From NCBI GenBank assembly GCA_002716765.1, contig PBBY01000004.1, positions 1 to 54,625 on the forward strand: a stretch of 54,625 bases of DNA, in the 5' to 3' direction. A model generated the notes under the pieces. That model did no database searches and was not told the origin of the DNA. It worked only from the letters and a program-made list of their open reading frames with translations. Shown here in pieces: positions 1 through 54,625 of the stretch. The translations under genes and the position numbers were made by a program. The stretch's first letter is position 1; each line of letters opens with the position of its first letter. The stretch is from Candidatus Magasanikiibacteriota bacterium. GTDB lineage: Bacteria > Patescibacteriota > Patescibacteriia > Magasanikbacterales > UBA922.

Positions 1-696
1 AGCCTTCGAGACGAGTCCTTCTGCGACGGCGACTCCAGCTTCGTATTGCTCCACCTTGGCCTCGAGCGAGCTCTTGGCCTCGGCGTCACCTTGCGTGGCG
101 GCCACGAACTGGCTAAACAGACCTCCCTTGGCGTTCTCGGCGATCTCCGGACGCTTGGGGTTGTAGGGCGGCAATGTGGCCATTCCCTTCACCAGCAGCA
201 TCGCGAAGTTCGACAGACGCTCGGGGGTTTGTTCTGAGCGAGGCCCATCGAGGATGACTGCATCAGAGTCGAGCTCGGGGTAGGTGATATCTAGTGCTTT
301 CATTACTCCAAGGAGTCCGTCAGGGTCTGGATCCGCAACAATAGCATCGACACCAGTAAACTCGCCAGCACTCATGAGAAGTGAGCAGGCTGGGTTTTCG
401 TCGCGGGTGCTGATGATGGCGTCATCTGCCAGATTACGCACGAGCTCTGCCGCTTCCTTGATTGCTTCCTCGCGAGGGTTCTGTGGATCAAGGACATTGT
501 GGTGATCGCGAACGATACACTCGACGCATTTGGCCTGCAGCTCGGTGATGCAATTGGCGAGATGCTCGGTGGATGGGGTGTCAACAAATAGCACTTTTTG
601 AGCGTTCGTCATGGCTTCAACCACTGATGTCACTGATTCTGTTGAGAAAAATTTGGTCATTAAGACCGGAATGTTTTTGATGATTAACTTAATCAT
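1..696 (-). CDS. Partial protein with DHH-phosphoesterase-like motifs in unusual order
   Basis: The frame is open from ATG at 696 to the left edge (232 codons, C-terminus outside the window), so the ORF track missed it. AAGGAG seven bases before the ATG fixes the start. A VDTPS segment (D39) is followed by a strand ending in RDHH (64-66), like motifs II and III of DHH/DHHA1 phosphoesterases. A motif-I-like ADPDPDGLLG comes after it (about 121-130), whereas in known DHH enzymes motif I comes first. The function could be a phosphodiesterase or nuclease, but this is inference and the motif matches may be fortuitous. The gene is visibly more GC-rich than its neighbours, with many GCC, GAG and CTC codons, which suggests transfer. 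It is transcribed from the promoter at 1031-1059 through a roughly 330-nt structured leader. Confidence 0.6.
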   Translation of the reverse strand, partial: MIKLIIKNIPVLMTKFFSTESVTSVVEAMTNAQKVLFVDTPSTEHLANCITELQAKCVECIVRDHHNVLDPQNPREEAIKEAAELVRNLADDAIISTRDENPACSLLMSAGEFTGVDAIVADPDPDGLLGVMKALDITYPELDSDAVILDGPRSEQTPERLSNFAMLLVKGMATLPPYNPKRPEIAENAKGGLFSQFVAATQGDAEAKSSLEAKVEQYEAGVAVAEGLVSKA

Positions 697-1023
697 TGTT
701 TGTCTCCTTAAAGAGATGTCTGTGACCACACAACGTGACCGAAAAAAGTTAAACAACCCAACATGGACTGCCTAACGATGTAGATATAGTATGTTGCTAT
801 ACCCACATCGTTAGACAGTACTAAACCCTCTTAATCTTCATTATTTTCTTAATGTCTTTTTTTCTTTGTAATAAACACTTGTGGAAATCTCCACACAACA
901 GATGAGTACTGATCTGGGTGATACTTAGAGTTTAGCCCTTCTGGTACTAAGCATCTGTTGTGTAGTGACTTCTTTGTAAAGTGCCAACCTTTCGGGTTTT
1001 TCTCTTTGCCTTTTCTTAGGTTA
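697..1023 (-). promoter_or_regulatory. Long structured 5' leader of the DHH-like gene
   Basis: This 588-base gene-free stretch (697-1284) holds a leader on the minus strand and regulator control sites on the plus strand. The leader has a 12-bp hairpin (893-904 with 952-963) and a second stem, 772-781 with 805-814, extendable by an ACTG/CAGT pairing and with an inner 5-bp stem. A copy of CCACACAAC at 726-734, close to the ribosome binding site, repeats the sequence at 891-899, so the upstream arm of the first hairpin could pair with either. That gives two mutually exclusive folds, which is typical of cis-regulatory RNA. I do not recognise a known riboswitch class. Confidence 0.5.
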
Positions 1024-1030
1024 ACGGCAT

Positions 1031-1059
1031 ATTGTACCACAAATATCTTAAAATGTCAA
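1031..1059 (-). promoter_or_regulatory. Sigma70-type promoter of the DHH-like gene leader
   Basis: On the minus strand TTGACA (1054-1059) is separated by 17 bases from TACAAT (1031-1036). Transcription would start near 1024. Confidence 0.75.
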
Positions 1060-1155
1060 GACTTTGGTTACAATAATTTTAATAAAACTTAAAAAAAGGC
1101 TAAAATAAGCCAAAAAAGAAGTATATATATTGTGCAAAAAAGTGTAAATATAGTA

Positions 1156-1184
1156 TTGACAAAAAAAGAATAGTGTGGTATACT
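1156..1184 (+). promoter_or_regulatory. Sigma70-type promoter of the TrmB-like regulator
   Basis: TTGACA (1156-1161), a 17-base spacer and TATACT (1179-1184) lie about 100 bases upstream of the regulator ATG at 1285. Confidence 0.8.
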
Positions 1185-1190
1185 ATTCTT
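1166..1190. promoter_or_regulatory. Palindrome over the -10 box, likely operator
   Basis: AAGAATAGT (1166-1174) and ACTATTCTT (1182-1190) form a 9-bp inverted repeat with a 7-base centre covering the -10 box. A weaker palindrome, GACAA-AAAA-TTGTC, sits at 1197-1210. The position suggests autorepression by the adjacent HTH regulator; this is inference. Confidence 0.5.
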
Positions 1191-1284
1191 AAATAAGACA
1201 AAAAATTGTCAAAGTGCACCGAATTTTAGCATGCCTATTACATAAAAAAAATTTACTTTATTTGCTAAATTTAGCCAAAAATAT

Positions 1285-2064
1285 ATGGAAAACATCATCA
1301 GCCAACCTATTACCGAGACGCTTGTGGAGCTTGGATTAAGTGAAAATGATGCAATGTTGTATCAGATTTTGCTTAAATACCCAGAAGCAACTATTGTGCA
1401 ATTACAACAAAAAAGCCCGTTTAAACGGACAATGCTGTATTATATATTGGAAAGTTTGCAGGATGTGGATTTGGTATACACCAAAAAGCGTGGAAAAAAA
1501 ACGGTGTATATTGCAGAATCACCAGCAAAGCTTGATCAGTTTATGCGAGATAGGGAAAAAGATTTGCGCAAACAAAAAGATATGCTTGCAGAAGTTATGA
1601 AGCAAATGCATGGTACGTATATGTTGGCGCATAATAAACCCGGAGTGCGGTTTTTTGAGGGACCAGAAGGGTTTGAAGAGGCATTGCGTGATACATTGAC
1701 CACAAAAGAGACACTTCGAACAATTGTGGATTTCTCTTCTATTCGTTATGTGGAAGAAATTAATGCGCGGTATGTAAAACAAAGACGAGCACTTGGTATT
1801 GAAAAAAAGATTCTCGTGCCACATGCACCAGAAAATATTGCTTTTGGGAAAAAGCTTGGGAGTGCACTTACAGATACAAAGTATTTTCCAAAAGGGTTAA
1901 ATCCTTTTGGCACAGGAATGCAAATATATGATAATAAGATTTCGTATTTTACCCTAAGAAAAGAGTTTATTATTGCTATTATTATAGAAGATAAACACAT
2001 TTACGAAATGCATAAAAACATATATGATTATTTTTGGGAACATAATTCGGTATCTTTGGCGTAA
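1285..2064 (+). CDS. TrmB-family transcriptional regulator
   Basis: A 259-residue DNA-binding protein. Residues about 8-75 read as a winged helix (VELGLSENDAMLYQILL, then a recognition helix around FKRTMLYYILESL, then a basic wing KKRGKKTVYIAE). A charged helical linker (about 80-105, DREKDLRKQKDMLAEVMKQ) would dimerise, and the C-terminal half is the TrmB-like effector/regulator domain. It lacks the full sugar-binding extension of archaeal TrmB and matches the short version common in Patescibacteria. The gene has a consensus promoter with a palindrome over the -10 box, so autoregulation is likely. It ends five bases before the convergent 770-residue gene with no terminator between them. Its ligand and targets cannot be read from sequence. 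Confidence 0.8.
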   Translation: MENIISQPITETLVELGLSENDAMLYQILLKYPEATIVQLQQKSPFKRTMLYYILESLQDVDLVYTKKRGKKTVYIAESPAKLDQFMRDREKDLRKQKDMLAEVMKQMHGTYMLAHNKPGVRFFEGPEGFEEALRDTLTTKETLRTIVDFSSIRYVEEINARYVKQRRALGIEKKILVPHAPENIAFGKKLGSALTDTKYFPKGLNPFGTGMQIYDNKISYFTLRKEFIIAIIIEDKHIYEMHKNIYDYFWEHNSVSLA

Positions 2065-2069
2065 AGATG

Positions 2070-4382
2070 TTATATGTTATCTAATTTTTCGCAAACATAA
2101 TACCGTGCATCAGCTTGTTCTGGATCAATAAAATAGCGCGTTACATGATAACCATTTTTTGTGTGATCATCAATTGTATCAACCATTTGATTATGTTGGT
2201 CTTTGCTAAAATGCTCAATAATAACAGCATTCGCAGCTTCTTTTGATTGTCTTTCTTTATGTAAACGAATAATGTCGGATTGTGCTATTTTTTTTGTAGT
2301 ATATGTTTTATTTTGTTGCACATCGAGTGAAATGCAAAAAAATGGTGTGTCTGATTCAAGAAAATTTGGTATTATTCCAGTAATAACAAAACCGTTTTCT
2401 TCGACATAATGTGTACCCGCTGTAAGTTCTGGCATAACGGTTGCTTCTAGTCGGGCTGTTTTACTTGCTTCTATTAAAATATTGCGGAGTACGGTTTCTC
2501 CAATAGCTGAGCCACGCATATTGTGGGCAATGTTCAAAGAACCAGCTTTTTTGTATGCTCCTCGCTCATCTTGCGCATCTTCAAAAGATACAAAACCAAT
2601 AATCTGCTGGTCTTTTCTTAGGATATAAAAATCTACGCCAGATTGTTTTTTTAGATGTGCTTCAAATGCTTCTAGGACTTTTTCTCCGGTTTTACCTTTT
2701 GAATCCCAGTTTTTTGTTGCTATGGTGCGCATAGTTTCTTTTGTACTTTCTTGTAATGTTTCGACGGCAGTTCTTTGGTACTCCATGCCGTGCAAATCTT
2801 GTATATGTGCTTCTGGGTTATTTTTAAGATAACCAATACATACACTTTTAAATACTTCTAAGTTTGTTTGCATGTCTTTTAAGGCTGTAATAATTGGAGT
2901 GGTGTCTATTTGGTTTGATGCGGTGGTTTGTTGTATTGTTTCAGAAAGTAGGTGTTGTGCACGGTGTAATAAAGCGTGTGATATTTTTTCTGTGTCTACA
3001 TGCTCTGTTTCGTGTGCAGTAAAGTATTGGCGCATAATACTCTGTTCTACATCTTGAGCTGCTTGAATTAATGCGCTATATGTGTGAAATAGTGTTTGTG
3101 CTTCGGTTTCTGGTAGCACTTCTCCGAGTGACACAATTTCTTTTCTAAATGTATCACCAAATTCTGCAGAAAAAAATGTTCTTGCGCCTTCTATGCCAAA
3201 TTTTTTTGTAAATTCCTGCACTTTTTTTTCTTGGTCTAAAGTATAACCTTTTAATGATTCTACAAACCAGATTTGTTCTCGTGTGGTCATTTCTCGTATA
3301 TTAAATCCAAAATCTTTCTCAATACCATCTAAAAGAGTTATATCGAGTAACATAATATAGTCTTTTTGGGCTTGCTCTTTTCGTTCTTTTTCCTTTTGAC
3401 CCATTTTTTTTGTTGGAGAAAGGCTGGGTAGTTCTGCGGGGTGAATAATATCATTAGTTGTAAGCGCTCTTTCATTGTTTTTTGTTGGAAGTAATCCAAG
3501 TAAAACACCGTTTAAGTTGTATGCACCGGTGTATTCAGAGGATACTGCCAGAAACCTGACTCGGCCAAAAAACTGTTCCTGGAGTTCATGAATTTCATAA
3601 TCATCTAAAAGTTCGTCCTTAAGGTCGTAGGCAGTTGGTTTACCCTTTTGGGCTACCAGAGATTCTGACTTTCTTTTAAGTAATGCATTTTGTGTTTCTA
3701 CGCTAAATATTTTAAGAGTGGTCATCATTTCTTCGTTGAAATCCGCTGAATAGCTGTCACGCATACGTGTTAGAAGTGCAATAATTTCAAGAAATTGAAT
3801 CTCTTCTTCTATTGTTTTTTTCCCAAGTTCTTGTATTTTTTCTTTAAAATAGCGTCTCAAGCCAAAAGTCCCTAAATAGTTTAAGCCGCTTAACAGTGTT
3901 ATTTTTGTATGTTGATCTGTTTTTGGGTGGTTTATAAGCTTTGCCGCAGTTTTAAGAAGGCTTTCTGCGCTTATTATTGGTTGTTGGTAAATGCGATTAA
4001 GTAGTTCTCGGACTATGTTTGGGTGGGTTTCGTAAAAATCTGGAAGTGCTTCTGTAAAAGTGTCAATAAAATCCCGATCAGAGTGTTTAGTTTCTGGCAT
4101 GTAAAGTTCTCCAAAATTCCACGCCAAAAGGCTAATATTTTTTTCTTCTGGATCAAGTTGAGAAAAATACTCAGCAACAAGCATCTTTTGTTCAGCTAAA
4201 GAGAGTTTGTTTATGTCTCCACTATGTCTCATATCCTTAATTATTTTCTCTTTTTCTTCTTTTGTTGCTGCTGACGCTAAAAGCTCCCATTGCGGTGTAT
4301 GGACTTCTTCTTGTTCTACTTCTAATTCCGATGGATCTTCTAAGATTGACTCAAGTTGATGTGTTGTAAATTCTTCCGACAT
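2070..4382 (-). CDS. Large helical protein with C-terminal GNAT-like domain
   Basis: A 770-residue protein with no signal peptide. Most of it (about 1-560) is charged and predicted helical, and I do not recognise it. Around residues 590-700 there is a GNAT acetyltransferase-like stretch: a strand with FYILRKDQQIIGFVSFEDA, then MRGSAIGETVLRNILIEA, which resembles the acetyl-CoA pyrophosphate-binding loop (R-x-x-G-x-G/A), then a YVEENGFVITGII end strand. It may be a cytosolic acetyltransferase with a long partner-binding region; the substrate is unknown. There is no Shine-Dalgarno before the ATG. It follows rmuC on the same strand with a 21-base gap and converges tightly with the TrmB-like gene. 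Genus-restricted orphans of this size are common in this phylum. Confidence 0.65.
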   Translation of the reverse strand: MSEEFTTHQLESILEDPSELEVEQEEVHTPQWELLASAATKEEKEKIIKDMRHSGDINKLSLAEQKMLVAEYFSQLDPEEKNISLLAWNFGELYMPETKHSDRDFIDTFTEALPDFYETHPNIVRELLNRIYQQPIISAESLLKTAAKLINHPKTDQHTKITLLSGLNYLGTFGLRRYFKEKIQELGKKTIEEEIQFLEIIALLTRMRDSYSADFNEEMMTTLKIFSVETQNALLKRKSESLVAQKGKPTAYDLKDELLDDYEIHELQEQFFGRVRFLAVSSEYTGAYNLNGVLLGLLPTKNNERALTTNDIIHPAELPSLSPTKKMGQKEKERKEQAQKDYIMLLDITLLDGIEKDFGFNIREMTTREQIWFVESLKGYTLDQEKKVQEFTKKFGIEGARTFFSAEFGDTFRKEIVSLGEVLPETEAQTLFHTYSALIQAAQDVEQSIMRQYFTAHETEHVDTEKISHALLHRAQHLLSETIQQTTASNQIDTTPIITALKDMQTNLEVFKSVCIGYLKNNPEAHIQDLHGMEYQRTAVETLQESTKETMRTIATKNWDSKGKTGEKVLEAFEAHLKKQSGVDFYILRKDQQIIGFVSFEDAQDERGAYKKAGSLNIAHNMRGSAIGETVLRNILIEASKTARLEATVMPELTAGTHYVEENGFVITGIIPNFLESDTPFFCISLDVQQNKTYTTKKIAQSDIIRLHKERQSKEAANAVIIEHFSKDQHNQMVDTIDDHTKNGYHVTRYFIDPEQADARYYVCEKLDNI

Positions 4383-4403
4383 AAAAGAATGGTTGTGTGT
4401 TGT

Positions 4404-5546
4404 TTACCTTTCCGTTTTTATTGGCCCGTCTATTGCTTCCACTTCTATTTGTCTTTCGCCTTTTGTGATTCGTACCACGTCTTTGTCTATTTTTCCAAGC
4501 TCTTTGTATGCAGCATTGTAATGATTGGTGGTGGTTTGCATACTGTTACCTAACTTTTGCATATACGCTTCGTATGCTTTTATGTGCTTTTGTAACAGTT
4601 CTACATTTTTTCGAATACTTTTGGCACTCTCTTCTATTTTTAATGCGCGCAGGCCTTGTAAAACAGTTTGTAAATAGGCGGCAAATGTTGTTGGCGACAC
4701 AATGATCACTTTCTTTTCTTTAAACGCGTATTCGATTAAATTTCGCGTATTTACTTTTACTGCACCAACTTCGTTTACGAGTAAATCATAATAAATAGCT
4801 TCGGCTGGAATAAACATAAAGGCAAAATCCATCGTGCCTGATTGTGTTTTTATATATTTCGACGTTTCGTCAATGCGTTTTTTTAAATCATTTTTAAATG
4901 CTTTTTCCAGCTCTGCACGCCGCTGTTTGTTTTCTTCGTCAACAAGTTTATTGTAATTTTCTAAAGGAAACTTTGCATCAACCGGAATAATGCCATCTTT
5001 GGTAAACACTGCTGCGTCAACCGTGTCTCCATCTTCAAATTCGTATTGCAAAGCAAAAGCACCGGGTGGTAATATGTTTTCCAAAACAAGTTGTAATCCT
5101 GCCTCACCTAAATTTCCACGTTGTTTTTGACTTGTAAGTACTTTTTCCAAATTTGTTAGTTGTGCAGAAAATCCAATTACTTGTTGATTAGTTTTATCTA
5201 AACTAGTAAGTTTTTCGGTAATTTCTCCTATCATTTTTGCGCTTTGGCCAGAAATGCCTTGAATGAGTCTGGTGTTTTGTGAAAATTGCTCTTGGAGTGT
5301 GTTGTGTAGATGTTGCTGTGAAGTACTCATGGCTTTTGTTGACTCTGCAATTTTTTGATCAAGTGTTTTGGTAAGGTCTTGCACACTTCGTGCTTGTTCT
5401 TGGATTTGATTTTGGATCATAATAAACAGGTTGTCGTCACCTTCTTTTGGTTTTTGTAAGTCAGTAAGTTTTTGTTGCATTGAAAAGATGAAATACAGTG
5501 TAATAAGTAGTATGACAAGAAGTACAAAAATAAGCATGATTTCCAT
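4404..5546 (-). CDS. rmuC: RmuC-family DNA recombination protein
   Basis: 380 residues, typical for RmuC. An N-terminal membrane anchor (about 4-22, IFVLLVILLITLYFIF) is followed by a coiled coil (about 25-140) and the RmuC nuclease-like core: RGNLGEAGLQLVLENILPP, then DGDTVDAAVFTKDGIIPVDAKFPL, which carries the D...E/D-x-K arrangement of restriction-endonuclease folds, then FMFIPAEAIYYDLL. The family limits inversions between short inverted repeats and is thought to cleave recombination intermediates; the biochemistry is poorly known. An extended -10 promoter lies about 40 bases upstream. The stop lies 21 bases before the 770-residue gene, so the two probably share a transcript. Confidence 0.9.
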   Translation of the reverse strand: MEIMLIFVLLVILLITLYFIFSMQQKLTDLQKPKEGDDNLFIMIQNQIQEQARSVQDLTKTLDQKIAESTKAMSTSQQHLHNTLQEQFSQNTRLIQGISGQSAKMIGEITEKLTSLDKTNQQVIGFSAQLTNLEKVLTSQKQRGNLGEAGLQLVLENILPPGAFALQYEFEDGDTVDAAVFTKDGIIPVDAKFPLENYNKLVDEENKQRRAELEKAFKNDLKKRIDETSKYIKTQSGTMDFAFMFIPAEAIYYDLLVNEVGAVKVNTRNLIEYAFKEKKVIIVSPTTFAAYLQTVLQGLRALKIEESAKSIRKNVELLQKHIKAYEAYMQKLGNSMQTTTNHYNAAYKELGKIDKDVVRITKGERQIEVEAIDGPIKTER

Positions 5547-5587
5547 AACACGTTTTTAGTATATTAAATGTTGTAAATAGTTGTACT

Positions 5588-5596
5588 AGTATAGCA
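5588..5596 (-). promoter_or_regulatory. Extended -10 promoter element upstream of rmuC
   Basis: The minus strand reads TGCTATACT, a TGn-extended -10 with no clear -35. It lies about 40 bases before the rmuC ATG. Confidence 0.5.
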
Positions 5597-5637
5597 TGGT
5601 TTTAGAGATTTGCATCTGCATTGGTTTTTTGCTCTTA

Positions 5638-5666
5638 TTTCTCACATCCCGTTCGAAATGACAGTA
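5638..5666. repeat. Short dispersed repeat, copy 1
   Basis: A 29-base segment around ACATCCCGTTCGAAATGAC matches 6801-6829 at 26 of 29 positions in the same orientation. The two copies bracket the orphan gene 5776-6390 and tRNA-Arg. Confidence 0.6.
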
Positions 5667-5671
5667 TAAAA

Positions 5672-5701
5672 CAAAAAAGACTACCTGTAATAGATAGTCT
5701 T
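5672..5701 (-). terminator. Rho-independent terminator of the 204-residue orphan gene
   Basis: Read on the minus strand, arms AAGACTA and TAGTCTT enclose a short loop and are followed by TTTTTTG, about 75 bases after the stop of the upstream gene. Confidence 0.7.
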
Positions 5702-5775
5702 GCACTTCTTCACAAAATAATCATTTTATAACCTAAAATAGGTGTTGTTTTGGAAGAATCTTAGCTGATCGACTC

Positions 5776-6390
5776 TTAATTGTCCCCGTTTTTGATCTCA
5801 TTCAGGAGCCAATTGACTGCCGGAAGAAGGGTATACTCGTCTAATTTCTGCACCTCAGGGTGCAGCGATGAGTACAGGGGAAAATCTTCACGTGCGTTTG
5901 GTCCATAAGGTCTGGAACCAACGCGAACTTCCCCTGCTTGGAAAGACACATGATTCAGTCTCATAAGCATGTCGACACTCTCAAAATCTTTTCCACTGAT
6001 AATCCCTTGCAGAAGATTTACCAGGTCGTCCTTAGTGGCGGCGTTCCCAAGAAGGAAGTCGCCAATTCCATAACACAAGACGAGTAACGGTACTAAATTC
6101 TTCCCCTGTGTCTCACTATCCAACTCCTCAAACGGAAGGTAAAGTGGATGGTAGACGTCATCACTTGGGTTGGCATCCAACAAAATGCCAAGGTCTGCCT
6201 TCTCTTTTACTGACAAATCGCCGACTTTTATTCTACTGGGTCCATAGCCTTGGAAGGGGTTATTGGGGTCCTTGAGACCCTCCTCCTTTGCTGTAAGCCA
6301 CCCTTGGTGGGCAAGCTCCGCTGGCTCCTCCAGTTTCTTTGTTGTCAGTATACCGTCTAAAAATTCATGTACGCTAAACTTTTTGCTCAT
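5776..6390 (-). CDS. Orphan cytosolic protein, 204 residues
   Basis: I do not recognise the family. There is no signal peptide or membrane segment. The protein is mixed alpha/beta, acidic, with a central hydrophobic helix (about 102-114, NLVPLLVLCYGIGDFLLG) and a Gly/Pro-rich segment (VGSRPYGPNAREDFPLYSS). The start is secure: AAGGAG eight bases before ATG, a contrast with most genes here. It has its own promoter, a 200-base leader with alternative hairpins, and its own terminator, so it is a monocistronic regulated gene. It is somewhat GC-richer than its neighbours and lies between two copies of a 29-base repeat beside a tRNA gene, so horizontal gain is possible. Confidence 0.7.
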   Translation of the reverse strand: MSKKFSVHEFLDGILTTKKLEEPAELAHQGWLTAKEEGLKDPNNPFQGYGPSRIKVGDLSVKEKADLGILLDANPSDDVYHPLYLPFEELDSETQGKNLVPLLVLCYGIGDFLLGNAATKDDLVNLLQGIISGKDFESVDMLMRLNHVSFQAGEVRVGSRPYGPNAREDFPLYSSLHPEVQKLDEYTLLPAVNWLLNEIKNGDN

Positions 6391-6475
6391 AATAACTACT
6401 CCTTAAAGTATTGAGCGGCTGGTAGTGTTATTGTACAAATATATGCACATGTTCTAGCTACTCGAAATAGAACTA

Positions 6476-6546
6476 ACACTGTATAAAAAATAACAATGAT
6501 GAGTAGCATGATATATACAATATCTTGTATACAGTGTGCTGCTCAT
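6476..6546 (-). promoter_or_regulatory. Switch-like leader hairpins of the orphan gene
   Basis: Fold A pairs 6499-6508 with 6537-6546 (10 bp, one G-U) around an inner 7-bp stem (6514-6520 with 6525-6531), with six U residues about ten bases downstream in the RNA. Fold B pairs ACACTGTATA (minus strand, 6537-6528) with TATACAGTGT (6485-6476). The two folds share bases and cannot coexist. This looks like an attenuator or riboswitch of unknown class. Confidence 0.45.
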
Positions 6547-6602
6547 TAACAATCGATCTAATCTTCGTTATGATTAATGTTATTTCTTTGTCATGAGACT
6601 AC

Positions 6603-6631
6603 ACCTTATCACACTTTAAATTATTCGTCAA
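6603..6631 (-). promoter_or_regulatory. Promoter of the orphan gene leader
   Basis: Minus strand TTGACG (6626-6631), 17 bases, TAAGGT (6603-6608) preceded by TGA. A TTGACA-17-TAAGGT arrangement also occurs at 54481-54509, which supports this weak -10. Confidence 0.5.
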
Positions 6632-6648
6632 GTGTTTCACGCACCTAC

Positions 6649-6676
6649 TTGTATAAAACCCTACTTATGGTACAAT
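6649..6676 (+). promoter_or_regulatory. Promoter of tRNA-Arg
   Basis: TTGTAT (6649-6654), 16 bases, TACAAT (6671-6676), ending 12 bases before the mature tRNA. Confidence 0.5.
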
Positions 6677-6688
6677 ATGGCAGTAAAT

Positions 6689-6760
6689 GTCCCTGTAGTT
6701 TAATGGATAGAACACTCCCCTCCTAAGGGAGAAATCCACGTTCGATTCGTGGTGGGGACA
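6689..6760 (+). tRNA. tRNA-Arg, anticodon CCT
   Basis: A complete cloverleaf: acceptor GTCCCTG with TGGGGAC (two wobble pairs near the base), anticodon stem CTCCC/GGGAG with loop CTCCTAA giving anticodon CCT (codon AGG), and a T arm with loop TTCGATT. The discriminator is A. The CCA end is not encoded (the next bases are CAA), unlike the tRNA-His in this window. Confidence 0.93.
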
Positions 6761-6800
6761 CAAATAGTTCAATGTATAAAGCTTTTGCTTTTATTATAGA

Positions 6801-6829
6801 TTTCTTACATCCAGTTCGAAATGACTGTA
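6801..6829. repeat. Short dispersed repeat, copy 2
   Basis: The second copy of the 29-base element at 5638-5666, in the same orientation, just downstream of tRNA-Arg and upstream of the putative origin. Confidence 0.6.
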
Positions 6830-6897
6830 ACGCTATTCATTGAAATTTTCTTAGTCTATTCTTCTATTTGTATAGACTAGTATATACAAATATAAAC

Positions 6898-6906
6898 TGT
6901 GGATAA
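6898..6906 (-). promoter_or_regulatory. DnaA box 1
   Basis: Exact TTATCCACA on the minus strand, five bases before iteron 1. Confidence 0.7.
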
Positions 6907-6911
6907 TTTCT

Positions 6912-7164
6912 ATTTGAGTAGTCTAATCTAGACAAATAAATATGCAAATCATATATTTGAGTAGTCTAATCTAGACATTTATAAATAAAGTTTTTTTACT
7001 ATTTTTATTTACTTTTTTAAAAAAATACAAAATACACGAATATTTTCTTTATTTGAGTATTCTATTCTAGACAAATAGGATTTTGTAAAAAATCTTTTTG
7101 AGTAGTCTACTCTAGACAAAAAACTGTGGATAATCTCTATTTGAGTATTCTAATCTAGACAAAT
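6912..7164. repeat. Five 26-bp inverted-repeat iterons
   Basis: Copies lie at 6912-6937, 6955-6980, 7051-7076, 7096-7121 and 7139-7164. The consensus begins ATTTGAGTA and ends TCTAGACAAAT. Inside, GTCTA-ATC-TAGAC is an inverted repeat, and ATTTG/CAAAT form outer arms. Start-to-start distances of 43, 96, 45 and 43 bases are near whole helical turns, as expected for cooperative protein binding on one DNA face. A diverged palindrome (ATTTGTATA...TATACAAAT) lies just upstream at about 6866-6891. Confidence 0.85.
7125..7133 (-). promoter_or_regulatory. DnaA box 2
   Basis: Exact TTATCCACA on the minus strand, again exactly five bases before an iteron (copy 5). The composite box plus iteron is nearly identical to that at 6897-6937. 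Confidence 0.7.
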
Positions 7165-7241
7165 AAAAGATTTTTGCCTTTTTTCATGTTTTTCGAAGAA
7201 TTGTTGTATTTGTATTGATTGTTTAATTAAAGAAAGTCTAA

Positions 7242-7257
7242 TGTTTCATGTGAAAGT
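7242..7257. other. parS-like site A
   Basis: TGTTTCATGTGAAAGT matches the parS consensus TGTTTCACGTGAAACA at 13 of 16 positions. Confidence 0.45.
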
Positions 7258-7424
7258 ATAACAGCTGTAGAACATCAGAATTTAGGCGATGTTTCATTAA
7301 CAATATGTGAACTCGACTGTTTTTATGTCTACTCTCCGCTGTGGCGGGAATGTGAAGAAACTGTAATAGTGTGGATTAAATATAGAATTTACACAAGATC
7401 CTCGGTAGATTCCGAATAAGAAGC

Positions 7425-7440
7425 TGTTTCCGGTGAAACA
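7425..7440. other. parS-like site B
   Basis: TGTTTCCGGTGAAACA, 14 of 16 matches to parS, identical to site C. Confidence 0.6.
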
Positions 7441-7500
7441 CTCTACCATAACCAGGTCCGTTGATTGTTAATTGAATTAATGAATAAACAATAAAAAACT

Positions 7501-7516
7501 TGTTTCCGGTGAAACA
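7501..7516. other. parS-like site C
   Basis: TGTTTCCGGTGAAACA, an exact copy of site B. The flanking bases differ, so the 16-mer itself appears to be conserved. Confidence 0.6.
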
Positions 7517-7590
7517 GTAGTTTTTGTCTTGGAAACTATATAAAAGGTCAATTTAAAAATAGTGAGAGCTCAAAACAATTTTTTTATATG

Positions 7591-7631
7591 TTATACACAA
7601 TTTACTTATTTTATCCACAAGTTAATCCACA
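7591..7631 (+). promoter_or_regulatory. DnaA box cluster 3-5
   Basis: TTATACACA (7591-7599, fits TTATNCACA), exact TTATCCACA (7611-7619) and TAATCCACA (7623-7631, one mismatch), all on the plus strand and facing boxes 1-2. Confidence 0.65.
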
Positions 7632-7865
7632 ATTTGTTAATAAATAAGCAGTTTGTTGAATAAAGGACACTATACAAAACCCACCGGTTTCCCACAACTG
7701 TACACAGATAATAGTATTTTGAATTGTTTCATATGGAATTTTATAACAAAAAATATAATTTGGAGTGTCTAAAAATTTAATAACAAAGTAAGTTTGAGAA
7801 TTTATTGGCCAAGCAAACACGAGTAATTGTGGAATTTTTTGTAGAGTTTGAAAAAGAAAAAAGTA

Positions 7866-7881
7866 TAGTTCACGTGAAACA
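7866..7881. other. parS-like site D
   Basis: TAGTTCACGTGAAACA matches parS at 14 of 16 positions and carries the perfect palindromic core TTCACGTGAA. Confidence 0.6.
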
Positions 7882-7885
7882 AATT

Positions 7886-8277
7886 GGGATAAAAAAAATA
7901 GTTTATTTTTGTGTTAAACAAAATCTAACGTAAATCTATTATATAATTACAGTCGTAAAATAAATATTAGGCTTCAATTATTTTTTTATGCTAGAAATGT
8001 GGCATAATATGTATTGTGTAGATATTGACCCAATTTGCTCACTAATTAAGAAAAAAAGACGAAAAAAAGGGGGTACAGTGGTACAAAAATAGTAAAAAAA
8101 CGTGTGATTTACCTACTTTTTTGGCTAAAAACACCTGTTTTGGGGGTAATTTTTTGGAAATTAGAGGTAGAATTATAAGTTTTATTATTATTTTTTAACT
8201 AAGATGGTTTGCGGAGTATAGTGTGGTGTAAAAAGGAGGACAATGTTTTACGTGGTTTTTATGTGGTATAAAAATTT
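7886..8277. other. AT-rich spacer, nothing recognised
   Basis: I see no supported gene, DnaA box or parS-like site here. The sequence is strongly AT-rich with A and T runs. Confidence 0.5.
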
Positions 8278-8303
8278 AAAAAAAACACGGAAAGTGTTTT
8301 TTT
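8278..8303. terminator. Bidirectional terminator before tRNA-His
   Basis: AACAC-GGAAA-GTGTT flanked by A and T runs on both sides. It could end minus-strand transcription from the GT4 gene or read-through from the origin side. Confidence 0.55.
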
Positions 8304-8323
8304 ATTAAAGCAATGTTGATTTG

Positions 8324-8352
8324 TTGACGCAATAGATAAAATGCAGTATACT
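8324..8352 (+). promoter_or_regulatory. Promoter of tRNA-His
   Basis: TTGACG (8324-8329), 17 bases, TATACT (8347-8352). Confidence 0.75.
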
Positions 8353-8378
8353 TCTACCTGTAAATAAGCCCTTTTTGG

Positions 8379-8454
8379 GGTGGCCATGGTGAAACGGTTA
8401 TCACAGAGGTTTGTGGTACCTCTATTACGGGTTCGATTCCCGTTGGTCACCCCA
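8379..8454 (+). tRNA. tRNA-His, anticodon GTG
   Basis: Acceptor GTGGCCA pairs with TGGTCAC. The anticodon stem GAGGT/ACCTC carries loop TTGTGGT with anticodon GTG. The His identity element is present: an extra G at -1 (8379) opposite discriminator C73 (8451). The CCA end is encoded (8452-8454). A small hairpin and T run follow directly and may terminate the transcript. Confidence 0.95.
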
Positions 8455-8465
8455 AAGTGGGTTTT

Positions 8466-9617
8466 TTATTTTTTGTGATGCAGTATTTGGTCTTTATATG
8501 CATCTAAAAGAAGGGATGTCATGTTTTTGGCAGAAAGTTTTTGTGCTTTTTCTGCCGCTTCTTTTACTTTTTTGTTGTAGAGTGTTTTATTGTTTAATAG
8601 TGTAACAACATGACTTACAAATGATTTTTTTGTTTCTTTGGTAAGGTATCCACCAGTATTTCCGGCCAATACATCACAAACACCCATACCATTTACGGCA
8701 ACCACCGGTATCTTCATTGCCATTGCTTCTAACAATACCAAACCCTGTGTTTCTGTTTTAGACGCAAATACAAATATTTTTGCAAGACTGAGTAATGCAA
8801 AAATATGGCGACGTTCTATGTAGCCAGTAAAAATAATTTTTCGTGAAATACCAAGTTTTTTTGCTAATTCTTGTAACGATTTTTTTTCTGGACCATCTCC
8901 TACAATAATAAGCCGCGTTTTTGGGTGAGTTTTTATCAATCCCGCAAAGGAGTTAAGTAAAAATGCGATATTTTTTTCTTTTCCAAGCCGAGAGACGGTA
9001 ATAAGATAGGTAAGATTATCTTTGATTGCGTATTTCTTTTTAATTGCCCTAATCGTGGCTGCGTGAGGTTTAATACAATCAATTCCTGTAGGAATAGTAA
9101 GAATAGGTGAGGTTATATTGTATGATGTAAGCTCTTTTTTTATTGCTTTTGATGGTGCAATAACTACATTATTGGTATTACAATATGATTTACTTACCCA
9201 CACGGCAAAGTTTTTTAGATAGTCAGAATGAACGGGAAGGTAATGGGTATATTCTATGTATAATGTGTGATATGTGTGAATTAATGGAATACGGTGTTTT
9301 TTTGCTAAATAGAGCGCAAGTAATCCAATTGTAAATGGGGTGTGTGAATGAATAATGTCTATTTCTAATTCCTGGAATTTTGCCAGTGTTCGGGAGTAGG
9401 GTAAGCTAATACGTGATTCTGGGTGAAAAAGTACTTTTGCCGAAGGAAAACGATACACATTTTTTGGATCATGACGTTTTCGTTTTGTGGTAAAAGCAGG
9501 GGCAAAAATATATACATTATGGCCCATTTTTTTGAGTTCTTTGCTAAATATTTGGATAGATGTAACAACGCCATTTATTTGCGGCGAATAGGTATCGGTG
9601 AAAAAGGCGATATTCAT
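8466..9617 (-). CDS. Glycosyltransferase family 4
   Basis: 383 residues with a GT-B fold. The N-terminal Rossmann domain opens with MNIAFFTDTYSPQINGVVTS, typical of diacylglycerol or phosphatidylinositol sugar transferases. The C-terminal domain has the nucleotide-sugar-binding run LIIVGDGPEKKSL (about 220-235) and the E-x7-E motif in SKTETQGLVLLEAM (about 287-300). It probably transfers a sugar from a nucleotide donor to a lipid or envelope glycan at the cytoplasmic membrane face. It stands alone between tRNA-His and the pilin array. No Shine-Dalgarno precedes the ATG. The exact acceptor is unknown. Confidence 0.88.
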   Translation of the reverse strand: MNIAFFTDTYSPQINGVVTSIQIFSKELKKMGHNVYIFAPAFTTKRKRHDPKNVYRFPSAKVLFHPESRISLPYSRTLAKFQELEIDIIHSHTPFTIGLLALYLAKKHRIPLIHTYHTLYIEYTHYLPVHSDYLKNFAVWVSKSYCNTNNVVIAPSKAIKKELTSYNITSPILTIPTGIDCIKPHAATIRAIKKKYAIKDNLTYLITVSRLGKEKNIAFLLNSFAGLIKTHPKTRLIIVGDGPEKKSLQELAKKLGISRKIIFTGYIERRHIFALLSLAKIFVFASKTETQGLVLLEAMAMKIPVVAVNGMGVCDVLAGNTGGYLTKETKKSFVSHVVTLLNNKTLYNKKVKEAAEKAQKLSAKNMTSLLLDAYKDQILHHKK

Positions 9618-9728
9618 AAAAGGGAAAAAATAAGAAAGTTTCTTGTGTAATGATACGTGTTTTTTTGCTTTTTTGCAATGGTGGGGGGTTTTCTCGGTAT
9701 TATTTGAAATGGCGGTATCGCGCGAAAC

Positions 9729-9757
9729 AAAAAACCAGCGGTAATTGCTGGTTTTTT
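9729..9757. terminator. Terminator at the end of the pilin-like array
   Basis: AAAACCAGC and GCTGGTTTTTTT form a strong hairpin with U runs in both directions. On the minus strand it ends the array that begins upstream of 21458. Confidence 0.8.
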
Positions 9758-9762
9758 TAGGA

Positions 9763-10287
9763 TTATAGCTGACTTCTGTTTGTGTTAAATTGGTTTTTTA
9801 TAAAGTCTCTTGTTTCTCTTTCTATAGCTTGTAGTTCGGATTCTTCGTTTCGGATGTTTGCATCTGTTTCATATTTTTCTATGAGTTGTCTATTGTCATC
9901 AGGTTCTCTTAGGAGTACTTGTGTCACAAAGACGGTGATTGAGTATGCCGATAGTACAATAACAAGACCAAGTGTGCTTATTTTTAAAATATTTTTTGCT
10001 TTTGTTACTTTTTCTTCTTCTCCAGCAGAGGTAAACATAAGGATTCCGGCATAAACTATGGTTAAGACAAAAAGTGTGCCAACAAAAGTAAGCCCATTTC
10101 GTATAATTGCTGCAATAACATCGCGTGGGTCTTTGGATTGGATTATGGCAAGGTCTTGCTCGGCGGCAGCTGAGCCAAGTTGTTTTACTAAATCTGTTCT
10201 GTAGTCAGCAGAAGTGCTGTCTACAAACATAAGAAAAGCCGCAAGCGTCATGGAAAAACAGAGGAGTGTGAAGATGTTTCTTTTCAT
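9763..10287 (-). CDS. Two-TM pilin-like protein, array member 1
   Basis: 174 residues: a signal peptide (1-27, cleavage near STSA/DY), a short exported segment, TM1 (about 66-88, ending in AGILMFTSAG), a basic loop EEEKVTKAKN, TM2 (about 104-126) and a charged helical tail of about 45 residues. The hairpin of two membrane helices with a short positively charged loop is the VirB2/TrbC or T4SS-pilin architecture. It is the last gene of the array, directly before the terminator. Unlike most paralogs it has MFTSAG in place of the WMTA(R/G) motif and no cysteines in the tail. Its role in a surface filament or secretion channel is inferred. Confidence 0.75.
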   Translation of the reverse strand: MKRNIFTLLCFSMTLAAFLMFVDSTSADYRTDLVKQLGSAAAEQDLAIIQSKDPRDVIAAIIRNGLTFVGTLFVLTIVYAGILMFTSAGEEEKVTKAKNILKISTLGLVIVLSAYSITVFVTQVLLREPDDNRQLIEKYETDANIRNEESELQAIERETRDFIKNQFNTNRSQL

Positions 10288-10299
10288 ATATATAAAATA

Positions 10300-10803
10300 T
10301 TATCTACTTACGCAGTCGAATGAGCCTTTTTGCCAGAATTTCCATTTATTTACTTTGCACTGAACCGTTGGCGGTGCCTCTTGGTGAACCCGATCTTGCA
10401 AAGATTTAAGCATAACCTGGCTAACTATTGTAGTAATGGCATATGCAGAAAGGGTGACAAATAATCCAATAACGGCCATTTTTATGGTTGTGAGCGCTTT
10501 TGTTACTTTTTCTTGTTCTCCGGATGCGGTTAAGAGCATGATTCCGGAATAGAGTACAAGTAGTAAGAAGACGGTTCCAACCACAGTAAGAAGTGACTTA
10601 ATAAATTCGGCAATAACTACTTGTGGGTTTTCTCTTGCAACGCCCATTTCTGCACTTTCTGCGCCAGCTTTGAGTTGTTTTGTTACATTTGCCCCAAAAC
10701 CCTTCTGCTTTGTGTTTGTTTCAAGAGCGTTAGCATTTACGAATGAAAACGTAAAAAAGAAAAAAGAAAGACAAATGACTGAAATGAGTAGTTTTTTGTT
10801 CAT
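10300..10803 (-). CDS. Two-TM pilin-like protein, array member 2
   Basis: 167 residues: a signal peptide (1-26, NANA/LE), an exported linker with a helical KQLKAGAESAEMG stretch, TM1 (about 70-92), loop TASGEQEKVTKALTTIK, TM2 (about 108-130) and a tail with two cysteines (VQCK and FDCVSR) that could form one disulfide. It is closest to member 1 by the TASGE/TSAGE loop. The gap to member 1 is 12 bases and to member 3 is 9, so they are cotranscribed. No Shine-Dalgarno is visible. Confidence 0.75.
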   Translation of the reverse strand: MNKKLLISVICLSFFFFTFSFVNANALETNTKQKGFGANVTKQLKAGAESAEMGVARENPQVVIAEFIKSLLTVVGTVFLLLVLYSGIMLLTASGEQEKVTKALTTIKMAVIGLFVTLSAYAITTIVSQVMLKSLQDRVHQEAPPTVQCKVNKWKFWQKGSFDCVSR

Positions 10804-10812
10804 AAAATAGTA

Positions 10813-11484
10813 TTAAAGTAATCCACCCGTGCCTTTTGTTTCGGATGCTTTGTTGAGTCGTTGGAAATTAAGACATTGTGATTCCCTGATTGTAACATAT
10901 TCGCAGTCTAGGGCGTCTGGGTTGTCTTGTTTTGTTTTGGAGGCACAGCCACCCCAATATGATTCACAATTAGATTCTTTTACATATGGAATAGTTTTAT
11001 ATACAGAGGTGGTATCAATGACAGCTTTTGGATCAAATTTTTCTAATAAACAACAGCCAATAATTGGGTCTTGTGCAGAAGACTTTCCTTCGCCGGTTGC
11101 CCGTTTTACAAATTGTGGTACCACAAAGTTGGTAATGGTGTATGCGCCGGTGGTTATAACAATACCAATAATAGCCATGCGAATAGTGGTAATGGATTTG
11201 GTTACTTTTTCGTCCTCTCCGCGTGCGGTTAAGTACAGAAATCCAGCGTAAAACATGAGTGCAAAAAAGAGAGTTCCAATAAATTGCAGGGCAAGGTTTA
11301 TTACTCTTCCAATATTTGTGGCTACACGTGTTTCGTCTGTTCCGGTTACATCAAATCCAGATTTCCTTGCAATGCTTGCACCAAGATCTTGACCAATATT
11401 TAGTTGAGCAAACACGGAGTTTGCAACAAAAAAAGAAAGGAGAAGTGCCAGGAGAATAAAAAGGTAGGTGGTGTTTTTTTTCAT
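10813..11484 (-). CDS. Two-TM pilin-like protein with Cys-rich tail, member 3
   Basis: 223 residues: a signal peptide (1-26, SVFA/QL), TM1 (about 66-88, FYAGFLYLTARGE), loop DEKVTKSITTIR and TM2 (about 103-124). An exported tail of about 95 residues holds a CC pair (144-145) plus four more cysteines. The CC pair shortly after TM2 recurs in members 4, 6 and 8 and defines a subgroup. Tails of this size exceed ordinary VirB2 and may be surface-exposed disulfide domains. Confidence 0.75.
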   Translation of the reverse strand: MKKNTTYLFILLALLLSFFVANSVFAQLNIGQDLGASIARKSGFDVTGTDETRVATNIGRVINLALQFIGTLFFALMFYAGFLYLTARGEDEKVTKSITTIRMAIIGIVITTGAYTITNFVVPQFVKRATGEGKSSAQDPIIGCCLLEKFDPKAVIDTTSVYKTIPYVKESNCESYWGGCASKTKQDNPDALDCEYVTIRESQCLNFQRLNKASETKGTGGLL

Positions 11485-11515
11485 AAGGATTTTGCTGGGT
11501 TAATTAGTGTGTTTA

Positions 11516-12055
11516 TTATCTTCTTTCAGGGGGAACACACTGGTTTTCTGGAATACGTTTTATTTCTCCGGCACAATTATTCTTTTCTTGCTGATTACTG
11601 GCTACGTTTGCGCCTGTTGGAATATTTTTTGTAAATGTTATACAACAATCAACTATTTTTGCTCCTTTTATGTCGGAGGTTTTTGACGTGATTCTTGGTA
11701 AAATAAAAGTAGTAAGGCTGTATGCGCCAATACATAAAACAAGACCAATTATGGATGTACGAATAGTACCTTTTGCTTTTGTGGCTTTTTCTTCGTTTTC
11801 TCTGGCAGTCATCCACATTAATCCGGCATAAACAGTAAGTGCAAGGAAAATGGTTCCGACAAAGGTAAGCAATACATTAATAGTAAACCCAATAGTAGCA
11901 GAAAGTGTTGTGTCTGTTGTTGATTTATCAAAACCAGCAGTTGCTGCTGCATTTCTGACTTTATTTGTACCAATGTCTACTACGGCAAAAGCGGGAAGAG
12001 TAACAAAAAATACCAATATAATGACAGAAATAAAGAGTGAAAGTTTTTTTCGCAT
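11516..12055 (-). CDS. Two-TM pilin-like protein with Cys tail, member 4
   Basis: 179 residues: a signal peptide (1-24, PAFA/VV), a segment IGTNKVRNAAATAGFDK, TM1 (about 60-82), the motif WMTARENEEKATKAK, TM2 (about 101-121) and a tail with a CC pair (137-138) and two more cysteines. The amphipathic exported helix before TM1 is shared with members 3, 5 and 6. There is no Shine-Dalgarno; the start was chosen for the signal peptide. It is separated from member 5 by nine bases. Confidence 0.75.
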   Translation of the reverse strand: MRKKLSLFISVIILVFFVTLPAFAVVDIGTNKVRNAAATAGFDKSTTDTTLSATIGFTINVLLTFVGTIFLALTVYAGLMWMTARENEEKATKAKGTIRTSIIGLVLCIGAYSLTTFILPRITSKTSDIKGAKIVDCCITFTKNIPTGANVASNQQEKNNCAGEIKRIPENQCVPPERR

Positions 12056-12064
12056 AAAAATTAA

Positions 12065-12454
12065 TTAACCTATACTTCCTAATTGTGCGGTAATAAGGTA
12101 TGTAATAGCATAAGCACTTAACGTAATAACTAATCCAATAAGTGTGGTTCGAATTATTGTTTTTGCTTTTGTGGCTTGTTCTTCGTTTTCTCTGGCAGTC
12201 ATCCATAAATAGCCGGCGTAAACCATAAGAACAAGGAAAATAAGACCAATAAAAGACAACGCCACTTGAATAACATTTCCAATAATAACGTCGAGTGATG
12301 CGGTCTTCTTTGTTACCCCAGCCTTACCTGCAGAAGTTGTAAGTTTTTTTTCCCAATCTCCTAATGTTCCGGCAGCGTGTGCGGTGCTTGCGTAAATAAC
12401 TCCAGCAAAAGTAAGTGAAAGGGTGGTGAATTGTTTTTTATATTTGTTTGTCAT
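12065..12454 (-). CDS. Minimal two-TM pilin-like protein, member 5
   Basis: 129 residues, one of the shortest members: a signal peptide (1-28, AHA/AG), an exported helix (KKLTTSAGKAGVTKK), TM1 (about 64-86), WMTARENEEQATKAK, TM2 (about 102-122) and almost no tail. This size and layout are closest to true VirB2/TrbC pilins, so the short members (5, 7, 10) may polymerise while long-tailed members decorate. That division is inference. Confidence 0.75.
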   Translation of the reverse strand: MTNKYKKQFTTLSLTFAGVIYASTAHAAGTLGDWEKKLTTSAGKAGVTKKTASLDVIIGNVIQVALSFIGLIFLVLMVYAGYLWMTARENEEQATKAKTIIRTTLIGLVITLSAYAITYLITAQLGSIG

Positions 12455-12505
12455 ATATTTGCTAACTTTTGTGTAAAGTATTAAACCTAAGATTTTTATT
12501 TATAG

Positions 12506-13207
12506 TTAATTTAGTTGCCAATTAGGTTCACTAAATAGAGTGGTCTGCAAGTCATCCCCGCCAAATTCATTGGCTTTATTGCATATATCTACACAAAGGC
12601 TGTAGCTGCTAAATGTAGAATTAAATCCCGAGGTTCCATTACCACAAACCGGGTCTCCAACCGAGCAGCTTTTTTGCTCTAGCACACACTCTTCTTTTGT
12701 TTTTATGGAACAGGAATATTCATTTGTACCCCAAGAGTCGTTAATCATGTTTATGCAACAACCATAAACCAGGTCTTTTGCTTCCTCAATTTTTTGGCCA
12801 CCTGTTGGTTTTGTTGTTCCGGTTGCACCTTGTAATACAACATTTGTAATAGTGTAGGAAGAAATGACAATAATTAGCCCGATAATTGCTGTTGTCATCA
12901 TGGTTCTGGCTTTTTTTGCTTGTTCTTCGTTTTCTCTTGCGATCATCCAGGTGTAGCCGGCGTATACCATAAGAATAAAAAACACGGCAGTAATAAGGGA
13001 AAGTGCAAGATTTATAATAGTTCCTGATTGGGATTCTACAGTTTGTGTCGCGTCTATTCCTGTGCCTGTTATAGAGGCTTCAAGGAAGTTTGTTGCGCCT
13101 CGTAGTGTTTTCTCATTTGCTTTTGTGTGTAATATGTTAAAAAATAACGAAAAACAGAAACAACTGGCAAGAAGAAAGAGAGTATTTCGTGATAGTTTTT
13201 TGTTCAT
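12506..13207 (-). CDS. Two-TM pilin-like protein with Cys-rich tail, member 6
   Basis: 233 residues: a signal-like first helix (about 8-30), TM1 (about 65-87), the motif WMIARENEEQAKKAR, TM2 (about 104-126) and an exported tail of about 105 residues with ten cysteines, starting with a CC pair (150-151). The cysteine spacing (CSIKTKEEC, CSVGDPVCGNG, CVDIC) suggests a compact disulfide-knotted domain. WMIAR replaces the usual WMTAR. I know no named family for the tail. Confidence 0.73.
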   Translation of the reverse strand: MNKKLSRNTLFLLASCFCFSLFFNILHTKANEKTLRGATNFLEASITGTGIDATQTVESQSGTIINLALSLITAVFFILMVYAGYTWMIARENEEQAKKARTMMTTAIIGLIIVISSYTITNVVLQGATGTTKPTGGQKIEEAKDLVYGCCINMINDSWGTNEYSCSIKTKEECVLEQKSCSVGDPVCGNGTSGFNSTFSSYSLCVDICNKANEFGGDDLQTTLFSEPNWQLN

Positions 13208-13241
13208 AGCAGTGGTTTGAGGTTAAGGAAGGTGTGGGTTA

Positions 13242-13634
13242 TTATTGACTGCCATCAGTCGGAGGAGATGTATTCTCTTCTACGCTTGTAAAGACAAAAT
13301 TGGTAATGGCGTAGGCGGAAAGTACCACAACCAATCCTATAATTGCGGCAATAATGGTTTTTTGTGCTTCTTTTACACCCTCTTCGTTTCCTCTGGCGGT
13401 CATCCATTTAAATCCAGCGTATACCATAAGGATAAAGAAAATAACACCAATTATAGAAAGTATGGTTCCGATAAGGTTTCCAATAATAGCTTCTGGCTCC
13501 TCTTTAATGGTTAGTCCGGCATAATTGGCAGTAATCTCTAATCCACCAGCTTCTGCAGCAAAACTATGTGCCGCTGGAAAAAGTGTAAAAAGGAGAATAG
13601 TAAGACTGCTAAATAATATAATGGATTTTTTCAT
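13242..13634 (-). CDS. Minimal two-TM pilin-like protein, member 7
   Basis: 130 residues: a signal peptide (1-26, SFA/AEAGG), a short exported segment, TM1 (about 53-75), WMTARGNEEGVKEAQKT, TM2 (about 91-112) and a short Ser/Pro-rich tail. It is a short candidate structural pilin. The loop has EGVKEAQKT instead of the more basic KVTKA pattern. It lies 34 bases from member 6 and 66 bases after member 8. Confidence 0.75.
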   Translation of the reverse strand: MKKSIILFSSLTILLFTLFPAAHSFAAEAGGLEITANYAGLTIKEEPEAIIGNLIGTILSIIGVIFFILMVYAGFKWMTARGNEEGVKEAQKTIIAAIIGLVVVLSAYAITNFVFTSVEENTSPPTDGSQ

Positions 13635-13700
13635 AGAGTTAAGTTAATGGTTTTTTTATATTTTTGTGTCGTTTTTTCATAATAGAGTTTCAATTCAATC

Positions 13701-14495
13701 CTAATTAGGTTCTCTGAGTTCTTGACAAATGCATGTTTCTTTATCATCAGTCAACTCACAATTACCAACCCATCCTTTGTTGGAGCATGCTTCTCCTACA
13801 TTCTTACCAATACAAGCATCCCAAGTTGAAAATGTGCCATCTGGTTGTGCTTTTACTTCTGTATTTGGACAAAGTCCTGGTACAAGAAGCTCGGTAAGTG
13901 CTTTTATGTCTTCGTTTTGTGGTGAACATTGTTCCGCATTATTTGTAGGATAAAATGTGTTGGCAAAATAATCAGTATTTTGACCCCTTGCACTATTAAA
14001 TGCATCATCACACTCTTTTTGGGTAAATAAACTTTCAATTAAGAAAATACCTTTTTCTTTATCTTTTGGGATCAGTACACAACACCCTTTATCTCCTTCA
14101 TTCTCACTCTCACCTTCTAAACTGGAAAACAAGAAATTTGTTAATGAATATGACGAAAGTACTATGATTAATCCAACCGATGCTGCAATTATGGTACTTT
14201 GTGCTTTTTTTGCTTGATCTTCTTTTCCTCTTGCTGTCATCCACAAAATTCCTGCATAAACCATTAGGATAAAAAATATTACGGCAACGGTGTAGAGTAA
14301 CGCGCCCAATGCTTTTCCGATCATTGTTGGGATGTCTCTATTTTTTCTAAAATCTGCATCTACTATGCTGTTTGTATCAGAAAATCCTTTTTTTACTTGT
14401 TCTATTGCGTTACTTTGTGCCAATGTGTGTTGAAATGGCGCAATACACAAAAATAATAGAAGTAATAGGAGTATATTTTTGTGTCGTTTTTTCAT
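13701..14495 (-). CDS. Two-TM pilin-like protein with long Cys-rich tail, member 8
   Basis: 264 residues: a signal peptide (1-26, LAQ/SN), TM1 and TM2 (about 62-84 and 100-122) around WMTARGKEDQAKKAQST, then an exported tail of about 140 residues with a CC pair and ten further cysteines. The DNA encoding the membrane core (about 14129-14336) is nearly identical to that of member 9 (14901-15108), with about four differences visible, while the first part of the two tails is unrelated. This points to recent duplication or gene conversion limited to the core. The tail ends (LVPGLCPNT and CELTDD..CIC) do resemble those of member 9. Confidence 0.75.
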   Translation of the reverse strand: MKKRHKNILLLLLLFLCIAPFQHTLAQSNAIEQVKKGFSDTNSIVDADFRKNRDIPTMIGKALGALLYTVAVIFFILMVYAGILWMTARGKEDQAKKAQSTIIAASVGLIIVLSSYSLTNFLFSSLEGESENEGDKGCCVLIPKDKEKGIFLIESLFTQKECDDAFNSARGQNTDYFANTFYPTNNAEQCSPQNEDIKALTELLVPGLCPNTEVKAQPDGTFSTWDACIGKNVGEACSNKGWVGNCELTDDKETCICQELREPN

Positions 14496-14511
14496 AACTA
14501 TTTATCAGTTA

Positions 14512-15258
14512 TTAAGGATTTGGTTCGGCTGCTGCACAGCCGCAAACAGAGTCTTCTAACTCACATACACTACCCACTTTTTGGTCACAAATTTCTCCAA
14601 TCCTTCTTCCTATACAAAGATTTTGCCTTGGTTTTTCTGTGGAAACTTGTGTGTTTGGACAAAGTTCTGGTACAAAAAGGTTTGACTGTTCACTTGTTTG
14701 GAAGGCGGTTTCACAGTGACAGTGATTTGGAATATTTGTGTAGTTTTTTATTTGACAAGTACCTTGAATGTTACCCTGATTAGGAATAATAATGGTACAG
14801 ACACTGTCTATTGGTTTATTGTAGCAAGGTGTTTCCATGTTTCCTCCATGAACCACCTTAGATGAGCAGTTCTGTATACTCTCACCCTCCAAACTCGCAA
14901 ACAAGAAATTTGTTAATGAATATGACGAAAGTACTATGATTAATCCAACCGATGCTGCAATTATGGTGCTTTGTGCTTTTTTTGCTTGATCTTCTTTTCC
15001 TCTTGCTGTCATCCACAAAATTCCTGCATAAACCATTAGGATAAAAAATATTACGGCAACGGTGTAGAGTAACACACCCAATGCTTTTCCGATCATTATT
15101 GGGATGTTTGTTTTTTTAAGGCCGGAGTCTGTTATTTGTCCTGCGGTTTGATCTAATCCAAGTTTGCCAAATTTTGTTACGGCAGCAAATGATTGAATTG
15201 GGGCAAAACACACAAAAAAGAGAAATATGATTGATACTATAATGAAACATTTTTTCAT
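14512..15258 (-). CDS. Two-TM pilin-like protein with long Cys-rich tail, member 9
   Basis: 248 residues: a signal peptide (1-25, FAA/VT), a membrane core essentially identical to member 8, and an exported tail with about twelve cysteines. The CC pair is replaced by a single cysteine (QNCSSK) and the middle of the tail differs. The end (LFVPELCPNT, CIGRRIGE, VCELEDSVCGC) parallels that of member 8, so the tails are mosaics of related blocks. The gap to member 8 is 16 bases. Confidence 0.75.
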   Translation of the reverse strand: MKKCFIIVSIIFLFFVCFAPIQSFAAVTKFGKLGLDQTAGQITDSGLKKTNIPIMIGKALGVLLYTVAVIFFILMVYAGILWMTARGKEDQAKKAQSTIIAASVGLIIVLSSYSLTNFLFASLEGESIQNCSSKVVHGGNMETPCYNKPIDSVCTIIIPNQGNIQGTCQIKNYTNIPNHCHCETAFQTSEQSNLFVPELCPNTQVSTEKPRQNLCIGRRIGEICDQKVGSVCELEDSVCGCAAAEPNP

Positions 15259-15290
15259 ACTTTTGTATGTGTTTTACGGGTTTTGCGCTG

Positions 15291-15707
15291 TTATTGTTGG
15301 TCTACTCTTTCTGTTTCTACGCCCGTTTCATAATCAATTCCTGTGGTTGCGCTATATAGTTGTGTAGTAACAAATCTGGAAATAGAGTAGGCGCTTAAAA
15401 TTAATGCTAAACCAATAACCGATGAAAAGAGTACTTTTTTTGCTTTTGCTACTTGATCGTCATTTCCTCCGGAAGTCATCCACATAAATCCTGCATACAC
15501 AATAAGAATGAGTGCGACAATACCAAGTAATCCAAGGGCAACGTTAATAATTTCTGCTGTTGTTGTTCGAATATCTTTTGCACCAAGACCAGAACGTGCA
15601 CCATGACGAACACCAAGTGGGTCAGCACCTTGAGCTTGGGTTGCGGTTGGTAAAACAGTGAATGAAAAGAAGAGAAAGGCACAAGCAAAAAGACAAGCTT
15701 TTTTCAT
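15291..15707 (-). CDS. Minimal two-TM pilin-like protein, member 10
   Basis: 138 residues: a signal peptide (1-25, TQA/QG), an exported helix, TM1 (about 55-77), WMTSGGNDDQVAKAKK, TM2 (about 91-112) and a short tail. WMTSGGNDDQVAKAKK links it to members 11 and 12 (WMTA-GNDDKVEEAKK) and separates it from the TARE/TARG group. It lies 110 bases downstream of member 11, after the 3' hairpins of that gene. Confidence 0.75.
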   Translation of the reverse strand: MKKACLFACAFLFFSFTVLPTATQAQGADPLGVRHGARSGLGAKDIRTTTAEIINVALGLLGIVALILIVYAGFMWMTSGGNDDQVAKAKKVLFSSVIGLALILSAYSISRFVTTQLYSATTGIDYETGVETERVDQQ

Positions 15708-15756
15708 AGAAGTGTATTATGTAAATAATATGCGCATCACCTTGTAAAAGATGGTG

Positions 15757-15812
15757 TAAAAACTAGAAATTAGAGACTACTTTCCAGTTTTTAAAAGGGA
15801 ATAACCCCTTTT
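15757..15812 (-). terminator. Tandem 3' hairpins after member 11
   Basis: On the minus strand AAAAGGG...CCCTTTT is followed by a longer hairpin AAAACTGGAAA...TTTCTAGTTTT ending in a T run. A near copy follows member 12 at 16341-16395. These may terminate or stabilise the mRNA of an abundant pilin. Confidence 0.6.
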
Positions 15813-15818
15813 AAATTA

Positions 15819-16277
15819 TTAAAAACTATATTGATTTGCTCCGGTAACAGCAGTGGCTTGACCAAGTTGAATAAGCACAAATCTGGCGATTGCCCAGGCA
15901 CTCATTATGATTGCCAAACCAATTATTCCAGATAAAATAAGTTTCTTTGCTTCTTCTACTTTGTCGTCGTTTCCTCCGGCAGTCATCCATTTAAATCCAC
16001 CAAGAAGAATTATAACAACAGCAACGATTCCAAGTAAGCTCAGCATAACATTTATGATTCTGGCAACGGTTGTTTGCAAATCTGCTTTTCCAAGTGCAGT
16101 GGTTTCGTGAATTGGATCAATACCAAAAACATCATCATTTTGTGCGGCACCTTGATTGTTTGGTTCAACCCCACCATCGTTTGCAAAAACATTTGATGCG
16201 GCTAATGTAGAAAATAGTACGGCTGCAATAATTGCAATAATAGTTTTGTATTTTACTAAACGCATTGCTAAATACAT
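15819..16277 (-). CDS. Two-TM pilin-like protein with strong RBS, member 11
   Basis: 152 residues: a signal peptide (MYLAMRLVKY start, cleavage near VFA/ND), TM1 (about 77-99), WMTAGGNDDKVEEAKK, TM2 (about 112-134) and a very short tail. The start is secure: AAAGGAGGTGATATT before ATG complements the 16S 3' end almost completely, while most genes here have no Shine-Dalgarno at all. Together with the stable 3' hairpins this marks members 11 and 12 as the likely major, highly expressed subunits. Member 12 is a tandem duplicate with the same signal peptide, RBS and 3' region. Confidence 0.8.
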   Translation of the reverse strand: MYLAMRLVKYKTIIAIIAAVLFSTLAASNVFANDGGVEPNNQGAAQNDDVFGIDPIHETTALGKADLQTTVARIINVMLSLLGIVAVVIILLGGFKWMTAGGNDDKVEEAKKLILSGIIGLAIIMSAWAIARFVLIQLGQATAVTGANQYSF

Positions 16278-16340
16278 AATATCACCTCCTTTTTTGTGTG
16301 GTTTGTCATATATTTTTGTTCTTCACCTAAAAGATGAAGT

Positions 16341-16395
16341 AAAAACTAGAAATTATAGACTACTTTCCAGTTTTTAAAAGGGAATAACCCCTTTT
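16341..16395 (-). terminator. Tandem 3' hairpins after member 12
   Basis: A near copy of 15757-15812: AAAAGGG...CCCTTTT, then AAAAACTGGAAA...TTTCTAGTTTTT. A further small hairpin (CTTCA...TGAAG, 16321-16339) lies just beyond it. Confidence 0.6.
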
Positions 16396-16402
16396 AAAAT
16401 TA

Positions 16403-16912
16403 TTATAGTTCGTATGCTGTTGCTCCGGTAACATCTGTTGCTTGGCCAAGTTGAATAAGTACAAATCTGGCAATTGCCCAGGCACTCATTACAATAGCTA
16501 AACCAATAATTCCAGCTAAAATAAGTTTCTTTGCTTCTTCTACTTTGTCGTCGTTTCCAGCTGCTGTCATCCATTTAAATCCACCAAGAAGTATGATAAC
16601 TACTGCAACAATCCCAAGTAAACTTAATGCAACGTTAATGATTCTTGCAATAGTAGTTTGTAAATCTGCTTTTCCTAGTGCGGTTGTGCCATGAATGGAG
16701 TCCATACCAAATACATCAACTTGAGCTGCAACTTTACAAATACCATTGAAACAGACGTCGGTTTCTAATGTACAAGTATTTCCAGGTAGACACACGTCAT
16801 CTGTATCACCAGCTGCTGCAAAAACACTTGATGCGGCTAATGTAGAAAATAGTACTGTTGCAATAATTGCAATAATAGTTTTGTATTTTACTAAACGCAT
16901 TGCTAAATACAT
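16403..16912 (-). CDS. Two-TM pilin-like protein with strong RBS, member 12
   Basis: 169 residues, the tandem duplicate of member 11: identical first residues, the same AAAGGAGGTGATA ribosome site, the same membrane core (WMTAAGNDDKVEEAKK) and the same 3' hairpins. It differs by an insert after the signal peptide with four cysteines (VCLPGNTC and VCFNGIC), which could form a small disulfide loop on the outside of a filament. Duplicate major subunits differing only in an exposed loop would allow switching or mixed filaments; that is inference. Confidence 0.8.
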   Translation of the reverse strand: MYLAMRLVKYKTIIAIIATVLFSTLAASSVFAAAGDTDDVCLPGNTCTLETDVCFNGICKVAAQVDVFGMDSIHGTTALGKADLQTTIARIINVALSLLGIVAVVIILLGGFKWMTAAGNDDKVEEAKKLILAGIIGLAIVMSAWAIARFVLIQLGQATDVTGATAYEL

Positions 16913-16985
16913 AGTATCACCTCCTTTCGTTGTTGGGTTTGTTTCATATAATAATACAGTATGGGAATAATATAATAAAAAAACG

Positions 16986-17414
16986 CTAAAAAATCCCCAG
17001 TATTTGGTTTAGTATAGCATAAGAACCAAAAATCACAAAAAGACCAATGGTTGCGTATAACATGGTTTGTGTGCCTTTTTTTACTTTTTCTTGGTTTCCG
17101 GCAGAGGTAAGCCACATAAACCCACCAAACATAAATGCCAAAAGCGTTAATGATCCAATAATTCCTAATGCTGTTTGCGCAACTTTTCCTATGAGCTCCT
17201 GAGGTGTGGCAGATGCAATTGGGTTTTGAAGCTGTCTTACTTTAGGTGCTATCTTGCTAAGGACGGGTGTTTGTGCTTTCGTATTTTGAGGCACTGCTGG
17301 AGCTGTTGCTGTAGCAGCTGTTGCAAAAGAGGTAAAAGAAAAACAAAAGCCACTAATTAAAATAAGAAAAAGAAATAATTGAATAGGAGAAAGGAGTTTG
17401 CGTTTAGCAGTCAT
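16986..17414 (-). CDS. Two-TM pilin-like protein, member 13
   Basis: 142 residues: a signal peptide (about 1-33), an Ala/Pro-rich exported segment, TM1 (about 78-102, with MFGGFMWLTSAGN), loop QEKVKKGTQTMLYA, TM2 (about 113-136) and essentially no tail (ends LGIF). It belongs with members 14-15 by the FGGF core in place of YAGF. An extended -10 (TGCTATACT) lies about 30 bases upstream of the ATG, so an internal promoter drives members 13 onward. Confidence 0.75.
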   Translation of the reverse strand: MTAKRKLLSPIQLFLFLILISGFCFSFTSFATAATATAPAVPQNTKAQTPVLSKIAPKVRQLQNPIASATPQELIGKVAQTALGIIGSLTLLAFMFGGFMWLTSAGNQEKVKKGTQTMLYATIGLFVIFGSYAILNQILGIF

Positions 17415-17440
17415 AAAATACGTATAAAGTAATAGTTAAT

Positions 17441-17449
17441 AGTATAGCA
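17441..17449 (-). promoter_or_regulatory. Extended -10 promoter before member 13
   Basis: Minus strand TGCTATACT, the same element as at 5588-5596. Confidence 0.5.
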
Positions 17450-17503
17450 TTAACGTGTTGGAAAAAAAAGGCGTAGCACTGTGCAAAACACACACGTAAG
17501 TTG

Positions 17504-18262
17504 TTATTTTATTACGCGTACGTTTTCTTTTACGCCAGTTGTGTCTAAAACAATTTGTATTATTAAATGAGCAAAAATTGCGATACAAATACCAATAACC
17601 GCGGCAATCATAATACCTTGACCTTTTTTAAACTTTTCCGGGTTTCCAAAAGACATAATCATGGTAAATCCACCAAATAAAAACATAACAAAAGCAATGG
17701 AACCAATAATACTTAAAATAAATTCAGAAATGTTAATACCAATACATAAATAATCATTGAGATTTCTACAATTGCCATCTACGGCGCATTGTGGTAATAA
17801 TCCTTCCACTTTTTTGCATCTGTCTACAAGTGGTTCTTGGAGTTTTTTTGCAATTTCTTTTTCTGCTGGGCCAATGCTTGCGCTTATTGTTGTGATTTCG
17901 TCAAGTGTTTTATTTAAGACTTCAACACTTTTCAAAAAATCAATATTCTGGCTTAAGTTTAAGGGGTCTACTGTTAGAACTTCTAAAATAATGTTTTCCG
18001 CCTCAGTTAACAGATCTTTTACTTTTTCAATCACAAGTTTAGCTTCTGTTTGGTAGGCAAGGTCTTTTGTACTTGCTAATAACGTTTTAGCCTCATCCAT
18101 AATTCTTTCTGAGTCTGTTAAGATACTGTCTTCGTATGATCCTTCTACAAACAAATCAGAAATTTTTTGCGCCTTTACTACAAAAGGTAAAAATAGAGCA
18201 CAAATAATACTACATATAATGGTGTGTATAAAAAAGCGGGGGAGTGTGCGAGAGTGTGTCAT
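17504..18262 (-). CDS. Coiled-coil two-TM pilin-like protein, member 14
   Basis: 252 residues: a signal peptide (1-31, VKA/QK), a helical exported domain (about 40-150, heptad-like, rich in Glu, Lys and Leu) and a Cys motif of five residues (CKKVEGLLPQCAVDGNC, then YLCIGINIS). Two TMs follow (about 183-206 and 217-240) around FGGFTMIMSFGNPEKFKKG. It forms a pair with member 15: the Cys motif and core are nearly identical but the coiled coils differ. The fixed Cys motif probably anchors the exported helix bundle to the membrane hairpin. Confidence 0.75.
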   Translation of the reverse strand: MTHSRTLPRFFIHTIICSIICALFLPFVVKAQKISDLFVEGSYEDSILTDSERIMDEAKTLLASTKDLAYQTEAKLVIEKVKDLLTEAENIILEVLTVDPLNLSQNIDFLKSVEVLNKTLDEITTISASIGPAEKEIAKKLQEPLVDRCKKVEGLLPQCAVDGNCRNLNDYLCIGINISEFILSIIGSIAFVMFLFGGFTMIMSFGNPEKFKKGQGIMIAAVIGICIAIFAHLIIQIVLDTTGVKENVRVIK

Positions 18263-18271
18263 ATAGTGGTA

Positions 18272-18985
18272 TTATTTTACAGCTCTAAAACTGTCATGTG
18301 TACCAAGAGTATCTAGAATAAGATCCACAATAAGATGTGCCGAAAGTGCAACAACAATTCCTACAACGGCCAAAACCATAATACTTCTACCTTTTTTAAA
18401 CTTTTCTGGGTTTCCAAAAGACATGATCATGGTAAAACCACCAAATAAAAACATCACAAAAGCGATGGAACCAATTAATTGAAGGAGGAGTTTTGATATA
18501 TTTATTCCCATGCAAACATAATCATCGGTATCAAGACAATTACCATCCAAAGCACATTGTGGTAATAAGCCTTTAATAGCTGCACATCGGTTTGGGAGGT
18601 TGTCTGATAAGGTGTTAAAACTAGCGCTTGTTTTGGTTCTTAATGCGGTAATTTTTGTTTCAATATTAAGTTTGTTAACTTCAAGAAGATCTGCTTGTTT
18701 GGAATTATTTTTTGCAAATGTATCCCACTTTTCTGCTAATTCTAACTCTGCTTCAAATCTTTTATAGGTAGTGTTTGCTGTTTCTTTTGTGGCAAAACGA
18801 GGTATGTCTCTTGCTGCATCTTGGGCGGCTTTTAGGTGTGTGTTAGCTTGGTCTATTGCTTTTTGTATTGCCGGATCTGTTATTGCTAAAGCAGTGTACT
18901 GAATGGCAAAAAAGGCACATATACAAAGAGTGGCATAAAAGAAATAATGGATTTTTTTAAAGCGAAAATAATTGCGCGTGATCAT
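18272..18985 (-). CDS. Coiled-coil two-TM pilin-like protein, member 15
   Basis: 237 residues, the partner of member 14: a signal-like helix (about 14-34), a helical exported domain (about 35-135), the motif CAAIKGLLPQCALDGNC and YVCMGINIS, and the core MFLFGGFTMIMSFGNPEKFKKG. It is separated from member 14 by nine bases, so it is a tandem duplicate in the same transcript. The next gene upstream is the solute-binding lipoprotein (31 bases away). Confidence 0.75.
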   Translation of the reverse strand: MITRNYFRFKKIHYFFYATLCICAFFAIQYTALAITDPAIQKAIDQANTHLKAAQDAARDIPRFATKETANTTYKRFEAELELAEKWDTFAKNNSKQADLLEVNKLNIETKITALRTKTSASFNTLSDNLPNRCAAIKGLLPQCALDGNCLDTDDYVCMGINISKLLLQLIGSIAFVMFLFGGFTMIMSFGNPEKFKKGRSIMVLAVVGIVVALSAHLIVDLILDTLGTHDSFRAVK

Positions 18986-19016
18986 AAAATGGAATTACAA
19001 TAAAAAGAGTAAAAGA

Positions 19017-20396
19017 TTAATTTGTTCCTTGCATTTGGTTTGGCAGGTTTTGTATAATGTCTTCTTGTCGTTTTTGTGCAATATCTTCTGGATATTCTTC
19101 TATAATGGTGTCTAAGTATTCTTTTATTTTTGTATACGCACCGGTTGCGTCTGTGCCACGATACCAATTTTTTGCGGTAAGAATTTGCGATGCAAATGGT
19201 CCTAAAAATGGATCTTCTGATTGTGCTGCAATTTGTGATCGTAATGGCGATGGTTGATTTGTTGCTTTGGAGTATTTTTCTATATTAGCAGGTAATGTAA
19301 TAAAGCGAACAAAATCCCATGCATGATCTTTGTGTTTGGATTTTTTTACGACACTTTCTATCCAATAAGACGCAACATTGACCGGTTCGGCTTCGTTGAG
19401 TTGGGGAAGTGGAATAATTTCTAAATTCATTTGTGGTGCTCTGGCGGTTATTCTGGATTTTTCAAAAGAAAACCCAATATAAAAGACGGATTTATTTTGG
19501 ACAAATGCATCAAATGCACGTTCTTTGTCTGTGCTCCAAGAATAGACTTCTTTTGTTGGCCTGGCAAAGTCCGTATAAAAACGGGTTACTTCGTATGCTG
19601 GATCATTTTTGTTTGCGCCAGTCATGCCACGAGTAAAGGATAAATACCCTCTTTGTGCGACATCTATTCCTTTTTGCATTAATAGTGCGGCAAAAATATC
19701 TGCTGAATTGGCAATATTACTCCCGGTGCCAAGCGCAATACCAGATTGTATAATATCGCCATTATTGTTATAAATTGTTGCTTTTTTTACGGCGTCTGTT
19801 AATTCTGTCCAATTTGTTGGTGGTGTAGGAATGCCGGCACGGTCGAGTAAATCTTTGTTGTAATATACAGCCAATGTGTCTACGGCCAATGGTAGTCCAT
19901 AAACGGTGTTTCCACTAATTACATCTTCTGAGACGGTTTTTATGTAATTACTTCTTATCCATGATTTGCTTGGTAGAGGGTTTGTTTCAAAGGTAACAAC
20001 CGGTTCCTGTGTGTATTTTCCTTTTATAAAAAAGTTTGCGGTTGTGGCTGAGTCTGGCATTTTGTCTATTCTTGATCTGTATTTTTCTAATTCTTTTATG
20101 GGAACAGAAATAATATCTGGTCCAACGTCGTCTGCAAGGGCATTAACAAATAATTCATCAAATTCCTCTAATCGTACGCGGCGAATATTGACATTTACGT
20201 ATGATCTTTGTGCATTATATTCTTTTGCAAAGTTTCGTAATTGGTTTACGTCATTATAAATAGTCCAATACGATAATTTTACTGGTCTAATTGCCGCCGT
20301 TTCTTTTTCCGAAAGGCCTTTGCAGCCAACACCAGACAAAAGAAGAACGGCACAGAGAATTCCGGTGGTAATATAACGAAATAAAGATCTTTTCAT
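19017..20396 (-). CDS. Extracellular solute-binding lipoprotein, family 1
   Basis: 459 residues, the usual length for sugar-type ABC binding proteins. A lipoprotein signal peptide ends LLLSGVGC (Cys 25). The mature part has the family signature: LSYWTIYNDVNQLRNFAKEY near the start, DDVGPDIISVPIKELEKY, YGLPLAVDTLAVYYNKDLLDRAGI, and W..AWDFVRFIT near the end. It should bind an oligosaccharide or similar ligand outside the cytoplasmic membrane. No ABC permease or ATPase is nearby. It lies between pilin-like members 15 and 16 on the same strand, so it may hand ligand to, or be displayed with, the filament system rather than feed an importer. The context-based role is inference. Confidence 0.85.
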   Translation of the reverse strand: MKRSLFRYITTGILCAVLLLSGVGCKGLSEKETAAIRPVKLSYWTIYNDVNQLRNFAKEYNAQRSYVNVNIRRVRLEEFDELFVNALADDVGPDIISVPIKELEKYRSRIDKMPDSATTANFFIKGKYTQEPVVTFETNPLPSKSWIRSNYIKTVSEDVISGNTVYGLPLAVDTLAVYYNKDLLDRAGIPTPPTNWTELTDAVKKATIYNNNGDIIQSGIALGTGSNIANSADIFAALLMQKGIDVAQRGYLSFTRGMTGANKNDPAYEVTRFYTDFARPTKEVYSWSTDKERAFDAFVQNKSVFYIGFSFEKSRITARAPQMNLEIIPLPQLNEAEPVNVASYWIESVVKKSKHKDHAWDFVRFITLPANIEKYSKATNQPSPLRSQIAAQSEDPFLGPFASQILTAKNWYRGTDATGAYTKIKEYLDTIIEEYPEDIAQKRQEDIIQNLPNQMQGTN

Positions 20397-20417
20397 ACAA
20401 AAAGGGATAAAAATACA

Positions 20418-21458
20418 TTAAAATACATTTTTGAAAATAAAGTTAACAATAATATAACTGGTTAAAATAACAATCACACCAGCCGAAGTCCAAAAAATCA
20501 TATTCATTGCTTTTTTCTCTCGCTCGGCGTTTCCGGCAGCAGTCATCCACATAATGCCAGAAAAAACAAATAATACAAGTGTAATGGAACCAATAATTTG
20601 CATAATAAGTTTTATGGCTTTTCCGATTACTTTTGCTGGATCAGACATTTGACTAACGCGGATTGTACCAAGCAGGCTTTGATATTCTTCGATAACAAGT
20701 GGTTCTTCTGTAATTTGTGTGGTAATCGGTTTGTCTGAACATTGGTCTTTAACAATAAAACAGTCTACACACCGAATCCTTCCAAATTCCTTTGTTGAGT
20801 CAAGTGCACCACAATCATTTTCCTGGGATTTGTGAGTGGCATTATTGTAAAAAAACTTTGTTTGTGAATAATTTTTACCATTAATAACAAAAGTAAAAGA
20901 TTCACACGCTTCATTTCCCTGTAAAACAAAGTTGCCACAAGTGTCGCCACTTAGCCTATTAAGATTATCGATGATTTCTTCAGTATTTGCTACATATTTT
21001 TGTAATTGTTTTTCTAGTTTCATAAAACTAGTAGCCAAGTTAATACGTTTTTCTCTTGTGTCAGAATTACTGCAATAAAGATGTGGTTGAACTCTATCAA
21101 CCAGATCCTGAATTCTTCTTGGTCGATTCGCACTGGCACTTATACTATAAGATCTACTTTTTCTTATCTTTTCCTTAATACTCTCAATTTTAGTAGAAGT
21201 GGTTTTGTCGGGTTTTTGTGTAAGAAGTGTATCATACATAGTTTCTACCTCAGCAAGTAGTGTGTTTCTCTTTTGTATTTCCTGTGTCCATTTTGTATGA
21301 GCCTTTTTTGCAAAAGACATTTCTCTTGGAGTACACTCTGGATTTTCAATCCTTTTATACCGTTCTCCCAAAGCAAAAACCGGCGTAGCACTACTTAATA
21401 AAAAAAACACTCCGATCAAAAAAGAGAAAATATATAGTATGTTTTTTCTTTTAGTCAT
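20418..21458 (-). CDS. Long two-TM pilin-like protein, array member 16
   Basis: The ORF begins at 21536, but the signal peptide starts at MTKRKNILYIF (ATG 21458), giving about 346 residues and avoiding overlap with galU. Order: a signal peptide (about 1-30), a long helical exported domain (about 35-190), a Cys-containing segment (C-GNF, CESF, DCGAL, CVDC, C), then TM1 and TM2 near the C-terminus around MWMTAAGNAEREKKAMN. Here the exported domain precedes the hairpin, as in members 14-15. It is the first gene of the array and lies 53 bases after galU. Confidence 0.75.
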   Translation of the reverse strand: MTKRKNILYIFSFLIGVFFLLSSATPVFALGERYKRIENPECTPREMSFAKKAHTKWTQEIQKRNTLLAEVETMYDTLLTQKPDKTTSTKIESIKEKIRKSRSYSISASANRPRRIQDLVDRVQPHLYCSNSDTREKRINLATSFMKLEKQLQKYVANTEEIIDNLNRLSGDTCGNFVLQGNEACESFTFVINGKNYSQTKFFYNNATHKSQENDCGALDSTKEFGRIRCVDCFIVKDQCSDKPITTQITEEPLVIEEYQSLLGTIRVSQMSDPAKVIGKAIKLIMQIIGSITLVLFVFSGIMWMTAAGNAEREKKAMNMIFWTSAGVIVILTSYIIVNFIFKNVF

Positions 21459-21510
21459 GTGAGTGTTTTTAGTGGCACTGTTTTTTTGTGCGCACAGATT
21501 ACCGCGCAAA

Positions 21511-22356
21511 TTACAACAATCCTTGTTTTTTTGCAAAATGCATGGTGGTTTTTAATAATGCAACCTTGTTTCCGGTGTCAAAATAAATTCCTTCGTATTC
21601 ATATGCCAAAAAGTCTTGTTCTTTAGCAAGGGAGTTTGCTGCATCGGCAACCCAAATTTCTTCATCTTTTCCAAATCCCTGTGCTTCTAAATGAGGCCAA
21701 ATATCTTTGGTAAAAATATACCTCATTCCTCCAACAATAAGGCCGTTCGGGGAAACATTTTCTACGCTTGGTTTTTCTTTAAATTCTGTTACGTTGTATA
21801 ATTTGTCTTCTTCTAATTTATTGCCGTAAATATTCCCGTATTTTGTCATGTCTTCTGGGTTTTCTATCTTTTGTACCCCAATTATTGGAGTATTGTGTGA
21901 GTTAAAGACAGAAATAAGCTGAGAAATAACAGGTGTTTTTGCATCTATAATACTGTCACCGTCGGAAAAGGCAAATGAATCGTTTCCTACAAAACCTTTT
22001 GCACAAAGAAGTGCGTGGCCATTTCCCAAAGGTTCTGATTGGCGAGTATAATAGAACCGTACTTTTTTACATAAATCTACTAATGGTTGTAATCTGTTTA
22101 ATTTACCTTTCCCTTCTAAGAAATGCTCAAAGTCTTTGTTTCTGTCAAAATGATCTTCGATTGCACGTTTTTGGGAACTGGTAACAAACATGATTTCTTC
22201 TATACCACTTTCTACCATTTCTTCTACAATATATTGTACGACTGGTTTATCTAAAACGGGTAACATTTCTTTTGGCATGGCTTTTGTGGCAGGCAAAAAA
22301 CGCGTGCCAAACCCTGCAACAACAATAACTCCTTTTTTTACCGATGTGCTATTCAT
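21511..22356 (-). CDS. galU: UTP-glucose-1-phosphate uridylyltransferase
   Basis: 281 residues. It makes UDP-glucose from UTP and glucose-1-phosphate for cell-envelope glycans. The nucleotidyltransferase signature GFGTRFLPATKAMPKEMLP lies at about 15-33. SDGDSIID (metal/UTP site) and the sugar-site motifs VEEMVESGIEEIMFVTS and EFKEKPSVENV are present. The usual PAAGLGTR is changed to VVAGFGTR. An extended -10 (TGATATACT) ends about 12 bases before the ATG, so the mRNA would be almost leaderless. It could supply donors for the GT4 and GT2 enzymes in this window. Confidence 0.93.
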   Translation of the reverse strand: MNSTSVKKGVIVVAGFGTRFLPATKAMPKEMLPVLDKPVVQYIVEEMVESGIEEIMFVTSSQKRAIEDHFDRNKDFEHFLEGKGKLNRLQPLVDLCKKVRFYYTRQSEPLGNGHALLCAKGFVGNDSFAFSDGDSIIDAKTPVISQLISVFNSHNTPIIGVQKIENPEDMTKYGNIYGNKLEEDKLYNVTEFKEKPSVENVSPNGLIVGGMRYIFTKDIWPHLEAQGFGKDEEIWVADAANSLAKEQDFLAYEYEGIYFDTGNKVALLKTTMHFAKKQGLL

Positions 22357-22368
22357 AGTTCTTTTATT

Positions 22369-22377
22369 AGTATATCA
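22369..22377 (-). promoter_or_regulatory. Extended -10 promoter of galU
   Basis: Minus strand TGATATACT. The start site would fall only a few bases before the ATG at 22356. Confidence 0.5.
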
Positions 22378-22417
22378 AAAATATCGTATATTTACTATAG
22401 TGTGTCTATTAGATATA

Positions 22418-23773
22418 TCATATTTCTATGTGTTCGTCAATTTCTATTGGTGCACCAAACCGACTACCTTGTCCTTTGGGGAATCCTGGAGGAGCATCTT
22501 CGAGGAGTTGTGGGTCAAAGGTATACTGCACCGTTTGGTACCCAGAGTAAAAGTCTCCGGCATTAGTTTTGTGCTTAAGACTTGGTAAAGAAGAGGCAAT
22601 ATATGTACCAAGCAAGTGAAAAGAGTTCCTGGTATTTTTTTCTAGTGCTGGGTCATATATATTTCGAAATAATCTTGATATTGATGGAGCCATCAATACC
22701 GCTTCTATTGTCATGTTATTTGGTGAATCATAAGGAATTATTAAAAATCCCCGAGTAAATAGTCCTAAAATATGATTACCGCTATTATCCTTTTTTGTAA
22801 TAGTATCATTAAGAAAAAACCCATATCCAATATTTGGGTTCGTAAAAAACGTTGCTTTTCCGTTTATAACACCATCTATCCATACATAATTATGAACATA
22901 AATAACACCGTTTTCTGGGAAGTCGTAGTGGCCAACAAATACTTCGTTTCCAATAGTGTTACAGTAACTTCTGGAGCAGTTGTGTTGATTGCAGTGGCAT
23001 TCTCGTGATGTTACTTTATACAAGTCAAAACCACCTGTTTCTAGTAACACCACATGCCAACCAAGCCCACCATGTGGTGCAGGAATTATTAATCCTTCAT
23101 CATGTTCTGCCATTGATGATAAGGTGTTAATGGTGTCTTGTCTGAGCCCAACAAAATCAATTGGTGGAACTGGAGAATGCCATAATTCGGCAGGACCACC
23201 AGAACCCTGAATCATATTTGCTTGTATTTCTTGGTTTATAAGTATATTACATGTCAAGGTATTATTACTGTGAACACTTCCAGAAATTTGCATGTCCGAG
23301 GATAATATGCCTGGGTTCTTAATGGTAAGGATATACGGAAATGCAAAACCACCTTCTCCTTGTGTTATTTTAAAAGTTTTTTTGATGTTTGGGTAATTGT
23401 GAAGCCATCCGGTAGATTGAATGCTTGTTGCATCATTTTCGTCCTGTGTAACGGAAATAGCATAAGAGCCGATTACATTGCCGTGTGCATCGGTGTAATC
23501 ATGAACAAATGGTCCTGGAGTTCCTGGTGGATTTCCATCCCATAAATCATCTGGGTTATTGTGTAGTACCCATGAATAATACGTGGTTCCAGCTTCTGCA
23601 ATCTCACGAATTTGTGCATGTTTTGTTATTTGAGTATTGTGTCGTAACACCATTGTGCCATACGCGCTTAACCCAAGCGTAAGACTTAAAAGTAGTGCAC
23701 TACCAAAAACAAGTACTAATAATAATGACGATCCTTTTGTATTAAATCTAAGTTGTGTTAAAAGATTTTGCAT
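22418..23773 (-). CDS. PilX-like minor pilin-associated protein
   Basis: 451 residues. The N-terminus (NTKGSSLLLVLVFGSALLLS, about 11-30, then IREIAEAGTTYYSWVLHN) resembles PilX-type proteins of type IV pilus systems: one hydrophobic helix after a short basic leader, with the typical E-A-G junction. The remainder is a Gly-, Asn- and His-rich beta-type exported domain with a Cys/His cluster (ECHCNQHNCSRSYC, about 263-276) that could bind metal or form disulfides. It is the last gene of a three-gene operon with two prepilins. It probably sits at the pilus tip or assembly site. Confidence 0.7.
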   Translation of the reverse strand: MQNLLTQLRFNTKGSSLLLVLVFGSALLLSLTLGLSAYGTMVLRHNTQITKHAQIREIAEAGTTYYSWVLHNNPDDLWDGNPPGTPGPFVHDYTDAHGNVIGSYAISVTQDENDATSIQSTGWLHNYPNIKKTFKITQGEGGFAFPYILTIKNPGILSSDMQISGSVHSNNTLTCNILINQEIQANMIQGSGGPAELWHSPVPPIDFVGLRQDTINTLSSMAEHDEGLIIPAPHGGLGWHVVLLETGGFDLYKVTSRECHCNQHNCSRSYCNTIGNEVFVGHYDFPENGVIYVHNYVWIDGVINGKATFFTNPNIGYGFFLNDTITKKDNSGNHILGLFTRGFLIIPYDSPNNMTIEAVLMAPSISRLFRNIYDPALEKNTRNSFHLLGTYIASSLPSLKHKTNAGDFYSGYQTVQYTFDPQLLEDAPPGFPKGQGSRFGAPIEIDEHIEI

Positions 23774-23785
23774 AATATCTAGTCA

Positions 23786-24391
23786 CTATGGGAGTTGCAC
23801 AAACGTTTGATAGGTTTTTGGTTTGGGATTGCTCATATTTTTTGACTCAACAATCAGTGTTACTGTAATTAATGATATTTGTGCTATATCTATTGGTTCT
23901 TCTAGTGGGTTATCTGTGTAAACGGATTGTCCGGCAGAATAAAAAGAAAATAATCCGGTTTGTGCGTGTTCATCATTAAGAGTAGTAAAAAGTACTGTTT
24001 CTACGGCGCCAGCTTCGTTATATGAATTAGTATTTTGGTCGTATGGTGTAATAATTTTACGAAGTATGTGGTTTTCCCTTTCGTATTGTATTTTTTTAGG
24101 GAACGTATGAGGTTTCTGTAAATAATAGAATGTAAGTCTGTTTTCTGAGGCAGTGGTAAGCGCAGCCTCTCCTGTTGCCCCCGATGTTATTCGTTTTATT
24201 TCTTCGGTTATTTCTGCAACAAATCGTCTCGCGGCAAATTCTGTGTCTAAGGTGGACTCTAGTTGTGTGCTTTGTGAACTGGCTGCAATAAAAAACTGTG
24301 AAACAGTAAGTATGATAAGTGTAGAAATAGCAATGCAGAGTACTAATTCCATGAGCGTAAATCCTTTTGTGTTTTTTTGCAGTAGTGTCAT
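23786..24391 (-). CDS. Type IV minor prepilin (PilW/PilV-like)
   Basis: 201 residues with a class III signal: a short leader NTKG, then FTLMELVLCIAISTLIILTV (cleavage after G10, Phe at +1, Glu at +5 of the mature protein). The exported part is beta-rich with no cysteine pair. A prepilin peptidase must process it, but none is in the window. The start lies four bases after the stop of the upstream prepilin gene and its own stop 12 bases before the PilX-like gene, so the three are translationally close and likely coexpressed. Confidence 0.85.
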   Translation of the reverse strand: MTLLQKNTKGFTLMELVLCIAISTLIILTVSQFFIAASSQSTQLESTLDTEFAARRFVAEITEEIKRITSGATGEAALTTASENRLTFYYLQKPHTFPKKIQYERENHILRKIITPYDQNTNSYNEAGAVETVLFTTLNDEHAQTGLFSFYSAGQSVYTDNPLEEPIDIAQISLITVTLIVESKNMSNPKPKTYQTFVQLP

Positions 24392-24395
24392 ATGT

Positions 24396-26180
24396 TTAGC
24401 TTTTTGTCATAAACACCTGTTCGTTCATATTTCCTTGAATCGGCATGTTTTGTTGATGCATAATATATCCTGGGGCAGTAATAGTCATGGTATATACAGC
24501 ATTATTAAGATTATTAAAAAATACTTGGCCTGGCATGGTGCAATCAGAAGTTTTTTCAAATGAAATAGCGGAAAGCGCTGGAGAAAGTGTAGAGGATGGA
24601 GTGGAAAAATGTGCAAAATACCGAAGATAGCGATGATCTGTATCTAATTGTATTCCTTGTGATGTAATATAGTATGAATTTGGTGTACCGTCTGGACCAA
24701 GGTATTCCCAATCCTGCTCTATTGGTTCATCGCTTGTTGCTAACTGCATTTTGAGACTATTGTATGGTAAAAATCGGTTTTGTATTTTTGGATTTGGCAC
24801 AATCCGAACCAATTGCTGCGCTTCTTCTCCTAAATCTACAATAGATGACTCTATGTATCCGTTTGGTATGTATGATGTTCCTGCTTTGGTAAGGCGAATA
24901 TTTCCTGGCTCGGAAAACACATCTACTGTGGCGCTGTCGTCCCAATACTTACTTGTGTTAGTAAAAAGTAATTGGTTGTTGCCACCAGACCAATCTGTTT
25001 GTGTTATGACACTTCCTGCGGTGGTGTGTTCTGTGGTTTGGTTATTTACTGTAAGAGAAACGGTAGCATTTGGAATAATAGCATTGGTTTCTTGGTCTAA
25101 AACAGAAATACGTGCAGTATGTTCGGATCCTTCGCCAATAATAATAGATAAATCATGAATGGTGCCAGGGGCAAGCGGTGTTGGGGTTGGCGGAGACGAG
25201 CCAATAATAACAAAACCAGGAACTTGCGGTATAATACGTTCGGGCAATATATTTTCAAAAAAAGCAGTACCTGTATTATCTGATAATTGTGTGGTATTAA
25301 GTAAATAAATGTCAGGTTCTGTACCAAGAAGAGTTTCTCCGGTAAGACTTATTTCGGTATTTGCTTGCGGTACGCATGCTTGGTCACGAATATGTAACCG
25401 AAGCGTGGCTTGTGCATCTATAATAACGGTTTTTTCTGTTAGCTCGCCATCCGTAATGGTAAGTGGTGGATTTGTTGGGTTGGGATTTGCTTCTGAAGCA
25501 ATAATGGATTGGGCTGTGGTAAATCCGTTTTTTGTAACAGTAAATGCGTATTCGTTTATACCAATTGGAATTTGCGGTAACAATATTTTTCCTTCGGCAT
25601 TGGTAGAATCAATAATAGAGAGTGGGGGATTGAGTGAGCGTGACGTAATATGCACTTGGGCTTGCTGAATAGGTTGGCCAGCAGTATCGCGTACTATAAT
25701 GGTAAGTGCACCAGTATTTTCTGCAAGATCTTCATTTGGTGAAAATAAATACGCAGACGCGTGCCCGGTAAGTGTACTATTGCAATTGGTGCAGTGTGTT
25801 TCTACAAATATATGTTTATAATCAGCCGGTTGTGCGTCTGGTGGATTGCTTGTAGTAGTACCGTCTGTTGGGTGGTCTATAAAACGAACGGTTCGCGTGA
25901 TAATAATTTCTTGGTTTTGGAAGGTGTGTGTCTGGGTTTTTTGTAATATTCCGGCTGGGATTCCTTCTAAAATACCAATATCACTATAATTAAGGTTTTG
26001 TATTGCTACCAAATCATTTTTTGCTACTTGTGACAGTGTGGAATGTAAACTGGTGGTTTGTATTAGTTTTGCTACCATACGAACCCCAGCAATAACACCA
26101 AAAGCAAATAATATAAAAATACTAACAGAAACGAGTATTTCTATTGTGCTAAATCCACGAGTATTATATGTGTGTTTCAT
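24396..26180 (-). CDS. Large type IV prepilin with Ig/carboxypeptidase-regulatory-like domains
   Basis: The ORF track starts at a TTG inside a terminator T run; the real start is MKHTYNTRGFSTIEIL (ATG 26180), giving 594 residues. The class III signal is RG/FSTIEILVSV (Glu +5), then a hydrophobic helix. About residues 140-340 contain at least two carboxypeptidase-regulatory/Ig-like repeats (GALTIIVRDTAGQPIQQAQV and HTARISVLDQETNAIIPNATV). The C-terminal part is beta-rich and ends NNAVYTMTITAPGYIMHQQ. A pilin this large with surface domains is a likely tip adhesin; that is inference. It is the first gene of the minor pilin operon. Confidence 0.8.
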   Translation of the reverse strand: MKHTYNTRGFSTIEILVSVSIFILFAFGVIAGVRMVAKLIQTTSLHSTLSQVAKNDLVAIQNLNYSDIGILEGIPAGILQKTQTHTFQNQEIIITRTVRFIDHPTDGTTTSNPPDAQPADYKHIFVETHCTNCNSTLTGHASAYLFSPNEDLAENTGALTIIVRDTAGQPIQQAQVHITSRSLNPPLSIIDSTNAEGKILLPQIPIGINEYAFTVTKNGFTTAQSIIASEANPNPTNPPLTITDGELTEKTVIIDAQATLRLHIRDQACVPQANTEISLTGETLLGTEPDIYLLNTTQLSDNTGTAFFENILPERIIPQVPGFVIIGSSPPTPTPLAPGTIHDLSIIIGEGSEHTARISVLDQETNAIIPNATVSLTVNNQTTEHTTAGSVITQTDWSGGNNQLLFTNTSKYWDDSATVDVFSEPGNIRLTKAGTSYIPNGYIESSIVDLGEEAQQLVRIVPNPKIQNRFLPYNSLKMQLATSDEPIEQDWEYLGPDGTPNSYYITSQGIQLDTDHRYLRYFAHFSTPSSTLSPALSAISFEKTSDCTMPGQVFFNNLNNAVYTMTITAPGYIMHQQNMPIQGNMNEQVFMTKS

Positions 26181-26193
26181 GAGAGTAAAAACC

Positions 26194-26219
26194 AAAAAAA
26201 CAAGACGTGGTTCGTCTTG
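26194..26219 (-). terminator. Terminator between the coiled-coil gene and the prepilin operon
   Basis: Minus strand CAAGACG-AACCA-CGTCTTG followed by TTTTTTT. It ends 14 bases before the prepilin ATG. A TGCTATACT extended -10 (26223-26231) lies just upstream, so a start site there would fall inside this hairpin. Confidence 0.75.
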
Positions 26220-26301
26220 CGTAGTATAGCATAAAAATATATTTCTAGCATTGCATATGTCGAAGATTTTTTTGTTGTATTACCTGTTCGTTCAACAATA
26301 A

Positions 26302-26769
26302 CTACGCTTCTATTGTTTGTGTTATGAGTTGGTCTACCATGTTTCGTGCTTTTTCTTCTGCATCATTGGTAGAAAGGTGTGGTTGCGTTGTTTGTATGTC
26401 TATAGTTTGTGCACGAATCAACTCTTCTTTCATGGATAACAATTCATTTCTGTATGCTGCAATCCGTTCTTTTAGTTTCTCTACTTGCTCTTCATCTTGT
26501 TGCACCGAACCTGCATCATTTGTTTGTGTTGTGGCAAGTTGTAACTGGGTGCGCAGTTGTTTTATGAGTTTTTTGACTTGTGCAATGTGTACTAAAATAT
26601 TCTTCATCATGGATTTGCTTGTTTTCATTTCCTTTACCAAATAATCTGCACGTTCTAATGTGGCAGCAGCACGTTCTTCTGGGCTTAGTTCCTGTTCTTT
26701 CGTTTCTTTTTTTTCTGCATCACTCTCACGTGATTCAAAGGATGGTTTTTTTTCAAATGTGTCGGACAT
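26302..26769 (-). CDS. Coiled-coil orphan protein
   Basis: 155 residues, charged, with no signal or membrane segment. After a Glu/Lys-rich start (about 1-35) it is almost continuous helix with a heptad pattern (about 35-125), then an Asp/Glu/Thr-rich end. I do not recognise a family. It is a single gene between two terminators. It could be a scaffold or chaperone for neighbouring surface systems, but nothing in the sequence proves it. Confidence 0.6.
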   Translation of the reverse strand: MSDTFEKKPSFESRESDAEKKETKEQELSPEERAAATLERADYLVKEMKTSKSMMKNILVHIAQVKKLIKQLRTQLQLATTQTNDAGSVQQDEEQVEKLKERIAAYRNELLSMKEELIRAQTIDIQTTQPHLSTNDAEEKARNMVDQLITQTIEA

Positions 26770-26848
26770 ACTATATAAAAAATAAATACAATAACTTTCT
26801 TATTGTAACACGATGCTACTTAGGCTGTATAGTAATGTGGAGAAAATA

Positions 26849-26876
26849 AAAAAACTCTTTTTATAAGAGTTTTTTT
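26849..26876. terminator. Terminator after rpsR
   Basis: AAAACTCTT-TTTATA-AAGAGTTTTTTT ends the rpsF-ssb-rpsR transcript on the minus strand; the A run gives it potential in both directions. Confidence 0.75.
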
Positions 26877-26882
26877 AGGTTT

Positions 26883-27098
26883 TTATTTTGGGACAAATGG
26901 AATAAGTCCGGCGATTCGTGCTTTTTTTATGGCTTTTGCCACCTTTCTTTGGTATTTTGCCGAAAGACCACTTCTTCTTCGTGGGCGGATTTTTCCATAT
27001 GAAGAAAGGAATCTTCGTAACACATCAACGTCTTGAAAGTCGACGGTAGGAATGTTGTTTGCCTTAAAAAAACACTTTCGTTGTCGTTTCTTTTGCAT
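26883..27098 (-). CDS. rpsR: 30S ribosomal protein S18
   Basis: 71 residues, normal length. The signature region is intact: CFFKANNIPTVDFQDVDVLRRFLSSYGKI, then PRRRSGLSAKYQRKVAKAIKKARIAGLIPF. It binds the central domain of 16S rRNA next to S6, encoded upstream in the same operon. It is the last gene before a terminator and lies 20 bases after ssb. No Shine-Dalgarno is visible. Confidence 0.97.
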   Translation of the reverse strand: MQKKRQRKCFFKANNIPTVDFQDVDVLRRFLSSYGKIRPRRRSGLSAKYQRKVAKAIKKARIAGLIPFVPK

Positions 27099-27118
27099 AA
27101 TATTTAGTAAATGTATGG

Positions 27119-27559
27119 TTAAAATGGTATATCTTCTACTTTAATTTCGTCTGTGCCAACGTCTGGGGTTTGTGGACCTGGATCGATTGGTGTAGGAGGA
27201 TTATCTTGGGATGGTGCGACTCCGGAACCTTTTGGTCCATCGAGCATAATGAGGTTGTCTACGACTATTTCTGTTCGGTATCGTTTTGAACCATCTTGTG
27301 CGTCCCAGCTTCGTGTTTCAATTCTGCCTTCTATATATACTCGTCTTCCTTTAGAGAGATATTGTCCGGCAATGTCTGCGAGCTTTCCCCACAAAACACA
27401 ATTGTGGAACTCTGTTCGTTCTTGTTTTACCCCACTTTGATCGGTCCAAATTCTTCCGGTTGCAACGGCAAATGAAGCAACATTTCGACCATTTGGTGTG
27501 GTACGAACTTCTGGGTCTCTGGTAAGGCGTCCAAGTATTGATGCGCGATTAAGGTCCAT
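27119..27559 (-). CDS. ssb: Single-stranded DNA-binding protein
   Basis: 146 residues. An OB fold (about 1-108) has the standard signature LNRASILGRLTRDPEVR, TEFHNCVLWGKLADI and KGRRVYIEGRIETRSW. A flexible Pro/Gly-rich linker leads to the acidic protein-interaction tip VEDIPF. It coats single-stranded DNA during replication and repair. The position between rpsF and rpsR is the classic bacterial order. Confidence 0.97.
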   Translation of the reverse strand: MDLNRASILGRLTRDPEVRTTPNGRNVASFAVATGRIWTDQSGVKQERTEFHNCVLWGKLADIAGQYLSKGRRVYIEGRIETRSWDAQDGSKRYRTEIVVDNLIMLDGPKGSGVAPSQDNPPTPIDPGPQTPDVGTDEIKVEDIPF

Positions 27560-27585
27560 AGAATAAAACTATTAGATAGATAAAA

Positions 27586-28149
27586 TTAAATGTCAGCGAT
27601 GTCTTTTTCTAGAATTTCATCTAGTTTTTTATTAATATCTTCTATGTCTTTTTCTTCTTGTGGAGCAACGTCTTCTTCTGGTGTCGATACTTCCTTTTTT
27701 GTTTCAGGTGCTTTTTCTGTTTTTTCCTGTTTTACTTCTTCTTTGACTACGTTTTTCTTTTCTGGTTTAACTGTATCTTCTTTTTCAGCCTTCTTTTGAG
27801 AAAATTTTTCACTCCTTTGCTTCATTTGTTGAATCTTTGCCTCTTTTTTATTATGCTCTTCTTCATTGTATACATGAAGCATGGTACGAAGTATGTCAGT
27901 TACAAGACGTAGTTTTTCTTTTATGGTTGCAACTTGCGTAGTTTCTGAACTGAATAGTATGGTGTAAAAATAACCATATCGAATGTGCTTCATTGGGTAG
28001 GCAAGTCGGCTTTTTCCCCCTTCTTTTGTTTTTATGTCTTCTGCACCATTTTCTTTCATGATGTCTAAGATTGACTGGATTTTTGCATTGCTTTCTTCTT
28101 CTGTAAGGGTTCCTGGTAAAATACAGAACAATTCATACATGTGTTTCAT
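27586..28149 (-). CDS. rpsF: 30S ribosomal protein S6 with long charged tail
   Basis: 187 residues against about 95-130 usually. Residues 1-98 are the S6 fold (MYELFCILPGTLTEEE, then LAYPMKHIRYGYFYTILF and a closing strand). An extension of about 85 residues is almost entirely Lys, Glu, Pro and Val and ends in an acidic helix (EDINKKLDEILEKDIADI). ATG 28149 and the ATG three codons later are both possible starts. The consensus promoter at 28213-28241 drives the operon. E. coli S6 receives post-translational C-terminal glutamates; here acidic sequence is encoded, and the comparison is only suggestive. Confidence 0.93.
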   Translation of the reverse strand: MKHMYELFCILPGTLTEEESNAKIQSILDIMKENGAEDIKTKEGGKSRLAYPMKHIRYGYFYTILFSSETTQVATIKEKLRLVTDILRTMLHVYNEEEHNKKEAKIQQMKQRSEKFSQKKAEKEDTVKPEKKNVVKEEVKQEKTEKAPETKKEVSTPEEDVAPQEEKDIEDINKKLDEILEKDIADI

Positions 28150-28212
28150 AGTCAGTTTGAATTATACATTATTATGTATTGTATTATAATATATGAGTAT
28201 ATTTGTGCGCAT

Positions 28213-28241
28213 ACTATACCAATTCTTATTTTTTTTGTCAA
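28213..28241 (-). promoter_or_regulatory. Promoter of the rpsF-ssb-rpsR operon
   Basis: Minus strand TTGACA (28236-28241), 17 bases, TATAGT (28213-28218). Confidence 0.85.
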
Positions 28242-28279
28242 GACGCCAAAAAGGGTTTGTTTTGTATAATCTTGTGCTA

Positions 28280-28288
28280 TGGTATACT
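28280..28288 (+). promoter_or_regulatory. Extended -10 of the surface-protein operon
   Basis: TGGTATACT about 65 bases before the ATG at 28353. In the leader AAGAGT...ACTCTT followed by CTTTTT could be a weak attenuator. Confidence 0.45.
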
Positions 28289-28352
28289 GTATCATATATT
28301 ATACCCCAAGAGTAGTATAAAACTCTTCTTTTTGTGTATAATAGTCAATTAT

Positions 28353-29024
28353 ATGCATATTTCAAGCAAAATACAAGGTGGCATTGTATTATTGAGCACC
28401 TTTTTCCTTTTTGGTGCCACAACACCATTAACTAGTCAGATAAGTGGTGGGGATTACACTATTTATGCTGATTCTTTTGGTTTTGCCGAAAACACTTCAG
28501 TTTCTGGTGGGGATGTTACTCTTTATCACACAGGAGGAGAATTTGGTGTGGCGTCATCCACTGGTGGTACATTTGTATTACGGCCTGGATATCAGGCATT
28601 AGAACGAGGTACTATTTCATTTTCCTCTAAAAATGGCGAAAATGCTGTGGCATTTGGTCAAGCGCTTGATTCTGCGGTTTCTGCTAGCTCATTAGTTTTT
28701 TCTGTTACATCAGAATCATTATCTGGATATACTGTTACTGTAACAGAAGATGGAAACCTTCGTGATGGAGAAAATGATATAGATGATGTTGTCGATGGTG
28801 AAGTGACTGCAGGATCGGAAGAATATGGTATCCGAACCGTTGGTGGCGATGGTGATTTGGTGGCAGATACAGCTATTACCAATAATTTGGTAGTAATAAG
28901 TAATGATAACCCAGTAGAAAACCGTGAAACAACTGTAGAATTTCGTGTTGCAATAGATAATGACGTGACAGTCGAGGGGGATTATGCACACACCATAACA
29001 TTTACCGCGACCGCAAATCCATAA
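28353..29024 (+). CDS. Secreted WxL-like surface protein
   Basis: The ORF opens at 28203, but a clean signal peptide starts at MHISSKIQGGIVLLSTFFLFG (ATG 28353), giving 223 residues. The first 50 codons of the track overlap the divergent promoter region. The mature part is Gly/Ser/Thr-rich beta: two copies of a SGGD-x-T-x-Y module (ISGGDYTIYAD and VSGGDVTLYHT), then a domain ending GDYAHTITFTATA like the last strand of WxL or coat-protein-U-type domains. No canonical W-x-L is present, so the WxL link rests on the neighbour. There is no anchor; it probably binds the surface or its downstream partner. The next gene starts three bases after the stop. Confidence 0.65.
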   Translation: MHISSKIQGGIVLLSTFFLFGATTPLTSQISGGDYTIYADSFGFAENTSVSGGDVTLYHTGGEFGVASSTGGTFVLRPGYQALERGTISFSSKNGENAVAFGQALDSAVSASSLVFSVTSESLSGYTVTVTEDGNLRDGENDIDDVVDGEVTAGSEEYGIRTVGGDGDLVADTAITNNLVVISNDNPVENRETTVEFRVAIDNDVTVEGDYAHTITFTATANP

Positions 29025-29027
29025 TAT

Positions 29028-29915
29028 ATGACTCGTATCCAGTATTATATTCTTATTTGTTTTGTGGCGGTGGTTTTTTTTTCTGATACCAAACAAAGTC
29101 ATGCGATCACTATTTCCCCATTACGTCATGCTATTGTTTTAGAAAAAGGAGAAGAAAGAACTGTCTCGCTTGCGGTATATAATGAAACGGCAGAGGTTGT
29201 GACTGTTGTACCAGAAGTAGATGCGTTTTCTATTCATCCAAAAACAGGGGTTGCCCAGTTTGGGGCACCAGACAAAGCTAAAACATGGATAAGTGCGGCA
29301 CAAAAAAACCAAACCATTGTACCGGGCGACCAAAAACAATTAGACTTTCTTATTCGTGTACCAAAAGACGCAAAAGCAGAATCACACCATATTGGATTAT
29401 TTGCAACACAGCCGTCTACTTTGGGTGCGGTAACGATCGGTTCTCGAACAGGTTCGTTATTATCACTACACATTGCCGGAGAGGTAGAAGAGTCTATAGC
29501 CTTACGTGATTTTTCTGTAGAAAAAAAATTGGTTACCACACCAAAAACAACTCTGTTTCTTCATCTTAATAATGCGGGGACAATTCACCTGGTACCAACT
29601 GGCGGTATTCGCCTAATAAACAGAAAAGGAGAGATATTGGAAGATATATCGATCAACCCAGAAGAAAGTAGTGTGTTAAACGGAGAGCAATTTGTTCGTA
29701 ACTATGCCACATCTCAGCTATCTGTTAAAGATGTGGGAAAAATACGCGTACAACTATATATGAAATATGGTATTACACACCGTGAAATGAGTCATGAAAT
29801 TGCCTTTTGGTATATACCAAAAATACTTTTTTATGGCGGTATTTTTTTTGGTATTAGTATATTAATAGGTATGGTTAGTGTGTGGTATAAAAAATTATTA
29901 TACGCCAATGACTAA
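29028..29915 (+). CDS. DUF916-like membrane-anchored surface protein (WxL-interacting type)
   Basis: 295 residues: a signal peptide (about 1-26, SHA/ITISPL), two Ig-like domains (ITISPLRHAIVLEKGEERTVSLAVYN, about 26-130; and SIALRDFSVEKKLVTTPKTTLFLHLNN, about 155-240) and a C-terminal membrane helix (about 263-287, ILFYGGIFFGISILIGMVSVWY) with a short basic tail. This order matches DUF916/WxL-interacting proteins, which in Firmicutes hold WxL proteins at the envelope. Its neighbour 28353-29024 is the likely partner. The last eight bases overlap the next gene (ATGACTAA), so translation is coupled. Confidence 0.72.
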   Translation: MTRIQYYILICFVAVVFFSDTKQSHAITISPLRHAIVLEKGEERTVSLAVYNETAEVVTVVPEVDAFSIHPKTGVAQFGAPDKAKTWISAAQKNQTIVPGDQKQLDFLIRVPKDAKAESHHIGLFATQPSTLGAVTIGSRTGSLLSLHIAGEVEESIALRDFSVEKKLVTTPKTTLFLHLNNAGTIHLVPTGGIRLINRKGEILEDISINPEESSVLNGEQFVRNYATSQLSVKDVGKIRVQLYMKYGITHREMSHEIAFWYIPKILFYGGIFFGISILIGMVSVWYKKLLYAND

Positions 29916-32900
29916 ACAGAAAAATAATTCACTTGGATTTATGTATGGATTTTTTTTCTCTGTATTTTTTGGTACATTTTTTTTGGGGCAAACTGTTTTT
30001 GGTTTTGCTGTAGACGTTACAACAAGTGTGACTTATGGTTGTGGTAATGGGGTAAAAGAAGCGGGAGAAGAATGTGAAGGAAATGATTTTGGTGGAAAAA
30101 ATTGTTTTAATAGAGGATTTAATGGTGGTACATTACAATGTATTAACTGTCGTATAGATACTAGTAATTGTGAGGTTGCGCCAGGTCAGGGTGCGCCAGC
30201 TGCACCACCTCAGCCACCAGACCCAGTTTGTGGAAATGAAATAGTGGAATTCGGAGAAGTATGTGACGATGGAAATGACATAGAAACTGATGCATGTCTT
30301 TCTACTTGTGTTGCTGCAGCATGTGGTGATGGATTTATTCAGGAAGGTGTTGAAGTATGTGACGATGGAAATGACATAGAAACTGACGCATGTCTTTCTA
30401 CTTGTGTTGCTGCAGCATGTGGTGATGGATTTATTCAGGAAGGTGTTGAGGCGTGCGATGATGGGAATATTGCCAATAATGATGGGTGTTCCAATATTTG
30501 CGAAGAAGAAGCGCCTGCGGTAAATTGTGGAAATCAAGAAATTGACGAAGGAGAGGAGTGTGATGACGGGAATATACTTCCAGGAGATGGTTGTGATATT
30601 GCTTGCATTGTTGAAGTCTGTGGTAATGGTGTTGTGCAAGCTGGCGAGGATTGTGACGATGCTAATCAGGATAATACCGATGCCTGTTTAAATAATTGTA
30701 CCGCTGCTTTTTGTGGTGACGGTATTGTTCATGCAGAAGTGGAAGCGTGCGATGATGGGAATATTGAGGATGGAGACGCATGTAATGCAGAATGTGAAAT
30801 TCCAGAAGTGGCGATTTGTGGAAATGGTATACAAGAAGCCGAAGAAGCTTGTGATGATGGAAATCAAAATAATGGAGATGTATGCACCAACTTATGTAGT
30901 GTGGCGGTGTGTGGCGATGGTTTGGTTCACGAAAACGTAGAGGCCTGTGATGATGGAAATCAAAATAATGAAGATGTTTGTACGAATCAATGTGTGATTG
31001 CGGTTTGTGGTGATGGTATTGTTCGTGCAGAAACAGAAGAGTGCGACGATGGAAATAATATTAACAATGATGGGTGTTCGGCGCAATGTACTAATGAAGT
31101 GGAGCCGGTTTGTGGTGATGGTATTTTGCAATTTTTAGAAGAGTGCGACGATGGTAATAATGACGATACAGATAATTGTACCAATAATTGTGCTTTTGCA
31201 ATTTGTGGAGACACCATTATTCGTGCTGGCGTGGAACAATGCGACGATGGTAATAATGACGATACCGATGTGTGCACCAATCAATGTTTGGTTGCAATTT
31301 GTGGTGACGGATCGGTGCATGTTGGTGTGGAGCAGTGTGATGATGGAAACGTGCAAGATAACGATGGTTGTTCTGCGCAATGTGTAAATGAGGTTCAGCC
31401 AGCATGTGGTGATGGTATTGTTCAACCCCCGGAAGAGTGTGATAGTAATTTGTTTGGTGGAAATAGTTGTATTACCAAAGGGTTTGTTGGAGGAGATTTG
31501 TTGTGTGATGCTGTGTGTAGAATCAAAACAGATAATTGTTTGCCAAGAGTCTTACGTGAACAAGATCCAGAAAATCCTATTATTGCACTAGAAGAACCAT
31601 TAGAAGAACCAGAAATTCCTCGTATTGGGTTAGGAAATATTATTATTACCATTGGAAATGGAAAAATTCGTGCAGGGACACAAGAGCGTCGTATTACGAC
31701 ATTGGTTGGCGATACCATTACATTTGCTGCCGAAAACAAACTTTTCGAGGATTTTGATATTACACGTATCACTATTGTTGGTAACGGACAAGCAAAAGAA
31801 TTACGTTTTCGCGCAGATAAAAATAGATATCTTATTACACACACCGTTGACCGGGTTGGAGAAACACCGCTTCAAATGATTGTAGAATATGGCGATGGTG
31901 AATCAATTCCAACCCCTTTTGCAGTTATTGGAGAAATGCGTGGTAGTATTAGCGACGAAAATGGTAACGGAATTGTTGGTGCAACTATTACGCTTATAGA
32001 TGAAAAAACTGACAATGAATGGAATGGGCAATTATATAATCAACAAAACCCGGCCGCAACACAAGCACCAAATGGAACCTATGGATTTATTGTTCCAAAT
32101 GGAAAGTACATCATGCGTATAGAAAAAGAAGGGTTTCACACAAAAGAAACATTTACGCTTCGCATTACTGATAATATTGTACAGCAGTCATTTACTTTGG
32201 TAGCATTATTACCGCCGCTACAAGAAGATATTGCAGAAATTTTGGCACAAGATATTCCTGCGGTTGCAAAAATAGGACAAGTTGCCGAAGTAATTACCAA
32301 AAAATTAGGAGAAAATACTAAACTTGCTGCACAGGCTGTAGTAGAAACAGCGCAACTTATAGATGAAATTGCCGACGACCCATTGGTAGAAGAAATTACC
32401 GAAGAAGTTGTTGTTCCGGCTGGTGGAAGTGCTGTTACGGTTGTAATGGCACCATCACTGTGGAACATTATTTTACCATTAACACGATTTTTATTTTTAC
32501 AACCACTGCTATTATTATCCAGAAGGAAAAAACGTGAATGGGGAATGGTCTATAATAGTTTAACAAAGCTACCTATAGATTTGGCTGTCGTTCGCATTAT
32601 TGATGCAAAAACAAAAAAAGTAAAACAATCTCGGGTAACCGATGGAAAAGGAAGGTTTTTGTTTATTGCCGAACCGGGGTCATATATTTTGGAGATTGCA
32701 AAAAGTGGTTTTTCGTTCCCTTCAACTATTTTACAAAATACGAAACAAGATGGTGCATTTGCCGAGGTGTATCATGGAGAACCAATTGTGGTGACAGAAG
32801 AAGGTGTTGGTGTCACGCCAAACATCCCACTTGATCCAGCTGGTGCAGAAAAAACACCAAAAAGAATTATTTGGGAAAAGCGTATGCGCATTGTACAGCA

Positions 32901-33414
32901 TGGATTTTCTTTGTCCGGAGTATTTTTTACGTCGATCTCGGTATATGTAACACCAACACCAACTGTTTTTGCTTTTCTTGGGTTACATATACTTCTGTAT
33001 TTTGGATTTGTCCATTTTGTTAAACCAAAAAAACCAAAAGGGTGGGGAATTATTTACGATACCAATTCCAAAGAACCGCTTTCACAAGCTGTTGTTCGGT
33101 TGTTTACCAAAGAATATAATAAATTGGTTTCTACGTTTGTTACAGACAGAAAAGGACGATACGCCTTTTTGGTTGGGCCAAGTACTTATTTTTTAACCAT
33201 GCAAAAAAAGGGATATACAAACGAATCAATTGATCCAATTGTGGTAAAAGCAAAAAAAGGTGAAGAGGGTATTATTAAAACAGATGCTGCATTACAAAAA
33301 GAAAATGGTAACAATGCGTCTACAAAACCTGCAGAAGCTCCAGAAAAATTACCAGTAGTACCGACAGAGGGTGAGTTAAAAATAGAAGAAGAGTTACCGC
33401 AAGAAAAAAAGTAG
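29908..33414 (+). CDS. Giant surface protein with twelve Cys-rich DUF4215-type repeats
   Basis: The track starts at 29878; MTKQKNNSLGF (ATG 29908) gives a coupled start and a standard signal peptide, 1168 residues. After the signal come a CGNGVKEAGEEC module, twelve E-x-CDD(G/A)N-x6-D-x-C-x3-C repeats (about 100-505; myxococcal Cys-rich/DUF4215 type), a second GGNSC..GFVGG module, a beta domain, and a carboxypeptidase-regulatory-like domain (ATITLIDEKTDNEWN). Two membrane segments (near 845-870 and 1005-1040) are each followed by a further regulatory-like repeat (W-G-[MI]-[VI]-Y-[ND]). The Cys repeats probably bind calcium or form rigid stalks; the CDDGN loops are acidic. Two repeats at 30259-30450 are almost identical at DNA level. 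Confidence 0.82.
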   Translation: MTKQKNNSLGFMYGFFFSVFFGTFFLGQTVFGFAVDVTTSVTYGCGNGVKEAGEECEGNDFGGKNCFNRGFNGGTLQCINCRIDTSNCEVAPGQGAPAAPPQPPDPVCGNEIVEFGEVCDDGNDIETDACLSTCVAAACGDGFIQEGVEVCDDGNDIETDACLSTCVAAACGDGFIQEGVEACDDGNIANNDGCSNICEEEAPAVNCGNQEIDEGEECDDGNILPGDGCDIACIVEVCGNGVVQAGEDCDDANQDNTDACLNNCTAAFCGDGIVHAEVEACDDGNIEDGDACNAECEIPEVAICGNGIQEAEEACDDGNQNNGDVCTNLCSVAVCGDGLVHENVEACDDGNQNNEDVCTNQCVIAVCGDGIVRAETEECDDGNNINNDGCSAQCTNEVEPVCGDGILQFLEECDDGNNDDTDNCTNNCAFAICGDTIIRAGVEQCDDGNNDDTDVCTNQCLVAICGDGSVHVGVEQCDDGNVQDNDGCSAQCVNEVQPACGDGIVQPPEECDSNLFGGNSCITKGFVGGDLLCDAVCRIKTDNCLPRVLREQDPENPIIALEEPLEEPEIPRIGLGNIIITIGNGKIRAGTQERRITTLVGDTITFAAENKLFEDFDITRITIVGNGQAKELRFRADKNRYLITHTVDRVGETPLQMIVEYGDGESIPTPFAVIGEMRGSISDENGNGIVGATITLIDEKTDNEWNGQLYNQQNPAATQAPNGTYGFIVPNGKYIMRIEKEGFHTKETFTLRITDNIVQQSFTLVALLPPLQEDIAEILAQDIPAVAKIGQVAEVITKKLGENTKLAAQAVVETAQLIDEIADDPLVEEITEEVVVPAGGSAVTVVMAPSLWNIILPLTRFLFLQPLLLLSRRKKREWGMVYNSLTKLPIDLAVVRIIDAKTKKVKQSRVTDGKGRFLFIAEPGSYILEIAKSGFSFPSTILQNTKQDGAFAEVYHGEPIVVTEEGVGVTPNIPLDPAGAEKTPKRIIWEKRMRIVQHGFSLSGVFFTSISVYVTPTPTVFAFLGLHILLYFGFVHFVKPKKPKGWGIIYDTNSKEPLSQAVVRLFTKEYNKLVSTFVTDRKGRYAFLVGPSTYFLTMQKKGYTNESIDPIVVKAKKGEEGIIKTDAALQKENGNNASTKPAEAPEKLPVVPTEGELKIEEELPQEKK

Positions 33415-33480
33415 AAGAATAATCAGAAAACCCTTTTAATTTATCATATAACAATGAAGAAGGTAAAACAAAAGAGGGGT

Positions 33481-33515
33481 AAAAAAATAGTCATGTTACC
33501 ACATGACTATTTTTT
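33481..33515. terminator. Bidirectional terminator between convergent genes
   Basis: AAAAATAGTCATGT-TACC-ACATGACTATTTTTT, a stem of about 14 bp with U runs both ways. It overlaps the last codons and stop of the GT2 gene. Confidence 0.85.
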
Positions 33516-34398
33516 GTTTCCATGCTTCTTTGTAAATATAATATCGTTTGAGTAAAAAATATATTGGCCATTTTGAAACAAACAGTTGCATGTTTCTTTT
33601 TCCATTATATACAAAACGAAAAAAAAGAATGGGAAAAAGAATTGGAAAAAAAATAAGATAGATATATTCTTTTGGCTGAATTATTTTTTCAAAAAGAATT
33701 GGTGGAGAAAAAATAGTAAAGTGGTTTGGGTATTTCTTTTTTAGTATTGGCCAAACTGATGCATTTTTTGCCGAAGCAAAAAGTGTTTTACTTGTCCAAA
33801 AACTTTGTTGATGAAAACATAATGCTTGTGGTTCGTAAGAAAAAGAAAAGTCGTGTGCAACTGCGCGAATTGCCATTTCCGAATCTTCATTATGATATGC
33901 ATCAAACACCGAATCAAAACCACCAGCTTTTTCAAATACCTCTTTTTTGTATAAAATATTTCCTGCGCCAGGCCACCGTGAAATAGACACGATTTTTTCT
34001 GGAAAACGTGCGGTATTATTTTTTTGCATATAATGTGTTTTACCAAAAACAATGTCGCTTTGTGACAATCTTCCTGTTTTTGTTATACGGGAAAGCCAGT
34101 TTTTATCCACAACACAATCATCGTCGGTAAATGCAATAAGATTGTGTGTTGTGTTAGCAATGCCGGTATTTCTTGCGCAACTTATGCCACGATTTTTATT
34201 ATGATGAATAACACGGAATCGCTTCGTTTTTATCTGGCTTAGATAATACCTTGTATTATCTGTTGATCCATCATTAACCACAATAATCTCACATTTTTCT
34301 TTTGGATAGTGTAAATTGTGGAGCGATTGCAGGCATTTTTTCAGTTGTTTTTCTCTATTATACGTACAAATTACAATAGAACAGAAGGGAATTGGCAT
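33496..34398 (-). CDS. Glycosyltransferase family 2
   Basis: 300 residues with a GT-A fold: FCSIVICTYNREKQLKKCL (about 5-23), EIIVVNDGSTDNTRYYL (about 38-54), the metal-binding FTDDDCVVD (about 91-99) and the acceptor-side region GAGNILYKKEVFEKAGGFD, then DSEMAIRA. A hydrophobic hairpin near the C-terminus (about 247-268, YIYLIFFPILFPILFF) ties it to the membrane. It probably extends an envelope polysaccharide or glycosylates surface proteins. Its stop lies inside the terminator hairpin shared with the convergent surface operon. No Shine-Dalgarno is seen. Confidence 0.88.
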   Translation of the reverse strand: MPIPFCSIVICTYNREKQLKKCLQSLHNLHYPKEKCEIIVVNDGSTDNTRYYLSQIKTKRFRVIHHNKNRGISCARNTGIANTTHNLIAFTDDDCVVDKNWLSRITKTGRLSQSDIVFGKTHYMQKNNTARFPEKIVSISRWPGAGNILYKKEVFEKAGGFDSVFDAYHNEDSEMAIRAVAHDFSFSYEPQALCFHQQSFWTSKTLFASAKNASVWPILKKKYPNHFTIFSPPILFEKIIQPKEYIYLIFFPILFPILFFRFVYNGKRNMQLFVSKWPIYFLLKRYYIYKEAWKQKIVMW

Positions 34399-34461
34399 AT
34401 GGTAGTTGTGTATTGTGTAGGTAGTGTATCACAAACTATTCGTGTTGTTGAGTCGGTAATC

Positions 34462-34490
34462 TTGACAAAAATTTGCATATATGATACGGT
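34462..34490 (+). promoter_or_regulatory. Promoter of the 186-residue orphan, TGATACGGT type
   Basis: TTGACA (34462-34467), 17 bases, TACGGT (34485-34490) with an upstream TGA. The same unusual -10 occurs before ilvE. Confidence 0.6.
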
Positions 34491-34522
34491 TTTTGTGTAC
34501 CCAATCTTTAAAGGAGGTTATT

Positions 34523-35083
34523 ATGGTACGATTAAAAAAAGTTAGTGTAGGCACAATTGTGTGGCTATATATTATTACAAAGGGGAAACCCTTCCGAGTT
34601 ACTACTGTGATATGGCGTGGGGATAAATATATTGATGCAAACTTTGGTCTGGTGTCCGAATATGTCGCAAACCAAGAAATTGAACACTTTCCTGTAACAA
34701 AGTCTGTGTCCTCTTTTAACAGGCTCATTAAAATTCTTGTCGCCGAAGGCACGCTCTCTGTCGTACGTAAAGTAAACGGTATAAGAGTAGGAAAAGTGTA
34801 CTCTTGGGAACTACCTAAACAAGAATTATTGGAGCGGCTGAAACTAGATAGAGAAAGTTGTGGCTTAGTGGATTCTTTGCTTAATAAAAAACCACAGAAA
34901 AAAGGTCCAAAAAACATTGATACACTAACACTTAATGAGCTAAATAATGAGCTTTCACAAAATGCGCAGAGAAGAGAGTTGTTAGAAGAGCGAAAAAGGG
35001 TTATTATGAGACAAATGATATTAGAAATCCTTCAGGATCAGCTTGATCTTACAGAACGCGAGGTAATTGAATATTTACGCTAA
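34523..35083 (+). CDS. Orphan cytosolic protein, 186 residues
   Basis: The track opens at 34481; AAAGGAGG five bases before ATG 34523 fixes the start (the -10 of the promoter lies inside the longer version). I do not recognise the family. The N-terminal half is beta-rich (VSVGTIVWLYIITKGKPFRVTTVIW). Residues about 58-98 could be a winged-helix-like segment (SFNRLIKILVAEGTLSVVRKVNG). The C-terminal third is helical and charged (about 133-186). A role as a small DNA- or RNA-binding regulator is possible but unproven. It has its own promoter and terminator. Confidence 0.65.
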   Translation: MVRLKKVSVGTIVWLYIITKGKPFRVTTVIWRGDKYIDANFGLVSEYVANQEIEHFPVTKSVSSFNRLIKILVAEGTLSVVRKVNGIRVGKVYSWELPKQELLERLKLDRESCGLVDSLLNKKPQKKGPKNIDTLTLNELNNELSQNAQRRELLEERKRVIMRQMILEILQDQLDLTEREVIEYLR

Positions 35084-35116
35084 GTTAAGCGGCACTAGGT
35101 AAGAGGGGATTCACAT

Positions 35117-35138
35117 AGCACGTAATAGTGCTTTTTTA
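35117..35138 (+). terminator. Terminator after the 186-residue orphan
   Basis: AGCAC-GTAATA-GTGCT followed by TTTTT. Confidence 0.65.
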
Positions 35139-35157
35139 TTTACTTATTTTTGCTTTG

Positions 35158-35185
35158 TTGACTTTTACTCCTTTTGTGATACGAT
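35158..35185 (+). promoter_or_regulatory. Promoter of the ileS leader
   Basis: TTGACT (35158-35163), 16 bases, TACGAT (35180-35185) with TGA just before it. Transcription would start near 35192. Confidence 0.6.
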
Positions 35186-35191
35186 ATATAT

Positions 35192-35385
35192 ACAATTACA
35201 GAGACGTCATACCTGTTATCAGCAGGGAATTGCTTCTACAATACGTCGAAGAAAGAACAGTATATTATTACTTAGTAGACTCTTCCGGATAAGCCCGTAA
35301 ACGCCGTAATAAAGCGCCACGATGGAATCGAGATGGTACCGCCCAAATTTGGGTTCTCGAACTGTGTGGTTTTTTTATTTAATTC
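35192..35385 (+). promoter_or_regulatory. T-box-like leader of ileS
   Basis: TGGTACCGC at 35334-35342 is the T-box core, flanked by arms TCGAGA (35328-35333) and TCTCGA (35355-35360) as in an antiterminator helix. Its TGGT would pair with the ACCA end of uncharged tRNA-Ile. Near the 5' end a short stem (GACGT/ACGTC, 35203-35247) holds a hairpin CCTG-TTATCAG-CAGG whose seven-base loop carries ATC, an Ile codon, as specifier. The stem is much shorter than in classic Firmicutes T-boxes and recalls ultrashort stem-I forms upstream of actinobacterial ileS. A T run at 35370-35377 permits transcriptional control, but the mode is open. Confidence 0.65.
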
Positions 35386-35392
35386 TATTTCT

Positions 35393-38305
35393 ATGGCATA
35401 TAATGCACACAAAAATGAAGAAAACATTGCTGATTTTTGGGAAAAAGAAAGTATATTTCAGAAGTCTATTGAGCAGCGTTCTAAGGACAGGCCGTATGTT
35501 TTTTATGATGGACCTCCTTTTGCCACAGGTTTGCCACATTACGGACATATTGTTGGGAGTATTCTCAAGGATGCGATTTCGCGTTATGCAACAATGCAAG
35601 GGTGTCGTGTAGAAAGAAAATGGGGGTGGGATTGTCATGGTTTGCCTATTGAGAATATTGTAGAAAAAGAATTAGAAACAAAAAGTAAAAAAGATATTGA
35701 AACTCTCGGTGTTGATGTGTTTAATCAAAAGTGTCGGACAAAAATAGCAGGATTTGTTGATGGGTGGAAAAAAACAATGCGTTCACTTGGTCGTTGGGCT
35801 GATATGGAAAACGCCTACAAAACAATGGACGTTGAGTATATGGAAAGTGTTTGGTGGGTATTTAAAACGTTACACGAAAATGGGTATATTTATAAAGGGC
35901 ACAGATCAATGCATGTATGTCCACGTTGTGAGACCACACTATCTCAGCAAGAAGTTAGTGAGGGGTACAAGACAATAAAAGATATTAGTGTGACAGCAAA
36001 ATTCAAGATTACTTCTTCTACAAAAGAGATTGTCAATGAAGATGCAGATGTATATGTTCTTGCTTGGACTACAACACCATGGACACTACCGGGAAATGTA
36101 TTGCTGGCATTTGGGGAACATATTACATATTGTGTGGTAAAAAGTGATGGTGCCTATTATATTTTGGCAAAAGATTTGGTTGAAGATAATTTTGCTGAAA
36201 AAGAGTATGAAGTAATTGGAGAACATGATGGAAAAACATTTGAAGGGTTTACATATGAGCCACTTTTTCCATATTATAAAGAAACAGAGAAGGCATTTAC
36301 TACGGTTTTGGCAGATTTTGTTACTGCAGAAGATGGTACGGGGATAGTCCATATTGCGCCAGGTTTTGGTGATGATGATTACAGGCTTGCAAAAGCGTTT
36401 GGTGTTCCTTTTGTGCAGCATGTTTCAATGGGCGGTCAGTTCGTTGATACGGTGGTGGATTTTGCTGGTGTACAGGTCAAACCAATCGGAGATCATATGG
36501 CAACCGATATTCTTATGGTAAAATGGCTCGCACATAACGGAAAATTATTCTCAAAAAAGAAGTATGAACATAGCTATCCACACTGTTGGAGATGTGATAC
36601 GCCGCTTTTGAATTACGCAACAGATTCTTGGTTTGTTGCGGTAACAAAAATAAAAGCACAAGCATTAGAAACAGCAAAAAATATTTCATGGATGCCTGAA
36701 CATATAAAAGGCGGTCGTTTTGGAAAATGGCTAGAAGGTGCGAAGGACTGGTCTATTTCCCGTCAACGGTTTTGGGCATCGTGTATTCCTGTTTGGGAGT
36801 GTGAATGTAAGTGCGGTGAGCAGATTGTTATTGGTTCGATTGCTGAGCTTGAGAAACGTTCTGGTGTGGTGGTGACCGATTTACACAAAGATGTATTAGA
36901 TCCAATTACCTTTCCTTGTGGTTCTTGTGATAAAGTGATGAGGCGTGTGCCAGATGTCCTGGATTGTTGGTTTGATGCCGGGTCTATGCCTTATGCACAG
37001 GCACACTACCCCTTTAAGAATAAGGAGGAATTTGATAAAGCGTTTCCAGCAAATTTTGTTGCGGAAGGGATTGACCAAACTCGGGCATGGTTTTACTATC
37101 TTCACATTTTGTCAAACGGTGTTATGGGGAAGAATGCCGTGGATAATGTTGTGGTTAATGGTATGGTTTTGGCGGAGGACGGAAAGAAGATGTCAAAAAA
37201 ATTACAAAACTATCCTGACCCAGTAGAGGTGATGAAAAAATACGGTGCGGATGCTTTGCGCTGCTATATGCTTAGCTCTCCGGTAGTTCATGCAGAAGAT
37301 TTGCATTTTTCCGAACACGGTGTTCGTGATATGTTTAATAAAACCACAAATTCATTGGCAAATGTATTATCATTTTATATGATGTATTATGATGAGCAAA
37401 ACACTGTTTCGCACACGAACACAACACACGTTTTAGATAAGTGGGTCTTGGCACGGTTAGATGAGACAAGATTAGAGGTAGAAAAGTACTTTGAAACATA
37501 TGACCTGTCGGCTCAGATGAGAACGGTGGTTGCGTTTATCGGTGACTTATCACAATGGTATGTGCGCAGAAGTAGAGAAAGGTTTAAAGGATTAACACAT
37601 AAGGAAGATGCAGGGTTTGCACTTGCTACACTAAAACACGTATTACTTGAAACAAGTAAATTTATTGCACCATCAATGCCGTTTATTGCAGAACATATAT
37701 ATCAGGAAATGAAAAAATTAGATAATACAGAAAACAATTGTGAATCTGTACATCTTGAGTTGTGGTCAAAAAGTAACAGTGTATTAGAAAATAAAGAATT
37801 ATTAGAACAAATGAATCATGCGCGGCAAGTGGTGGAGTTGGTCTTGTCACTCAGAAAAGAAACAAAGATAAAAGTACGACAACCACTTGCGCAAATTAGT
37901 GTTTCTGGAGTAACACTTTCCAAGGATTTACACTCTATTATTTTAGAAGAAGTGAATGTGCATGATTGTGTTCAAGATGTTTCTTCCGAAGATGTTGTAA
38001 CAAAAACAGAGTATGGCATAACCGTTTCGCTCGACACTACTATTACAGAAACATTAAGAAAAGAAGGGCTACTTAGAGAAATTGTCCGTGCTATTAACCT
38101 ACTAAGAAAAGAGCAGGGATTTACTGTTGAAGATAAGGTTATGGTCGAATATTTTACAGAAGACAAGTATATTGCTGCAGTTTTTGTAGAATATAGTCAA
38201 GAATTACAAAATCAAGTACTTGCAGAAAGTGTTGTTGAGAATAAAAGTGGAGAAGTGGTGGAAATAGAAAAGATTCCTGTGTATCTTACAGTTAAGAAGG
38301 TATAA
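35393..38305 (+). CDS. ileS: Isoleucyl-tRNA synthetase, eukaryote-like (type 2)
   Basis: The track start (35333) is the ATG inside the T-box core and is not real; MAYNAHKNEENIADFW (ATG 35393) gives 970 residues. HIGH motif: FYDGPPFATGLPHYGH (about 41-56). GWDCHGLPIE follows, the editing domain contains TTPWTLPGN, and the KMSKS loop reads KKMSKKLQNYPDP. The FYDGPPFATGLPHYGH and KMSK..NYPDP wording matches the type 2 (eukaryote-like) IleRS, which in other bacteria is associated with mupirocin resistance. It charges tRNA-Ile in the cytosol. The T-box-like leader suggests induction when tRNA-Ile is uncharged. Confidence 0.95.
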   Translation: MAYNAHKNEENIADFWEKESIFQKSIEQRSKDRPYVFYDGPPFATGLPHYGHIVGSILKDAISRYATMQGCRVERKWGWDCHGLPIENIVEKELETKSKKDIETLGVDVFNQKCRTKIAGFVDGWKKTMRSLGRWADMENAYKTMDVEYMESVWWVFKTLHENGYIYKGHRSMHVCPRCETTLSQQEVSEGYKTIKDISVTAKFKITSSTKEIVNEDADVYVLAWTTTPWTLPGNVLLAFGEHITYCVVKSDGAYYILAKDLVEDNFAEKEYEVIGEHDGKTFEGFTYEPLFPYYKETEKAFTTVLADFVTAEDGTGIVHIAPGFGDDDYRLAKAFGVPFVQHVSMGGQFVDTVVDFAGVQVKPIGDHMATDILMVKWLAHNGKLFSKKKYEHSYPHCWRCDTPLLNYATDSWFVAVTKIKAQALETAKNISWMPEHIKGGRFGKWLEGAKDWSISRQRFWASCIPVWECECKCGEQIVIGSIAELEKRSGVVVTDLHKDVLDPITFPCGSCDKVMRRVPDVLDCWFDAGSMPYAQAHYPFKNKEEFDKAFPANFVAEGIDQTRAWFYYLHILSNGVMGKNAVDNVVVNGMVLAEDGKKMSKKLQNYPDPVEVMKKYGADALRCYMLSSPVVHAEDLHFSEHGVRDMFNKTTNSLANVLSFYMMYYDEQNTVSHTNTTHVLDKWVLARLDETRLEVEKYFETYDLSAQMRTVVAFIGDLSQWYVRRSRERFKGLTHKEDAGFALATLKHVLLETSKFIAPSMPFIAEHIYQEMKKLDNTENNCESVHLELWSKSNSVLENKELLEQMNHARQVVELVLSLRKETKIKVRQPLAQISVSGVTLSKDLHSIILEEVNVHDCVQDVSSEDVVTKTEYGITVSLDTTITETLRKEGLLREIVRAINLLRKEQGFTVEDKVMVEYFTEDKYIAAVFVEYSQELQNQVLAESVVENKSGEVVEIEKIPVYLTVKKV

Positions 38306-38328
38306 GAATTTCAGAAACTAGAAAATAT

Positions 38329-38356
38329 AAAACACACCTTTTGGGTGTGTTTTTGG
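38329..38356. terminator. Bidirectional terminator after ileS
   Basis: AAAACACACC-TTTT-GGGTGTGTTTTT lies between the convergent ileS and the orphan pair. Confidence 0.85.
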
Positions 38357-38373
38357 TAAAACAATTAGCGTTA

Positions 38374-38781
38374 CTATTTAGATAAAATGGTCATATACAG
38401 AACAGGAAACGCTGTGTCTATGTTTTTGTTTTGGTGAACTCCAACACAGGTGTAGGTGTTTGGGAGAAAAGAGCGATGGACATGAACCGCATGGATCGGT
38501 TGGTGCTTGACATACGAATAGGAAGCAAACAAAGAAAATGCTGCTTTTATTGGAACGGGAATACCTAGCCATCTTCTTGATGCACAAAGAGGTAATGGCC
38601 GAATAGAAAGGATTTGCACACAATCACTTTTTACGGTTTCTGCAAGTAGTGAAAAACTTTCTTTTTTCGATTGTTTACCAAATACAACGGTCAACAGAGG
38701 TTGAGATTTAATAGAGCGTGGTGGAAAAAAGGAGCTATACTTGATCCACATATAATAGAAATAGGAATGAATTTTATGCAT
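38374..38781 (-). CDS. Orphan protein coupled to the upstream orphan
   Basis: 135 residues. Its ATG overlaps the stop of the preceding gene by one base (TAATG), so it is translated by reinitiation, which is the best evidence that it is real. The family is not recognised. It is basic, with predicted beta strands (PLLTVVFGK, VQILSIRPLPL) and a possible amphipathic helix (SFSLLAETV), and has no clear signal peptide. It ends at the terminator shared with ileS. Confidence 0.5.
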   Translation of the reverse strand: MHKIHSYFYYMWIKYSSFFPPRSIKSQPLLTVVFGKQSKKESFSLLAETVKSDCVQILSIRPLPLCASRRWLGIPVPIKAAFSLFASYSYVKHQPIHAVHVHRSFLPNTYTCVGVHQNKNIDTAFPVLYMTILSK

Positions 38782-39464
38782 TATTTCAATATTCTCCGAA
38801 CGTGACGCTCATACCCTTCGGCGATAACATATTCTTCTCCACATCTGTGATAAGAAAAACAGAGCGCACCTTTTACAAACTCCAGCTTTCTTTCTGAAAG
38901 GTTTATTAAGCCAGGTCTAAACCTATCCAATTCATCTTCAATAGTTTTTTGAAAGACATGAATATTGTGTAATTGTGCTGTTTCTGGATCACATATTTCG
39001 TTGTACACTTGAGGTTGCCCACCTTTTGGGTTTTGTGCAAACTGGATGTAGTGTGCACTGCCAAGTTCTGCATGAAAGCCAAGAATAAAGAATAATACAG
39101 AATGATGCGCATCTGACCCAACTCTTTTTTCTAGTGCATAAGAGAGTCGTGGATTATTTGAAATAATGTCTTTGAAAAAGTAATATCGACTAGACGCCTC
39201 ATTTTGCATGAGTCGTTCAAATGGGTCAGCTGGTGGCATATGCATTAGGTGTGCAAAAGGGTCAAATGTTCTTGTACAGATCATTTGTTGCTCATGTGCA
39301 TTTTGCATTGCACCGCTACAAAGAGTCAAAATCCGAGACAGCTTTTGACTAAATGTTAGGTAGCGTAAACGTCTTGCTTGGCGTGTAAGTTCTTCAAGAA
39401 TTCTACACGAGGAAATCAGAATTCCAGCCGGCATAAGATTGAGATATGTTTGGTATATTTGCAT
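38781..39464 (-). CDS. Orphan cytosolic protein, 227 residues
   Basis: The track begins at 39521, but AAAGGGGTGGT before ATG 39464 (MQIYQTYLNLMPAG) is the better start. Mostly helical and rich in Arg, His and Met, with several cysteines (CRILEEL, LCSGAM, MICTRTF, ICDPETA, CFSYHRC). I do not recognise a family. His/Cys residues near the end (ALCFSYHRCGEEY) might bind metal. A promoter of the TGATACCGT type (39512-39540) lies about 50 bases upstream, and the gene is coupled to the next orphan. Confidence 0.6.
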   Translation of the reverse strand: MQIYQTYLNLMPAGILISSCRILEELTRQARRLRYLTFSQKLSRILTLCSGAMQNAHEQQMICTRTFDPFAHLMHMPPADPFERLMQNEASSRYYFFKDIISNNPRLSYALEKRVGSDAHHSVLFFILGFHAELGSAHYIQFAQNPKGGQPQVYNEICDPETAQLHNIHVFQKTIEDELDRFRPGLINLSERKLEFVKGALCFSYHRCGEEYVIAEGYERHVRRILK

Positions 39465-39511
39465 ACCACCCCTTTCTTTTCGTTGTAAAAAAGAACAAAA
39501 AACATGTATAT

Positions 39512-39540
39512 ACGGTATCATGTTGTGTGTATATCAGCAA
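39512..39540 (-). promoter_or_regulatory. Promoter of the orphan pair, TGATACCGT type
   Basis: Minus strand TTGCTG (39535-39540), 17 bases, TACCGT (39512-39517) with TGA before it. Confidence 0.45.
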
Positions 39541-39555
39541 GCAATTGTATAAGTA

Positions 39556-39583
39556 TAAAAAACCTCAGCAATATTGCTGAGGG
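39556..39583 (-). terminator. Terminator after the MATE gene
   Basis: The perfect palindrome CCTCAGCAATATTGCTGAGG is followed on the minus strand by TTTTTT. Confidence 0.9.
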
Positions 39584-39628
39584 CTAAAAAAGAACAAGAA
39601 TAAGATTAAGAGAAAGGGTTAAAGTGTA

Positions 39629-41005
39629 CTATTCGTTCGTCGCAAGAACGCTTTTGCGAGATGTTTTGGCAATAGTGACCCATGTGTTACCTTGTAATCT
39701 AAAAGAGAAAATAATAGTAACAATGATAATTTCTATGGCAATACCAAGCCAGCCACCTACGACACCATATCCCATTTTTATTCCCACCAGCCACATAATT
39801 GGAGGTGCTACACACCATGCCGTTATCGATGAAACCCATGCGGTAAAACGTACATCGCCAGCAGCACGAAGTGTGTTTGATACTGGTATTAATATGGCGT
39901 CAGCTATGTGAAATATTGCGACAATGACAAAAATTTGTGCTGCACGTTTTTTCACAGAAGCATCTTCGATAAATAGTGACGCAAGCTCTTCTCCAAAAAA
40001 TAAGAACATGGTGACACCAAAAAAGCTAAAGATGAGTCCAAAGCATAATGCATGTTTTGTGGTCTTTTTAATGAGCTCAAACCGATCAGCTCCACATGCT
40101 TGTGCTACAAGAGTGTTAAGGGAAGAGGCGATTGCTAGAACCGGTAACAACACTAAGTGCTCGACATTGAGGACAATTTGTTGGGCTGCCATGTCGGTTG
40201 CACTAAAGAGGCTTACTAATATGCTCAGTAGAGTAAAACTACCAGTTGCAAGAAAGTTTACAATGATTTGAGGTTTTCCAAGTCGCCACACTTGTTTTAT
40301 GTGTAACATATTTTTTATGCGCCAGTTCAAACAGTTGAGTGTGTGGTTTTTCTGAGTATATAACAATACACAGAGTTGTAAGATGGTACCAATATTTGTT
40401 GCATAAGCAATACCATCAACACCGTACGTAAAATACACGATGAAGACGTAGTCAAAAATGGCATTACATGTATTGCCTAAAATTGCCGCAATCATGGGTG
40501 CACGTGTGTTGCCTCTGGCTTCAAAATTCTTTTCACATACTGCAATCAAAAATATGGCAGGATAGATAAGTACTCGTGTGAAATAGTACGTACTTGCTGC
40601 ATTTGCTTGAGCAGGATTTTCTGAGAGGTGGTCAATGCCTTGTAAAATACCAAAAATACTTACAAGTGTCATTAACATGCCGACTGTTAGGGCAATATAA
40701 ATACTTGCAACGAAGTATTGGTTTGCTAAGCCAGTCTTTCTGTCTCCAATTGCATTGGCTATTGTTGTTTTTGTACCATCGAGAAGGCCAAAAACTGTTG
40801 ATATTATGAGCCACAGCAAGGAGCATGCGAGTCCAGTGCCAGCCAACTCATTTTTTCCTAAGTATTTTCCAATAAAGAACGTGTCTATTGTACACATGAG
40901 TGCAAACGAGAGTAGGGAGATTGCAGATGGCCAAGAAAGTTGCCAAAGTCGTTTTGGTATGTTTTTTTCCCAATTTTTTGGGTTGTTAAGATCGATTTCT
41001 TGCAC
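39629..41005 (-). CDS. MATE-family multidrug/metabolite exporter
   Basis: 458 residues and about twelve membrane helices, the normal MATE layout of two homologous halves. Start region: LWQLSWPSAISLLSFALMCTIDTFFIGKYLG (about 20-50) with the conserved W..P..I pattern and D in TM1/TM2. The second half begins around VWRLGKPQIIVNFLATG. It exports cationic compounds or metabolites in exchange for protons or sodium. The start codon is GTG (41005) with AAGGAG nine bases upstream. A roughly 200-base leader and a consensus promoter precede it, so regulation in the leader is likely. Confidence 0.92.
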   Translation of the reverse strand: MQEIDLNNPKNWEKNIPKRLWQLSWPSAISLLSFALMCTIDTFFIGKYLGKNELAGTGLACSLLWLIISTVFGLLDGTKTTIANAIGDRKTGLANQYFVASIYIALTVGMLMTLVSIFGILQGIDHLSENPAQANAASTYYFTRVLIYPAIFLIAVCEKNFEARGNTRAPMIAAILGNTCNAIFDYVFIVYFTYGVDGIAYATNIGTILQLCVLLYTQKNHTLNCLNWRIKNMLHIKQVWRLGKPQIIVNFLATGSFTLLSILVSLFSATDMAAQQIVLNVEHLVLLPVLAIASSLNTLVAQACGADRFELIKKTTKHALCFGLIFSFFGVTMFLFFGEELASLFIEDASVKKRAAQIFVIVAIFHIADAILIPVSNTLRAAGDVRFTAWVSSITAWCVAPPIMWLVGIKMGYGVVGGWLGIAIEIIIVTIIFSFRLQGNTWVTIAKTSRKSVLATNE

Positions 41006-41205
41006 GAGTGGTTACTCCTTGGTGCAAAGATTTTGGAGAGACAACGGTTTTGGGTGTGGTACGCGTTGCCGTAAAGGATGTTATACACAATGTATTATAT
41101 ACAATATCCAATACAGCAGGGTCGTACTATCTGATACCGTCGGTAGTTTCTTTAGTAAGTTTCATAGTCGTTTCTTGCTAAATATGTGCGGAAATGTGTT
41201 CCGTA
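41006..41205 (-). promoter_or_regulatory. Long 5' leader of the MATE gene
   Basis: About 200 bases of untranslated RNA with a GGAA...TTCC hairpin near its 5' end and a possible 12-codon leader ORF (MKLTKETTDGIR, ATG near 41166). It is not a riboswitch class I can name. The rest of the 41006-41321 gap holds the two divergent promoters. Confidence 0.35.
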
Positions 41206-41211
41206 AAAAAA

Positions 41212-41240
41212 ACTATACACGCTCTAATTAATTTTGTCAA
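41212..41240 (-). promoter_or_regulatory. Promoter of the MATE gene
   Basis: Minus strand TTGACA (41235-41240), 17 bases, TATAGT (41212-41217). Confidence 0.85.
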
Positions 41241-41258
41241 GTTTTTGTTAAACAGGCA

Positions 41259-41287
41259 TTGACTTTTTTATCATTATTTGGTATTGT
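41259..41287 (+). promoter_or_regulatory. Promoter of the 117-residue membrane protein
   Basis: TTGACT (41259-41264), 17 bases, TATTGT (41282-41287). Confidence 0.65.
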
Positions 41288-41321
41288 TTCTTTGTCTTTT
41301 GTTCTTGAAAAAGGAGTTTCT

Positions 41322-41675
41322 ATGAAAAAAGATATTCAGGTGACACAACTACCTGCCGAGCTGTTTGATGATGAGCGTCGTATTGTAAGAAGAAGGGTGC
41401 TGAGAGGTTGTGTATGTTGGTTGCCAAGTATTTTATTGTTTGGTTTTCTACTACTTGTTAGTGGGTGTGATCCGCTGATTTCAGTTGGTGTTATGTTTAT
41501 TATCATTATTCTTTTATCCTTAAGGGGGATGTTTATTTTACTTCAAGAGTTTGAGGCTATAAGAAAGCTATACACCAACCCAGATTTGTTGGACAAGCTT
41601 AACATGGAGATCAATGCTCAGGTTGAGCAGATCAGAAATCAGTCGCGACCTGCCTCAGAAAACCACAAGGACTAG
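41322..41675 (+). CDS. Small two-TM membrane protein
   Basis: The track opens at 41259 (inside the promoter); AAAAGGAG before ATG 41322 fixes the start and gives 117 residues. A basic cytosolic N-terminus (DDERRIVRRRVLRG) is followed by two membrane helices (about 30-48, CWLPSILLFGFLLLVSGC; about 52-75, ISVGVMFIIIILLSLRGMFIL) and a charged helical C-terminus. The family is not recognised. It is a monocistronic gene with its own promoter and strong terminator, divergent from the MATE gene. Confidence 0.65.
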   Translation: MKKDIQVTQLPAELFDDERRIVRRRVLRGCVCWLPSILLFGFLLLVSGCDPLISVGVMFIIIILLSLRGMFILLQEFEAIRKLYTNPDLLDKLNMEINAQVEQIRNQSRPASENHKD

Positions 41676-41684
41676 CCGTCCTTT

Positions 41685-41712
41685 AGTGAAAGAAAATTCT
41701 TTCACTTTTTTA
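41685..41712 (+). terminator. Terminator after the small membrane protein
   Basis: AGTGAAAGAA-AA-TTCTTTCACT followed by TTTTT. Confidence 0.85.
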
Positions 41713-41715
41713 TTA

Positions 41716-41738
41716 CAAAAAAAGACCGGTCTGGTCTT
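41716..41738 (-). terminator. Terminator after ilvE
   Basis: Minus strand AAGACC-AGACC-GGTCTT followed by TTTTT. Confidence 0.8.
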
Positions 41739-41750
41739 GTGAGTTTTATA

Positions 41751-42788
41751 TTATAGTGGAATGTTCATTCTCCACTGTGAGAACTGTCTAAGGATCGGGT
41801 GGTCAACACCACATTGGATGTCTTCTAGGGCGTTTCGTAGTCGTTGAGTGATTTCACCAACGGTACCGTCATTATACATTACGTCTTTGTTTTTGTAACT
41901 AATTCTTCCAACCGGTGCAACGCCTGCTGCGGTCCCAGTACAAAAACACTCTTGAGCACGAAGAACGTCCGTAATTTTTAGAGGTGCTGCAGCAACGATA
42001 ATACCTAGTGCTTTGGCAATATGAATAATACTGTCTCGTGTAATGCCAGGAAGGATTGTGTCATTGAGTGGTGCTGTGTATAGCACTCCGTCTATCATGG
42101 CAAAAAAGTTTGCTGCTCCACACTCTTCAACATATTTGTTTTGTCGCGCTTCAAGATATAGTAACTCATCAAAACCTTCTTTTTTTGCCTCTAGGACATG
42201 GAGCATTCCTGGTCCGTAGTTTCCTATCGCTTTTATACCACCTGTCCCACCAGGTGCTGTGCGGTGAATGTTTTCTGGGACTTTAAGAGAGATGGGTGTG
42301 ACACCGTCTTTGAAGTACGGGCCAACAGGGCACACAAAAACAATAAATGTGTAGGACTGAGAGGGGCCAATACCTAGTTTTGCTCCAGAGCCAATCAGTA
42401 GAGCCCTAACATATAAAGATCCTTTTTCTGTGGGGGGAACGTGTTTTATGTTTTTTTGTACAACCTGTTTTACGGCTTGAGTGAATTGTTCTGTGTGGAC
42501 GCTAGGCATGCACATTCGCCTTGCGCCATTTTGAAATCGTTCTGCGTTCTGCTCAGGACGGAAAAGCGTAACATGGCCGGTCGTTGTTCTTTTTGCTTTT
42601 AATCCTTCAAATATGCCTTGTCCATAGTTTAGTGCACTGGCAGCAGGATGTAAAGAAAAATCTTCAGGAACAACAATATCAGGGTCCTGCCACTCTTGAT
42701 CGTACACTTGCACATACATGGCTTCTGTGTCTCTGTATGAGAAGTCTAGCGAATCCCAATCGTGTGGTATGGTTTTTTTGGCTATCAT
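41751..42788 (-). CDS. ilvE: Branched-chain amino acid aminotransferase
   Basis: The track starts at 42839, but AAAAGGAGGTG before ATG 42788 (MIAKKTIPHDWDS) is clearly the start, giving 345 residues. A fold-IV PLP enzyme: GQGIFEGLKAKRT (about 57-69), RMCMPS, GSGAKLGIGPS, the PLP lysine region GGIKAIGNYGPG (about 183-194), YVEECGAANFFA and the phosphate-binding GITRDSII. It interconverts Leu, Ile and Val with their 2-oxo acids. No other branched-chain biosynthesis genes are here, so it may act in salvage or degradation. Its promoter shares the rare TGATACGGT -10 with the gene at 34523. Confidence 0.94.
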   Translation of the reverse strand: MIAKKTIPHDWDSLDFSYRDTEAMYVQVYDQEWQDPDIVVPEDFSLHPAASALNYGQGIFEGLKAKRTTTGHVTLFRPEQNAERFQNGARRMCMPSVHTEQFTQAVKQVVQKNIKHVPPTEKGSLYVRALLIGSGAKLGIGPSQSYTFIVFVCPVGPYFKDGVTPISLKVPENIHRTAPGGTGGIKAIGNYGPGMLHVLEAKKEGFDELLYLEARQNKYVEECGAANFFAMIDGVLYTAPLNDTILPGITRDSIIHIAKALGIIVAAAPLKITDVLRAQECFCTGTAAGVAPVGRISYKNKDVMYNDGTVGEITQRLRNALEDIQCGVDHPILRQFSQWRMNIPL

Positions 42789-42829
42789 TGGCACCTCCTT
42801 TTTGATATATATATTGTAGCCACGTCTGT

Positions 42830-42858
42830 ACCGTATCACGGATTCGTTATTTCGTCAA
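42830..42858 (-). promoter_or_regulatory. Promoter of ilvE, TGATACGGT type
   Basis: Minus strand TTGACG (42853-42858), 17 bases, TACGGT (42830-42835) with TGA before it. The -10 is part of a small palindrome CCGT-GAT-ACGG. Confidence 0.55.
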
Positions 42859-42862
42859 TTAT

Positions 42863-42890
42863 AAAAAAATCCTAGTTTTGACTAGGATTG
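42863..42890 (-). terminator. Terminator after the 112-residue orphan
   Basis: Minus strand AATCCTAG-TCAAA-CTAGGATT followed by TTTTT. Confidence 0.85.
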
Positions 42891-42921
42891 CGATTATTTC
42901 CCCCCTTTTTTCTTAAGGTGC

Positions 42922-43260
42922 TTATTTGGTTTCTTGATTTTCTAGTGAACTAAAGTATGCTTTTTTTATTTCATCTATTGTAGGGGGCTCCTCTCTACTT
43001 TTTCTCAAGGTTCGTAAAAAATTTTTTTTGTGGTTGCTGTCCTGAAAACTCGTAATAGTATTTTCAACCATTGAGAGAATGTGTTGTGCAGCGATTTGTC
43101 TTCTTGGTTCTTCTGGGGTTTTGTATTCACTTATGTATTGTAGGAGTGTGTCCCTGCTGTGAGGGTGCAACTTATCAATACCATACATAACCAGAGAAGT
43201 TTCTGTGTATTTTTTCTCTCTTGTCTGAGAGAGGTTGAAAAAATTACCAAGTAGGCCCAT
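42922..43260 (-). CDS. Small helical orphan protein
   Basis: 112 residues, predicted all-helical and charged, no signal peptide or membrane segment; family unknown. CGGAGGAA lies 11-16 bases before the ATG. Residues about 30-85 (LHPHSRDTLLQYISEYKTPEE, then AAQHILSMVENTITSF) look like a compact helix bundle. It has its own consensus promoter (43298-43326) and terminator, so it is a real monocistronic gene. Confidence 0.65.
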   Translation of the reverse strand: MGLLGNFFNLSQTREKKYTETSLVMYGIDKLHPHSRDTLLQYISEYKTPEEPRRQIAAQHILSMVENTITSFQDSNHKKNFLRTLRKSREEPPTIDEIKKAYFSSLENQETK

Positions 43261-43297
43261 GCGTTTCTTTTCCTCCGTTTTTTGAAATGGGCTTCTT

Positions 43298-43326
43298 ATT
43301 TTATGCTATATTGCAAATTTTGTCAA
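43298..43326 (-). promoter_or_regulatory. Promoter of the 112-residue orphan
   Basis: Minus strand TTGACA (43321-43326), 17 bases, TAAAAT (43298-43303). Confidence 0.8.
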
Positions 43327-43378
43327 GTGCTGACCTTCCTGTGTTTTTGCATTGTTTGTGCTTCTTGTGTTTTTTTTG

Positions 43379-43387
43379 TGATATACT
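43379..43387 (+). promoter_or_regulatory. Extended -10 of the NadR-like NTPase gene
   Basis: TGATATACT ends nine bases before the ATG at 43396, so the transcript would be leaderless or nearly so. Confidence 0.55.
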
Positions 43388-43395
43388 AAGGATAT

Positions 43396-43935
43396 ATGAA
43401 AATAGCGATTATAGGGACTCACTCAACTGGAAAAACGTCAATAATTAGGCAACTATCATTAGGATTGCAGGAGAAAGGGAAACGTGTTTTTGTTGTTTCT
43501 GAGCTCTCTCGTTTGGCACCAGGCGAGATAAATGAGGGCGCAAAAATAGAGACACAACTCTGGATTCAGCAAAAGCAAAAAGAGGAGGAATTAAAATACG
43601 CCTTATATAATGGACACGTTTTGTGTGATAGATCTACGGTAGATAATTTTGCTTATCTTCAGCGTATTGCCAACGGAGTTGATGTTTCAGAAATAGAGAA
43701 GGAGGCGGTGCGCCACATGCAAACCTATGATTTTGTCTTTAAAACCAAAAAACTATCGTTAGCCGCTGTAGACGATGGTATTCGGAGTGTGGATGATGTT
43801 TTTAGGGACGATATAGAGCGTCGTATCGAGTTGTTGTTGAAAAAACATGATATTTCTTTTTATCACCTGCCAGAAACTTTGGAGTATAAAAAGATTGTTC
43901 GCTACATTGAAGAGGTTGCTGGTCTCAGACAGTGA
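43396..43935 (+). CDS. P-loop NTPase, NadR/Ttd14-like kinase
   Basis: 179 residues. Walker A is GTHSTGKTS (7-15). The DRSTVDNFAYLQR segment (about 75-87) is the nucleoside-binding lid of NadR-type and deoxynucleoside-like kinases, and VFRDDIERRIELLL resembles the arginine-rich LID helix. It likely phosphorylates a small nucleoside-type substrate such as nicotinamide riboside; the exact substrate is uncertain. The gene appears nearly leaderless and ends in TGA, which shows TGA is a true stop in this genome. It converges with ruvA. Confidence 0.8.
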   Translation: MKIAIIGTHSTGKTSIIRQLSLGLQEKGKRVFVVSELSRLAPGEINEGAKIETQLWIQQKQKEEELKYALYNGHVLCDRSTVDNFAYLQRIANGVDVSEIEKEAVRHMQTYDFVFKTKKLSLAAVDDGIRSVDDVFRDDIERRIELLLKKHDISFYHLPETLEYKKIVRYIEEVAGLRQ

Positions 43936-43946
43936 CTTTCTTCGTG

Positions 43947-44525
43947 TTATTGCATGAGCTTTAGTGCTTTTTTTAGGAGTGATGGTGTGGTTTCTTTGGG
44001 TGAAAAAATACTCTTAACGCAAGTGTTTGATTCCTGCTTACTATACCCAAGTGCTACAAGAGCATCGATTGTTTCATAAAAAACAGAAGCTTCTTTTTCC
44101 GTCAGAGGTTCTTTTGATGTGAGTGATTCAATTTTTGTATGAAGCTCTACCACAAGTCTTTCAGCTGTTTTTTTTCCAAGTCCTTGTACTGTCGAGAGGT
44201 GTTTTGCATCTTTTCTTGCGATAGCGTCTTTTGTTTCTTGTATTGGTCCAAGACCAAGAATATGCATCGCGCTTTTTGGGCCCACAGATTTGACACCAAG
44301 AAGGAGTGAAAAAAAATCTTTTTCTTCTTGTGATGAGAAACCAAAGAGTTCCATGGATTTTTCCGAAACTTTAAGATGGGTAAAAATCTTTACTTCCAGG
44401 TCTATTGGGTATTTTTCTCTATGTGTTTTTGGTATTTGTATACCATACCCAACACCTCCTTTTGTAAGCAGGACTAGTGTGTTTTTTGTAAGCGCAACGA
44501 CTTTCCCCTCCAAGAATGTGATCAT
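43947..44525 (-). CDS. ruvA: Holliday junction branch migration protein RuvA
   Basis: The track start at 44600 runs into pepA; MITFLEGKVVALTKN (ATG 44525) gives 193 residues, the family length. An N-terminal OB fold (about 1-62) is followed by helix-hairpin-helix motifs (LLLGVKSVGPKSAMHIL, about 72-88; LSTVQGLGKKTAERLVVEL, about 107-125) and a C-terminal domain III that contacts RuvB. It binds four-way junctions and directs the RuvB motor. The start is nine bases after the pepA stop, so they share a transcript. ruvB and ruvC are not in the window. Confidence 0.94.
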   Translation of the reverse strand: MITFLEGKVVALTKNTLVLLTKGGVGYGIQIPKTHREKYPIDLEVKIFTHLKVSEKSMELFGFSSQEEKDFFSLLLGVKSVGPKSAMHILGLGPIQETKDAIARKDAKHLSTVQGLGKKTAERLVVELHTKIESLTSKEPLTEKEASVFYETIDALVALGYSKQESNTCVKSIFSPKETTPSLLKKALKLMQ

Positions 44526-44533
44526 AAGATTTT

Positions 44534-46027
44534 TTAGACTGACTGAAGGTAGGTGATCACTGTTTGAACACCAAAACCGTTTGCACCACCACGTATCCAT
44601 GGTTTACCTTTTTCTCCATAGCTTGAACAAGAAAGGTCAATATGTGTCCAAGGGTAGTCGGTAAAATATTCAAGAAATGCCGCGGCAGTGCTTGCGCCTG
44701 CATAGCGTGGTCCACCAACTCCGCCTATATTTTTCACATCAGCAACTTCACATTTCATGGCTTCGGAATATTCTTGACCCAAGGGGAGTCGCCATAGTTT
44801 TTCGCCAGACTGTGTTGCTGCGTTTTGTAGTGCAGTAGACATGGCATCGTCTTTTGTAAACAGTCCTGATCGTTCGTTTCCTAAAGCAACCACACATGCT
44901 CCTGTGAGTGTGGCAAAATCTATTACATGTTTTGGGGTGTACCGACTTGCGTAACTCAGAGCATCAGCAAGAATAAGCCGCCCTTCTGCGTCAGTATTTT
45001 GAATAAGTACTGTTTTTCCGTTCATTGCACGTAATATGTCATCTGGTCTGTACGAGCTACCACTTGGCATGTTTTCACATGTTGGAACAAGTCCTACAAT
45101 GTTTTGCTTTATATTTAGGGCGGCCACAGCGCGCATGATGCCGATAACTGTTGCGGCACCAAGCATGTCAAATTTCATATCACGAATATATGGGTCTGGT
45201 TTGAGAGAGAGACCGCCAGAGTCAAAAGTAATACCTTTGCCCACAAAAACAATCGGCTTTTCTTCTTGTGCACCATTCATGTGTTCCATGATAATAAATT
45301 TTGGCTCAAGAATGGATCCTTGGGAAACACCAATAAGACAACCCATGCCATGTTCTTCAATCTGGGTCCTGTCTAGAACATTCACTGATAGTTTTGGAAA
45401 TGTTTTTCCTAGTTCTTCTGCTTCTTTAGCTAGGGAGGCGGGGGTCATTTCACTTGGTGGTGTGTTTCCAAGGTGTCTTGCGAGGTTTACTGATTCTGCA
45501 ATATGCACAGCATTTTGGGTTGATAATTCCCACAGCTCTTTGTCGGCAGGGTTTTGGTGGTCCCAATAAATTGTCATCACTTTGGTTGTTTCTGCTTCTT
45601 TGTCTTTGTGTGTGTCAAAACTATATGTCGCAATATGTGCAGCAATAACACTTTCTGTAATACTGTGATTTTTTTTAAAATGTTCAGTAGCCCATTCCGG
45701 GAAGTGTATGGTAATTATTGTTGATTTTTTGTCTTGTGCTGTGCGAACTGCAGTACCAATTGTTTTTTTCCATGCTTCAATTGTTAGATCTTCTTTTTTC
45801 CCCACACCAATCAAAAGAATACGTTTATGTCCGCTATTCTTTTCATAGACTGTTGCTTGCTGTAGCGCCTTTGCTTCAAAATCTTTTGTTTCAACTAAGG
45901 TAGTTATTGTTGGGTGGAGCATCTCATATTTTTCTGGAATTTGTGTAATAATTTCTTCATTTTCTACTATTGGTATAATAAGACAGTCTGTATATGTGTT
46001 GTCTTTGTACGGTTGGTGTTCTGGCAT
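44534..46027 (-). CDS. pepA: Leucyl aminopeptidase, M17 family
   Basis: 497 residues, the normal length. An N-terminal macro-like domain (about 1-165) precedes the catalytic domain with GKGITFDSGGLSLKP (first Lys and Asp ligands, about 254-268), KFDMLGAATVIGIMRA and the signature NTDAEGRLILADAL (about 334-347). It binds two metal ions and removes N-terminal residues from peptides in the cytosol; some homologs also bind DNA in site-specific recombination. It has a consensus promoter (46057-46085) and leads into ruvA. Confidence 0.95.
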   Translation of the reverse strand: MPEHQPYKDNTYTDCLIIPIVENEEIITQIPEKYEMLHPTITTLVETKDFEAKALQQATVYEKNSGHKRILLIGVGKKEDLTIEAWKKTIGTAVRTAQDKKSTIITIHFPEWATEHFKKNHSITESVIAAHIATYSFDTHKDKEAETTKVMTIYWDHQNPADKELWELSTQNAVHIAESVNLARHLGNTPPSEMTPASLAKEAEELGKTFPKLSVNVLDRTQIEEHGMGCLIGVSQGSILEPKFIIMEHMNGAQEEKPIVFVGKGITFDSGGLSLKPDPYIRDMKFDMLGAATVIGIMRAVAALNIKQNIVGLVPTCENMPSGSSYRPDDILRAMNGKTVLIQNTDAEGRLILADALSYASRYTPKHVIDFATLTGACVVALGNERSGLFTKDDAMSTALQNAATQSGEKLWRLPLGQEYSEAMKCEVADVKNIGGVGGPRYAGASTAAAFLEYFTDYPWTHIDLSCSSYGEKGKPWIRGGANGFGVQTVITYLQSV

Positions 46028-46056
46028 ACGAGATTTTTATGTAGGTTAGTGTCTGT

Positions 46057-46085
46057 ATTGTATAGTATGATGATTGTTGGGTCAA
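46057..46085 (-). promoter_or_regulatory. Promoter of pepA-ruvA
   Basis: Minus strand TTGACC (46080-46085), 17 bases, TACAAT (46057-46062). Confidence 0.75.
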
Positions 46086-46097
46086 CACAGTCTATGC

Positions 46098-46125
46098 TTG
46101 CAAAAATTTCTGTGTTCTTTATACT
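46098..46125 (+). promoter_or_regulatory. Promoter of the methyltransferase gene
   Basis: TTGCAA (46098-46103), 16 bases, TATACT (46120-46125), divergent from the pepA promoter. Confidence 0.6.
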
Positions 46126-46150
46126 GTAACTATATAGTATTTTTGAATTT

Positions 46151-46954
46151 ATGAAATCAGCAGAGTATCATTGGGTTTTAGAGAGGGCTAGTTGGGATAG
46201 TGCGGCACAGCACATATTGTTTTTGAAACAAAGAAAGGCGTATGAATACGCTGCAACATTTGTTTCAGGAAAAAAAGTGCTAGATTATGGTGTCGGTAGT
46301 GGTTTTGGTACGCTTTTGTTGTCTGAGCATGCGTCACATGTGTGTGGGGTTGATGTTTTTCCAAAGACTATAGCGTATTGTAAAAAATTTCACCAAAAAG
46401 AAAATACAAAATTTATACGTATTCCAGATAGTTATACGACGCCATTTCCGGATAATCATTTTGATGTTGTCACTTCGTTTCAAGTAATAGAGCACATTCC
46501 TAACGTGGGGGATTATTTGCGTGAACTTGCTCGTGTACTTAAGCCAGGTGGGACCATTATTATTACCACACCAAATAGAGGCTATCGCCTACTCCCTTTT
46601 CAAAAACCGTGGAACGAAGAGCATGTACGCGAATATCATGGACCACAATTACAAAAAGAGGTTGAAGAGGTTTTTTCTTCTGTTGATGTACGAGCTATTT
46701 CCGGCGTGAAGGAGGTTGTGTCGATTGAGCATGCGCGGGTTAAGCAATCACCGGTTGCTGTCTATTTGCGTAATCCAATAAAACGGTTGATGCGTTTGGT
46801 AGTCCCAGACTTACTTAATCGTTTTGCTGGTGCTAGTGTCAAAAAAGAAACCTCTTTGAGCCATTACACTCCGACATACACAACAGCTGATTTTTTCGTT
46901 GGTGAGCAGGTTGAAAATCCTCTCGATTGGATTGTGGTAGGGAAAAAACAATAG
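46151..46954 (+). CDS. SAM-dependent methyltransferase, class I
   Basis: 267 residues. SAM-binding motif I is VLDYGVGSGFGTLLL (about 45-59), motif II CGVDVFPKTI, and motif IV/post-I FDVVTSFQVIEHIPN (about 104-118), then ELARVLKPGGTIIITTPN, the Methyltransf_11-type signature. The C-terminal region (about 160-267) is variable. The substrate is unknown; such enzymes often modify lipids, quinones or polysaccharides, and it could serve the glycan pathways here. There is no Shine-Dalgarno. Confidence 0.88.
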   Translation: MKSAEYHWVLERASWDSAAQHILFLKQRKAYEYAATFVSGKKVLDYGVGSGFGTLLLSEHASHVCGVDVFPKTIAYCKKFHQKENTKFIRIPDSYTTPFPDNHFDVVTSFQVIEHIPNVGDYLRELARVLKPGGTIIITTPNRGYRLLPFQKPWNEEHVREYHGPQLQKEVEEVFSSVDVRAISGVKEVVSIEHARVKQSPVAVYLRNPIKRLMRLVVPDLLNRFAGASVKKETSLSHYTPTYTTADFFVGEQVENPLDWIVVGKKQ

Positions 46955-46967
46955 ACATGCGCGTATA

Positions 46968-46997
46968 AAAAAACCAGACTAAGTCTGGTTTTTTTAT
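46968..46997. terminator. Bidirectional terminator between methyltransferase and rpsA
   Basis: AAAACCAGACT-AAGTCTGGTTTTTTT, shared by the convergent genes. Confidence 0.9.
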
Positions 46998-47016
46998 TGC
47001 ATGATTTTGCTCTGAA

Positions 47017-48156
47017 TTATTCGACTGACTTTTCTACTTTTTTTTCTACTTTTTTTTGTGCGTAGGCTCTTTTTACTCCTTCTACACGTAAGCCAAGTCT
47101 GTGCTCTGTTGGGTCAATTGTAATAATTTCAAATTTTTTGATTTCACCAATACTGAACATTTCTTTCAGTTGTGCAAGGTCGTGCACTGGTGTGTTTGAC
47201 ACCTCAGAAATATGAGCAAGTCCGTGGATGTGGTCATCCAGCTTTACCATTAGTCCGAATGGTTCAATCTTGTGAATAGTTCCGTCAACCTTTTGACCTT
47301 CTGTGTATGTTTCTTTTACTGTCTTCCAAGGGTCGTCTTTGAGTCTTTTTACTGAAAGATATATTTTTGATTTATTAAGGTCGATAATTTGTGCTTTTAC
47401 TTTGTCGCCAATTTTTAAGACATCTTTCGGGTGGTCAATTCTTTGCCAGACAATTTCTGATATATGGATAAGACCCTCAAGGTTTTGTCCAAATTTGATA
47501 AATGCACCAAATGAGGTTAGCGCGCTAATTTCTCCCTCTACAATGTCGCCAATTGTGTATTTATCAAGGATAGATTTTTGTGCATCTTCCCACACTGCTT
47601 TTTCTGATACAATTAATTTTTCATCATTTCGTTGGATGTCGAGTATCTTGACTTGCAATGTTTGGCCAATAAGTTTTTGTAATTGCTCAAGGATGCGATT
47701 CTTGTCTCCGCCTGGAACACGTGGGTAGTTGTTTGGGGCAAGTTGTGAGACAGGCATGAATCCGTCTATACCACAGACTTTCATCATTAAACCACCTTTG
47801 TTAGCGTGTACAATCTTTGCGTCAATAACGGCTTCTTTTTCAAGATATTCCGCCAAATTTTCCCAAATTTTTTGGTGACCAGCAATACGAAATGACAGTT
47901 CCATCTCACCGTTTTCGTTTTCTTGTTCGATAACCGTTGCTTGTACTTTGTCTCCAACCTTAACATTTGCATATTCAGGGGACTCTGCAAAAAGCTCTTG
48001 CCCGCGAACAATACCAACAATAAGTCCGTTAATGTCGATTCGGACAGCACCATTGCTAATAGAAATAATAGTACCTTCTACAAGGCTATTTACGGCTGGG
48101 ATCTGTGTAAAGTATTCTTGTAAGAGTACTCCAAAATCTTCTGTTTTTTTTGCCAT
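47017..48156 (-). CDS. rpsA: 30S ribosomal protein S1
   Basis: The track starts at 48213; MAKKTEDFGVLLQEYF (ATG 48156) is the likelier start, giving 379 residues. Four S1 domains are visible (starting near SLVEGTIISISNGAV, AVIDAKIVHANKGGL, GDIVEGEISALTSFGAF and GQKVDGTIHKIEPFGLM) against six in E. coli, as in many Gram-positive and CPR proteins. The C-terminus is Lys/Val-rich. It helps the ribosome bind mRNA, which may matter where most genes lack Shine-Dalgarno sites. A promoter lies about 105 bases upstream, and a hairpin (TGTATGTG with CACATACA) sits just before the start. Confidence 0.92.
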   Translation of the reverse strand: MAKKTEDFGVLLQEYFTQIPAVNSLVEGTIISISNGAVRIDINGLIVGIVRGQELFAESPEYANVKVGDKVQATVIEQENENGEMELSFRIAGHQKIWENLAEYLEKEAVIDAKIVHANKGGLMMKVCGIDGFMPVSQLAPNNYPRVPGGDKNRILEQLQKLIGQTLQVKILDIQRNDEKLIVSEKAVWEDAQKSILDKYTIGDIVEGEISALTSFGAFIKFGQNLEGLIHISEIVWQRIDHPKDVLKIGDKVKAQIIDLNKSKIYLSVKRLKDDPWKTVKETYTEGQKVDGTIHKIEPFGLMVKLDDHIHGLAHISEVSNTPVHDLAQLKEMFSIGEIKKFEIITIDPTEHRLGLRVEGVKRAYAQKKVEKKVEKSVE

Positions 48157-48261
48157 ATATTTTTTTGGACCGTTTTTATGTATGTGGCCCATTGTTTGTC
48201 TTACCCCACACATACAAGTGAGGTCCCTATTGTGAGTCAGGGTGAATAAATAATTTGTGTT

Positions 48262-48290
48262 ACTATAGCACAGAAGAGAAGATTTTGCAA
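48262..48290 (-). promoter_or_regulatory. Promoter of rpsA
   Basis: Minus strand TTGCAA (48285-48290), 17 bases, TGC-TATAGT (48262-48267). Confidence 0.7.
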
Positions 48291-48337
48291 GGGGTTGTTT
48301 GTGGACATTTTTTCCTAAATCCTAGGCTAATTTAATC

Positions 48338-48366
48338 TTGCAACAACCATGGTGTTGGGGTATACT
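48338..48366 (+). promoter_or_regulatory. Promoter of the MBL-fold gene
   Basis: TTGCAA (48338-48343), 17 bases, TATACT (48361-48366), divergent from rpsA. Confidence 0.65.
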
Positions 48367-48409
48367 GTATCTACGTAGTTTACTGAAGCACTTACTTAAA
48401 GACAAAATT

Positions 48410-49024
48410 ATGCATATTTCTTGGCTTGGCGGTACCGCAATTAAGATTCAAACAAAGACATCTGGAGAGGATGTTACTGTCTGTATTGATCCATATAAAC
48501 CCAAGGTTGGGGCTTTCCTAAAGAGTACTGCAGCGAGTATTGCGCTGTACACTAGGGGGTCTGGCGGGTCTATTCCCGTGTCTGGAAAACCATTTATTTT
48601 GGCGGGCGCTGGTGAGTGTGAGGTCAAAAATGTGCTTATTCATGCGGTTCAAGGTCATGCGGCAAAAGATTGTTTGTTTCGCCTTGATCTAGAGGGGATG
48701 AGTCTTGGGCATCTTGGTCAGTGTGGGGCTGCGCTAACAAATGAACAGCTTGAGGCGTTTGTTGGTGTAGACATACTCTGTATTCCTGTTGGAGGTGCTC
48801 CTGGCTTTACACCAGAACAGGCTTCGGCATGTATACAGAAAATAGAACCCCGTGTAGTCGTTCCTATGGCTTTTCTTTCAGAAAACGACCCAGAAGCATC
48901 TTCTCTTGAGTCTTTTGTTAAGGCCGTGGGTGTTGCCCCGCAAGAACCGATGAAGAAGTTGGTAATAAAGAAAAAAGATTTACCACAAGAAGATATGCAT
49001 GTTGTTGTCCTGAATAAGGAGTAA
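48410..49024 (+). CDS. Degenerate metallo-beta-lactamase-fold protein (UlaG-like)
   Basis: The track opens inside the promoter; MHISWLGGTAIKIQ (ATG 48410) gives 204 residues. It follows the UlaG-like MBL pattern: a start strand ISWLGGTAIKI, VCIDPYKPKVG, a middle strand FILAGAGECEV, then MSLGHLGQCGAALTNEQLEAF and VDILCIPVGG. The H-x-H-x-D-H zinc motif expected after the IDP segment is absent; the sequence there is ALYTRGSGGSIP. So it probably does not bind two metals in the usual way and may be non-catalytic, unless zinc is held differently. It is followed 31 bases later by the Lys-rich membrane protein gene. Confidence 0.78.
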   Translation: MHISWLGGTAIKIQTKTSGEDVTVCIDPYKPKVGAFLKSTAASIALYTRGSGGSIPVSGKPFILAGAGECEVKNVLIHAVQGHAAKDCLFRLDLEGMSLGHLGQCGAALTNEQLEAFVGVDILCIPVGGAPGFTPEQASACIQKIEPRVVVPMAFLSENDPEASSLESFVKAVGVAPQEPMKKLVIKKKDLPQEDMHVVVLNKE

Positions 49025-49055
49025 TCGGTGTTATTATTCATATAATATTAGCATT

Positions 49056-49829
49056 ATGCCAGCAAAAAAAAGGAGTAAAAAAGAGGCTTTAGAAAGTGAA
49101 AGCCCGAAGAAGGTGGCAAAGAAAAAGACTGCCAGTTCTGTCTCTAAAAAAAGACGCAAAACTGTCGATGCTAAGAAAAAAAAACCGTCCCGTGTGTCTG
49201 TTGTAAAATCGACCGGTAAAAAGAAGCGTGTTGCTAAAAAAACAACAGCAAAAAAAGGTGTAGTGAAAAAAACAAAAACAACAAGAAGGAGTGTGTCCAA
49301 AGAGGATCACAAAGATATGCGTGCGGCCGTTGAGGCGATACCAAGCTTAATTTTTGAGGAGGTTTTATTTGATACATCTGCTCAAGAGGTGTTGGCTGAT
49401 TCGAAGAAACAAAAAATATTTCTTTCAGATACCATAGTTGAGGATAGAAAGAGAAAGCATAGAATACTTGTGGTAGGAGTAACCTTTTTGTCAACACTGA
49501 TTTTTTTGGTCTGGGGTTTTGGATTGCGGCTTCAGATTGGGAACATTTCTGCGCAGGAACATTTTTTTGATAAAGAGGTTGAAGGATCATTGTCAGAGGG
49601 TTATTCGGAGCTTTCTAGTGCAATCTCAGCAATTCGCGAACAAAAAGATGCTGCGGTGGGTTTACTTGAAAAAGTTGAGGAGGGTAATCAGAATACTGAT
49701 TCTTTCACAGAGAAAGATGTTGCTGTTTTTGATGAGGCGGCGCTTGCATCTGTGTTAGAAAAAATACAGCATAACACAGAAGATTCCGCTACTTCTTCAG
49801 AACGTGTAGAGGTGGGTGATTCATTATAA
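49056..49829 (+). CDS. Membrane protein with histone-H1-like Lys-rich N-terminus
   Basis: 257 residues. The first 85 residues are nearly half Lys and Arg with Ala, Thr and Ser (KKRSKKEALESESPKKVAKK style), like H1 tails or bacterial DNA-compacting proteins. A linker (about 85-125), one membrane helix (about 131-152, ILVVGVTFLSTLIFLVWGF) and an acidic, Ser-rich exported C-terminus (about 155-257) follow. Topology (basic end inside) fits a protein tying DNA or RNA to the membrane, but function is unknown. It lies 77 bases before gyrA. The Lys repeats use AAA/AAG freely, so the bias is in the protein. Confidence 0.68.
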   Translation: MPAKKRSKKEALESESPKKVAKKKTASSVSKKRRKTVDAKKKKPSRVSVVKSTGKKKRVAKKTTAKKGVVKKTKTTRRSVSKEDHKDMRAAVEAIPSLIFEEVLFDTSAQEVLADSKKQKIFLSDTIVEDRKRKHRILVVGVTFLSTLIFLVWGFGLRLQIGNISAQEHFFDKEVEGSLSEGYSELSSAISAIREQKDAAVGLLEKVEEGNQNTDSFTEKDVAVFDEAALASVLEKIQHNTEDSATSSERVEVGDSL

Positions 49830-49906
49830 TTATCTTAATACATGTAATATAGTGTAGGCAGTGTGATATTTCGTACTGTGTCCGTTGTATTATATGAATT
49901 TTAGCT

Positions 49907-52399
49907 ATGTCAAAACAAAATCCCGAAGCGGTGTTGCCTGGTGGTGGTGCTGCTGATTCAGCAGGTGAAAGAATTGTCCCAATTCATTTGGTTGATGAAA
50001 TGAAAACGTCTTATCTTGATTATGCAATGAGTGTGATTGTTGCGCGTGCACTACCTGATGTTCGTGATGGGTTAAAACCAGTGCATCGGAGAGTCTTGTA
50101 TTCTATGTGGAAACTAGGATTAAAGCATGGGGCAAAGTTTAGAAAATCTGCTCATGTGGTGGGTGATGTTATGGCAAAGTACCATCCGCACGGTGATGCA
50201 TCTATTTATGATTCTCTTGTTCGTATGGCGCAGGATTTCTCTATGAGAAGTCCTATGGTTAATGGTCAAGGAAACTTTGGGTCGATGGACGGTGATAGTG
50301 CGGCTGCGATGCGTTATACGGAGGCAAAATTGCAGCACGTTGCAGAAGAGATGTTGCTTGATATAGAAAAAGATACCGTTGACTTTGGACCAAACTATGA
50401 TGGTTCAACAAAAGAACCACGAGTTCTTCCGAGCAAGCTCCCACATTTGCTTTTGAATGGAAGTATGGGTATTGCCGTGGGAATGGCAACAAATATTCCC
50501 CCACATAATCTGGGTGAACTGTGTGATGCGGTCACGCATATTATTGACAATCCAAGTACAACGATTGAAGGGCTTATGGATTTTGTACAAGGACCCGACT
50601 TCCCAACAGGTGGTATTATTTATGATAAAAAAGATATTCTCACAATGTATGCCACAGGAAGAGGTGGGGTTGTGTTGCGTGCAAAGGCTGAGATTGTCGA
50701 GGCAAAGTCTGGATTGTTTAAGATTGTTGTCAAAGAGATACCTTATCAGGTAAATAAGGCAAACCTGATAGAAAAGATTGCTAGACTTGTTCAGGAGAAA
50801 AAGATTATTGGGATTAAAGATTTGCGAGATGAGTCAAATAAAGACGGTGTCCGTATTGTTATTGAGCTTAAAAAATCTGCATATCCCAAAAAGGTGCTTA
50901 ACAAGTTGTATAAAATGACTGATTTGCAGACCACGTTTCATATGAATATGATTGCGCTTGTCGATGGGATTCAGCCAAGGCTCATGACACTAAAATCAGT
51001 ATTGGAGGAGTATGTAAAACATCGACAAATTGTGGTTCGCAGAAGGACGGCGTTTGACTTAAGAAAGGCTGAAGAGCGTGCTCATATTTTGGAAGGTCTT
51101 TCAAAAGCTTTGGACAAGATAGATCAGGTAATCAGTGTTATACGAGCATCAAAAGACAAGGAAGAGGCAAAGCAAAATTTGATGAAAAAATTTAAATTTA
51201 CCGAAAGGCAGGTTGTCGCAATACTTGACATGCGTTTACAGCAGTTGGCAAACCTAGAAAGAAAAAAAATAGAGGACGAGTTAAAAGAAAAACTTGCACT
51301 TATTAAGGAGTTACAAGGAATACTTGCAAGTGAGAAAAAGATTTTAGGTATCATTAAAGACGAGGTGTCTGATGTTCGGGCGAAGTTTGCTAACCCACGT
51401 AGAACAAAGGTGGTTGCCAGAGGGATTAAGGAGTTTACCATAGAAGACTTAGTGCCAAATGAGCCTACAATTATTATGGCTACACGTGATGGGTATATTA
51501 AGCGTATGCCAATTGACACCTTCAAAACACAGGCTAGAGGAGGTAAGGGGGTAATTGGGTTAACAACAAAAGAGGAGGATGTGGTCGAGCATTTGCGGAC
51601 AACCAACACACACGATAGTTTGTTATTTTTTACGACTCGCGGACGTGTGTTTCAATTGCATGCTTATGAAATTCCAGAGGCATCTCGTACAGCAAAAGGT
51701 CAGGCATTGGTAAACTTTTTACAACTTGCTCCACATGAAAAGGTTGCGGCAATACTCTCTATGGAAGATATGACGAAGTATGAGTATCTTGTCATGGTTA
51801 CAAAAAAAGGTGTTATTAAGAAAACAAAAATTAGTGATTTTAAGAATGTGCGCAGGTCTGGTTTAATTGCACTAAAGATTAAGTCTGAAGATATGCTTGA
51901 GTGGGTTCGACCATCAGGCGGTAAAGATGACATTGTTCTGGTTACTCAGTTTGGGCAAGCAATTAGGTTTAAAGAGGCTGATGTTCGTGCAATGGGAAGG
52001 ACAGCTGCAGGTGTTCGCGGTATCAAGCTTAAATCCGAGGATGATGTTATTGGTATGGGGGTTGTGTCTCCTGCTTTGGTTAAGAAAAAAGTGATGGAGC
52101 TCTTGGTTGTTTCTGAGAATGGTCTTGGAAAACGAACAAAAATATCCGAGTATAAGGTTCAGGGTCGCGGCGGAAGTGGTATAAAAACAATGAATGTTAC
52201 CGACAAAACAGGAAGAATTATGAGCGCACGAGTGATTAACAATACAGAGCCAAACGATTTGCTTATTATTTCAAAAAATGGGCAGGTTGTACGAATACCA
52301 CTTAAGACCGTCTCTACTTTGGGTCGGGCAACACAAGGTGTAAGGATTATGCGTTTTAAGAAGTCTGGTGATATTGTGGCTGGGATTACGGTCCTTTAG
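49907..52399 (+). CDS. gyrA: DNA gyrase subunit A
   Basis: 830 residues. The winged-helix/tower part has the catalytic tyrosine in SAAAMRYTEAKL (about 128-139). The quinolone-resistance region reads HPHGDASIYDSLVRMAQ, so the position of E. coli Ser83 is Ala here, the same residues as in mycobacterial GyrA. The C-terminal beta-pinwheel has the GyrA box QARGGKG (about 544-550) in place of QRRGGKG. With GyrB it introduces negative supercoils. gyrB is not in the window. No Shine-Dalgarno precedes the ATG. Confidence 0.97.
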   Translation: MSKQNPEAVLPGGGAADSAGERIVPIHLVDEMKTSYLDYAMSVIVARALPDVRDGLKPVHRRVLYSMWKLGLKHGAKFRKSAHVVGDVMAKYHPHGDASIYDSLVRMAQDFSMRSPMVNGQGNFGSMDGDSAAAMRYTEAKLQHVAEEMLLDIEKDTVDFGPNYDGSTKEPRVLPSKLPHLLLNGSMGIAVGMATNIPPHNLGELCDAVTHIIDNPSTTIEGLMDFVQGPDFPTGGIIYDKKDILTMYATGRGGVVLRAKAEIVEAKSGLFKIVVKEIPYQVNKANLIEKIARLVQEKKIIGIKDLRDESNKDGVRIVIELKKSAYPKKVLNKLYKMTDLQTTFHMNMIALVDGIQPRLMTLKSVLEEYVKHRQIVVRRRTAFDLRKAEERAHILEGLSKALDKIDQVISVIRASKDKEEAKQNLMKKFKFTERQVVAILDMRLQQLANLERKKIEDELKEKLALIKELQGILASEKKILGIIKDEVSDVRAKFANPRRTKVVARGIKEFTIEDLVPNEPTIIMATRDGYIKRMPIDTFKTQARGGKGVIGLTTKEEDVVEHLRTTNTHDSLLFFTTRGRVFQLHAYEIPEASRTAKGQALVNFLQLAPHEKVAAILSMEDMTKYEYLVMVTKKGVIKKTKISDFKNVRRSGLIALKIKSEDMLEWVRPSGGKDDIVLVTQFGQAIRFKEADVRAMGRTAAGVRGIKLKSEDDVIGMGVVSPALVKKKVMELLVVSENGLGKRTKISEYKVQGRGGSGIKTMNVTDKTGRIMSARVINNTEPNDLLIISKNGQVVRIPLKTVSTLGRATQGVRIMRFKKSGDIVAGITVL

Positions 52400-52460
52400 G
52401 TTCGGTTTTTAGGACAACATATTCTTTTTATTTGCCTCTTAGGAGATACCATTCTTTTGG

Positions 52461-52489
52461 TTGACAAAAAGGTATTTCTTCTTTATACT
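52461..52489 (+). promoter_or_regulatory. Promoter of ftsH
   Basis: TTGACA (52461-52466), 17 bases, TATACT (52484-52489). Confidence 0.85.
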
Positions 52490-52549
52490 ATTGGTCATAC
52501 TTATGATAAAAATTTATTTATCATCATCCAATAGTTAACACGTATATTT

Positions 52550-54415
52550 ATGAAAAAATTATTACAAAATTTTGGTATTATTATTCTTACACTCGTACTA
52601 CTTGCCGGTGTTATGAGTGTGCTCCATGCAGGAGAAGAAAAACCAAAAGATGTTGGAATAAACACACTTGTTTCTTATGTTATAGAAGATAAAGTAGAAA
52701 AAGTAGAGGTTGAAAAAGATACCATTCTTGTTACGGTAAAAGATGTCGATACCGTTGATATGGAGGAGCGAGGAAAGCAGTTAAAAATAAAAAAAGAGTT
52801 TGGTCAATCTTTTACTGAGTTGATGGAGAATGTTGGTGTGTCAGGTGAAAAACTTCAGGCATTAGATATCAGAATTAAAGAGGATCCGGTTTGGAAGACT
52901 ATTCTTATAGGTATGGCACCATTTTTGTTTCCATTTCTTATTATTGGTGTGTTTTTATACTTTATGACAAGACAGGTGCAAGGGGCTAATAGCAAGGCGA
53001 TGGGTTTTGGGGCAAGTTCTGCAAAGCAAGCAAAAACTGACGAAAAAAGTAAAAAAACATTTAAAGATGTTGCTGGGGCTTATGAAGCAAAAGAAGAGTT
53101 AGAAGAGGTCGTTGACTTTTTAAAACATCCGCAAAAGTTTACCGATATGGGGGCAAAAATTCCACGCGGTGTGTTGCTTATGGGTTCACCAGGAACAGGA
53201 AAAACATTATTAGCAAAAGCTGTTGCTGGCGAGGCGCAGGTGCCATTTTTTCACATTTCTGGTTCAGAATTTGTAGAAATGTTTGTTGGTGTGGGTGCAA
53301 GTCGTGTTCGAGATTTGTTTAATAAGGCTAAAAAAGCTGCACCTGCAATTGTGTTTATAGATGAAATTGATGCTGTAGGAAGAAAGCGTGGTGCTGGCCT
53401 TGGCGGGTCTCATGATGAGCGCGAGCAAACATTAAATCAAATTTTGGTAGAAATGGACGGGTTTGATCCAAATGTTGGTATTATTGTGATTGCCGCAACT
53501 AATAGACCAGATGTATTAGACAAAGCTTTATTGCGACCAGGTCGGTTTGATCGACGTGTGGTTATTGCTTTACCAGACATTAAAGAGCGTGAAGAAATTC
53601 TTGGTGTACATGTTAAAAACAAACCGCTTGCAAAAGAGGTGAGTGTCAAAAGTTTGGCAGAAAGGACCCCGGGTTTTTCTGGTGCGGATTTGGAAAACCT
53701 GCTTAATGAGGCAGCAATTCTTGCAGTGCGGAAAAAATCAAAAACTATTACAGAAGAGATGGTGCGAGAAAGTGTAGATAAGGTGTTACTTGGACCAGAA
53801 AAAAAGTCACGACTTATGACAGAAGAAGACAAGGAGATGACAGCGTATCATGAAGCAGGTCATGCAATTGTAGGTCACTTCCTTGAAAATTGTGATCCAG
53901 TGAGGAAAGTGTCTATTATTGGGCGTGGTATGGCAGGTGGGTATACGCTTTCGATGCCAGACAAGGATAGACATTATCGAAGACTTGTTGAGTTCAAGGA
54001 TGATATGGCAATGATGATGGGTGGGTACGTTGCAGAAGAAATGCAGTACGGAAGAGACAGGCTCACTACCGGACCGTCGAGTGATTTGAAAAAAGCAACA
54101 CAGCTTGCAAAGAAAATGGTTATGCAATATGGTATGAGCGAAGAGCTTGGCCCGCGCGTATATGGTGATAATGAAGAACTTATTTTCCTTGCACAAGAAA
54201 TTCACGATAAGAAAAATTATTCCGAAAAAACGGCAGAAATTATCGATAGAGAAATTAATGAACTCCTTAAAAATGCAAAAAAAGAAGCAGAGCGTATATT
54301 AACCAAACACAAAGATGAGACAGAACGATTAGTCAAGAAACTTCTAGAGGTGGAAACAGTAGAACAAGAAGAGTTTAATGCTATTATGGAAGGAAAGGGT
54401 GTGGAGAAAAAATAA
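52550..54415 (+). CDS. ftsH: ATP-dependent zinc metalloprotease FtsH
   Basis: 621 residues, the normal length. TM1 (about 8-26), an exported FtsH-ext domain (about 30-110), TM2 (about 117-139), the AAA core with Walker A GSPGTGKT (212-219), pore loop [15 protein letters not shown] (about 241-255), Walker B FIDEID (269-274), the second region of homology around [19 protein letters not shown], and the zinc site HEAGH (434-438). It degrades misfolded or regulatory membrane proteins as a hexamer. It has a perfect promoter and a terminator and is monocistronic. There is no Shine-Dalgarno. Confidence 0.97.
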
Positions 54416-54431
54416 AAAAAAGACGAATCAT

Positions 54432-54465
54432 AAAAAACACCAGGTAGTTAAGTGGTGTTTTTTAT
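54432..54465 (+). terminator. Terminator after ftsH
   Basis: AAAAAACACC...GGTGTTTTTT with an 11-base loop. Confidence 0.85.
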
Positions 54466-54480
54466 TTTTTGGGTACAAGC

Positions 54481-54509
54481 TTGACAAAAATACTATCATT
54501 TGCTAAGGT
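54481..54509 (+). promoter_or_regulatory. Promoter of the last, partial gene
   Basis: TTGACA (54481-54486), 17 bases, TGC-TAAGGT (54504-54509). Confidence 0.65.
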
Positions 54510-54559
54510 CAGAGGGTTGGGTAATTCTGCCTAATAACCTCATTGAGAGGATTGTGTAA

Positions 54560-54625
54560 ATGAGTGTAAATAATTCAAACAAAGAAGAAGTAACCTGGAA
54601 TCCTGAGCATCTTGCAAATGCTCTT
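54560..54625 (+). CDS. Start of an unidentified gene, cut by the window edge
   Basis: Twenty-two codons (MSVNNSNKEEVTWNPEHLAN...) are open to the end. A weak GAGAGG lies upstream. It is too short to assign, but the promoter placed 50 bases upstream supports a real gene. Confidence 0.5.
   Translation, partial: MSVNNSNKEEVTWNPEHLANAL

Follow-up and report, generated by a model that had tools for sequence, protein, structure and literature searches.

The pilin family analyzed here and tandem arrays of its genes are already known. In Patescibacteria with a monoderm-type T4SS, tandem arrays of VirB2-like genes (PF18895) encode divergent two-helix pilins with signal peptides (PMC12102498, PMC10633639, PMC12857230). 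For Ca. Southlakia epibionticum, one array of T4SS pilins is known to be essential (PMC10633639). In Ca. Minisyncoccaceae, T4SS pilins have been named among the most highly expressed genes with signal peptides (PMC10936435). High expression was elsewhere attributed to closeness to the origin, with Shine-Dalgarno (SD) sites and hairpins unmentioned (PMC12102498). The array described here is likewise tandem and composed of divergent two-helix pilins with signal peptides. It differs from the described arrays in two respects: 16 pilin-type frames are present on the contig, compared with the reported 2-11 pilins per array, and two of its members, 11 and 12, share 83% protein identity, whereas the reported maximum within an array is 54% (PMC12102498).

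The window, that is, the whole stretch of 54,625 nt that was analyzed, is contig C4 of an 886-kb genome in 22 contigs. The genome is that of a tiny, parasite-like bacterium related to Candidatus Magasanikbacteria, and relatives of the pilin gene occur mainly in Candidatus Magasanikbacteria, followed by Uhr-, Falkow-, Komeili- and Buchananbacteria. In a profile search, 16 minus-strand frames in the interval 9763-21536 matched the Pfam family T4SS_pilin, and the best two matches to this family in the entire genome were members 11 and 12. The pilin genes are the following:

16403-16912, minus strand: member 12, a 169-aa T4SS_pilin-family protein with a signal peptide, a four-Cys N-terminal region and a two-helix pilin core
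15819-16277, minus strand: member 11, a 152-aa in-paralog of member 12 without the four-Cys insert
9763-15707, minus strand: ten further T4SS_pilin-type ORFs of the array, without SD
16986-17414, 17504-18262 and 18272-18985, minus strand: three further pilin-type ORFs, without SD

The array also harbors a gene for a solute-binding lipoprotein (19017-20396). Adjoining the array, at 22418-26195 on the minus strand, are three genes whose products have N-termini like those of type IV prepilins (GSSLLLV, GFTLMEL and GFSTIEI), so that two unrelated pilus systems may be neighbors. At 29878-33414 on the plus strand lies the gene for a likely surface protein of 1178 aa, which contains carboxypeptidase-regulatory-like domains and several Cys-rich DUF4215 repeats.

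Members 11 and 12 are preceded by extended SD sites:

16916-16928, minus strand: SD of member 12, GAAAGGAGGTGAT, a 13-nt complement of the 16S tail
16281-16292, minus strand: SD of member 11, AAAGGAGGTGAT, a 12-nt complement of the 16S tail

The region upstream of the start reads GAAAGGAGGTGATACT-ATG in member 12 and AAAAGGAGGTGATATT-ATG in member 11, and the 16S rRNA of the same genome, with an intact anti-SD, ends in ...GGATCACCTCCTTTC. The matches are thus contiguous over 13 and 12 nt, respectively, which bears out the original prediction that the two genes share a near-complete SD. The distance from AGGAGG to ATG is 7 nt in both genes, which is a proper spacing. The predicted duplexes with the 16S tail (-22.0 kcal/mol for member 12 and -19.5 kcal/mol for member 11) rank first and second among 216 sampled genes, compared with a sample median of -2.3 kcal/mol and a range of +0.8 to -3.6 kcal/mol for every other array member. 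The further claim that most neighbors lack any SD was an understatement, as all array neighbors are without one. The background for these comparisons consists of sampled stretches (12 loci and the window) together with a pattern search of the whole genome. In the latter, the 11-mer AAGGAGGTGAT was found in four copies: one at each of the two pilin genes, one that is the complement of the 16S tail, and an intergenic one on contig C11.

SD sites are rare in this genome: 20 of the 216 sampled genes have a match of at least 6 nt at the first ATG. No SD of note was found for the genes of the main ribosomal-protein cluster or for EF-Tu, which makes the pilin pair exceptional even in comparison with gene classes that are usually translated at a high rate. 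Long SD matches are found at few other genes (41751-42839 of the window, minus strand; L046:2044-2496, minus strand; L041:10806-12047, plus strand), among them a branched-chain aminotransferase-like and an Hsp20-like gene (both recognized by eye) and a gene for an unknown 413-aa protein. The C11 copy of AAGGAGGTGAT (L005:1489-1545, equal to G000:C11 ~29433-29489, plus strand) forms part of the loop of a short hairpin with the stem GUAUCA/UGAUAC, directly behind a stop codon and just ahead of a terminator-like hairpin. This element is possibly a small RNA or a 3' UTR element able to compete for the anti-SD.

On their 3' sides, both genes are followed by stem-loops:

16373-16398, minus strand: hairpin 1 of member 12 (UUUUAAAAGGG/CCCUUUUAAAA), 3' side
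16344-16372, minus strand: hairpin 2 of member 12 (AACUGGAAA/UUUCUAGUU), 3' side
16321-16339, minus strand: third hairpin behind member 12, with a sequence not common to member 11
15791-15814, minus strand: hairpin 1 of member 11, 3' side
15760-15790, minus strand: hairpin 2 of member 11, 3' side
15738-15753, minus strand: third, weaker hairpin behind member 11, 3' side

The tandem stem-loops begin ~7 nt past each stop codon. As had been proposed, they are the same behind both genes, with near-identical DNA (66 of 71 alignment columns match), and each tandem is followed by a third, different and weaker hairpin. Their description as stable holds in a relative sense: the fold z-scores against dinucleotide shuffles are -4.4 for member 11 and -3.5 for member 12, but the hairpins are rich in A+U, and most relatives have stronger ones. 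A search against Rfam returned two tRNAs alone for the window and nothing for L005.

We compared the pair with its relatives using loci that were gathered by protein similarity only; matches were present in 58 of 59 relatives. In all 29 relatives' loci that were fetched, the predicted SD duplex of the ortholog, with the site GAAAGGGGGTGA, AAGGGAGGTGAT or GAAAGGAGGTGA, reaches at least -18 kcal/mol, versus none of the 126 other pilin frames in the same loci, for which any in-frame start was allowed. The larger set comprised 79 named loci of Magasanik-, Uhr-, Falkow- and Komeilibacteria, in which a site of at least -14 kcal/mol was considered strong. Here, 56 of 79 orthologs versus 8 of 510 other pilin frames reach -18 kcal/mol, and 65 of 79 versus 18 of 510 reach -14 kcal/mol. 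At least seven of the eight exceptional frames are tandem in-paralogs or copies from the same clade. The top-scoring frame lacks a strong site in 14 of the 79 loci; in some of these the start was mis-called or the site is on a tandem copy. Buchananbacteria appear to be truly weak in SD.

The structure behind the gene follows the same pattern. Within 80 nt past the stop codon, the median fold z-score is -4.3 for the orthologs (76% below -3) and -0.16 for other pilin frames (n=117; 9% below -3). As the loci are phylogenetically related, the P values for this difference (P ~1e-19) and for the co-occurrence of SD and hairpin (odds ratio 18.6, P ~1e-21) are optimistic. The sequence of the hairpin changes from species to species, while its position and structure persist. 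In genomes from other classes of Patescibacteria, a strong SD and a strong 3' hairpin also go together on one array member, with weaker support (5 of 6 frames versus 16 of 79; P 0.003, likewise optimistic). Far from being a curiosity of this contig, the combination of SD and hairpin is conserved on one array member throughout a large clade. Several relatives (L015, L017, L019 and L035) have behind the ortholog a second 3' hairpin with stem bases of the type TTATGA...TCATAA and otherwise differing sequence, which may represent a nuclease site or a palindromic element of dispersed occurrence.

In selective RNA processing and stabilization (SRPS), stem-loops at the 3' ends of operon segments can set subunit ratios, as established in Clostridium cellulolyticum (PMC4423207). 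The arrangement found here resembles that type, with a stem-loop located 3' of the favored cistron, inside a same-strand array, and conserved across species. Of 79 orthologs, only 10 have a first stem with at least five U in the next eight bases, where base composition alone would give ~6; in 65 of the 79 loci, a further same-strand pilin frame begins within 300 nt. Since U-rich tails are about as frequent as by chance and a further pilin usually follows, stabilizing or processing hairpins are favored over intrinsic terminators, and we regard the hairpins as probable intercistronic elements that stabilize or process the mRNA. Intrinsic termination, which would call for a G+C-rich stem followed by a U-tract, was rejected as a general explanation by this U-tract test. 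An alternative that we consider unlikely is that the hairpins are intrinsic or leaky terminators and that the major pilin ends a short transcript of its own, started at an internal promoter. Downstream pilins would then depend on other promoters or on read-through, and high expression would reflect transcription plus the SD. The A-tract/hairpin/U-tract layout of hairpin 2 in the window does resemble a weak terminator, a few relatives (e.g. L020, L063 and L065) have clear U-tracts, and the 73-nt intergenic gap before member 12 could hold a promoter. However, besides the chance-level frequency of U-rich tails, the U run in the window lies inside the stem, the hairpins on the minus strand were not among the hits of a consensus terminator scan, and several species with tandem copies have the structure behind the last copy only.

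The assignment of the pair to T4SS pilins is based on family scores and predicted structure. Members 12 and 11 match PF18895 with 50.1 and 48.9 bits, respectively, both above the cut-off of 26.6. Against TrbC/VirB2 (PF04956, cut-off 27.9 bits) member 11 falls below at 25.8 bits and member 12 is not listed, and the pair does not reach the 40-bit cut-off of the Mbov_0395 equivalog NF045849 (30.3 and 32.5 bits). AlphaFold predicts helices at residues 11-32, 84-116 and 121-158 with a core pLDDT of ~90, corresponding to a signal peptide and a two-helix hairpin. A fold search of the PDB gave weak two-helix look-alikes alone (E ~0.5 or worse) and no significant match to solved conjugative pilins; a sequence search of solved structures gave no match for the pair. 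A VirB4/TraG-type ATPase gene (PF19044, 92.9 bits) and a PrgI gene are close together on contig C20 rather than on the contig of the window, indicating that a monoderm-type T4SS is present; PF03135 was not found in a search of the genome.

We infer assembly of the marked protein into a pilus from its family. The pair could instead encode an abundant T4SS or envelope membrane protein that does not polymerize. We judge this improbable, even though a pilus has never been seen for the system, Gram-positive-type T4SSs are generally without pili (PMC10633639), and the fold search returned no pilin. The PF18895 score well above the cut-off speaks for a pilin, as do the signal peptide with a two-helix hairpin and the very high predicted output of one subunit, which would suit a polymer. 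Elsewhere in the genome, contig C14 encodes on the minus strand a 749-aa and a ~4,583-aa open-frame protein (L047:8020-10269 and L047:2-7957 in G000:C14), in which a T4SS_pilin domain comes first and is followed by Ig-like domains (Big_5, TIG). Most relatives have side-by-side equivalents, with open frames of up to 26,099 aa (G056), and these proteins resemble adhesins anchored to a pilus or placed at its tip.

In codon adaptation to ribosomal-protein genes, member 12 reaches the 99th percentile and member 11 the 93rd, on a scale that is weak in this genome (median of 0.70 for ribosomal-protein genes versus 0.67 for the background). Together with the family-wide recurrence of the SD and hairpin, this codon usage supports the prediction that, of all products of the array, the pair is probably translated the most. 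The strength of an SD is not a proof of output, since ribosomes can depart more slowly from an over-long site. Since almost all relatives mark the same gene likewise, the pilin is probably the main building block of the host-contact pilus. In the mechanism that we propose, members 11 and 12 would be two recently duplicated versions of the major subunit of a Patescibacteria-type VirB2/T4SS pilus, encoded among ~16 divergent one-strand pilin genes that are probably cotranscribed in part. In a genome with few SD sites, the full-length SD would recruit ribosomes; the hairpins right past the stop codon would protect or define the 3' end, allowing this mRNA segment to outlast its neighbors. The predicted outcome is a skewed subunit ratio out of a polycistronic array.

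It is rather doubtful that the strong SD acts instead as a regulatory switch, through an RNA-binding protein, an antisense RNA or the availability of the anti-SD, with the pilin made only on host contact. The rarity of SD even in ribosomal-protein genes, also a trait of lineages that normally hide their anti-SD, and the second perfect copy of the motif in the loop of the C11 hairpin would suit such a switch. In Bacteroidota, bS21 helps to hide the anti-SD; a search for bS21 in the 90%-complete genome did not find it, and no conserved structure was seen around the SD, both of which count against a switch. The accessibility of the SD is not unusual (unpaired probability of 0.46 versus 0.43 in flank-shuffled controls), which weighs against the major-pilin reading, and a model of SD sequestration was unsupported.

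The two marked genes are a recent, lineage-specific duplication as judged from their sequences: in the tree, members 11 and 12 group as a sister pair (support 100/99), and the only other genome of the same genus, G001, has a single copy. The original prediction of the same signal peptide in both proteins is nearly exact, with 28 of 30 residues identical. Among the first 30 codons, the 28 identical residues show no synonymous differences between the copies, versus 34 in 97 later ones (P 5e-5). In the DNA alignment of the two units the signal-peptide DNA is likewise near-identical and the core diverged. What keeps the ends of the two copies alike would be selection at the RNA level or else gene conversion at each end. 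The same gene was duplicated in tandem independently in at least L057, L067, L069, L073, L107 and L119, and in several of these loci, unlike in the window, the 3' structure is located behind the last copy only. It is very improbable that the SD and hairpins are chance or neutral leftovers of the recent tandem duplication, in which the second copy inherited the flanks of the first: the relationship of these sister in-paralogs and the single copy in G001 would account for the likeness of the copies, but not for the same features on single-copy orthologs in dozens of genera with unrelated hairpin sequences, and the comparative data refute it as a full explanation.

The copies differ by an insert present in member 12 only, in agreement with the original prediction, located between the signal peptide and the first membrane helix:

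16736-16792, minus strand: four-Cys module of member 12 (CLPGNTCTLETDVCFNGIC, residues 41-59), with Cys41, 47, 54 and 59

Other Magasanikbacteria have modules of the form C-x5-C-x5/6-C-x4/5-C at this position (e.g. L048, L054, L056, L069, L077 and L078), and we interpret the insert as a recurring, presumably exterior module. With the signal peptide cleaved off and a charged loop connecting the two helices, both the four-Cys region and the C-terminus would be outside, which is where disulfides form. By this predicted topology the module would lie on the outer face and give one version a disulfide-knotted surface. The proposal of two surface versions is plausible in light of the position of the insert and the recurrence of similar modules there in other species. 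A Cys version is not always paired with a Cys-less copy; some duplicated sets are all-Cys or no-Cys.

Altogether, the pair is likely to be the major pilin of this bacterium in two versions, set apart from the rest of the array by an RNA-encoded cassette. The analysis shows the sequence features with their specificity and conservation, the codon bias and the duplication, and we infer the abundance, mRNA stabilization, assembly and role in host contact. We put forward only tentatively the broader idea that Patescibacteria with little other use of SD sites reserve a near-perfect anti-SD match and protective 3' hairpins for the major pilin of a T4SS pilus used in host contact. Such a phylum-wide stoichiometry mark would name the builder of the shaft, and its duplication here would yield a mixed shaft including a disulfide-knotted version. 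A literature search found no description of this expression mark, nor of SD sites combined with T4SS pilins of CPR bacteria. A conserved mark on one member would make the shaft subunit predictable from sequence in hundreds of uncultured lineages, and provide a target for imaging, tagging and antibodies. It would also be an example of how a reduced genome with little use of SD sets subunit ratios within a polycistronic array.

Among known systems, the papA gene of the pap operon is the classic case of SRPS. In the cip-cel operon of C. cellulolyticum, also governed by SRPS, a stem-loop likewise lies directly behind the cistron that is needed in excess, within a multi-gene array encoding one machine, and the stem-loop positions are likewise conserved across species (PMC4423207). 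The pilin locus differs from the cip-cel operon in combining the stem-loop with an extended SD and in belonging to another phylum and another machine. The F-ATPase subunit c gene (atpE) encodes one multi-copy two-helix membrane subunit that is over-translated via a strong initiation region. The likeness to atpE is restricted to this multi-copy two-helix character and strong initiation region, as there is no homology to pilins, and the mark of the pilin is in contrast a near-perfect anti-SD complement with 3' hairpins. Finally, the VirB2 pilins of the Bartonella Trw system are likewise present in multiple sequence-variable copies, proposed to vary the surface (PMC12857230, PMC12102498). In contrast to Bartonella, here only the duplicated pair carries the putative high-expression mark, and the variation consists of an inserted four-Cys module.

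Follow-up and report, generated by a model that had tools for sequence, protein, structure and literature searches.

We conclude that a leader RNA encoded at 35202-35376 on the forward strand of the window, the whole 54,625-nucleotide stretch of DNA analysed here from an ultrasmall bacterium of the Patescibacteria (CPR), Candidatus Magasanikiibacteriota, is very probably (about 90%) a T-box riboswitch that senses tRNA-Ile and controls ileS through transcription attenuation. Sequence and comparison are the basis for its anatomy, its covariation, the matches of its specifier and discriminator-pairing bases, and the presence of a terminator. An earlier note had proposed a T-box with an ultrashort stem I at this place, and the proposal is borne out: the anatomy is complete, and stems I, II, A1 and A2 covary.

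The leader and its gene

The features of the region are as follows.

35117-35132, + strand: hairpin resembling a terminator, 3' of the upstream gene (34481-35083)
35158-35185, + strand: sigma-70-type promoter-like site, TTGACT, 16 nt, TACGAT, with TG before the -10 (extended -10), from a pattern match
35203-35247, + strand: stem I, basal helix GACGU/ACGUC (35203-35207 with 35243-35247) plus an apical hairpin, from the MFE fold
35212-35226, + strand: stem I apical hairpin CCUG-UUAUCAG-CAGG, 7-nt loop with ATC inside; the apical helix covaries
35218-35220, + strand: specifier AUC (Ile), next base A, complementary to the tRNA-Ile anticodon GAU
35248-35285, + strand: stem II, GAAGA/UCUUC (35248-35252 with 35281-35285) and S-turn-like AAGAA/AGUAGA, from the covariation count
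35286-35304, + strand: stem IIA/B pseudoknot, CGG/CCG (35286-35288 with 35295-35297) and GC/GC (35293-35294 with 35303-35304)
35312-35327, + strand: AAGCG, stem III (CCA cga UGG, 35317-35325), AA
35328-35360, + strand: antiterminator, A1 UCGAGA/UCUCGA and A2 GCCCA/UGGGU, bulge UGGUACC at 35334-35340, from covariation and fold
35334-35342, + strand: TGGTACCGC, with flanks TCGAGA (35328-35333) and TCTCGA (35355-35360)
35316-35376, + strand: intrinsic terminator enclosing A1/A2, GCCAC.AUGG with CUGUGUGGU (35362-35370), U-run at 35370-35376, from the fold
35393-38305, + strand: ileS, type 2 isoleucyl-tRNA synthetase, 970 aa, likely start ATG 35393, past the terminator U-run

Read from the window's sequence, all T-box parts lie in the correct order within 35202-35376. 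An ATC in the loop of a short 5' stem and complementary arms flanking the TGGT motif, both described in the earlier note, are confirmed within the span it gave. A1 is a perfect 6-bp helix; A2 pairs 35341-35345 with 35350-35354, and the pair at its base is the G-U that structural work describes as the amino-acid sensor (PMC7583486). The stem II S-turn was judged from sequence only, and in relatives the basal helix of stem I was recognized by eye only. The IIA/B element of the window is CGGAUAAGCCCGUAAACGC; its two helices are 98% and 94% paired in an alignment of 17 leaders, with small variation. The segment 35312-35327 matches the published RRRxG-stem III-AA motif (PMC7583486), as do many relatives whose stems differ in sequence, while a subset, for example L011 and L017, has no hairpin there. 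Immediately 3' of the antiterminator lies GUGUGG-U7, and the ileS ATG follows about 16 nt past the U-run. The folding energy of the whole window leader is ordinary (z -0.46), as may be expected of a switch, and was not counted as evidence.

The gene itself is, as had been claimed, a type 2, eukaryote-like ileS. The protein scores 877 bits against TIGR00392 (cutoff 621), and its closest solved structures are the IleRS 8c8u (1032 residues, 739 bits), the cytoplasmic IleRS 9w01 (707 bits) and 1ile (821 residues, 667 bits), all nearer than 1ffy (304 bits), a type 1 enzyme of S. aureus. The open reading frame list does begin ileS at an ATG inside the T-box core (35333), as the earlier note remarked; the likely start is nevertheless 35393. 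Of the span 35158-35392 originally assigned to the element, the T-box occupies 35202-35376, and 35158-35185 is the promoter-like site, outside the RNA. Shuffled sequences contain a mean of 1.1 such promoter patterns, which are weak evidence taken alone. Transcription is predicted to start at about 35192, just 5' of stem I, where a long stem I would not fit. With the promoter-like site and the terminator-like hairpin of the upstream gene, ileS seems to have its own start and boundary, which suggests that it is a separate transcription unit.

Elsewhere in the window, 41751-42839 (minus strand), a few kb from ileS, encodes a class IV aminotransferase (PF01063) whose sequence may be that of a branched-chain aminotransferase; R1, the covariance model of these leaders used below, finds no T-box there. 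The large protein encoded at 29878-33414 (plus strand) carries DUF4215 repeats and carboxypeptidase-regulatory-like domains.

Conservation, specifier match and distribution

Relatives were fetched using the window's IleRS, the closest named one being a Candidatus Magasanikbacteria genome at 86% identity. Among upstream regions with TGGNACC, almost all carry a 5-bp A1 complement at the expected spacing, and most carry a hairpin with AUCA in the loop. In a sequence-only alignment of 17 diverged leaders, neither AUCA nor UGGUACC varies. The named structure pairs 96.6% of cells in this alignment, as against 34-46% with the partners shifted by 1-3 columns, and the covariation score is 0.748 as against 0.09-0.16, a control biased toward the structure because the latter was drawn with the aligned sequences in view. 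Two-sided changes occur in 19 of 24 pairs. By helix, compensatory change is found in all four apical pairs of stem I, all five of stem II, five of six in A1 and all four of A2, and the proportion of cells paired is 96.5% in stem II and 97.1% in both A1 and A2. On this alignment, the compensation count is not accounted for by having drawn the structure with the sequences in view. Retention of TGGT and of the ATC loop, together with covariance-model matches, is the reverse of what the earlier note had named as grounds for abandoning its reading.

A decayed or non-functional remnant, which the weak Rfam score might suggest, is hardly credible: every structural element is intact, identical or compensated in a same-genus relative (L003/L032), and kept across many genera. 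The Rfam search recommended by the earlier note did return a match to RF00230, of 30.1 bits (E 4.2e-05 over the 341 bases scanned locally), which together with the invariant motifs indicates more than chance resemblance. This match falls far short of the gathering score of 93 bits, and at gathering level a scan of the whole window returns nothing. A genome-wide RF00230 search missed the window's T-box and returned a chance-level place elsewhere. The same holds more widely: none of 20 sources with such leaders reaches the gathering score, and of 192 Patescibacteria genomes, 57 contain an RF00230 match at E <= 1e-4 but only 4 one above the cut-off, so that annotation at the standard threshold reports almost no such leaders.

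R1 scores 117 bits on the window, which is itself in the training set. The window's copy is the sole significant R1 match in its genome (90% complete). At E <= 0.01, R1 matches 157 of 380 genomes across Patescibacteria and, within the window's order, 50 of 86. The ileS gene was searched in 33 matched genomes of this order, and in 31 of them the R1 match lies about 30-450 nt upstream of that gene. No match was obtained in 13 control genomes (Delongbacteria, Gemmatimonadetes, Proteobacteria, Oligoflexales, Bacteroidota and archaea); among 16 controls outside Patescibacteria, two Chloroflexi match, a phylum in which ileS T-boxes are already known (PMC2494555), and one Streptomyces does not. By these model matches, leaders of this kind are common across Patescibacteria and no isolated oddity.

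The strongest functional evidence, as judged from sequence comparison, is the agreement between specifier and synthetase. Loop codons were read from R1 matches elsewhere in the phylum, and the downstream genes were named with NCBIfam. AUC precedes ileS; GUC loops precede valS (L142, L144, L147, L161, L163, L167, L170, L173, L175 and, on re-inspection, L176); AGC precedes serS (L152); and AAG precedes lysS (L159, L165, L168), where stem I is less clear. Non-discriminating aspS, encoding aspartate--tRNA(Asn) ligase, is preceded by AAC (L136, L157) or GAC (L150, L154, L181), and this enzyme charges both tRNAs. In L145, AAC stands upstream of a bacterial-type aspS. The CM alignment had placed stem I wrongly in L176 and L180, for which a separate hairpin search gave an upstream GUC hairpin and, tentatively, a UCC hairpin.

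The bulge offers a second match. The discriminator of the tRNA-Ile(GAU) encoded in the window's genome is A, which agrees with UGGU; the gene does not include the CCA, which has to be added afterwards. Where the tRNA discriminator is G, UGGC is expected, and UGGC replaces UGGU in most leaders of non-discriminating aspS and in the serS leader L152. The exceptions, namely UGGC in ileS leaders L141 and L174 and in valS leader L176, UGGA before some ileS, and UGGU before the aspS of L154, count against the main reading, in that elsewhere the base is not always the expected one.

Several loci lie outside this pattern. L213 (G006:C58:1556-1724) has an AUC-type T-box before an RNA-methyltransferase-like ORF (LDLTAAPGSKTSQIA) and not before ileS, which in that genome lies at a contig start, with an assembly break possible. 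L214 (G040:C19:9954-10119) is a weak T-box-like leader with UGGAACC and a classical-looking terminator before a GNAT-like acetyltransferase ORF, and the T-box-like leader L162 (G324:C1:304053-304217) precedes a 395-aa ORF without a Pfam or NCBIfam family. The idea that Patescibacteria T-boxes are all ultrashort was dropped, as long ones are present as well: class I-like T-boxes of about 180-300 nt occur in other members (L222, L223, L224, L225, L226, L227, L229, L231), among them leaders of tyrS (L226), a sulfate adenylyltransferase gene (L222) and a trpE-like gene (L231). In genome G065 the RF00230 matches number up to 9.

The terminator and the proposed switch

The predicted terminator takes its 5' arm from 35316-35325 and leaves A1 and A2 paired inside it. 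The fold energy is -21.3 kcal/mol with this enclosing terminator and -13.7 kcal/mol with the CUGUGUGGU strand free; barring a shorter match within the T-box bulge, the sole strong partner of that strand is GCCAC.AUGG of the stem III region.

The window's aptamer belongs to class III, for which translational control is the output mostly reported (PMC10482949, PMC1262725), and a translational T-box would have a downstream sequestrator hiding the ileS start, as in the actinobacterial ultrashort-stem-I ileS T-boxes. In the window, however, no Shine-Dalgarno sequence that could be hidden is evident before the ileS start at 35393, and the hairpin is followed directly by U7. A run of 4-8 U follows A1' in 49 of 50 ileS leaders, some of which have a Shine-Dalgarno sequence past the U-run. 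Given the U-runs and the lack of such a sequence in the window, termination control appears far more likely than translation control, and we regard the translational reading as quite improbable.

It is rather unlikely that the switch is classical, in which case A1' would belong to the terminator and the enclosing hairpin would be an artefact of the folding program. Classical terminators do occur in six leaders (L008, L044, L048, L051, L052, L109), and the closing helix of the window is short; yet the strand before the U-run finds no good partner among the A1' or A2' stretches of the window, and the enclosing fold is found in 30 of 49 leaders. In Saccharibacteria-type leaders the 5' arm consists of the stem III loop and 3' strand (for example AAGAG-CUAAAAGAA-UCAC-UUCUUUUGG-AA), and stem III varies in sequence while its pairing is kept. 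When linkers of this set were paired with 3' arms, the own partner fitted far better, a fit reached in none of 20,000 permutations. Within the order to which the window belongs, p in the same test is about 0.03. In the window taken singly, the enclosing helix is equalled by 17% of shuffled arms, a modest advantage. Applied to all 49 leaders, classical terminators included, the duplex test is significant overall and weak for the window's order; limiting it to enclosing-type leaders, a limit chosen after the folds were seen, sharpened the result. The enclosing switch thus appears well supported for the group and moderately supported for the window's copy, with stem III as the apparent switching element.

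Stem III is reported to be indispensable. An enclosing terminator without a clear stem III hairpin occurs in ileS leaders L011, L017, L020, L022, L004 and L006. In L016, L024, L028, L030, L072 and L077 a small hairpin and U-run directly follow A1' with little or no shared sequence; in L016 and L028 this hairpin is independent, with zero overlap.

For tRNA binding, the direction of the response and the switch at stem III, we infer the following course. AUC would be exposed in the stem I loop of the nascent RNA, and tRNA-Ile(GAU) would be held in the groove between stems I and II, as known structures suggest. The 3' ACCA of an uncharged tRNA would pair with the bulge UGGU and stabilize stem III together with A1/A2. 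Accommodation of uncharged tRNA probably needs stem III stacked under A1; stem III would therefore be held closed and the terminator blocked, leaving the strand beside the U-run unpaired and allowing RNA polymerase to continue into ileS. With charged tRNA, when isoleucine is plentiful, the bulge would remain empty, the strand just 5' of the U-run would be taken up by the stem III/linker strand, and termination would follow from the enclosing hairpin, the more stable fold. It seems somewhat probable that this represents a Patescibacteria-wide T-box subtype, in which a class III aptamer drives termination, stem III and the linker act as the switching strand, A1/A2 stay intact within the terminator, and the choice set by tRNA lies between stem III and the terminator stem, not between antiterminator and terminator.

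Relation to known T-boxes

T-boxes have been described as limited to few phyla, chiefly Firmicutes (PMC2494555), and the short-stem model of TBDB was run on Actinobacteria and on sequences that the long-stem model had found (PMC7778990). In our sample they occur in about 40% of Patescibacteria, on several tRNA synthetases, in organisms with tiny genomes whose regulation is poorly understood. Class III T-boxes, with a short stem I whose specifier loop is apical, are mostly translational (PMC10482949), translational T-boxes are mainly actinobacterial (PMC7583486), and those of actinobacterial ileS sequester the Shine-Dalgarno sequence (PMC1262725); in the literature searched, which covers the field in part, the combination of a class III aptamer with an intrinsic terminator was not found. 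According to a published kinetic argument, tRNA must be bound by the time polymerase arrives at the terminator, and transcriptional T-boxes depend on a long stem I for this (PMC7583486). The Patescibacteria leaders seem to terminate without such a stem, and so offer a test of that argument.

The nearest likeness in aptamer is to the class III ileS T-boxes of Actinobacteria (Nocardia farcinica, Mycobacterium tuberculosis), which likewise have a short stem I without the distal module for the tRNA elbow and share with the window leader the AUC in the apical loop, the S-turn stem II, the IIA/B pseudoknot, the discriminator and the target gene. They differ in that the actinobacterial elements sequester the ribosome-binding site, whereas the window leader has an intrinsic terminator and no Shine-Dalgarno sequence, and the specifier loop is typically 7 nt here as against the 5-6 nt described for class III. 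The ileS T-boxes of Chloroflexi (the L079 and L098 genomes), weakly recognized by R1, are also followed by an intrinsic terminator; the Chloroflexi leaders L232 and L233 have a classical terminator, and the sequence 5' of the part matched by R1 is compatible with a longer stem I. With the class I transcriptional T-boxes (Bacillus subtilis tyrS type; RF00230) the window leader has in common the UGGN bulge, A1/A2, the stem III motif and an intrinsic terminator. It lacks the long class I stem I with its distal double T-loop module, its own stem I being 45 nt and adjoined upstream by the promoter-like site. Finally, the class I terminator uses the 3' strands of A1/A2, whereas that of the window uses stem III and the linker and keeps A1/A2; the enclosing terminator would then be a second wiring of the same sensor.
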